This document shows positions 1 to 32,430 of a stretch of 32,430 bases of DNA, in pieces (position 1 is the first letter of the stretch; each line of letters starts with the position of its first letter). The notes under the pieces are model-generated. The model searched no databases. It was not told the origin of the DNA and saw only the letters and a list, made by a program, of their open reading frames with translations. Made by a program: the position numbers and the translations under genes. This DNA comes from Algoriphagus sp. (lineage in GTDB: Bacteria > Bacteroidota > Bacteroidia > Cytophagales > Cyclobacteriaceae): NCBI GenBank assembly GCA_021298245.1, contig JAJTDZ010000025.1:1-32430 (forward strand), written 5' to 3'.

Positions 1-371
1 TGCTGCCACTGTCTTTCATCAAGATAAAAAATTACAGATCGGTATTGTGGTCCATGGTCTGCTCCTTGTCTATTGAGGGTAGTTGGGTCATGAGTTGACC
101 AAAATACTTCCAACAGGCTGGTAAGGCTAATTATCTGGGGATCAAAGTATACCAAGATCACCTCGGCATGACCTGTAGTACCCGTACAAATTTGCTGGTA
201 GCTGGGATGATCCACAATCCCTCCCGAATAGCCTGAAATGACTTGTCTTACTCCTTGCAGACGGGAAAAAACTGCTTCTGTACACCAAAAACAGCCTCCA
301 CCCAAGATTATAGCTTCTAAGCCTGTAGGAATATGAAGCTCTGTTTTTGGTAATTCTAATCGCGATGACAT
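1..371 (-). CDS. msrA: Peptide-methionine (S)-S-oxide reductase MsrA, partial (C-terminus outside window)
   Basis: MsrA reduces methionine-S-sulfoxide in proteins and free methionine, repairing oxidative damage in the cytoplasm. Reading the minus strand from the ATG at 369-371 gives about 123 codons. They contain the family's active-site motif GGGCFWCTEA (catalytic Cys near residue 29), then SGYSGG, GHAEVILVYFDP and WSTHDPTTLNRQGADHGPQYRS, all in the usual MsrA order. The frame stays open to the window edge, so roughly the last third of the protein lies outside. No signal peptide is visible. The gene diverges from the amidohydrolase run that starts at 626. Confidence 0.95.
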   Translation of the reverse strand, partial: MSSRLELPKTELHIPTGLEAIILGGGCFWCTEAVFSRLQGVRQVISGYSGGIVDHPSYQQICTGTTGHAEVILVYFDPQIISLTSLLEVFWSTHDPTTLNRQGADHGPQYRSVIFYLDERQWQ

Positions 372-446
372 AGATGTAGAAACGGCCACTAGGCTGGATT
401 GTTTAAGATTTACCAACTAAACTCTACTCTGATTTTATTGAAGTGG

Positions 447-479
447 ATTGGGAGATAAACTAACCTAATTTATCCCAAT
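447..479. repeat. Imperfect inverted repeat in the msrA/amidohydrolase divergent intergenic region
   Basis: ATTGGG-AG-ATAAA (447-459) faces TTTATCCCAAT (469-479) across a 9-nt loop, with a two-base bulge on the left arm. No T-run follows on either strand, so it does not look like a terminator. The sequence TAACCTAAT, present in the loop (461-469), recurs at 516-524. It could be an operator for one of the divergent genes; that role is inference. The rest of 372-625 is AT-rich and shows no gene. Confidence 0.35.
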
Positions 480-625
480 TATAAAGTGTAAGGTAAAAGA
501 AGGTAAACTAAATTTTAACCTAATCCCTCGCCATTAATCCCTTAAAAATGACAGATTTAAAAATCTATAGTGAAAATTAAAAATAGAAATAGTAGTTTGG
601 GAGTTAAAGTTTAAAAAAAGAAAGA

Positions 626-2326
626 ATGAAGAACTATTTTCTCAGCACCATCCTCACGATGATGATCTTTGGATGGGTAATGCAGGTAAGCTGGGCACAA
701 AGCGATCCGAGTGGAAAGCGAAGAGTGACCAGTTCCTTTGCCATTACCAATGCTACTGTCATCAAATCCCCAGGGGATATTGGAAGCAAGGCTACTGTCC
801 TCTTTAAGGATGGGATAATAACAGGAATCGGAGCAGGACTAAGCATCCCAAAAGATGCCAAGGTTATTTCAGGAGATTCCTTATTTGTATATCCTGCATT
901 TATTGATGGAGGAAGTAATATTGGAATATCCGAACCTATGGATGATGAAAGTACTAAGGATTTTAACTCTTCCAATCCTCCAGATGAATTGGCAGGGATT
1001 ACTCCATGGAGGATGGCCACTGATTTTTATTCCAGTGCTAGTAACGAGGTAGATGAATGGAGAAAAGTAGGATTTGCCATGTCGCAAGTCATTCCAGAGG
1101 GTGGAATGCTACCCGGAAAAACAGCCTTAGTAAGCTTAGGAGATCCCAAAAACATTGCCATCATACAAGCAAATGTAGCTATGGCGGCAAATTTTAGAGG
1201 TTCTAGGGGTATGTATCCAGGCACTGTGGCTGGAGTGATGGCCAAGTTTAGAGACGTGTACCAAAACAGCATCTTAGCCTTAGAACATGAAAAATTGTTT
1301 GCCTCGGTTGCTGGAGTAAAACGTCCCCAAACTACCCCTACTCAGCTGGCTATGGCACCTGTAGTCCAAAAGCAACTCCCTATTCTTTTCACTGCCAACT
1401 CGGAATTAGAAGCTAGACGGGCCATCTCCTTACAAAAGGAACTGGGATTTAAGCTTATCCTTACAGGCTTAGAAAATTACGAGTCGGTCATTGATTTGAT
1501 CAAAAGCTCTGGCACTTCGGTGATGATAAAATTGCAAGTTCCTGACGATAAAGCAATTAAATCTCAGAAAGAAGAAGGAGTCACCGAAGCCACCAAGGCG
1601 CAGTATGCCAGAGTAAAAGAAGCTTACGATCAGTCCTTAAAGCAAGCTGCTAACCTAGAAAAGGCAGGCGTATCCTTTGGATTTAGTACCCTAGATACCA
1701 AAGCTTCAAACGTACACAAAGCCCTTTCCACCATGATTGCCAATGGCTTAAGTGAAAAAGCAGCCTTGGCTGCATTAACCACAAATCCTGCTTCCGTCTT
1801 AGGCATTTCTAGAATTGCTGGAACCCTTGAAAAAGGAAAGTTGGCCAACCTCATCCTTACTACGGAACCTTTATTTAAAGAATCTTCCCAAATCAAACAT
1901 GTCATCGTAGATGGTTATGTGTTTGACTATGAAGTGAAGAAAAAATCAAATTCAGCTCCTAACTCTTCTGCTACACCAGAAAATTCGGAGAACTCGGTAG
2001 AAGGAGTATGGGATTACGTTTCTGAAACTCCTGCAGGAAGTTCAGGAGGAGAAATAACCATCAAGAAAGAAAATGGTGTGTTGGGAGGAAGTATTAGCTA
2101 CGACGATCCTGCAGGATCTGGAAAAGCAAGTGCCCCCATCAAAAATGTAACGGTAACGGGCAAGAATCTAAAATTTGAATTTGACGTTTCGGCAGGCGGA
2201 ATGAGTTTTACGGTAACTGTATCAGGAGAAGTCAACGGAAAATCCATGGAAGGTACCTTATCCTTGCCTCAAATGGGTTCATTTCCTTTCAATGCCACAC
2301 TTTCTTCACCTAGCCAACTTAACTAA
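626..2326 (+). CDS. Exported amidohydrolase-family protein with degenerate metal site and C-terminal beta domain
   Basis: This is a 566-residue exported protein. An N-terminal signal peptide ends near VSWA-QSD (about residue 25). The amidohydrolase (imidazolonepropionase/prolidase-like) fold is recognisable from the N-terminal small-domain pattern (NATVIKSPGD, DGIITGIG, YPAFIDGG) and the C-terminal pattern ALAALTTNPASVLGI and GTLEKGKLANLILT. The HxH motif expected after the IDGG position is replaced by GGSNIGISE. The two later metal-binding histidines, seen in the neighbour at 2329, are also absent (ILFTANSELEAR and LILTGLENYE). A normal hydrolytic metal site is therefore unlikely. Residues ~455-566 form an extra beta-rich domain (GVWDYVSETPAG, GGEITIKKENG) after a Ser/Asn-rich linker. 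The stop is 2 bp before the next ATG, so the two genes are surely one operon. It may act as a non-catalytic partner of the middle paralogue; that is inference. Confidence 0.85.
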   Translation: MKNYFLSTILTMMIFGWVMQVSWAQSDPSGKRRVTSSFAITNATVIKSPGDIGSKATVLFKDGIITGIGAGLSIPKDAKVISGDSLFVYPAFIDGGSNIGISEPMDDESTKDFNSSNPPDELAGITPWRMATDFYSSASNEVDEWRKVGFAMSQVIPEGGMLPGKTALVSLGDPKNIAIIQANVAMAANFRGSRGMYPGTVAGVMAKFRDVYQNSILALEHEKLFASVAGVKRPQTTPTQLAMAPVVQKQLPILFTANSELEARRAISLQKELGFKLILTGLENYESVIDLIKSSGTSVMIKLQVPDDKAIKSQKEEGVTEATKAQYARVKEAYDQSLKQAANLEKAGVSFGFSTLDTKASNVHKALSTMIANGLSEKAALAALTTNPASVLGISRIAGTLEKGKLANLILTTEPLFKESSQIKHVIVDGYVFDYEVKKKSNSAPNSSATPENSENSVEGVWDYVSETPAGSSGGEITIKKENGVLGGSISYDDPAGSGKASAPIKNVTVTGKNLKFEFDVSAGGMSFTVTVSGEVNGKSMEGTLSLPQMGSFPFNATLSSPSQLN

Positions 2327-2328
2327 TC

Positions 2329-3720
2329 ATGAAAAAGTTATTCTACCTTCTTCTAGCGTTTTTTGGACTGGGATGTAATTTTTCCCAAGCCCAAGTTCAA
2401 AAAGGAAGCGTTTTGATCAAAAATGCTACCGTGCTGACCGTAACCAAAGGCAATTTAGAATCTGCCGATGTATTGGTCCAAAATGGGATCATCACCCAAA
2501 TTGGAAAAAATATTACTGCTCCTACTGGTGTACAAGCAATTGATGCCACAGGGAAATACCTCATGCCAGGGATTATAGATGCTCACTCCCACGTGGCCTT
2601 GGATGTAGTCAACGAAGCCTCTGCACCTATCACTTCGGAAGTTCGAATGAAAGACGTAGTTAATCCCTTTGAAATAGGGATTTACAGGGCCTTGGCAGGT
2701 GGAGTCACCGTCTCTCATGCCATGCATGGATCGGCCAATGTGGTTGGAGGTCAAAATGCCACCCTAAAACACCGATGGGGCGCAAAAGACCCTGCAGACA
2801 TCATCATGCAAGATGCTCCGAGAACCATCAAATTTGCTTTAGGAGAAAACCCAACTAGGGTTCATGGCAGAGGAAATGGGATACAACCCCGATCCAGAAT
2901 GGGAGTGGAAGCAGTGATAAGAAATGGGTTTAATGAGGCCCTTCAATACAAAAAGGCTTGGGAAACGTATGCCGCTGCAAAAAATACCAAAGGAAATACC
3001 CTTACTCCTCCAGCCTACAACGAAAGACTGCAGACGCTAGCCGATATCCTAGATGGAAAGATTATTATTCATTGCCATTCCTACCGAGCCGATGAAATCT
3101 ACATGCTTATCAACGTGGCAAAGGATTTTAATATCAAAAAATTAGTTTTCCAGCATACCAACGAAGGATTTAAAGTTGCCCCAGAAATTGCAGAGTACAC
3201 CATGGGAGCCTCTGTTTTTGCCGACTGGTGGGCTTACAAAATGGAAGTATATTATTCTACCGCTTTCAATGCAGCTATCCTTCAAAGAAACGGAGCCATT
3301 ACTTCTATCAACTCGGATTCTGCCGAACTTATCCGCCACTTGTACCATGAGGCTGCAAAAACTCAGCGTTACGGTGGATTGACCGACGACGAAGCCTTGG
3401 CCATGATCACCATCAATCCTGCCAAGCAACTGGGTATTGAGGACAAGGTAGGTTCTATTGAGGTAGGCAAGCAAGCGGACTTGGTCATTTTTGATAGCCA
3501 TCCCCTATCCTCCTATGCCGTACCACAAATGACTTTCGTAGATGGAATAAAGTACTTTGATGTTGTAGCAGACAAAGACGATCAGCGCCAACTGGTAAGT
3601 GCTACCGAAATGGTAGAACCTATCTTTTTGCGCGCCAATGAAGAAGCACACCGTTGTATGCAAGATGTAGAAATCTTTTTAGATGCATTTGATGTGGCCT
3701 TTTTGAAAGAAAAACACTAA
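2329..3720 (+). CDS. Exported metal-dependent amidohydrolase (imidazolonepropionase/prolidase-like)
   Basis: This 463-residue protein belongs to the amidohydrolase superfamily (COG1228-like), whose members hydrolyse C-N bonds of cyclic amides or Xaa-Pro-type dipeptides. The substrate here is unknown. The signal peptide ends near SQAQVQ (about residue 22), placing it in the periplasm. Visible metal ligands are H86 and H88 (GIIDAHSH), H248/H250 (IIHCHSY), H276 (VFQHTNEG) and D330 (INSDSAE), a complete set. The C-terminal DDEALAMITINPAKQLGI and GSIEVGKQADLVIFD motifs are typical. It is the only one of three tandem paralogues with the full ligand set. It starts 2 bp after the upstream gene and ends 24 bp before the next, so they are probably co-transcribed. 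Confidence 0.92.
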   Translation: MKKLFYLLLAFFGLGCNFSQAQVQKGSVLIKNATVLTVTKGNLESADVLVQNGIITQIGKNITAPTGVQAIDATGKYLMPGIIDAHSHVALDVVNEASAPITSEVRMKDVVNPFEIGIYRALAGGVTVSHAMHGSANVVGGQNATLKHRWGAKDPADIIMQDAPRTIKFALGENPTRVHGRGNGIQPRSRMGVEAVIRNGFNEALQYKKAWETYAAAKNTKGNTLTPPAYNERLQTLADILDGKIIIHCHSYRADEIYMLINVAKDFNIKKLVFQHTNEGFKVAPEIAEYTMGASVFADWWAYKMEVYYSTAFNAAILQRNGAITSINSDSAELIRHLYHEAAKTQRYGGLTDDEALAMITINPAKQLGIEDKVGSIEVGKQADLVIFDSHPLSSYAVPQMTFVDGIKYFDVVADKDDQRQLVSATEMVEPIFLRANEEAHRCMQDVEIFLDAFDVAFLKEKH

Positions 3721-3744
3721 TCACCCCGAAAATTCAACATACGT

Positions 3745-5046
3745 ATGAACCGAATACTAGTATTATTTTGTATGACCTGGATAGCCCTTCTACCAAGCGT
3801 GGGAATGGCTCAAATAGACGGGGAATTTGTAAAACCTCGAACAGGGAAGTTTCTCCTAAAAAATGCAACCGTAGTGACCGTGACCAAGGGGACGCTGTCC
3901 AATGCTTCTGTTTTGTTAGAAAATGGAAAAATTATTGGGGTCGGTGCATCTCTTCCTTCTGAAGGAGCTGAAATTATAGACTGCTCTGGCCTATTTATTT
4001 ATCCTGGGATGATCGATGGAGGTACCCGATTGGGCTTGGTAGAGGTAAGTTCTGTTCCGGAAACGGTAGACTACTCCGATGTAGGCAACGTAACCCCTAA
4101 CATGCAGGCACTCACCACAGTCAACCCCAATTCGGAGGCCATTGGAGTTACCCGTGTTTCAGGAGTAACTACCGTATTGACGGTGCCATCTGGAGGTTTG
4201 TTTCCCGGTACGGCTGCTCTGATCAACTTAAATGGGTATACCCCAGATCAAATGTATGGAGGTTTTAAGGCCGTAGCCATGACTTTCCCAAGTTCTGGAA
4301 GAAGAGGACGATTTGATAGAAGATCAGAAGAAGATATCAAAGAAGATGGAGAAAAAGCGTTGAAAGAAGCAAATGAGATATGGGACAATGCAAAAAGCTA
4401 TCTGGAATTAAAGAAGTCTGGTGCTGAACTAAGCTACTTCCCTGAAATGGAGCAGTTATCCAAAGTATTATCTGGAGAACTTCCCCTACTCATAGAAGTA
4501 AATGCTGCATCAGATATCCTCAGTGCTATCCAATGGGTAGAAGGAAAGAATATCAAGGTCATATTTACAGGTGTAGCTGAAGGATGGCGCGTGGCCGAAC
4601 AAATTGCAAAAGCAAAAATTCCTGTAGTTACAGGACCCGTGCAAGACCTCCCTACCCGACAATCGGATAGATACGATACCCCTTATGCCAATGCAGGCAA
4701 ACTTGCAAAAGCAGGGGTAAAAGTGGCCCTGAGAACCGATGAAGAAGAGAATGTCAGAAATCTTCCTTTTCATGCAGCCTTTGCAGCAGCTTATGGATTA
4801 GGTAAAGAAGAAGCCTGGAAAGCTGTAACCATCAATCCGGCAGAAATTTTCGGAGTTGCGGATCAGTATGGATCGGTAGAAGTGGGAAAAAAGGCCAACC
4901 TCATCGTGTCTACTGGAGATCCATTCGAAACACGGTCTCAGATTCTTCACGTATTTATTGATGGGTATAGAATTCCATTGTCAAACCGCCACATTCGTTT
5001 GTATCAGGAATTTTTGGAGAGATCTCCTGGTTTAAAGGCCAATTGA
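3745..5046 (+). CDS. Exported amidohydrolase-family protein with degenerate metal site
   Basis: This is the third amidohydrolase paralogue of the run, 433 residues, with a signal peptide ending near VGMAQIDG (about residue 23). The small domain (NATVVTVTKGTLSNASVLL) closely resembles the same part of the gene at 2329. The C-terminal end (WKAVTINPAEIFGV, GSVEVGKKANLIVS) keeps the family pattern. The metal-binding positions are lost: HxH is replaced by GGTRLGL after MID, and the later histidines by VNAASD and IFTGVAEGW. Only the distal Asp (RTDEEEN) seems kept. A strong terminator at 5052-5085 follows, marking the end of the three-gene operon. Role unknown; a structural partner or binding protein is one possibility. 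Confidence 0.87.
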   Translation: MNRILVLFCMTWIALLPSVGMAQIDGEFVKPRTGKFLLKNATVVTVTKGTLSNASVLLENGKIIGVGASLPSEGAEIIDCSGLFIYPGMIDGGTRLGLVEVSSVPETVDYSDVGNVTPNMQALTTVNPNSEAIGVTRVSGVTTVLTVPSGGLFPGTAALINLNGYTPDQMYGGFKAVAMTFPSSGRRGRFDRRSEEDIKEDGEKALKEANEIWDNAKSYLELKKSGAELSYFPEMEQLSKVLSGELPLLIEVNAASDILSAIQWVEGKNIKVIFTGVAEGWRVAEQIAKAKIPVVTGPVQDLPTRQSDRYDTPYANAGKLAKAGVKVALRTDEEENVRNLPFHAAFAAAYGLGKEEAWKAVTINPAEIFGVADQYGSVEVGKKANLIVSTGDPFETRSQILHVFIDGYRIPLSNRHIRLYQEFLERSPGLKAN

Positions 5047-5051
5047 TACCC

Positions 5052-5085
5052 AAGGGCCATAGAAAAACTCTATGGCCTTTTTTTT
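5052..5085 (+). terminator. Rho-independent terminator of the amidohydrolase operon
   Basis: GGCCATAG (5055-5062) pairs perfectly with CTATGGCC (5070-5077) across a 7-nt A-rich loop, and eight T's follow directly. A's at 5052-5053 can extend the stem into the T-run. It sits 6 bp after the stop codon at 5046 and separates the amidohydrolase run from the peptidase gene. Confidence 0.92.
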
Positions 5086-5122
5086 AATACCTGTTGCTTC
5101 ACCCTATACATTTCATTCCCTT

Positions 5123-7225
5123 ATGAAGAAAAGTTTTCTTATCCTAATCGCTTCTACCCTCCTTTCATTGGAAGGACTCGCGCAGCAAGACGGTTTTTTT
5201 GCTTCCCAATTGCAGGCACAAAAAAAATTTGAGAATGATTTTCTCCAAGCCGTCAAACCGGAGCGCTTTAAAGTTCATCTCGCTGAACTCACAAAAAATC
5301 CCCACATCGCAGGTACTCCAGAAAACGAACTGGTAAAAGACTACATGGTGCAAATCATGTCCCAAGCAGGCATGGACGTAAAGGTATGGCCTTACGATGT
5401 CTACCTTCCCAACCATCCGGGTACCTCCGAGTTAGAGGTAATATCCCCAGTTAAGCTTACCTTATCTCAAAAAGAAGGAGCACTACCCGAAGATCCATTT
5501 TCCGCCGATCCTAGACTCCATCTAGGTTTCAATGCCTTTTCGGGAAGCGGAGATGTCACCGCCGAAGTGGTGTATGTCAATTATGGCACACGGGAAGATT
5601 TCATGAAGCTCGTAGAAATGGGGGTGCCTTTGGAAGGGAAAATAGCCATTGCACGCTATGGAGGTAATTTTAGGGGGTACAAAGCCAAGTATGCGGAGCA
5701 GCACGGGATGGTGGGTTTGGTCGTCTTTACAGACCCCAAAGACTCTGGATTCACTCGAGGCGAGGTATACCCCAAAGGACCATTTTACAACGAAACTACC
5801 ATCCAACGCGGTTCCATGCTTACCTTGGATTTTACAGGTGACCCCCTGACACCCAATCGCCCTGCCCTTCCCTTGGATGGTCCAGTAAAGATTAAGCGTG
5901 ACGATCCTGCTACAGTAGACTTTCACACCATTCCAGTGACGCCCATTGGTTATGGCGCGGCAAAAGAAATTCTGAGTAGAATGAAAGGGGAAGATGTGCC
6001 GGCCACTTGGCAAGGGGGATTGCCTTTTCCTTACAAAATTACAGGTGGACCTGAACTGAAGGTGCGGGTCATGGTGGATCAGAAGCCTGACTTTATCCGA
6101 GCCAATAATGTGGTAGGCACCTTCATTGGAAAAGATCATCCAGACGAATGGATCATTTTGGGTAGTCACTACGATGCCTGGTCTTTCGGCGCTACGGATC
6201 CAAATTCCGGTACGGCCATGTTGCTTACCTTTGCTGAGGCCTTGGGGGAATTGTATAAAAATGGACAAAAACCTTCCCGTTCGATTTTAATTGGACATTG
6301 GGATGCCGAAGAGCAAGGCGTGATTGGATCTACCGAATGGGTGGAGCACCTCAAGGAAGAACTTGGCGCCAAGGCCATTTCCTACATGAACTTTGACGGA
6401 GGCGTGTCGGGTCGCAACTTTGGCGCCTCTGCGGCTCCTACTCTAAAGAAATTGATCATTGACGCCTCCAAAGAAGTTATCTATCCTGATTCCGCTAAAA
6501 CAGTTTTTGAGATTTGGGCTGGAAAAAATGCGGAACCTGGCATTGGAAATTTGGGCGGTGGTTCTGATCACATTGCATTCTACATGCATGTGGGAATCCC
6601 TTCTCTAAGTGGAGGTTCAGGTGGGCAAACCGCCTACCACTCCAACTACGATAATTTTTACTATTACTCTAAATTTTCCGACCCAAGCTTCAAAATGGGT
6701 GGTGCAGTAGCACAACTCTTCGGATTGGTAGCTCTTCGCCAAGCAAATGCCACGGTGATTCCCTACGATGTGCCTCGCTACGCAAAGGATTTAAAAGGCC
6801 ACTTTGCTCAAGCGGTGGCCAACGTCAAGGGTATGGATTCCAATTTCAGTGGATTTGATCAGGTAGAAGCTGCGTTGAAAGAGTTGGAAGCTCGATCCGA
6901 GGAATACCAAAATGCCCTTAAAAACGCCATGGCATCTGAAAAACTTTCGGCAGCAAAATTGAAAAAAATCAATACCGAATTGATAGGATTGGAAAAAAGT
7001 TGGATCGATCCCAAGGGGATGTATTACGGAGACTGGTACAAGTCTCTTTATGTCTGTAACGACCCCTTTTCTGGCTACGCCTCCTGGATCCTTCCTGGTA
7101 TACAGTACGAAGTGGCTATTCGAAATACCACACGCTTGGAAGAATGGGATACCCGATATGCTAAGGCCATTCTGGACTTAAGTAAAAAAATTGATAAGCT
7201 GAGTAAGCTGTTTGTAGCTCCTTGA
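5123..7225 (+). CDS. Exported M28-family metallopeptidase (glutamate carboxypeptidase II / transferrin-receptor-like)
   Basis: This 700-residue zinc exopeptidase resembles glutamate carboxypeptidase II. The domains in order are a signal peptide (MKKSFLILIASTLLSLEGLA), a protease-associated insert (~residues 120-260), the M28 catalytic domain (~330-560) and a C-terminal helical dimerisation-like domain. Di-zinc ligands are visible: His and Asp in GSHYDAWSFGATDPNSG, the Glu pair in WDAEEQGV, Asp in MNFDGGVSG and a late His in YHSNYDN. I chose the ATG at 5123. An in-frame ATG at 5072 lies inside the terminator hairpin, and starting there would add 17 residues before a perfect signal peptide. It probably trims peptides in the periplasm. 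Its place next to exported amidohydrolases suggests shared peptide or amide scavenging, but it has its own transcript. Confidence 0.93.
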   Translation: MKKSFLILIASTLLSLEGLAQQDGFFASQLQAQKKFENDFLQAVKPERFKVHLAELTKNPHIAGTPENELVKDYMVQIMSQAGMDVKVWPYDVYLPNHPGTSELEVISPVKLTLSQKEGALPEDPFSADPRLHLGFNAFSGSGDVTAEVVYVNYGTREDFMKLVEMGVPLEGKIAIARYGGNFRGYKAKYAEQHGMVGLVVFTDPKDSGFTRGEVYPKGPFYNETTIQRGSMLTLDFTGDPLTPNRPALPLDGPVKIKRDDPATVDFHTIPVTPIGYGAAKEILSRMKGEDVPATWQGGLPFPYKITGGPELKVRVMVDQKPDFIRANNVVGTFIGKDHPDEWIILGSHYDAWSFGATDPNSGTAMLLTFAEALGELYKNGQKPSRSILIGHWDAEEQGVIGSTEWVEHLKEELGAKAISYMNFDGGVSGRNFGASAAPTLKKLIIDASKEVIYPDSAKTVFEIWAGKNAEPGIGNLGGGSDHIAFYMHVGIPSLSGGSGGQTAYHSNYDNFYYYSKFSDPSFKMGGAVAQLFGLVALRQANATVIPYDVPRYAKDLKGHFAQAVANVKGMDSNFSGFDQVEAALKELEARSEEYQNALKNAMASEKLSAAKLKKINTELIGLEKSWIDPKGMYYGDWYKSLYVCNDPFSGYASWILPGIQYEVAIRNTTRLEEWDTRYAKAILDLSKKIDKLSKLFVAP

Positions 7226-7237
7226 TCTAAAAAACGA

Positions 7238-7265
7238 AACGCCAAGATATACTTGGCGTTTTTTT
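7238..7265. terminator. Bidirectional terminator between peptidase and methyltransferase genes
   Basis: AACGCCAAG (7238-7246) and CTTGGCGTT (7252-7260) form a perfect 9-bp stem with a 5-nt loop. A T-run follows on the plus strand (7261-7265) and an A-run precedes it (7229-7234), giving a U-tract on the minus strand. It serves both converging genes; the minus-strand stop codon (7264-7266) overlaps its T-run. Confidence 0.9.
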
Positions 7266-8433
7266 ATGAGGAAAAAGCTCCTTTTCCTTCATACAGGTCG
7301 TATTTTAATAAGCGGCAGTCGATGGTTCCGTTCCAAAACTCGATACGTCTGCTCGCTTTCAAGCCAACTTTCTTGGCCAAATCCAGGTTTCCTGTGAAAA
7401 TATACCCTCGGTAACCGGCACATTTTTGTTTCATAAAGTCCCCCATCCGTTTGTAGGTTTCTTCCAATTCGGTGAGGTCCCCCAATCGCTCCCCGTACTC
7501 GGGATTAAATAGAATCACCCCACGTGGCTTTTCTGGAATCTCCGTTTCTGCAAAATCTCCTGTCTGAAAATCAATGAGGTCTTCTACCCCCGCAAAAGCC
7601 GCATTTTCCCGAGCAAAGGTAATGGCTTGCAGGGAAATGTCAGAGGCAATGATTTTTACGCCTGGGTTGGCAATGATTTTATTCTCCAGCTTTTTCTTTT
7701 TTGCCAAATATCCCTCGTGATCATAACCCAAAATATGTTGAAAGGCATAACTATCTCTAAACAAGCCTGGGTACCTTTTGCTGGCCATTAAGGCAGCCTC
7801 AATGGCAAGGGTGCCCGAGCCACACATGGGATTGATGAAGGGTACTCGGGTATTCCATTCGGTGGCATAAATGGTGGCGGCGGCCAAGGCTTCCATCATC
7901 GGTGCCTTTCCAGGGATTTTGCGGTACCCGTGCTTGGCCAGGGTTTCCCCAGAAGTATTCAAGTAAACAATGGCTTGCGTTTCTTTCCAATAGACTTGGA
8001 TCACCAATCCGGAAAAGTCCGAACCTGAATCAGGTCTCCTTCCCTTCAACTCTCGAAAGCGATCCACAATGGCATCTTTTACCTTCACATTCACAATCAA
8101 AGGTGTGGTGATGGATTCATTTTCGGCAACCGAGTTGACCGAAAAATACCCGTCCACATCCAAATAATCCTCCCAGGGAATGGCCTTGAAGCGTCGGTAG
8201 ATGTCGTCCGCATTGCGGAGGTAAAAAGATTTGATTTCATACAAGACATGAGAGGCCGTGCGCAGGTGCAAATTGAGGTCCATGCATTCTTCAAGCGAAG
8301 CAAGAATCTCGATGCCGGTACGACTAATTTCTATAGGGAAAAAACCCAATTCACGAATCTCCTGCTCCAAGTAACTGACCGAACGGTCCTTGCAGGTAAT
8401 GAAAACCTTTCCTTTGGTATTAAAATCAAGCAT
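7264..8433 (-). CDS. THUMP-domain class I SAM-dependent RNA methyltransferase (RlmL/YcbY N-terminal-like)
   Basis: This protein of about 389 residues very likely methylates guanine N2 in 23S rRNA (UPF0020/RlmL family). An N-terminal ferredoxin-like and THUMP region (~1-160, ending in KDAIVDRFRELKGRRPDSG) binds RNA. The Rossmann methyltransferase follows, with the SAM-binding motif PMCGSGTLAIEAALMA and the acidic loop IIASDIS. The catalytic motif reads NPEYGERLG, where the usual form is NPPYGER. I prefer the ATG at 8433 to the TTG two codons upstream, because that TTG lies inside a perfect -7 box. It converges on the peptidase gene and diverges from the DUF1080 gene. Confidence 0.9.
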   Translation of the reverse strand: MLDFNTKGKVFITCKDRSVSYLEQEIRELGFFPIEISRTGIEILASLEECMDLNLHLRTASHVLYEIKSFYLRNADDIYRRFKAIPWEDYLDVDGYFSVNSVAENESITTPLIVNVKVKDAIVDRFRELKGRRPDSGSDFSGLVIQVYWKETQAIVYLNTSGETLAKHGYRKIPGKAPMMEALAAATIYATEWNTRVPFINPMCGSGTLAIEAALMASKRYPGLFRDSYAFQHILGYDHEGYLAKKKKLENKIIANPGVKIIASDISLQAITFARENAAFAGVEDLIDFQTGDFAETEIPEKPRGVILFNPEYGERLGDLTELEETYKRMGDFMKQKCAGYRGYIFTGNLDLAKKVGLKASRRIEFWNGTIDCRLLKYDLYEGKGAFSS

Positions 8434-8436
8434 GCA

Positions 8437-8444
8437 CAAAAGTA
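8437..8444 (-). promoter_or_regulatory. Candidate Bacteroidota -7 box (TACTTTTG) for the rRNA methyltransferase
   Basis: On the minus strand TACTTTTG matches TAnnTTTG exactly and ends 4 nt before the ATG at 8433. In the rnpB promoter of this window the RNA begins 4 nt after the same box, so the transcript here would begin at or next to the start codon. I see no clear -33 TTTG at normal spacing. Confidence 0.45.
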
Positions 8445-8486
8445 CGAATAGGAAAGGGATTATGACCGTCCTTACAAATTTGATTC

Positions 8487-8508
8487 CCTAGGCTTGCAAC
8501 AAGCTAGG
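8487..8508. repeat. Palindrome between methyltransferase and DUF1080 gene, operator candidate
   Basis: CCTA-G-GCTTG (8487-8496) and CAAGC-TAGG (8500-8508) form a 9-bp inverted repeat with one bulged G and a CAA centre. No T-run follows. It lies 46 bp upstream of the first gene of the carbohydrate block, where a regulator site would be expected. Function is inferred from position only. Confidence 0.4.
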
Positions 8509-8553
8509 TGCAGCTAAAGGATTTTTGTATCTTGAATTTCAATTTCTAACCCC

Positions 8554-9966
8554 ATGTTACGCATAGGTATGCAAATAACCCGAAATTCACCTTTGGTTAA
8601 GAGAATCATCTGTAGTGCTCTTTTCTTTTTCTTCCTGCTTCAGCATTCCACGTTTGCCCAAACCTCTTCCTGGAGCTCCCTTTTTAATGGAAAAGACCTA
8701 AGCGGATGGAAAGCAGTGGCTGGAAAAGCATCCTTCGAGGTGAAAGAGGGAGCTATCGAAGGTTCCTCCGTGTATGGAACAGGCAATACCTTTCTGATCA
8801 CCGATCAAATGTATTCGGACTTCATTTTGGAGCTTGAACTTAAAATCAATGACTTGAGCTCCAACAGTGGGGTGATGGTCAGAGGACAATTTGATCCCAG
8901 CAAGAGGAATGGAGAAGGCTTGGTCCTAGGCTATCAAGTAGAAGCTGATCCCACGCCCAGAGCCTGGTCAGGAGGAATTTACGACGAAGCAAGAAGAGGA
9001 TGGTTTTATCCCCTGGATTTGAATCCAAAAGCTAAATCAGCCTTTAAACTTGGAGAATGGAATACCTACAGGATAGAGGCCATTGGCAATACCATCAAAA
9101 CCTGGATCAATGGACAGGAAGTCGCCTATTTTATGGACGATATGGATGCCCAAGGATTTATCGGACTTCAAGTGCACAGCATTCAAAACAAATCCGAGGA
9201 AGGAAGAAAAACATCATTCAGAAATATTCGAATTCAAACTGAAAACCTTCGCCCTACGCCCTTCCGTGGAGAGGTATTTGTGGTCAGTACCCTGAGCAAT
9301 CAACTTTCCGAGGAGGAAAAAAATCAAGGCTGGAAACTTTTGTTTGATGGAAAAACAAGTGCAGGATGGATAGGTGCCTACAAAGAGACTTTTCCAGAAA
9401 AGGGATGGATCGTACAGGATGGGATCTTGACCATCCAAAAGTCGGACGGTAGCGAGGCCACTACTTACGGAGACATCGTCAGCAAAGAACTTTTCAGTGC
9501 TTTTGATTTGGCCTTTGATTTTAAACTTACAGAAGGGGCCAATAGCGGGGTGAAATATTTTGTCACACTTTCCGAAGGAAACAAAGGATCTGCTATAGGA
9601 CTTGAATACCAACTTTTAGACGATGTCCTACATCCCGATGCCAAAATGGGTAGGGATGGCAACCGTACCTTAGCTTCCTTGTATGACTTGATCAAGGCAG
9701 ATAAACAACCTCGCTTTGTAAGAAAAATAGGAGAATGGAATCAAGGAAGGATTCTGGTACATCCCAACAACAAGGTCGAACACTTCATCAATGGTGTCAA
9801 AGTACTGGAATATACCCGAGGATCCCAGGAGTTTAGAGACTTGGTAGCCATAAGCAAATATGCCATCTGGACCAATTTTGGCGAAGCTCCTCAGGGACGT
9901 ATCCTACTCCAAGACCATGGAAACGAGGTGAGTTTTAAAAATATAAAAATTAAGCCTTTAAAGTAA
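8554..9966 (+). CDS. Exported protein with two DUF1080 (3-keto-disaccharide hydrolase, LamG-like) domains
   Basis: This 470-residue exported protein has a signal peptide ending near HSTFAQ (~residue 36). Two copies of the DUF1080 domain follow, each a concanavalin-like beta sandwich. Copy 1 begins at LFNGKDLSGW (~43) and copy 2 at LFDGKTSAGW (~262). Each copy contains the family signatures NSGVMVRGQF or NSGVKYFV, GEWN(T/Q) and (I/F)INGQ/INGVK. Members of this family cleave glycosides already oxidised to the 3-keto form by a Gfo/Idh/MocA enzyme, and such an enzyme follows 24 bp downstream. Either ATG (8554 or 8569) could be the start. The leader that follows looks like a signal peptide in both cases. 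Substrate unknown; the glucuronate genes downstream make a glucuronide or similar glycoside plausible. Confidence 0.88.
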   Translation: MLRIGMQITRNSPLVKRIICSALFFFFLLQHSTFAQTSSWSSLFNGKDLSGWKAVAGKASFEVKEGAIEGSSVYGTGNTFLITDQMYSDFILELELKINDLSSNSGVMVRGQFDPSKRNGEGLVLGYQVEADPTPRAWSGGIYDEARRGWFYPLDLNPKAKSAFKLGEWNTYRIEAIGNTIKTWINGQEVAYFMDDMDAQGFIGLQVHSIQNKSEEGRKTSFRNIRIQTENLRPTPFRGEVFVVSTLSNQLSEEEKNQGWKLLFDGKTSAGWIGAYKETFPEKGWIVQDGILTIQKSDGSEATTYGDIVSKELFSAFDLAFDFKLTEGANSGVKYFVTLSEGNKGSAIGLEYQLLDDVLHPDAKMGRDGNRTLASLYDLIKADKQPRFVRKIGEWNQGRILVHPNNKVEHFINGVKVLEYTRGSQEFRDLVAISKYAIWTNFGEAPQGRILLQDHGNEVSFKNIKIKPLK

Positions 9967-9990
9967 TTTCACCATAAAACTTTGGAAAGC

Positions 9991-11340
9991 ATGTCCAAAT
10001 CAAATAGAAGATCATTTATAAAGAAAAGTGCAGCGATGACCCTAGGCCTATCTGCTCTAGGAGCGGTGGGATTTTCCCCCAAATCATACGCACGAATCTT
10101 GGGAGCAAACGACCGACTAAACGTGGCCATTGCAGGCTTGGGGCGTCGATTGGGTGCATTTTACGAGCCTATAGGATTGAAGAGCAGTAACGTCAATTTG
10201 CTTTACCTCTGCGATGCCATGCAGTCTCAAATGCCCAAGGCAGCGAAAAACTTTGAAAAATGGATTGATTACCAACCCAAGCAAGAGCAAAATATCTTCA
10301 AAGTATTGGATGACAAGGAGGTAGATGTACTCATCAATGCCACCCCTGATCACTGGCATGCTCCAGGCACCTGGCTAGCCCTAGAAAGGGGAAAACACGT
10401 GTATGTGGAGAAGCCATGTTCCCACAACCCCAGAGAAGGCGAAGTCTTGGTAGCTCTCCAAAAAAAGTACAATAAGGTGGTACAGATGGGCAATCAGCAG
10501 CGTTCAGCACCCGAAAGCCGGGAAGTTATTGCAGCCATCCATCAAGGAGCCATAGGGAAAGCATACTTGGCTAAGGCATTTTACTCCAATGCTAGAGGGG
10601 CGGTACCTAATCCCATTCCCCAAGCACCACCCGAGGGTTTGGATTGGGAACTGTTTCAAGGTCCTGCTCCCCGAAAACCCTACATGCACGATACCTGGGA
10701 CTACAATTGGCATTGGTACGGATGGGATTATGGAACTGGGGAAACAGGCAACAATGCTACCCACGAATTGGACGTGGCACGCTGGGCTTTGCAAGTAGAT
10801 TTTCCTCAACAGGTATCCGTGGTCGCTGGAAAAATGCATTTTCCAGAGGATGGTTGGACCATGTACGACACCATGGATGCCACCTTTACCTTTGAAAATG
10901 GACTCAGCATCCAATGGGATGGGAAAAGCAGAAACAACTATAAAACGTACGGTTCAGACAGAGGCACCATCATCTATGGTACAGAAGGGACTGTCTATGT
11001 GGATAGAAATGGATACCGCATGATGGACCGCAGTGGCAAAGAAATCAAATCAAATAAAGCCAAAACCCAAGAAGCAGGTACTGCCTTGGGCGGAGGGGGA
11101 GACATGAGTACCCTACACATTGTCAATTTCTTCAATGCAGTACGAGGACTCGAAAAACAAAATTCTACCATAGAAGAAGGGGCTACCTCTACCCTTCTTT
11201 GCCACTTGGCCAATATCAGCAGCCGTACAGGAGAAACCTTACGTTGTGATCCAAAAAATGGACATATCCTAAACTCCAAAAAAGCCATGGCCCTATGGAG
11301 TAGAGCGTACGAAAAAGGTTGGGCGCCTCCCGGCTTATAA
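9991..11340 (+). CDS. Tat-exported Gfo/Idh/MocA-family oxidoreductase
   Basis: This NAD(P)-dependent sugar oxidoreductase has 449 residues from the ATG at 9991; a TTG three codons upstream is less likely. A twin-arginine signal (NRRSFIKKSAAMTLGLSAL) predicts export of the folded, cofactor-loaded protein. The Rossmann motif AIAGLGRRLGAF follows (~residue 46), then TPDHWHAPGTW and the catalytic VEKPC motif (~140), where the Lys is the family's active-site residue. The C-terminal substrate-binding domain includes ETGNNATHELDVARWAL, carrying the expected active-site His. Family members oxidise a sugar hydroxyl, often C3. Next to a DUF1080 protein, this suggests oxidation of glycosides before cleavage. 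The two genes sit 24 bp apart and are probably co-transcribed. The substrate cannot be read from sequence. Confidence 0.92.
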   Translation: MSKSNRRSFIKKSAAMTLGLSALGAVGFSPKSYARILGANDRLNVAIAGLGRRLGAFYEPIGLKSSNVNLLYLCDAMQSQMPKAAKNFEKWIDYQPKQEQNIFKVLDDKEVDVLINATPDHWHAPGTWLALERGKHVYVEKPCSHNPREGEVLVALQKKYNKVVQMGNQQRSAPESREVIAAIHQGAIGKAYLAKAFYSNARGAVPNPIPQAPPEGLDWELFQGPAPRKPYMHDTWDYNWHWYGWDYGTGETGNNATHELDVARWALQVDFPQQVSVVAGKMHFPEDGWTMYDTMDATFTFENGLSIQWDGKSRNNYKTYGSDRGTIIYGTEGTVYVDRNGYRMMDRSGKEIKSNKAKTQEAGTALGGGGDMSTLHIVNFFNAVRGLEKQNSTIEEGATSTLLCHLANISSRTGETLRCDPKNGHILNSKKAMALWSRAYEKGWAPPGL

Positions 11341-11435
11341 ACTTTTGACCCCGTCACACCAAAACCATAACAGGGTAATAATTGATAAATGCTACCCAGT
11401 AAAACGATAACACAAAGCATTCCTCCTTTTTGTAC

Positions 11436-12880
11436 ATGACTTCTTTAGCTCAGCAGGTTCCTTTCCTTTCCGATCATTTTTTGTTGCAAAATGAGTACTC
11501 CAAATTGCTTTACCACGAGTATGCCAAAACACTCCCTATTGTAGATTACCACAACCACCTGCCTCCAGCAGAAATTGCCAGCAATAGGAAGTTTGAAAAT
11601 ATCACTGCCCTCTGGTTGGCAGGGGATCACTACAAATGGAGAGCCATGCGAACCCTAGGCTTGGAAGAGCAATACATCACCGGATCAGCTAGTGATCCAA
11701 TAAAATTTGAAAAATGGGCCTATACCCTGCCCTTTACCCTGAGAAACCCCTTGTACCACTGGAGCCACATGGAATTGCAGCGTTACTTTGGTATTTCAGA
11801 CCTGCTTAGTCCTTCCAATGCCTCTGCGATTTATGTTCAGACCACTGAGGCACTTCAAGAGGAAAGTTTTCGTACCCGAGGACTTTTGCAGAAAATGAAG
11901 GTAGAAGTGGTCTGCACCACGGACGATCCTACAGACTCTTTGGCACATCATGTAGACTTTTACCGACAAGGGGATTCCATGCACATGTATCCTACCTTTC
12001 GTCCTGACAAGCCTTGGGTCTTCAAGAGCCATCTTCCTATCGCTCCTACCTAGAAAAATTAGAACAGGCGGTAGGTTTTGCCATCACCTCCTTAGACACA
12101 CTACTGGAAGCCCTATCCAATCGAATAGAATATTTCCATCATCGGGGCTGTAGAGTGGCAGATCATGGATTAGAAAAACTTTATTTTTCTGAAAACAAAG
12201 GTTTTTCAAGCGATCAAATTTTTAAGAAGATGCTACGTGGAGAAGTGGCTACGGGGGCTGAACAAGAGTATTTTACTTTTTCAATACTTCGTCACCTGTG
12301 TAGAATTTATCATGCCAAAGGCTGGGTGCAGCAATTCCACCTTGGTGCCCTTCGCAATACCAACAGCCGCATGTTGGGCTCTTTGGGCCCAGATACAGGA
12401 TTTGATTCTATTGGAGATTTTGACCAAGCCTTGAATTTGGCCAGATTTTTAAATGACCTGGATGCAAGCAACCAATTGACCAAAACCATCATTTACAACC
12501 TAAATCCTAGAGACAACGAGGTCTTTGCCACCATGATTGGGAATTTCAACGATGGATCTGTCAAAGGAAAAATACAATACGGCTCGGGCTGGTGGTATTT
12601 GGATCAAAAAGATGGCATGGAAAAGCAATTGAATACCCTTTCCAACATGGGTCTCCTAAGTTGTTTTGTAGGAATGCTTACTGACTCCAGAAGCTTTCTT
12701 TCTTTCCCAAGACACGAATATTTTCGAAGGATTTTATGCCAGTTGTTTGGCCAAGAAGTAGCGCGAGGAGAATTGCCCTGGGATGAAAAATGGATTGGAA
12801 AAATTATCCAAGACATCTGCTACTACAATGCAAAGAATTATTTCGAGTTTAATTCCAATCACTACAGCAAAAGCCTATGA
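11436..12880 (+). pseudogene. uxaC: Glucuronate (uronate) isomerase UxaC, frameshifted
   Basis: UxaC converts D-glucuronate to D-fructuronate, or D-galacturonate to D-tagaturonate, the first step of hexuronate catabolism. Two frames together cover the whole ~481-residue family length. The 5' part (11436 to ~12011) has the metal-binding motif VDYHNHLPPAEI, the pattern WRAMRTLG and ends in TFRPDK. The 3' part (from ~12012) carries ALGLQEPSSY, HHRGCRVADHG, QFHLGALRNTNSRM and GFDSIGD. One missing G at about 12011 (AAG-CC where AAG-GCC restores DKALGL) explains the break; nothing else is damaged. The 3' end overlaps the SDR start by 4 bp (ATGA), so translation of the operon appears coupled. It may be a sequencing error or a real mutation. 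ATG at 11436 is preferred to TTG at 11430. Confidence 0.88.
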
Positions 12881-13698
12881 ATTCCTCTCCATCCTTTTCC
12901 TTGAAGGGAAAGAAAATCTTATTTTCTGGCGCAACGGGTGTTTTGGGTAAAGAAATGGCTCTTTATTTGGCCCAGCAGGAAGCCAGCGTTTTGCTTTTGG
13001 GAAGAAACCCAAAAAAAATAAACGATTTGAGAGACTTGATTAGCAGTGCAGGAGGTAAGGCATGGGCCTATTGTGCCGATGTCACCGATGAGGAGGCCTT
13101 GCAAAAAGTAGCCCAGATCATTGCTTCCCAACACGAATCACTGGACACCTTGATCAATGCAGCAGGCGGAAACATGCCAGGAGCCGTGATCCGACCTGAG
13201 CAAACATTTTTGGATTTGGATAGCCAGGCCTTGAGGGAAGTGCTAGACCTGAATTACTTGGGTACTGTTTTTCCGATCAAGGTATTTCTTCCACTACTGC
13301 TTAAAAATAAAAAGGGTACAATTCTGAATATCAGTTCCATGGCTGCCACCCGACCCATGACTCGCGTGATGGGCTATGCTTCAGCCAAAGCTGCTATTGA
13401 TAATTTGACCAAGTGGCTAGCCGTGGAGCTCACAAGCAAATATGGACCAAGTTTTCGGGTGAATGCCTTGGCTCCAGGTTTTTTCTTGACCGAACAAAAT
13501 CGAACCCTACTCACCGAAACCGATGGAAGCTTAACCCAAAGAGGGCAGCAAATCATCAGCCATACCCCGATGAATCGATTTGGACAGCCTGAAGATTTAT
13601 TAGGTGCCTTACATTGGCTATGCAGCGATGCTTCATCCTTTGTGACCGGCACTATCGTCACAGTAGATGGGGGATTTAGTGCCTATGCTGGAGTTTAA
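12877..13698 (+). CDS. SDR-family oxidoreductase, probable D-mannonate (fructuronate) oxidoreductase
   Basis: This 273-residue short-chain dehydrogenase has the NAD(P) motif SGATGVLGKEMA (~residue 18), NAAGGNMPG, the catalytic Ser (LNISSMAA) and the YASAKAA Tyr/Lys pair (~166-170), followed by APGFFLTEQN. Its place between uxaC and uxuA points to reduction of D-fructuronate to D-mannonate, a role known for SDR proteins in Gram-positive uronate operons in place of the classical long-chain UxuB. Its start overlaps the uxaC stop by 4 bp. The function is inferred from context as much as from sequence; a gluconate 5-dehydrogenase-like activity is the main alternative. Confidence 0.85.
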   Translation: MNSSPSFSLKGKKILFSGATGVLGKEMALYLAQQEASVLLLGRNPKKINDLRDLISSAGGKAWAYCADVTDEEALQKVAQIIASQHESLDTLINAAGGNMPGAVIRPEQTFLDLDSQALREVLDLNYLGTVFPIKVFLPLLLKNKKGTILNISSMAATRPMTRVMGYASAKAAIDNLTKWLAVELTSKYGPSFRVNALAPGFFLTEQNRTLLTETDGSLTQRGQQIISHTPMNRFGQPEDLLGALHWLCSDASSFVTGTIVTVDGGFSAYAGV

Positions 13699-13736
13699 AA
13701 ATTAGTGATTGAATTCAACCCTCAAATCAAATTCCC

Positions 13737-14924
13737 ATGACCTATAGAATGGAACAGACCATGCGCTGGTATGGACCAAAAGATCCAGTAAGCCTCAAAG
13801 ATATCGCCCAATGCGGTGCCACAGGGGTAGTTACTGCCCTCCACCACATCCCCAATGGAGCAGTATGGTCCCGAGAAGAAATTAGTTTGAGAAAAAATGA
13901 AATTGAAAAAGCGGGACTTACCTGGTCTGTGGTAGAATCTGTTCCGGTACACGAACAAATAAAAACGCGTTCAGGGGCTTACCTTCAACTTATTGAAAAC
14001 TACAAGCAAACCTTGAGAAACCTAGCAGCTGAGGGTATTTTCACCGTTTGCTACAACTTCATGCCGATTTTAGATTGGACCAGGACCAACTTAGAATACG
14101 AACTTCCCAATGGAGCTAAGGCCTTGCTGTACGAAAAGAAAGCGGTTATAGCCTTTGATCTTTTTATTCTTCAACGGCCTGAAGCACACTTGGAGTACTC
14201 CGCAGAAGAAATAGCTGCCACAGAAGCCTACTACCAAAGTTTAGGTCCAGAATCAAAACAAATGATTTTGGACAATATCCTCAAAGGACTCCCCGGTTCA
14301 GAAATTGGCTATACCTTGGAGGAGTTTAAAGAAATGTTGAAAACCTATGATGGGATTGATGCCGAACAACTTGCAAGGCATTTGCGACTTTTTTTAGATG
14401 CCATTACCCCCGTAGCAGAAGAAGTGGGCTGCTACTTGTGTATCCACCCGGATGATCCTCCCTTTTCTTTGTACGGCTTACCCAGAGTGGTCAGCACTGC
14501 ATCAGATGCCAGACGAATTCTTAGCCAAACCCCAAGCCAACACAATGGGCTGACCTTTTGTACGGGAAGTTATGGCGTTCGGGAAGACAATGATCTACCT
14601 GCTATGGTACGGGAATTTGGAGAACGCATTCATTTTCTCCATCTGCGAAGTACAAGAAGAGATGCGGAAGGAAATTTTTACGAAGACAACCACCTAGAAG
14701 GCAATGTAGACATGGTAGCTGTCATACAGGAAGTACTCCGCTGGCAAGAAATACGAAAAAAGAGAATTCCCATGCGCCCAGATCATGGACACCAACTCCT
14801 CGACGACCTACATAAGAAGAGCGCTAACCCAGGATATACGGCCATTGGCAGGCTAAAGGGTTTGGCGGAGCTCAGAGGGGTAGAAGAAGCCTTGCTTTGG
14901 ATGAGAGATAAAAAGAAATCTTAA
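13737..14924 (+). CDS. uxuA: Mannonate dehydratase UxuA
   Basis: UxuA dehydrates D-mannonate to 2-keto-3-deoxy-D-gluconate using a divalent metal (Fe or Mn). The protein has 395 residues, the normal size. Family signatures are clear: [57 protein letters not shown] near the N-terminus, and [25 protein letters not shown] and [10 protein letters not shown] at the metal/active site. The start may be the ATG at 13737 or the one at 13746 (MEQTMRW), which matches family starts better. It lies 38 bp after the SDR gene and closes the glucuronate module. KDG kinase and aldolase are not in the window. Confidence 0.96.
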
Positions 14925-14981
14925 TCAGATTTACTCTTTCCATACAAAATGATCCATACAAGGGTTTATATTTAAAATTAT

Positions 14982-16763
14982 ATGGCAGCCTTCTATTCTA
15001 AAAGAGACCTTTATTACCAGCTGTTTGAAAACCAAAATTGCCTGGAGCTAACTTCCTATCCCTATTTTTCTGATCATTCCTATGAAACCTTCTCCTTGGT
15101 TTTGGATGCTGCCGCACAGCTTGCAGAAAAATCCATGTACCCCATTTTCAGAGAGATGGATAGGCAGGAACCACAGTGGACACACGGAGAAGTCAAGGTT
15201 CATCCCGATTTGAAGGCCATCATCCGGCAATTTGGCCAAGACGGTTGGATCAATGCCATATTCTCCTACGAAGAAGGGGGACAGCAACTTCCATGGACCA
15301 TACACATGGGGGCAGGGTTTATTTTTCAAGCTGCAAATTATTCGGCAAGTGTTTTCCCCTTTTTAACTACTGGAGCTGCCAACCTCATTCGTACCTTTGG
15401 ATCCAAAGAATTACAAGATTCCTATACCCCAAAAATGTATAGCGGGGAATGGCAAGGCACCATGGCCTTGACCGAACCTGACGCGGGAAGCTCCCTTTCT
15501 GACTTGAGTACCAAAGCCATTCCTACTCCAAAAGAAGGAGTTTATTCCATACAAGGACAGAAAATCTACATCTCCGCTGGGGATCACAATGCCTGTGAGA
15601 ATATCATCCATTTGATGCTTGCCAGAATAGAGGGCGCCCCTCCAGGTACCAAAGGCATTTCCCTTTTTGTAGTACCTAAAATCCGATTAGATGGCACGGC
15701 CAACGATGTGCTCACCCAAGGCATTTATCATAAAATGGGATACAAGGGAGCTCCCATTGTCCATTTGATGATGGGTAGCGAAGGAGCTTGCGAGGGATTT
15801 CTCGTGGGAGAACCCCACCAAGGGCTTAGGTACATGTTTCAGATGATGAATGAAGCCCGCTTGGGAATTGGGATGAATGCCACCGCCATCGCTACTGCAG
15901 CCTACCAAGCTTCTTTAAGCTATGCCAAGCAGCGTCCTCAAGGAAGAAGGCTTACGGAAAAAGACATTTCCAAACCACAAGTACCCATCATTGAGCATGC
16001 GGATGTGAAGCGAATGCTTTTGTTTCAAAAAAGTATGTGCGAAGGATCCTTGGCCTTGCTCATCTATTGCGGACTCCTGGCAGACAAAGTATCACAAGAG
16101 ACTAGTTTGGAATTAAAAAAAGAAGGAAAACTCCTCTTAGACGTATTGATTCCTATTGCAAAAACGTATCCCTCGGAAATGGGTATACAAAGTACCTCCA
16201 TGGCCATCCAAGTCTTGGGAGGAGCCGGGTATACCACAGATTTTCCAACCGAACAATACTTTAGGGAGTCAAGAATACATCCCATCCACGAAGGAACCAC
16301 AGGAATTCATGGATTGGACTTGCTAGGCAGAAAACTATTTTTGGAAGATGGTCTGGGCTGGAAGATGCTGCACAGGGAAATGGAAAAATCCCTACAAGAA
16401 GCACTAGCTTTTGAAGAATTGAAAACGATTACCAGCTCCTTCCAGCATTATTTTCAATCCTTTTTCCAAGCTACTGTAGGCTTACTAGAGAAAAGAGACC
16501 TAGGCCCCCTAGTGCTGTTGGCAGACGCCACCCTTTTCCTAGAAGCTGCAGGGATCCTCTGCCAGGCATGGATGTGGCTGAAGCAAGCAAGTACCTCTCA
16601 AAAAGCCTTACTTCAAGGCGCTACAGATCCAGATTTTCATTTGGGGAAAATAGAAACGGCAAGGTATACCATGGAATACGAATTGATCAAATTAAAGGGC
16701 CTCATGGAACGTTTTACTGCTTCTTCCTACCCTACCCTTTCCATGAAAAATGAGTGGTTTTGA
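14982..16763 (+). CDS. Acyl-CoA dehydrogenase with C-terminal extension
   Basis: This 593-residue flavoprotein would catalyse alpha,beta-dehydrogenation of an acyl-CoA in the cytoplasm and pass electrons to ETF. After the helical N-terminal domain, MALTEPDAGSSLSDL (161-175) is the FAD-binding signature. RLGIGMNATAIATAAY lies in the C-terminal helical domain. The IHEGTTGIHG motif (~432-441) holds the probable catalytic Glu. About 130 residues beyond the usual ~390-residue core form the extra C-terminal helical domain of the ~600-residue subfamily. Chain-length preference cannot be read. The gene stands between unrelated pathways, and no partner thiolase or hydratase is nearby. Confidence 0.93.
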   Translation: MAAFYSKRDLYYQLFENQNCLELTSYPYFSDHSYETFSLVLDAAAQLAEKSMYPIFREMDRQEPQWTHGEVKVHPDLKAIIRQFGQDGWINAIFSYEEGGQQLPWTIHMGAGFIFQAANYSASVFPFLTTGAANLIRTFGSKELQDSYTPKMYSGEWQGTMALTEPDAGSSLSDLSTKAIPTPKEGVYSIQGQKIYISAGDHNACENIIHLMLARIEGAPPGTKGISLFVVPKIRLDGTANDVLTQGIYHKMGYKGAPIVHLMMGSEGACEGFLVGEPHQGLRYMFQMMNEARLGIGMNATAIATAAYQASLSYAKQRPQGRRLTEKDISKPQVPIIEHADVKRMLLFQKSMCEGSLALLIYCGLLADKVSQETSLELKKEGKLLLDVLIPIAKTYPSEMGIQSTSMAIQVLGGAGYTTDFPTEQYFRESRIHPIHEGTTGIHGLDLLGRKLFLEDGLGWKMLHREMEKSLQEALAFEELKTITSSFQHYFQSFFQATVGLLEKRDLGPLVLLADATLFLEAAGILCQAWMWLKQASTSQKALLQGATDPDFHLGKIETARYTMEYELIKLKGLMERFTASSYPTLSMKNEWF

Positions 16764-16867
16764 TGTACTTTTACAATTCAGCAGCGGCTGTTGAGTCTAG
16801 AAGAAAATTAAAAATGAATTCCTATTCCATGCAACTGATAATCGTCCATAACTCTTGAAATAAATCC

Positions 16868-17818
16868 ATGAAAAGAGTATTAGTAAGTGGAGGAGCTGGA
16901 TTTTTAGGTAGTCACCTTTGTGATCGACTACTTCAAGAAGGGAATTATGTCCTTTGCATGGATAATTTTTTCTCAGGGAATAAGCAAAACATTGAAAAAC
17001 TATTAGAAAATAGAAATTTTGAGTTGATTCAGGAGGATGTTAGAAAGCCCTTGTCCCTACAAGTAGATGAAATCTACAACTTGGCATGTCCTGCCTCTCC
17101 ACAACTTTACCAAAAATACCCCATAGAAACCTTTACCACTTCCATTCTTGGAGCCATGAATTTGCTTGAGCTTGCCAAAGTCAATGGGTCGAAAATCCTT
17201 CAAGCCTCTACTTCCGAAGTTTATGGAAACCCCGAAATCCATCCTCAACCGGAATCCTATTTTGGAAATGTAAATCCTATAGGCCCACGGGCCTGTTACG
17301 ACGAAGGGAAAAGAGGAGCAGAAACTTTATTTTTTGATTACTTCAGAATGCATGAGGTCCCCATAAAAGTGATGCGGATATTCAATACTTACGGACCTCG
17401 CATGAGCGCTAAAGACGGCAGAGTAGTCTCCAGTTTAATTCTACAAGCCTTGAAAGGAGAAGACCTAAGTATACTAGGTGACGGAAAGCAAACCCGATCT
17501 TTTTGCTATGTGGAAGACACCATAGAAGCCATGATAAGGCTAATGAAAACTCCAAACAATATTACTGGCCCTATCAATATTGGAAATTCCAATGAGTGCT
17601 CTATTCTGGTGTTGGCACATCTTATTCTAGAACTTACCCAAAGTAAGAGTAAGTTGATTTTTCTCCCCTCTTCACCAGATGACCCCAAACAACGAAAGCC
17701 TCAACTTTTACGTGCAAAGGAAGAGTTGAATTGGGAACCTCGTATTTCTTTAAAAGAAGGATTACAAAAAACCATAGCCTATTTTGAGGCCAGCTTGAAT
17801 TCGCCTGAAACTCTTTGA
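16868..17818 (+). CDS. UDP-glucuronate decarboxylase (UDP-xylose synthase), extended SDR
   Basis: This 316-residue extended SDR has the NAD motif GGAGFLG (8-14), STSEVYG (114-120) and the catalytic pair Y144/K148 in RACYDEGKRGAE. The run DEGKR with NPIGPR and the downstream RIFNTYGPRM, DGRVVSS and GDGKQTRSFCYVED match UDP-glucuronic acid decarboxylases, which make UDP-xylose from UDP-glucuronate. This product feeds cell-surface polysaccharide synthesis. No glycosyltransferase or polysaccharide operon is adjacent. A generic nucleotide-sugar epimerase or dehydratase is the alternative, but the motif set favours the decarboxylase. Confidence 0.9.
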   Translation: MKRVLVSGGAGFLGSHLCDRLLQEGNYVLCMDNFFSGNKQNIEKLLENRNFELIQEDVRKPLSLQVDEIYNLACPASPQLYQKYPIETFTTSILGAMNLLELAKVNGSKILQASTSEVYGNPEIHPQPESYFGNVNPIGPRACYDEGKRGAETLFFDYFRMHEVPIKVMRIFNTYGPRMSAKDGRVVSSLILQALKGEDLSILGDGKQTRSFCYVEDTIEAMIRLMKTPNNITGPINIGNSNECSILVLAHLILELTQSKSKLIFLPSSPDDPKQRKPQLLRAKEELNWEPRISLKEGLQKTIAYFEASLNSPETL

Positions 17819-17849
17819 TTCCTGCCTGCGGCAAAGAGATAAAAAGAAG

Positions 17850-17857
17850 TACTTTTG
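17850..17857 (+). promoter_or_regulatory. Candidate -7 box (TACTTTTG) for the TerC-family gene
   Basis: TACTTTTG is an exact match to TAnnTTTG, 33 bp before the ATG at 17891. The predicted transcript start is about 17861, giving a leader of some 30 nt. No clear -33 TTTG at standard spacing. The leader is too short for a manganese riboswitch of the kind found before alx in other bacteria. Confidence 0.45.
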
Positions 17858-17890
17858 CAAATCAATTAATCTCTGGAATTTCCTTATCCT

Positions 17891-18901
17891 ATGGATAACT
17901 TAATCAATCATCCTGGCATTATCATCGGATTTAGTGCGATTGTCCTGTTCATGCTTTTGTTGGACTTAGGGATTTTTAATAAAAAAAGCCATGTGATCTC
18001 CAATCAAGAAGCCGCCATTTGGTCTTTGGTGTGGATTGCGATTTCCATGATTTTCAGTATTTTCATCTTCATCGTCACCGACGAGAAATACGCCTTGGAG
18101 AAATTTTCTCAGTACCAGGCTGCCTATTGGATAGAAAAAGCACTTTCAGTAGACAATTTATTTGTATTCATTTTGGTTTTTGGCTACTTCAATGTACCGC
18201 GAGAACTTCACCACAAGGTGCTTTTTTGGGGGATTATTGGAGCATTGCTGATGCGAGCCATATTCATTTTTGCAGGCGTGAGTATCATCAACCTTACCTA
18301 TTTGCCTGAGATGAATTTGTTTGGACAAAACGTGAAAATAAATGCTGTGCTTACCATTTTTGGGTTTTTTCTGATTTATGCAGGTATCAAATCCTGGTTT
18401 GCTAACGACAAAGACGATCACGAAAAAGACTTTAGCAAAAGCCCAGGAGCTCAAGTAATCCATAAAATTTTCAAGGTGAGCGACAATTACCAGGGCAGTA
18501 AGTTCTTTACCATAGAAAATGGGGTGAAGGTAGCCACTCCCCTGTTGGTAGTGGTTGCGGTAATTGAATTCACCGATTTGATTTTTGCAGTGGACTCTAT
18601 TCCAGCCATCTTTGCTATTGCTCCCGACGACCCCTTCATTCTGTATACCTCCAATATATTTGCAATTTTAGGATTGCGGTCGCTCTACTTCCTGTTGGCT
18701 AATTTCATTCATATGTTTAGCCGGCTCAAGTACGGCCTTGCCGTAATCCTAGCCTTTATTGGATTTAAAATGATTGTTTCAGCATTTCCCAGTTTACATA
18801 TCTCCTCTCCACTTTCTCTTTCTATTGTGGGGAGCATATTGATTCTTTCCGTACTCGCATCCATTTTATTTCCTACCCAGGACGCAAAAAAAATGGGTTA
18901 A
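17891..18901 (+). CDS. TerC/Alx-family integral membrane protein
   Basis: This 336-residue polytopic membrane protein has about eight or nine hydrophobic segments. The two conserved TerC motifs are present: KALSVDNLFVFILVFGYF (~80-97) and DLIFAVDSIPAIFAI (~228-242), whose acidic residues lie in the membrane and are thought to bind metal. Relatives include Alx of E. coli, implicated in manganese export, and TerC of tellurite-resistance clusters. No other ter genes are nearby, so a metal-homeostasis role is more likely than tellurite resistance. A bidirectional terminator follows immediately. Confidence 0.93.
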   Translation: MDNLINHPGIIIGFSAIVLFMLLLDLGIFNKKSHVISNQEAAIWSLVWIAISMIFSIFIFIVTDEKYALEKFSQYQAAYWIEKALSVDNLFVFILVFGYFNVPRELHHKVLFWGIIGALLMRAIFIFAGVSIINLTYLPEMNLFGQNVKINAVLTIFGFFLIYAGIKSWFANDKDDHEKDFSKSPGAQVIHKIFKVSDNYQGSKFFTIENGVKVATPLLVVVAVIEFTDLIFAVDSIPAIFAIAPDDPFILYTSNIFAILGLRSLYFLLANFIHMFSRLKYGLAVILAFIGFKMIVSAFPSLHISSPLSLSIVGSILILSVLASILFPTQDAKKMG

Positions 18902-18932
18902 AAAAAGACCACTTGCAGTGGTCTTTTTTTTT
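18900..18932. terminator. Bidirectional terminator between TerC and arginine decarboxylase genes
   Basis: AAAGACCACT (18904-18913) pairs with AGTGGTCTTT (18917-18926) over a TGC loop, flanked by an A-run upstream and a nine-T run downstream. It starts at the TerC stop codon and reaches the stop codon of the converging gene at 18931. Confidence 0.93.
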
Positions 18933-20319
18933 AATACCCTAAGGTTTTCAACATACTTTCTTCCTTTTGATCGGAAGCAAATAACCAGTGCTTTACCTTT
19001 CCATGTTCATCCCGATCTATCAATACGTGCTTCGGCGCTGGAATCAAGCAATGCTGAATGCCACCATAGCCTCCTAAAGATTCTTGGTAAGCCCCGGTAT
19101 GGAAAAAGCCTATGTATTGCTGCTTCTTTTCCACCAACTTTGGCAAATAAATATTGAATTGGTGAGCCTCTGAATTGTAGTAGTCCATGCTATCGCAGGT
19201 CAATCCCCCCAAGGAAATATTGTGGTAATCTTCGTCCCAGTTGTTGACGGCCAACATGATGTATTTTTGATTTAGTCCCCAGCTATCTGGCAACTGGGTG
19301 ATAAAGGATCCGTCGATCATGTACCACAATTCCTTATCGTTTTGAAGTTTTTCCTCCAAGATAGAGTACAAGACAGCACCACTCTCCCCTACAGTGTAAC
19401 TTCCGAATTCGGTAAAAATATTGGGTTCGGTGGTATTGTTTTTGGCACACATCCACTTGATATTTTTTACGATTTGATCGGCCATGTATTGGTAATCGTA
19501 ATCGAAAAATACGTTGGTTTTGATGGGCCATCCTCCGCCAATATCCATGGCGTCCAAACTAGGAGCAACCCTTTTGAGCTCTACATATTTTTGAATAAAA
19601 CGGGTCAATTCGGACCAATAATATGCCGTATCCTTGATGCCAGAATTAATAAAAAAATGAAGCATTTTCAGACTTACCTGAGGATTGCCTTTAATTTTTT
19701 CTTCATACAAGGAAATGATATCGTTGTAGCGAACCCCTAATCGAGAAGTATAGAAACCAAACTTGGGTTCCTCATCCGCAGCGATTCGAATCCCTACTTG
19801 GAAAGGGACCTTGACATGCTCCAAATAGTAATCGATTTCCGTCAGGTTATCCAAAATGGGTATACAATTGACAAAACCATCGTTGAGCAACTCGGATATG
19901 TACTGCTTGTATTTTTCCCGCTTAAAGCCATTGCAAATGATATAGGTATCCTTTCGGATCTTTCCTTTGGCATACAGGCTTCTCACCAAAGGAATATCAA
20001 AGGTGGAGGAAGTCTCAATGTGGATATCGTTTTTCAGGGCCTCGTCCAGGACAAAGCTAAAGTGAGAAGATTTGGTACAATAGCAATAGGTATACTTACC
20101 CTTGTATTGGTGGGTTTGCATGGCGTTTGAAAAGTACTTTTTGGCCTGCTGTATACTTTCAGAAATTTTTGGCAAATAGGTCAACTTCAATGGCGTCCCA
20201 TAGGTCTCAATGATTTCCATCAGATTGACTCCATTGAAAAAAAGATTGTTGTCTTCAACGGTAAATTCCTTGGTAGGAAAATCAAAAGTCTGCTGGATCA
20301 AATCAATGTATCTATTCAT
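18931..20319 (-). CDS. speA: Biosynthetic arginine decarboxylase (PLP, fold III)
   Basis: This enzyme decarboxylates arginine to agmatine, the first step of one polyamine route. It has 462 residues from the ATG at 20319. The PLP-lysine motif is CYCTKSSHF (Lys ~83), in the position of the YAVKAN motif of related decarboxylases. IGGGWPI, EFGSYTVGESGAV and LTCDSMDYY (the Cys-Asp region that completes the active site) follow in order. HTGAYQESLGGYGG near the C-terminus is typical of this family. An upstream TTG (20355) would lie inside the candidate -7 box AATTTTTG (minus, 20353-20360), so the ATG is preferred. It is shorter than the ~630-residue E. coli SpeA but has the size of the Bacteroidota form. 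It diverges from an arginase, so two arginine-consuming enzymes sit back to back. Confidence 0.9.
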   Translation of the reverse strand: MNRYIDLIQQTFDFPTKEFTVEDNNLFFNGVNLMEIIETYGTPLKLTYLPKISESIQQAKKYFSNAMQTHQYKGKYTYCYCTKSSHFSFVLDEALKNDIHIETSSTFDIPLVRSLYAKGKIRKDTYIICNGFKREKYKQYISELLNDGFVNCIPILDNLTEIDYYLEHVKVPFQVGIRIAADEEPKFGFYTSRLGVRYNDIISLYEEKIKGNPQVSLKMLHFFINSGIKDTAYYWSELTRFIQKYVELKRVAPSLDAMDIGGGWPIKTNVFFDYDYQYMADQIVKNIKWMCAKNNTTEPNIFTEFGSYTVGESGAVLYSILEEKLQNDKELWYMIDGSFITQLPDSWGLNQKYIMLAVNNWDEDYHNISLGGLTCDSMDYYNSEAHQFNIYLPKLVEKKQQYIGFFHTGAYQESLGGYGGIQHCLIPAPKHVLIDRDEHGKVKHWLFASDQKEESMLKTLGY

Positions 20320-20579
20320 GTACCAATCAGGTTTAATTTTAAGATAAGGGTGCAAAAATTGCGCTTTTATTCACAGTTATCAAATGATTAGGAGATAAAA
20401 ACCCTGAGAATTTCCATTTTAAAAAAATTATACAACTCCTTTTCCTTAAATGAAGCAGGTCCACATCCATTTTTGCTTATTTTTTAATCGAGAAATGTAG
20501 TCGAATTTTATAGATTAAAGGGTAAGAATTGATCCCAATTGGCTATTTTTACCTCTACCAACCCAAGTATATCTTAGCC

Positions 20580-21530
20580 ATGAGAAAAATCTCCCTTGTA
20601 GAGGTACGTTCTGAAATCGCTGCTGGCACCCGAGGAGCTAGCCTTGGGGTAGATGCCCTTAAAATTGCAAGTTTAGACAAAAAATCAAATTTTTTCTCCC
20701 GGTTTGAACCCATAACTGTTACGGATGCCAATAGCTTTCTTTGGAAGGGCAACAAGCATCCCTTTGCCAATTACATTGACGGAGTGTACCAAGTAATCAA
20801 AAACGTTTATTCTACCATAGAGTCCCTTCGGCTGGAGAAGAAGTTTCCCATCGTCTTAGCTGGTGACCATAGCACCGCAGCCGGTACCATCATGGGCATC
20901 AAAGGAGCCCATCCTGACAAACGACTAGGCGTGATCTGGATAGATGCCCATGCGGATTTACATACCCCCTATACCACCCCTTCAGGCAACATGCACGGGA
21001 TGCCTTTGGCCATCGCTGCTCAACTGGATAATTTGGCCTGCAAGCAAAATCAACCTTCTTCTGAAACGATTTCCTACTGGGAAAGAATAAAAAAAATTGG
21101 TGGGGATTTTCCAAAAATTGACCTAAAAGACATCGTATACCTTTCCTTACGAGACACGGAAGAAGCTGAAAATTTTCTAATCGCTTCGCACGAGATTTCA
21201 ACCTTTCGAACCGAGGATATCAGGGAACTCGGAGTCCAAGAAGTTGCAAGAAGAACCCTTGAATTACTAAAAGATTGCGATCAGCTCTACATTTCCTTTG
21301 ATGTGGATAGTTTGGATTCCTCCATATCCAAAGGAACTGGGACGCCGGTGCCCCATGGATTGAGCGTATCGGAAGCCATTGCCTTAAATGCAGAATTGAT
21401 CAAAGACAAGCGGGTATGTTGTTGGGAAATCGTAGAAGTAAATCCAACTCTAGATACAGAAAATACCACGGCTGAAATCGCCTTTGAAGTTTTAGAAATC
21501 ACCACGCAGTCCTTGGTTCTACATTTCTAG
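20580..21530 (+). CDS. rocF: Arginase (ureohydrolase family)
   Basis: This 316-residue manganese ureohydrolase would split arginine into ornithine and urea. Metal-binding motifs are visible: LAGDHSTA (~94), WIDAHADLHTP (~120) and SFDVDSLDSS (~239). The SGNMHGMPLA segment after DAHAD matches the SGNxHG substrate loop of arginases and not that of agmatinases. The end reads EIVEVNPTLD, as in arginases. I use the ATG at 20580; a TTG at 20529 would add a poor hydrophobic N-terminus. Its neighbour speA makes agmatine, so agmatinase should be considered, but motifs favour arginase. It may share the 20320-20579 divergent control region with speA. Confidence 0.82.
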   Translation: MRKISLVEVRSEIAAGTRGASLGVDALKIASLDKKSNFFSRFEPITVTDANSFLWKGNKHPFANYIDGVYQVIKNVYSTIESLRLEKKFPIVLAGDHSTAAGTIMGIKGAHPDKRLGVIWIDAHADLHTPYTTPSGNMHGMPLAIAAQLDNLACKQNQPSSETISYWERIKKIGGDFPKIDLKDIVYLSLRDTEEAENFLIASHEISTFRTEDIRELGVQEVARRTLELLKDCDQLYISFDVDSLDSSISKGTGTPVPHGLSVSEAIALNAELIKDKRVCCWEIVEVNPTLDTENTTAEIAFEVLEITTQSLVLHF

Positions 21531-21679
21531 TATTTGGATTCCTTTATCTTTTGGGGCCAAGCAAACATTCAATTCAAAAATTCCTATGCGGTAAAGCTAA
21601 GAAACACCTGCGTAGAGATCCCATCAAACCACTTCTACTAAATTTAGGGGAGGGTGCTATGTATTCTTGTTGTCGGTCT

Positions 21680-21687
21680 TAACTTTG
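21680..21687 (+). promoter_or_regulatory. Candidate -7 box (TAACTTTG) for argS
   Basis: TAACTTTG matches TAnnTTTG exactly. The expected start is about 21691, which gives argS a leader of ~114 nt containing a hairpin (21720-21753). No good -33 TTTG is seen at the usual distance. Confidence 0.4.
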
Positions 21688-21719
21688 CTTTTCAATTCAG
21701 CACCTGCCTCGTGGGAAAA

Positions 21720-21753
21720 GATTCCGCTGCTTGGGCTATCCAAGCGTAGAATC
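21720..21753 (+). promoter_or_regulatory. Hairpin in the presumed argS leader
   Basis: GCTTGG (21729-21734) pairs with CCAAGC (21740-21745) over a GCTAT loop. After a small internal loop, GATTC (21720-21724) pairs with GAATC (21749-21753). No U-run follows, so it is not a classical terminator. The rest of the 274-bp gap 21531-21804 shows no gene, tRNA or repeat. Confidence 0.4.
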
Positions 21754-21804
21754 TAGGTAAAAATCCTTTCTCGAGATTCAGGTCTTTCAGATTAACTAAC
21801 AGGA

Positions 21805-23595
21805 ATGAGTTTGCAAGAATCCATTATTCAAGGCATTCAGGATGCTTTTTTGGCATGCTACCAGCACGCCATAAATTTAGAGCAAGTGAGCCTAACTCCT
21901 ACCAAAAAGGAATTTAGTGGAGATTATACTTTCGTGGTATTTCCTTTTTTGAAAATTTCTCAGACCAGCCCTGAAGCTACGGCCCATCAAATTGGGCAGT
22001 ACTTGAAAGCTAATGTCGCCTCGGTACGGGATTTCAATGTGGTCAAAGGATTTTTAAATCTAGAAGTTGCCCAGCAGCAATGGCTGGATTTGTTTACTTC
22101 CCTTTATACCGCACCTTCTCTGGGTCAACTTCCAGCAAATGGTAAAAAAGTGATGGTAGAGTATTCCTCACCCAATACCAACAAACCCCTGCATTTGGGC
22201 CATTTGAGAAATAATTTTTTAGGTTTTTCCATTGCCGAAATTCTCAAGGCTAGCGGATACGAAGTGATCAAAGCCAACTTGGTCAATGACCGGGGAATTC
22301 ACATTTGCAAATCTATGGTGGCTTACCTTCATCATGGCAAAGGGGAAACTCCCGAATCTTCTGGACTTAAAGGAGATCACTTGGCTGGCAAATATTATGT
22401 CCTTTTCGATTCCCTTTACAAAAAGCAGCAAAAGGAACTCATGGAGCAGGGAAAATCTGAGGAGGAGGCAAAAAAAACTGCCCCCATCTTAGTAGAAGCC
22501 CAAGAAATGCTCAGAAAATGGGAGGACCACGATCAGGAGGTGATCTCCCTATGGAAAACCATGAATACCTGGGTGTATGCAGGTTTTGAGGAGACCTACC
22601 GTAAAATGGGAGTGGACTTTGACATCACCTATTACGAGTCAAACACCTACTTACTTGGAAAAGACATCGTAGAAGAGGGATTATCTAAGGGTGTTTTTTA
22701 CAAAAAACAAGACGGCTCGGTTTGGGTAGATCTCAGTGCAGAAGGTTTGGATGAAAAGTTAGTTCTCCGGGGCGATGGCACCTCCGTATACATTACCCAG
22801 GACATGGGTACTGCTGACTTAAAATACAAAGATTTTCATATTGATAAATCAGTATATGTCGTTGGAAATGAACAAGATTACCACTTTGATGTCTTGTTTA
22901 AGATCATGCGAAAACTGGGTAGGTCCTACGGCCCTGGATTGTACCACCTCTCCTACGGGATGGTCGACTTGCCTTCTGGAAAAATGAAATCCAGAGAAGG
23001 TACGGTGGTCGATGCGGATGAATTGATTCAAGAAATGATCGATACAGCTGCCCATCATACCAAGGCCCTAGGAAAAATCGAGGGATTCACAGAAGAACAG
23101 GCGCAGGGCTTATACGAAATGCTGGGCCTTGGTGCATTGAAATATTTTCTACTGAAGGTAGACCCTAAAAAGCGCATGCTTTTCAATCCCCAAGAATCCA
23201 TAGAATTCCAAGGAAATACAGGGCCGTTCATTCAATATTCTCACGCCAGGATTGCGGCTATTTTAAGAAAAGCTGCCCAGTTGGGAGTAGAGCTCAGCCC
23301 TGCCGGATTCTCCCAGGTACAGGAGCTCTCCGAGACCGAGGTTTCACTCATTCAACTGCTCCAGGATTTTGAGAGAAAATTAAAAATGGCAGCCGATGAA
23401 TATTCTCCAGCCATTCTTTCCCAATATCTTTTTGAAGTGGCAAAGGAATACAATCGTTTTTATGCAGAATTACCAATTTTTCATGAAAAAGATCTGCAAG
23501 TGCAAGCCTTTCGCGTGGCTCTCTCAGCCCATACAGCAAAAACAATACACCGTGGAATGCGGTTGTTAGGAATAGAAGTACCTCAACGAATGTAA
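21805..23595 (+). CDS. argS: Arginyl-tRNA synthetase
   Basis: This class I synthetase charges tRNA-Arg. It has 596 residues, a normal length. The N-terminal Add-1-like domain (~1-105) is followed by the HIGH-type motif HLGHLRNNF (~130) after VEYSSPNTNKPLHLG. The KMSKS-like loop reads KMKSREGTVVDA (~393), an MKSREG form as in many ArgRS. The C-terminal anticodon-binding domain includes QGNTGPFIQYSHARI. The upstream neighbours are arginase and arginine decarboxylase; argS has its own leader. The stop lies 2 bp before the ATG of the glutathione-peroxidase remnant. Confidence 0.97.
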   Translation: MSLQESIIQGIQDAFLACYQHAINLEQVSLTPTKKEFSGDYTFVVFPFLKISQTSPEATAHQIGQYLKANVASVRDFNVVKGFLNLEVAQQQWLDLFTSLYTAPSLGQLPANGKKVMVEYSSPNTNKPLHLGHLRNNFLGFSIAEILKASGYEVIKANLVNDRGIHICKSMVAYLHHGKGETPESSGLKGDHLAGKYYVLFDSLYKKQQKELMEQGKSEEEAKKTAPILVEAQEMLRKWEDHDQEVISLWKTMNTWVYAGFEETYRKMGVDFDITYYESNTYLLGKDIVEEGLSKGVFYKKQDGSVWVDLSAEGLDEKLVLRGDGTSVYITQDMGTADLKYKDFHIDKSVYVVGNEQDYHFDVLFKIMRKLGRSYGPGLYHLSYGMVDLPSGKMKSREGTVVDADELIQEMIDTAAHHTKALGKIEGFTEEQAQGLYEMLGLGALKYFLLKVDPKKRMLFNPQESIEFQGNTGPFIQYSHARIAAILRKAAQLGVELSPAGFSQVQELSETEVSLIQLLQDFERKLKMAADEYSPAILSQYLFEVAKEYNRFYAELPIFHEKDLQVQAFRVALSAHTAKTIHRGMRLLGIEVPQRM

Positions 23596-23597
23596 AT

Positions 23598-23988
23598 ATG
23601 AAAACACTACTAGTTATTCTCAGCATCATCCTACTTGCTTGTGGAAAAGTCCTCGATCGACCTAGCGATGCCGCCTCTCTTCATCCAAGCTATGAGCCAA
23701 ACATGGAAAGCACCCTTTACGACTTCAAATTGAAAGATATCAACGGGCAAGAAGTTGATTTTTCCTCCTTCAAAGGAAAGAAATTACTTATAAGTTTCCG
23801 TGAAAGGGTTTGATAAGCATCCTTTGTACAGATGGCTTTCCGATGCAAGCCAAAATGGGTGGAATAACCAAGAACCCAGCTGGAATTTTTGTAAGTATTT
23901 GATCAATGAAAAAGGAGAATTGGTCAAATTTTATCCTTCTTCAGTAAATCCTATGGATGAAGAATTGATCAAACTCATCCAGTCCTGA
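23598..23988 (+). pseudogene. Glutathione peroxidase-family lipoprotein remnant, active site deleted
   Basis: The 5' part encodes a lipoprotein leader (MKTLLVILSIILLACGK, lipobox LLAC) and the first strands of a glutathione peroxidase (YDFKLKDINGQEVDFSSFKGKKLLI). The 3' part, in another frame from about 23794, resumes at VSVKGFDKHPLYRWL and runs to the family's C-terminus with SWNFCKYLINEKGELVKFY. Roughly 70 residues between these pieces are missing, including the catalytic Cys (ASKCG-type) and Gln (NQFG-type) motifs. The joined frame stops at 23811-23813. Neither fragment should be an active peroxidase. The gene begins 2 bp after argS and its 3' stop directly precedes menA. Confidence 0.82.
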
Positions 23989-24000
23989 CAGTTTATTTCC

Positions 24001-24912
24001 TTGAATAAAAAGATTCTTTCCAAAAGCGAAGCCTGGCTCCTAGCAGTCCGGCTTCGCACTTTACCTTTAGCCTTGTCTAGCATTTTTGCTGGATCTTTTT
24101 TAGCGTACTGGAAAGAGGAGTTGAAGTGGGAAGTGCTAATTTTGGGCTCATTAACCACTATTTTTTTACAAGTCCTATCTAATCTCTCCAACGATTACGG
24201 AGATTCCGTGCATGGGGCTGATTCCTCTGCACGACAGGGACCCCTCCGAGCTGTACAATCGGGAAGTATTTCACTTTCTGAAATGAAGGTGGCCATGGGA
24301 ATTGCTGGAGCCTTATCCTTTTGCTCTGGGCTACTGCTCCTTTATTTTTCCTTAAGCAATTGGATGTTGTTTAGCGTTTTTTTGGTCCTTGGCCTAGCTG
24401 CCATTTGGGCTGCGATTCGCTACACTTCAGGTAAAAATCCCTACGGATATGCAGGCTGGGGGGATTTGTCTGTTTTTGTATTTTTTGGTTTGCTAGGCGT
24501 TTGCGGAACATATTTTCTTCATGCCCAAAAGTGGGATCTATGGTGTGTTCTGATTGCCATTTCCTTGGGTTGCTTCAGTACCGCCGTACTTACCATCAAC
24601 AACATACGAGACATGGAATCCGACCAAAAAGCAGGGAAAAAATCAATTCCCGTGCGATTGGGTAGAAAAAGAGCTTTGATCTATCTCTGGTTACTCGTAG
24701 GGGTGGGTCAAGCAGCATTGGTCCTTTTCTCTTGGCAAATCCATTCCTTACCTTCCTTAGCCCCATTGCTGCTGGCCCCCTTTATGTTTGGCATCGTTTT
24801 GGGTGTTCAGCGTGCCAGTAGCGCAGAAGCTACTGATCCTTACTTGAAGAAAATGGCACTCGCTACCTTACTTTGGACCCTGCTTTTTGGACTTGGTCTT
24901 AGTTATGCCTAA
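24001..24912 (+). CDS. menA: 1,4-dihydroxy-2-naphthoate polyprenyltransferase MenA
   Basis: MenA attaches the polyprenyl chain to 1,4-dihydroxy-2-naphthoate, giving demethylmenaquinone for the respiratory chain. The 303-residue membrane protein of the UbiA family has about eight or nine transmembrane segments. The first Asp-rich motif is NLSNDYGDSVHGAD (~62-75), followed by RQGPLRAVQSG, and the second is NNIRDMESDQKAGK (~200-213) with the usual KKSIPVRLG. Start choice: the in-frame stop at 23986-23988 leaves only TTG at 24001 as a reasonable start, as the next ATG would remove the first helices and the Asp motif. The respiratory quinone is therefore menaquinone. Confidence 0.92.
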   Translation: MNKKILSKSEAWLLAVRLRTLPLALSSIFAGSFLAYWKEELKWEVLILGSLTTIFLQVLSNLSNDYGDSVHGADSSARQGPLRAVQSGSISLSEMKVAMGIAGALSFCSGLLLLYFSLSNWMLFSVFLVLGLAAIWAAIRYTSGKNPYGYAGWGDLSVFVFFGLLGVCGTYFLHAQKWDLWCVLIAISLGCFSTAVLTINNIRDMESDQKAGKKSIPVRLGRKRALIYLWLLVGVGQAALVLFSWQIHSLPSLAPLLLAPFMFGIVLGVQRASSAEATDPYLKKMALATLLWTLLFGLGLSYA

Positions 24913-24930
24913 AAGCTGACAAAAGTCCTA

Positions 24931-24978
24931 TTTCTTGGAAGAGGATTCCTCTAGATTGGGGAAATAAATTCCAAGAAA
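24931..24978 (+). promoter_or_regulatory. 10-bp perfect inverted repeat directly before the usp start codon
   Basis: TTTCTTGGAA (24931-24940) and TTCCAAGAAA (24969-24978) are exact reverse complements, separated by 28 nt. Inside is a smaller palindrome GAGGATTCCTC (24941-24951). The right arm ends 2 bp before the ATG at 24981. No T-run follows, so it is not a terminator for menA. It could be an RNA structure controlling translation or a two-site operator. Confidence 0.6.
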
Positions 24979-24980
24979 CT

Positions 24981-25862
24981 ATGATCCACGTACTTGTTCC
25001 TTACGACTTTTCTCCCCTCGCAGCACATGCCTTGACATTTGCTACCCAGCTTTCCTCCCACTATTCCCATTTAAAGATTACCCTCATCCATGTGGTCGAA
25101 ATACCCCTTGGTACAGGAGTGGGCACTTTCGGAGGGGGCCTAGATCCTATGCCGGATGTTCAACATCAGCTATTTATCAAAGAACTTTTGGAGCAAAGGG
25201 AAAAGGATTTAAATGAATTAAAGAATTCTTACGCTTCTTTTCCCTTTCAGCTGGAAACCCGCTTATCCACAGGGAATATTTTCAGAGAATTGTCCATGGC
25301 TATAGAAGAACTTACCCCCGACTTGATCATCATGGGTTCATCCGGAGCATCGGGATGGGAAGAGGCACTCATTGGAAGCAATACGGAAAAAATTGTGCGT
25401 ACGGCTCCCTGCCCTGTACTCACCATCAAAGGAGAAGTATATCCCAAAAACATGAAAAAAATCGTGTTTGCATCTAATTTCTCTGAAGAAGACTCGAATT
25501 TGGCATCAAGAATCAAGCACATGCAGCATTTGTTTGACGCGCAGCTTTATTTTGTTAAAATCACCACGCCCAGTAATTTTGAAAGCAGCAAAGCCTCCAG
25601 AAAACGCTTGCAGCGCTTCATCCAAAAATATAAGTTTGAAGGCATTATCTCAGAGATTTACAATGCAACTTCAGAGGATGAGGGCATCATCGAGTATGCC
25701 GAAGAGGTCCAGGCAGATTTAATTGCGATGTCTACCCATGGATATACCGGCATTATTCATTTACTTTCCGGAAGCATTGCTGAAGATGTAGTCAATCATT
25801 CCAAAAGACCTATTTGGACTTTAAAAACAAGTAAACCAGTACTTAAGGCGAGTAACTTATAG
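24981..25862 (+). CDS. Universal stress protein with two UspA domains
   Basis: This 293-residue cytoplasmic protein consists of two consecutive Usp folds. Domain 1 (~1-150) begins HVLVPYDFSPLAAHAL and has the nucleotide-binding loop GSSGASGWEEALIGSNTEKIV. Domain 2 (~155-285) begins KKIVFASNFSEED and ends with the related STHGYTGIIHLLSGSIAEDVV loop. The G-2x-G-9x-G-S/T pattern in both suggests ATP-binding type. Such proteins respond to starvation or redox stress; a specific role is not known. A strong inverted repeat stands in front of the start codon. The next gene follows after 23 bp. Confidence 0.92.
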   Translation: MIHVLVPYDFSPLAAHALTFATQLSSHYSHLKITLIHVVEIPLGTGVGTFGGGLDPMPDVQHQLFIKELLEQREKDLNELKNSYASFPFQLETRLSTGNIFRELSMAIEELTPDLIIMGSSGASGWEEALIGSNTEKIVRTAPCPVLTIKGEVYPKNMKKIVFASNFSEEDSNLASRIKHMQHLFDAQLYFVKITTPSNFESSKASRKRLQRFIQKYKFEGIISEIYNATSEDEGIIEYAEEVQADLIAMSTHGYTGIIHLLSGSIAEDVVNHSKRPIWTLKTSKPVLKASNL

Positions 25863-25885
25863 CCTTTTTACCTTTAGATTCACCC

Positions 25886-26239
25886 ATGAGTAAAAAATCA
25901 AACGACTGGAAAAAAAGAAAAGGAATCGTGTATTCCACTGCCAATCATTTTGAATATTCCATTGACCTGGGGCATTCCGAAGATACCCTCCCCCCTTCGG
26001 AGCAGAAATTGCGAATTCTTCTGGATAAGAAATCCCGAGCCGGCAAGCAGGTAACTTTGGTGGAAGGCTTTGTTGGGTCTGAAGAGGACTTGAAGGAACT
26101 TGGAAAGCTACTAAAAAATAAATGTGGAGTTGGTGGCACTGCAAAAGAAGGCGAGATTCTCATCCAAGGGGATCACCGAGAGAAAATCCTCCAAGTTTTG
26201 GAGCAAGCGGGATACAAAGCAAAAAAAGTTGGGGGGTAG
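25886..26239 (+). CDS. SUI1/eIF1-like translation factor (YciH family)
   Basis: This 117-residue protein has a basic N-terminus and a SUI1 domain (~50-112). RAGKQVTLVEGFVGSE, LGKLLKNKCGVGG and EGEILIQGDHREKI follow the family pattern of a compact alpha/beta fold that binds the 30S P-site region. Relatives in E. coli (YciH) affect start-codon fidelity; here that is inferred. It lies 23 bp downstream of usp. A weak -7 box (TACCTTTA, 25869-25876) may give it its own short transcript. Confidence 0.93.
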   Translation: MSKKSNDWKKRKGIVYSTANHFEYSIDLGHSEDTLPPSEQKLRILLDKKSRAGKQVTLVEGFVGSEEDLKELGKLLKNKCGVGGTAKEGEILIQGDHREKILQVLEQAGYKAKKVGG

Positions 26240-26275
26240 AACCAATTTTTGAAAACGATGGGACCTTGGGTGATT

Positions 26276-26845
26276 TTATTTAGAAGTTTCTATTTCTTCT
26301 AGCAATTCATCGTACCAGGCTTGTCCATATTTTCGAACTAAGGCATCTTTTAAGAATACATAAAGGGGTACCTGAAGGTGTTTACCTAAGTGGCAGGCAG
26401 GATCACAGACTTGCCAACGATCGTAATTCAAGGCATCGTAGTGATCGTATTTGGTTACGCGTATGGGATACAAATGGCAAGAAATAGGTTTTTGCCAAGT
26501 TATTTTCCCATCCAAGTACGCTTGTTCTATGCCGCATTTCAATACGCCTCGATCGTCGTAGATCGCATAAGCACATTCTTTGTTGTCTCCCACCGTAGGA
26601 GTTCCCTTGTCTCCATCTTTGTCAATCACCCATGTTCCTTGTGCTTCTATGGCCTTTCTCCCTTCTTCGCTGAGGTACTCTTTCACCTGGGGATAGATAT
26701 CTTCCATTATTTTTATTTCCTCCTCCTCCAGGGGGGCTCCCGCATCTCCTTCTACGCAACAGGCTCCCTTGCATGCCTGTAAATCACAGACAAAAAAATG
26801 GTCTTTGATGTCATCGGAAAGCACTGCGTTGCCTACTAAAATCAT
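26276..26845 (-). CDS. DUF3109-family cysteine-rich protein
   Basis: This 189-residue protein has no signal peptide. Eight or so Cys residues lie in an order typical of DUF3109: [17 protein letters not shown] (22-38), [34 protein letters not shown] and CDPACHLG. The CxxxxCKGxCC cluster resembles the metal or Fe-S binding pattern of the YkgJ/CxxCxxCC family. The biochemical role is unknown. It converges on the SUI1 gene with no visible terminator between. A near-consensus -7 box (TATCTTTC, minus, 26860-26867) lies 15 bp upstream of the ATG. Confidence 0.9.
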
Positions 26846-26904
26846 AATGGAATTTTTTTGAAAGATAGAAAAAATCTAGCTGAAGAGGGACAAATGGGGT
26901 ATAT

Positions 26905-26936
26905 ACAAAAAAGAACCGCTCCAATTGGAGCGGCTC
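26905..26936 (-). terminator. Terminator-like hairpin on the minus strand between rnpB and DUF3109
   Basis: CCGCTCC (26916-26922) pairs with GGAGCGG (26927-26933) across AATT. On the minus strand six U's follow at once (A's 26907-26912 on plus). No gene on the minus strand ends just before it, and DUF3109 starts 60 bp further on. It may be an attenuator for DUF3109 or the end of an unannotated small transcript. The rest of 26846-27088 holds no gene that I can support. Confidence 0.6.
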
Positions 26937-27088
26937 AACCCAGCACTATGAAGAAAAGCGTTTAAGCCTTCGGTAATTAAACTGAATAGGAATAAAAAAT
27001 GTTTCTAAAATATGAAAAATTCTTCCTCTAAAAAGGCAAGTCCAAGGAGATGAGAAAAGGACCTGCCTACGCTTTCAAATAAATTCAC

Positions 27089-27096
27089 GAACTTTG
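27089..27096 (+). promoter_or_regulatory. Probable -7 box of rnpB (GAACTTTG)
   Basis: GAACTTTG matches TAnnTTTG at five of the six defined positions and ends 4 nt before the first base of the RNase P P1 helix at 27100. This is the expected distance to the RNA 5' end. Confidence 0.5.
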
Positions 27097-27099
27097 CCC

Positions 27100-27546
27100 A
27101 GTGCAAGTCGTCTTGCCGCCGCGGTAGGCAACTATCGGGGAGGAAAGTCCGGGCAACAAAGAGCACCATACTTCCTAACGGGAAGGCCAGGGATGGGTAA
27201 CGATCCATGGACAGCTAGTGCCACAGAAAACAAACCACCTCATTCGCTCTTGGAGCTTGCTTCACGAGTAGGATAAGGAAAGGGTGAAAAGGTAGGGTAA
27301 GAGCCTACCGCCCCAACAGTGATGAAGGGGGCAGGGCAAACCTTATGGGTTGAAAGATCAAATAGGCCTCGGGCAAAGGGCGGCTCGTCCGATTCTTTCT
27401 CTTAGGAGAAAATTCCGAGGTGGGTAGATCGATGGAATCTTGATGCAAATCAAGATCTAGATAAATGGCAAGATTCAGCAGCGATGTCCGTGAAAATCGG
27501 AGGTAGTTTCTGAAACAGAACCCGGCTTATAGACTTGCACTTTTTT
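27100..27546 (+). ncRNA. rnpB: RNase P RNA (bacterial class A-like)
   Basis: This is the catalytic RNA of RNase P, which trims the 5' leaders of pre-tRNAs. The universally conserved core GAGGAAAGTCCGGGC is at ~27139-27153, with CACAGAAA (~27221), GTGATGAAGG (~27319), AGATAAATGGC (~27460) and ACAGAACCCGGCTTATAG (~27515) in the standard order. P1 is explicit: AGTGCAAGTC (27100-27109) pairs with GACTTGCACT (27532-27541), and T's follow, so P1 doubles as a terminator. The ~447-nt length is somewhat above the E. coli RNA (377 nt). The response regulator gene begins 14 bp downstream. Confidence 0.97.
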
Positions 27547-27559
27547 ATTACAGAAAACT

Positions 27560-28717
27560 ATGTCAAGAATTCTACTTATTGATGACGAACGTTCGATTCG
27601 GATTTCTCTTCGAGAAATACTCGAATACGAAAATTATGAAGTTTTGGAAGCCCAAGATGGCATAGAAGGACTACAAAAAATTAAGGAAGAAGAATTTGAC
27701 TTGGTGCTCTGCGATGTTAAAATGCCAAAAATGGATGGAATTGAGGTACTAGAACAAGCAAAGAACCTGGAGAAGTGCCCTCAATTTATCATGATTTCTG
27801 CTCACGGAAGCATAGAAACAGCAGTAGAAGCCACGAAGAAAGGGGCTTTTGACTTTATTCCTAAGCCCCCAGATCTCAATCGACTTCTGCTAACGGTGCG
27901 AAATGCCTTAGAAAAAAAGCAATTGGTCAACGAAACCAAGGTACTTAGAGGAAAGCTGTCCAAAAAATTTGATATGGTAGGCAATTCTCCTGCCCTATCC
28001 CGAGTTAAAGATACCATAGAAAAAGTTGCACCAACAGATGCTAGGGTATTGATTACGGGTCAAAATGGAACGGGAAAAGAGTTGGTAGCTCATTGGATCC
28101 ATCAAAAAAGTCGGAGAATAGAAGCGCCTTACGTGGCAGTCAATTGTGCCGCTATTCCCTCTGAATTGATCGAATCAGAACTTTTTGGGCACGAAAAAGG
28201 AGCATTTACTTCGGCACACAAGCAGCGCGTTGGCAAATTTGAACAAGCACAAGGAGGCACCATATTCTTGGATGAAATTGGAGACATGTCCCTATCAGCC
28301 CAATCCAAAGTCTTACGCGCCCTACAGGAAAATGTAATCAATCGGGTGGGAAGCGATAAAGACATCAAAGTGGATGTTCGGGTGCTTGCAGCAACCAACA
28401 AGGATCTAAAGAAAGAGATTGAATCGGGCAGATTTAGAGAAGACTTATACCACAGACTCAGTGTTATTTTAATTCAAGTACCCCCATTAAAAGAGCGTAA
28501 AGAAGACATTCCCCTATTGATTGAAAAATTTTTAGGAGATATCTCTCAAGAGAACGGAAATGCTCCCAAAAAAATACACCCCGAGGCAGTCAAAAAACTA
28601 CAAGAATTCCCTTGGACAGGAAATATCCGGGAATTGAGAAATGTGGTAGAACGACTGGTAATCTTAGGAGATCCTACAATTTCTTTAGAAGATGTAAAAA
28701 AATACGCTGACTACTAA
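27560..28717 (+). CDS. NtrC-type sigma-54 response regulator lacking the DNA-binding domain
   Basis: This 385-residue cytoplasmic regulator has a receiver domain (1-120, phospho-acceptor D52 in LCDVKMPKMDG) and an AAA+ sigma-54 interaction domain. Walker A is GQNGTGKE (~166-173), the sigma-54 contact loop reads GAFTSA (~214-219) where GAFTGA is usual, and Walker B is GTIFLDEIGD (~233-242). FPWTGNIRELRNVVERL near the end completes the AAA+ domain. The protein ends at KKYADY, with no room for the Fis-type helix-turn-helix that NtrC (about 470 residues) carries. A TAA stop at 28715-28717 follows with no extended frame downstream. It may act from solution or through another protein. No sensor kinase is adjacent. 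It lies 14 bp after rnpB. Confidence 0.93.
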   Translation: MSRILLIDDERSIRISLREILEYENYEVLEAQDGIEGLQKIKEEEFDLVLCDVKMPKMDGIEVLEQAKNLEKCPQFIMISAHGSIETAVEATKKGAFDFIPKPPDLNRLLLTVRNALEKKQLVNETKVLRGKLSKKFDMVGNSPALSRVKDTIEKVAPTDARVLITGQNGTGKELVAHWIHQKSRRIEAPYVAVNCAAIPSELIESELFGHEKGAFTSAHKQRVGKFEQAQGGTIFLDEIGDMSLSAQSKVLRALQENVINRVGSDKDIKVDVRVLAATNKDLKKEIESGRFREDLYHRLSVILIQVPPLKERKEDIPLLIEKFLGDISQENGNAPKKIHPEAVKKLQEFPWTGNIRELRNVVERLVILGDPTISLEDVKKYADY

Positions 28718-28730
28718 AGTCAGGACTTAT

Positions 28731-28850
28731 TTATCCCAAGTTAGAAACTGGGCTAGAAGCTTTTCCATAGGCCGGACAAGGTCTACTTGAAGCGCAAGAT
28801 GCCAATGCAAAAAGAAGTAGTAAAAGTGCAAGTGCAGAAAATCGTCTCAT
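28731..28850 (-). CDS. Small 39-residue lipoprotein with CPAYG motif
   Basis: Reading the minus strand from the ATG at 28848-28850 gives 39 residues and a TAA stop at 28731-28733. A basic start (MRRFSA) and a leucine-rich helix lead to the lipobox LASC (Cys ~19). The mature tail of about 20 residues contains SSRPCPAYGKASSP. This has all the marks of an exported, lipid-anchored mini-protein. CPAY-type tails recur in small lipoproteins of this phylum as I recall them, but no function is known to me. It sits between the regulator and the LuxE-like gene. Confidence 0.75.
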   Translation of the reverse strand: MRRFSALALLLLLFALASCASSRPCPAYGKASSPVSNLG

Positions 28851-28900
28851 GAGCTTTGATTTAGATTATTAAAGATGCCAATTTATTTTTTTTAAAGCAA

Positions 28901-29895
28901 TTACTGGACCAACAAGTTGCAGCCCCTCAATTCTGCGTGATCAAACCTGCCTAGAACTTCCAAAAATCCATATTGATCCAATTTTCCCAGATCCTGGGTT
29001 TCTACAAAGGCACAAGAATGGAAATTAGCCAAATCTATTACGTTAATTCCCCCCTGTGACTTAGAAGCAGCACTGAAGGGATCATTCATATCACGAAGTA
29101 AAACGCGCATGCTATACGGTATCGTATATTTTCCTCCACCTTTTGAATAGGCCTGAGAAAGTAATTCTGTCATACCGTACTCGGAATGGATGGTAGTTAC
29201 CTGAAAAAAATCCATCAATCTATCGTGGACCTCCTCTCGAACCATTTCCCTCCTTCTCCCTTTCATACCTCCTGTTTCCATTACGATAAGCTCTGAGGGA
29301 AGGCGGAGTTGGGGCATGGATTCAGCAAAATCCAATAGGGCAAAAGTTACTCCTAGCAAAAGGACTTTTCGTCCATCTTCAGGAATATTTTCTAAGGTGC
29401 GAGCAAGTTCTTTTTGGTTGTATAAGTAAAATCCAGAGTAAGGCGATTCGGTTTGCGTAATAAAATGCTGAGTCATGGCGACCAAGCTGCTGTCGGGTCT
29501 TTCCAAATACCCTGGAAGCAGGCCTATAACATGGAAGTTGCGTAGAGGTCCATATTCCTTCTCAAAAATTCTTTCTGCATGGGATACGTACCAAGAAGGT
29601 GACCAAAGGAAATGCCTGCTCGTGACTGTACCTGTAGTCCCGCTACTGGCGTAGGCAAATTCAAAATCTTGCTTCTTTCCCGAAACTACCTTTTGATCTT
29701 TAAAAAAACGTATGGGGAGAAAGGAATGTCTTCAACCCTACTTACTTTAGAGGAAACTATACTTCGTGCTGCCAGATAGGATTTGTATATAGCATTGGTA
29801 TGGGCTTGAAATTCAAAAAGTTCAAGCGCAAAGTCATCAAATTGGTTGGATGGCAAGGATTCTAACCTTTTTGAAAAACTTTTAAATTCTTGCAT
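28901..29895 (-). pseudogene. LuxE-like acyl-protein synthetase, frameshifted
   Basis: Two overlapping frames give a protein of ~331 residues related to LuxE (acyl-protein synthetase, an ANL-type acyl-activating fold). The 5' part (29895 to ~29720) begins MQEFKSFSKRLESL and reaches VEDIPF. The 3' part reads LPIRFFKDQKVVSGK, then the phosphate-binding-like loop ASSGTTGTVTSR, METGGMKGRRREM, EYGMTELLSQAYS and a C-terminal GRFDHAELRGCN. One missing T in the minus-strand run CCTTTCTCC (plus-strand A's at 29720-29722) accounts for the shift. Bioluminescence is not implied: no luxA, B, C or D is nearby. Related single genes probably activate a fatty or other acid. It may be a sequencing error in a homopolymer or real damage. 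It diverges from the lipoprotein at 29966. Confidence 0.8.
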
Positions 29896-29965
29896 CGTTT
29901 TATATCTTGGGCGGTACTTGAAGGTTCAGCCCCTAGCTTTTGGAATGTAAATGTACCGGGATCTC

Positions 29966-30640
29966 ATGCGATTGAAAAATTCTACTTACATAATCTTTGG
30001 ATTTGTTTTCCTGAGCTTCTCCTGTATTAGCCCCCCAGAAAATTTTCCAAGCAAACCTGAGATTGAGTTTTCAAGTATAGAGTATTCCCCTACCTCTTCC
30101 CAAGATTCCCTCTTGATCACTTTAAAATTTAAGGATGCCGAGGGAGATTTAGGACTTTCTGCTACGGACATCAATCCCCCCTTTAACCCACTCAATTACA
30201 AGAGGGATGTCTTGGGTAATTTAATTACCTATGCCAAGAGGCCAAGTACGGCCCCAAAATACAACCCCATCGATTGGGTGATTGACCCCATTGTCAACAA
30301 CGTCGTTATCAAGGACACCGTCTGGGTGGAAAAAAACGAAAACCAGTACAATATATTTGTTCGATTTTTTATCAAGAGAAATGGGCAGTTCAAGGAGTTT
30401 AGATGGCAAGACCCACCCTTCTACACTACCTTCAATGGACGCTTTCCAAGAATCCTTAATTCGGTAGAGGGACAAGCAGTAGAAGGAAAAATCACCTACA
30501 GGATGCTTTCCTCAGGTTGGGAATCGATTTTTAGGACAGACACGCTACGCATAGACGTGCAAATCCAAGATCGGGCACTCAACAGGTCCAACGAGGTCTC
30601 CAGCCCTCAAGTGACCTTGAAGCAAATCACCAGAAAATAG
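29966..30640 (+). CDS. Putative lipoprotein of unknown function
   Basis: This is a 224-residue lipoprotein: MRLKNSTYIIFGFVFLSFSC (lipobox SFSC, Cys20) starting at the ATG at 29966. The ATG at 29951 would add five residues before the leader. The mature part has a first beta domain with FKDAEGDLGLSATDINPPF, an acidic DxEGDxG motif like those in cadherin-type or Ca-binding beta repeats, and a C-terminal stretch RIDVQIQDRALNRSNEVSSP resembling the end of an immunoglobulin-like domain. I do not recognise a known family. It is convergent with the E1 gene and divergent from the LuxE-like gene. Confidence 0.85.
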   Translation: MRLKNSTYIIFGFVFLSFSCISPPENFPSKPEIEFSSIEYSPTSSQDSLLITLKFKDAEGDLGLSATDINPPFNPLNYKRDVLGNLITYAKRPSTAPKYNPIDWVIDPIVNNVVIKDTVWVEKNENQYNIFVRFFIKRNGQFKEFRWQDPPFYTTFNGRFPRILNSVEGQAVEGKITYRMLSSGWESIFRTDTLRIDVQIQDRALNRSNEVSSPQVTLKQITRK

Positions 30641-30657
30641 TTTCTTATCAGGGAAAA

Positions 30658-31773
30658 TTAAATCGCAGGAAATTTTTTTGGATTAGCTTCTTGCATCACC
30701 TGGTAAACCTTTTCAACGATATCCTCCACACTAGGCTTGGAAAAATAATCCCCGTCTGTAGAGTACGCTGGACGATGTGCTTTCGCAGACAAGGTCTGAG
30801 GGGCAGCATCCAAGAAGGCAAAAACCTGTTGATGATCCAAAACCTGCTGCATCATGTAGGCACTAGCGCCCCCAGGAACATCTTCGTCTATAAAAATGAC
30901 TCGATTGGTTTTTTGTATGGATTGCCCAATAATTCCATGGGTATCGAATGGCAGGAGAGTTTGTACGTCGATTACTTCCACAGAAATTCCTAAGGAATTC
31001 AATTCTTCTGCAGCATCCATCACCAAGCGGCACATGCTTCCGTAGGTCACTAGGCTCAGGTCTGTCCCTTCCCTTAGTACCTCAGGCTTTCCCAAAGGAA
31101 CGGTGTACTGTCCTATATTATGCGGCATTTTTTCTTTAATCCGGTATCCATTCAAACATTCGATCACTAAGGCAGGATCATCGGATTGCAGTAAGGTGGC
31201 ATACATCCCTGCTGCCTGGGTCATGTCTCTAGGTACGCAAACCAGCATGCCGCGCAAACTCGATAAAATCATGCCCATGGGAGAACCGGAATGCCAAACT
31301 CCTTCGAGCCTATGACCACGTGTTCTTACGATCAATGGGGCCTTTTGTCCTCCTTTGGTGCGGTAGCTTAGGGTAGCCAAATCATCGGAAAGCAACTGTA
31401 AGGCATACAGCAAATAGTCTAGGTATTGGATTTCAGCCATAGGTCGAAGCCCACGTAGAGCAGTTCCAATCCCTTGGCCGATTATGGTACATTCTCTAAT
31501 TCCCGTATCCATGACCCTCCATTCCCCATACTTGGATTGCAAACCAGCAAAAGCTTGGTTTACATCCCCGATTTTGCCCACATCCTCTCCTAAAGCAAAA
31601 AATCTAGGGTCATGGGCCAAGGTATAATCGAAAAAGGACTGAAGGATTTCTCTTCCATCCACTAAGGCTGAGTTTTCATCTATTTGAGGACGAATTTCCT
31701 TCACAAAGGACCAGGAATGGCTGGTCTCACAGTACAGGTGGCTGTTGTATCGGTCTTGGTTTTTTTTCTCCAT
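30658..31773 (-). CDS. 2-oxoacid dehydrogenase E1, beta-subunit half of a fused alpha/beta gene
   Basis: This half belongs to the thiamine-diphosphate E1 component of a branched-chain 2-oxoacid (or pyruvate) dehydrogenase complex, which decarboxylates the keto acid and passes the acyl group to lipoyl-E2. The frame gives 371 residues. QDRYNSHLYCE is at the start, then LVDGREILQSFFDY, LGEDVGKIGDVNQAFAG (catalytic-region Glu), GIRECTIIGQGIGTALRGLRP, QYLDYLLYALQ, RTRGHRLEGVWHSGSPMG and a C-terminal transketolase-like domain ending with DVPGGASAYMMQQVL. In this phylum alpha and beta are usually one polypeptide. The alpha half lies just upstream on the same strand, and the frames between them do not match. 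The ATG at 31773 is thus probably not the natural start. No E2 or E3 gene is in the window. Confidence 0.9.
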   Translation of the reverse strand: MEKKNQDRYNSHLYCETSHSWSFVKEIRPQIDENSALVDGREILQSFFDYTLAHDPRFFALGEDVGKIGDVNQAFAGLQSKYGEWRVMDTGIRECTIIGQGIGTALRGLRPMAEIQYLDYLLYALQLLSDDLATLSYRTKGGQKAPLIVRTRGHRLEGVWHSGSPMGMILSSLRGMLVCVPRDMTQAAGMYATLLQSDDPALVIECLNGYRIKEKMPHNIGQYTVPLGKPEVLREGTDLSLVTYGSMCRLVMDAAEELNSLGISVEVIDVQTLLPFDTHGIIGQSIQKTNRVIFIDEDVPGGASAYMMQQVLDHQQVFAFLDAAPQTLSAKAHRPAYSTDGDYFSKPSVEDIVEKVYQVMQEANPKKFPAI

Positions 31774-31845
31774 TTGAGTAAACCAAGTAGAGCAGGTATT
31801 TTTGAAACATCGAGGAGCTCAGGGGTTTTTACCTAAGCAACTTTT

Positions 31846-32430
31846 TCAAGTCACTTTAAGCAAAAAACAAATCGAGGTAGCAGCCTCTCGAATCAAGCCT
31901 AAGGCAAGTTCCAGTTCCTCTTTGATTTCATTTGAAAATGCATTCCAGGCCGCATCCTTCTGGCGTCTTACCTCTGCTTTTGCCTCTGCATCAATTTGAT
32001 CCAATTGATCGGCCGTAGCTATCGCTGAAGAAATAATATACTCTTTAAACTTGAGGATACAATCCCAATCCTGTTCCCATTGCAATCGCTCCTTGGTTTT
32101 GTAACGCTCGTGCGAACCCGATGTAGAATGGCCTTGGGGCTGAGTCATTTCCTCTACGTGGATCATTACAGGCACATGCTCTTCTCTGGCCAAGCGTCCG
32201 GCGGAGTCAAATGCTTGGAGCAAGGCTTCGTAATCCCATCCCTTGACTCGCAAAATTTCAAAGCCTTTCTCACTTTCATTGCGTTGAAGGCCTAGCAATG
32301 CTTCAGAAATACTTCCCTTGGTCGTATGAAATTCCTGAGGCACAGATATGCCATATCCGTCGTCCCAGATGGCAATGACCAAGGGCACTTACAGTACGCC
32401 GGCCGCATTTAGGGATTCAAAAAACATACC
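31846..32430 (-). pseudogene. 2-oxoacid dehydrogenase E1, alpha-subunit half, partial and broken
   Basis: This is the C-terminal half of the E1-alpha region of the same fused gene; the N-terminus lies beyond the window edge. Reading in from the edge on the minus strand gives MFFESLNAAGVL, then an in-frame TAA (32389-32391), then VPLVIAIWDDGYGISVPQEFH. A CAA Gln codon, usual at this place in relatives, would turn TAA to CAA by one base. Further on are KGWDYEALLQAFD and TQPQGHSTSGSHERYK, the substrate and regulatory loop region. The frame ends at a TGA at 31846, where relatives continue into a linker and the beta half. Both defects are visible in the DNA. Whether they are real or read errors is unknown. 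Confidence 0.8.

Follow-up and report, generated by a model that had tools for sequence, protein, structure and literature searches.

Recurrent linkage of a double DUF1080 and Gfo/Idh/MocA gene pair with uronate catabolic genes in Algoriphagus and other bacteria

Known oxidation-first systems

Glycosidase modules of the oxidation-first type were discovered only recently, and broad substrate specificity is typical of 3-keto glycoside-cleaving chemistry. Modules of the BT2157/BT2158 type and the AL2/AL3 modules of Alistipes, reportedly described by Nasseri and by Kastner in 2024, act by oxidation, elimination and hydration; we take PDB entries 8tda, 8v31, 8tdf, 8tdh, 8rr2 and 9fbe to represent them. 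Like the Algoriphagus locus described here, these modules combine a Gfo/Idh dehydrogenase with a DUF1080 enzyme. The Algoriphagus locus differs in carrying a double rather than a single DUF1080 protein and in its linkage to uxaC/uxuA. The double architecture is shared with BT3469 of Bacteroides thetaiotaomicron (PDB 4jqt), the structure of which was released in 2013 and is titled only a putative glycosyl hydrolase. No assigned role for BT3469 was found in the literature searched, where the single paper that names it deals with another enzyme.

Three further systems use related chemistry. GH188 NAD-dependent sulfoquinovosidases resemble the proposed module in that a Gfo/Idh-fold protein performs oxidoreductive cleavage, here of glycosides whose C6 group is acidic, the sulfonate being held by Arg166 and Lys172, and in that their genes are linked to those that metabolize the released sugar. 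Unlike the pair, they are single proteins inactive on nitrophenyl beta-glucuronic acid, and DUF1080 is unmentioned in the available text (PMC10755693). The levoglucosan pathway LgdA-B1-B2-C likewise spreads oxidation, elimination, hydration and reduction over several proteins but handles a neutral anhydrosugar, again with DUF1080 unmentioned in the available text (PMC7676230). For Caulobacter LacABC, the accessible part of the source proposes that a DUF1080 protein acts after 3-oxidation in the periplasm, much as is proposed here, although the dehydrogenase has three components and serves the use of lactose, a neutral disaccharide (PMC9007349). A DUF1080 enzyme also acts on xanthan, according to the accessible part of PMC10881899. 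In agreement with the original prediction, no description of a DUF1080 and Gfo/Idh pair combined with uxaC/uxuA was found in the literature searched, although the double DUF1080 structure itself had already been solved (BT3469). The nearest hint is a Maribacter locus in which, in the available text, a Gfo/Idh GH109 protein of unknown function was highest on arabinogalactan and a mannonate dehydratase was expressed (PMC11036162).

Gene content of the Algoriphagus locus

The window, meaning the whole 32,430-nucleotide stretch of Algoriphagus sp. DNA analyzed, contains the five genes considered here in tandem on the forward strand. Profile searches recovered the full set originally claimed, namely a double DUF1080 protein, a Gfo/Idh/MocA oxidoreductase, uxaC, an SDR oxidoreductase and uxuA. 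The idea of a promoter in 8440-8553, considered by eye, was dropped.

The double DUF1080 gene (8554..9966) encodes a protein with a signal peptide, assigned by eye, and two stretches matching PF06439 (E 2e-88, 295.7 bits against a gathering score of 26.8), at approximately residues 36-240 (domain 1) and 256-470 (domain 2). Its best PDB match, both by sequence and by fold, is BT3469 (54% identity over the fold match). Domain 2 matches 8tda by sequence (E 8e-35) and in the fold search (36% identity), where it also resembles the eliminase/hydratase entries 9fbe and 8rr2; the models are read at fold level only, that of the double DUF1080 protein having a pTM of 0.61. Close likeness to the known 3-keto enzymes is confined to domain 2 and does not extend to domain 1. 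Comparison of the two copies for active-site residues, as originally proposed, showed 27% identity. In each copy the last strand retains Gln and His; H455 and H208 align with each other and are invariant in 113/113 rows. An active-site histidine, H275, is needed for hydration in a B. thetaiotaomicron lyase, according to the available text of PMC13273386. By chain-length arithmetic only, H455 would be its counterpart.

The Gfo/Idh gene (9991..11340) starts at ATG 9991; residue numbers are counted from the mechanical start, TTG 9982. Its product exceeds the cut-offs of PF01408 (49.4 bits against 24) and PF19051 and carries a Tat-like twin-arginine leader, NRRSFIKK, recognized by eye only. The signal profile TIGR01409 matches an orthologue (L099), and the window protein is not in its match list. 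K144 and H261 are conserved in 145/145 rows and are presumably catalytic, by analogy with Lys107 and His193 of ArSqgA; R55 and R317 are class-specific. The fold matches that of the glucoside-3-dehydrogenase AL3 (8tdf/8tdh), with only 22% identity. Against NF058561, the profile of the BT_2158-family glycoside 3-dehydrogenases, the protein scored 144.3 bits over its N-terminal part only, with an equivalog cut-off of 750. It is therefore described as working like the BT_2158 family and is not assigned as a member.

Two overlapping open reading frames, 11430..12053 and 12014..12880, match consecutive parts of the UxaC profile PF02614 (positions 4-188 and 194-464; 272 and 382 bits), which indicates a frameshift in this assembly near the end of the first piece. 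Thus, uxaC is present as claimed, but not in a single reading frame, a break overlooked in the original prediction. No second uxaC was detected in the 83%-complete assembly of the source genome, and the gene is unbroken (467-493 residues) in the 27 other loci where it was found. Downstream lie an SDR D-mannonate oxidoreductase with UxuB function (12877..13698; NF006132 PRK08277, 351 bits, cut-off 281) and the mannonate dehydratase uxuA (13737..14924; TIGR00695, 522.7 bits, cut-off 199.55), both of which pass the curated cut-offs.

Among the eight other genomes of the genus that were retrieved, all (8/8) keep the pair, uxaC and the SDR gene in this order. The arrangement extends beyond the strain, so the refuting condition originally set on gene order does not apply. 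At the junction ahead of uxaC, 6/8 of these relatives carry SusC/SusD and 7/8 a divergent LacI regulator, genes identified by Pfam in one relative (L043) and labeled by BLAST in the others. By synteny with the relatives (L042-L049), SusC, SusD and LacI are absent from the window junction (11341..11429). The window block also lacks a glycoside hydrolase, as originally stated, although GH2 or GH78 adjoins the pair in some relatives.

Linkage to uronate genes across genomes

Of 41 Cyclobacteriaceae genomes having the oxidoreductase, 16 carry uxaC no more than 15 kb from the Gfo/Idh gene, against approximately 0.3 expected; it is found only elsewhere in 23/41 and is lacking in 2/41. The pair lies near uxaC far more often than chance predicts, and across the phylum the relatedness of the genomes could be taken into account only approximately. 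The pair was also found close to uronate genes in further families, in varied orders. Examples outside the genus are Galbibacter, Eudoraea, Flavivirga, Snuella, Maribacter and even Sphingomonas. The Galbibacter locus (L095) combines SusC, SusD, UxuA, a KduI/IolB-family gene, UxaC, a PfkB kinase, KDPG aldolase and TRAP genes, and no glycoside hydrolase was present among the scanned neighbors of the pair there or in Eudoraea (L096). All 20 named genomes that carry the pair with a double DUF1080 protein (20/20) have a UxaC match, one of them in pieces only.

Linkage was recounted by tblastn, independently of open reading frame calls, with class A defined as Gfo/Idh matches of at least 50% identity. 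Uronate genes were present in the stretch read for 30/56 class A copies with a double DUF1080 protein (window included) and 1/21 without, compared with 5/32 and 0/42, respectively, for class B. The tree and residue tables draw on 145 rows based on open reading frames, the caller having missed genes in six loci, including Sphingomonas L135 and L146. On the tree, a quick one made without a mixture model and carrying long-branch warnings, the uronate-linked state changed 14-15 times, at least 12 of them forced. An independent-pairs test of the double DUF1080 protein against uronate linkage had no power (median p 1).

Arg317 is invariant in class A and also present in unlinked Spirosomataceae. Among the five uronate-linked class B pairs, it occurs in L154 only, and L135, L146, L198 and L211 have Cys. 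Because four of these five have Cys, Arg317 is weakened as a clean mark of a uronate or acid substrate.

Proposed role of the pair and competing explanations

We give a probability of roughly 0.5 to the reading that the pair cleaves glycosides in the periplasm by an oxidation-first (non-Koshland) route and, as a module, supplies a locus for uronate catabolism. Oxidation-first chemistry is likely, given the homology to solved 3-keto enzymes, genome linkage makes a uronate-bearing substrate the best candidate, and the recurrent pairing points to uronic acids freed without an ordinary hydrolase. Of the original interpretation, gene order and chemistry by homology held up; as a whole it is only partly supported. 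In the proposed pathway, a terminal uronosyl residue would first be oxidized at C3 by the exported Gfo/Idh enzyme, which would carry NAD(P). Elimination of the aglycone and hydration of the resulting enone would follow, both by the double DUF1080 protein and mainly in its domain 2, and the original Gfo/Idh enzyme or a sister of it would reduce the 3-keto-uronate back to plain uronate. Entering the cell, the uronate would pass through UxaC, the SDR enzyme and UxuA to 2-keto-3-deoxygluconate. We infer all of these reactions, together with uronate specificity, cofactor recycling and transport. In the source genome, the broken uxaC and the loss of SusCD and LacI speak against this reading. So do the Gfo/Idh score far below the BT_2158-family cut-off, the family genomes in which uxaC lies only elsewhere or is lacking, and the Cys at position 317 in most uronate-linked class B pairs.

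The solved relatives with a given substrate use neutral glucosides (AL3 trehalose, DgpA glucose), GH78 rhamnosidases adjoin some copies, and specificity is typically broad in such chemistry. An unlikely but credible alternative is accordingly 3-keto chemistry on a neutral sugar with a uronate aglycone, such as a hexosyl- or rhamnosyl-glucuronate, the uronate being freed from the reducing side. The evidence against it is weak: the 25 commonest of 154 Pfam families near class A pairs (115/118 unlabeled neighbors, 40 pairs outside the genus) include no neutral-sugar catabolic family, and GH28 and pectate-lyase-like families, three each, are among them. It is rather improbable that the pair acts on another glycan decoration, as one tool in a polysaccharide kit in which separate hydrolases or lyases release the uronate. 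SusC/SusD, GH2, GH43, GH78, GH28, GH97 and alpha-amylase families and sulfatase-like genes, the latter named by eye, do lie near some copies. Furthermore, 26/56 class A pairs lack uronate genes within the stretch read (tblastn recount), which favors such a kit and counts against the oxidation-first uronate module. The pair stands with uronate genes in Galbibacter L095 and Eudoraea L096, however, where scanned neighbors include no glycoside hydrolase, and the window block has none either.

Chance adjacency or a mere correlation of lifestyle is very improbable. Across 160 genomes, arabinose isomerase tracks uxaC perfectly (32/32) and associates with the double DUF1080 protein (14/26 versus 18/134); part of the co-occurrence seen at genome level therefore reflects a lifestyle of feeding on glycans. 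In genomes without AraA, the double DUF1080 protein nevertheless still predicts uxaC (12/12 versus 11/116), and both the excess of linkage over expectation and its repetition in different gene orders argue against coincidence. L-rhamnose isomerase, present in just 8/395 genomes, was useless as a lifestyle control. Slimmer still is the chance that the uronate pathway handles glucuronate derived from myo-inositol, with an inositol glycoside as the substrate of the pair. Three copies of the pair have a myo-inositol oxygenase (MIOX) gene next to them, namely those of Maribacter L114 (PF05153, E 5e-111) and, as assigned through BLAST clusters, of L117 and Flavicella L108. We rejected this origin for the window locus because MIOX was found in neither of the two members of the genus that were tested, G000 (83% complete) and G035, and because, of the 40/118 family genomes with MIOX, only G294 has a match, a partial one, at most 15 kb away from the Gfo/Idh gene.

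A more ambitious form of the oxidation-first uronate module is doubtful. It would be a widespread, dedicated uronosidase system without a glycoside hydrolase, in which the exported Gfo/Idh enzyme (in class A, an invariant R317 close to the C6 carboxylate may be its mark) acts with a double DUF1080 protein that splits elimination and hydration between its domains, plain uronate passing to UxaC/UxuA or UxaE. Its odds were lowered, from a level already tentative, because the two uronate-linked Sphingomonas copies have Cys at 317.

Collectively, the linkage of the pair to uronate genes is real and recurrent, and the arrangement is a variant on known oxidation-first modules. The solved enzymes compared here have neutral glucosides or sulfoquinovose as substrates. 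If the proposed role is correct, oxidation-first modules would extend to the uronic acids found in polysaccharides of algae and plants, and uronate loci without a glucuronidase would be explained. The proposal also offers a testable function for the double DUF1080 protein BT3469.

Gene block and its conservation in the genus

The window (contig C3 of a 2.48-Mb assembly in 96 contigs, 83% complete) carries the originally predicted block: a double DUF1080 gene (8554-9966), a Gfo/Idh/MocA gene starting at ATG 9991, 24 bases downstream, then uxaC, an SDR gene above the NCBI D-mannonate oxidoreductase cut-off and uxuA, which passes its own NCBI cut-off. The uxaC frame is, however, broken: 11430-12880 holds two overlapping ORFs matching adjacent parts of one profile, and the shift is visible by tblastn with the intact protein of L082, a same-genus locus, as query. 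Single-frame uxaC ORFs (467-493 aa) occur in 27 other loci (L082 and 26 more), and no second uxaC was found elsewhere in the window's 83% complete assembly. The split may be a sequencing or assembly error, or genuine decay following SusCD/LacI loss. The Gfo/Idh protein groups with Algoriphagus (Cyclobacteriaceae), the best among the titled matches listed being MAG K_Offshore_40m (88%) and A. litoralis (84%).

Conservation of the gene order beyond one strain was borne out within the genus, and DUF1080-Gfo/Idh pairs also lie near uronate genes, in other arrangements, in other families. All eight further same-genus genomes fetched keep the order rlmL, double DUF1080, Gfo/Idh, uxaC, SDR; uxuA is present in six, and the other two stretches stop short of its position. 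Between the Gfo/Idh gene and uxaC, 6/8 carry SusC and SusD and 7/8 a divergent LacI-type gene (identities from Pfam for the L043 copies). All three are missing from the window, L082, L049 and L084. These four fall on a tree as two separate pairs, window/L082 and L049/L084, which implies more than one loss or gain of the insert.

Elsewhere in the window, three tandem amidohydrolase genes precede an M28 peptidase gene with PA and TFR-dimer domains (626-7225); L082 has the M28 gene (91%) and ORFs of similar length in the same order. An arginine/ornithine-decarboxylase-like gene, an arginase-family gene and arginyl-tRNA synthetase are grouped at 18931-23595.

Linkage of the pair to uronate genes

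Among 118 Cyclobacteriaceae genomes, 41 had a Gfo/Idh orthologue (E<=1e-140), 86 had UxaC and 39 had both (Fisher p 3e-5). By coordinates, uxaC lay within 15 kb of the Gfo/Idh gene in 16 of the 41, versus about 0.3 expected by chance (binomial 2e-24), and in 14/39 with the genus left out (binomial 6e-21), p-values that overstate independence because these genomes are related. In 23 of the 41 uxaC was more distant or on a separate contig, and in two (G288, G290) UxaC was not found.

Eighty loci from titled genomes were taken from among the matches listed. Among these, the pair lay near uronate genes, in differing orders, in Galbibacter (L095), Eudoraea (L096), Flavivirga (L099), Snuella (L110), Maribacter (L114, L117) and Flagellimonas (L154). 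The Galbibacter locus is the fullest: beyond the pair it carries SusC and SusD, a cupin, SDR, UxuA, a KduI/IolB-family gene, a gluconate 5-dehydrogenase, UxaC, a PfkB kinase, a KDPG aldolase and a TRAP binding protein. Among 395 Bacteroidota genomes sampled evenly, 72 matched a double DUF1080 query at E<=1e-80; four of these matches span one domain only and five are incomplete. Uronate genes occurred in 8/60 fetched contexts (L198, L211, L222, L225, L227, L242, L243, L249), a count leaving out L250 (aldolase only) and G535 (uxaC 10.6 kb away); L227 has double DUF1080, UxaC and UxuA without a Gfo/Idh match.

To score linkage by tblastn, one Gfo/Idh match was taken per locus across 180 loci, plus the window; in 26 of the 180 no match reached 200 bits, and removing near-copies (>=97%) took out four more. 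Class A matches (>=50% identity) with double DUF1080 were uronate-linked in 30/56 cases, window included, versus 1/21 without it; more distant class B matches were linked in 5/32 with and 0/42 without. ORF-based counts were 30/55, 1/21, 3/28 and 0/41, respectively. In these counts the first group is Algoriphagus-rich, stretch lengths are unequal and scored markers are of uronate type only. Outside Bacteroidota, a tblastn recount placed UxuA a few kb upstream of two Sphingomonas pairs with class B Gfo/Idh, both from the 80 titled loci: L135 (pair 8682-11305; UxuA and a weak UxaC match at 1362-3919, ending up ~5-7 kb ahead of DUF1080) and L146 (pair 8711-11311; UxuA 2847-3989).

A quick tree built from 145 ORF-based rows requires 14-15 changes in linkage, of which supported branches force at least 12; linkage has thus arisen or disappeared on many occasions. 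In Spirosomataceae, several orthologues (63-70% identical) are paired with a TIM-barrel protein (PF01261; L053, 8110-8973; also L056, L060, L061, L090) and not with double DUF1080. This is a different second module for what is apparently the same dehydrogenase, and 0/13 rows of this clade are uronate-linked.

At genome level, UxaC occurred in 64/68 genomes with double DUF1080 versus 75/327 without (395 genomes; p 2e-29). Across a subset of 160, however, arabinose isomerase (AraA) predicted UxaC equally (32/32) and was itself commoner alongside double DUF1080 (14/26 versus 18/134). Double DUF1080 still predicted UxaC where AraA was lacking (12/12 with it versus 11/116 without) and in genomes of at least 4 Mb (15/15 versus 22/36). 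Lifestyle accounts for part of this co-occurrence, and gene linkage is the better evidence.

Predicted chemistry and specificity

The full double DUF1080 protein matches PDB 4jqt (named BT3469 in the fold search; 54% identity). Domain 2 matches 8tda (E 8e-35) and 8rr2, titled 3-keto-2-hydroxy-glucal hydratase and 3-keto-glycoside eliminase/hydratase; domain 1 matched neither at E 0.01. Comparing the two copies, as originally proposed, revealed 27% identity (hhalign probability 99) and a Gln and His on the last strand retained in both in 113/113 rows. The domain 2 His would correspond to H275 of the Bacteroides thetaiotaomicron lyase, whose H275N variant is described in PMC13273386 as deficient in hydration. 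The predicted Gfo/Idh model (pLDDT 89, pTM 0.87) is nearest to glucoside-3-dehydrogenase AL3 (8tdf, 8tdh); DgpA1 comes next, and aldose-aldose oxidoreductase and NAD-dependent sulfoquinovosidases rank lower. By score the protein is not a member of the NCBI BT_2158 family. Oxidation, elimination, hydration and reduction in series yield a plain sugar, according to PMC10628242 and PMC7676230, which would suit an ordinary UxaC pathway downstream.

Gfo/Idh Lys144 and His261 (numbered from TTG 9982) occur in 145/145 rows, and Arg55, beside the nucleotide loop, and Arg317 in 76/76 class A rows. Position 317 in class B (n=69) is mostly Cys (52 rows), otherwise Ser (11), Arg (4) or Trp (2). Three of those four Arg rows form the separate clade of uronate-linked L154. 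Arg317 as a mark of uronate specificity is weakened by Cys in the other four linked class B pairs (L135, L146, L198, L211) and by Arg in unlinked Spirosomataceae rows, leaving only a candidate lead for mutagenesis.

A neighbour scan covered 40 class A pairs from other genera, with 115/118 unlabelled neighbours run against Pfam. The commonest families were SusD (5) and Peptidase_S9, alpha-amylase, GH28 and pectate-lyase-like (3 each). No neutral-sugar catabolic family stood within the top 25 of 154, and no glycoside hydrolase was found among scanned neighbours in Galbibacter and Eudoraea.

GH78-like rhamnosidases lie 3' of the pair in Flavobacteriaceae (L099, 12701-14539; L114, 11361-13628; others), a BLAST cluster of nine loci checked by Pfam in L099 and L114. 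Their presence points to glycans with Rha-GlcA, for example ulvan or arabinogalactan. In Maribacter (L114, 15237-16127; L117) and Flavicella (L108, 15374-16252), myo-inositol oxygenase and an SSF symporter adjoin the pair (Pfam check in L114 only), placing the inositol-to-glucuronate step beside the 3-keto pair.

In the library searched, which did not extend to the main subscription papers on 3-keto modules, no description of the pair combined with a uronate pathway was found. We put the probability that the pair is uronate-specific at about 0.5, with action on neutral sugars or a tool-kit role sharing most of the remainder. The linkage of the pair to uronate genes is real and recurrent, and homology makes it likely that the pair would cleave its substrates oxidation-first.
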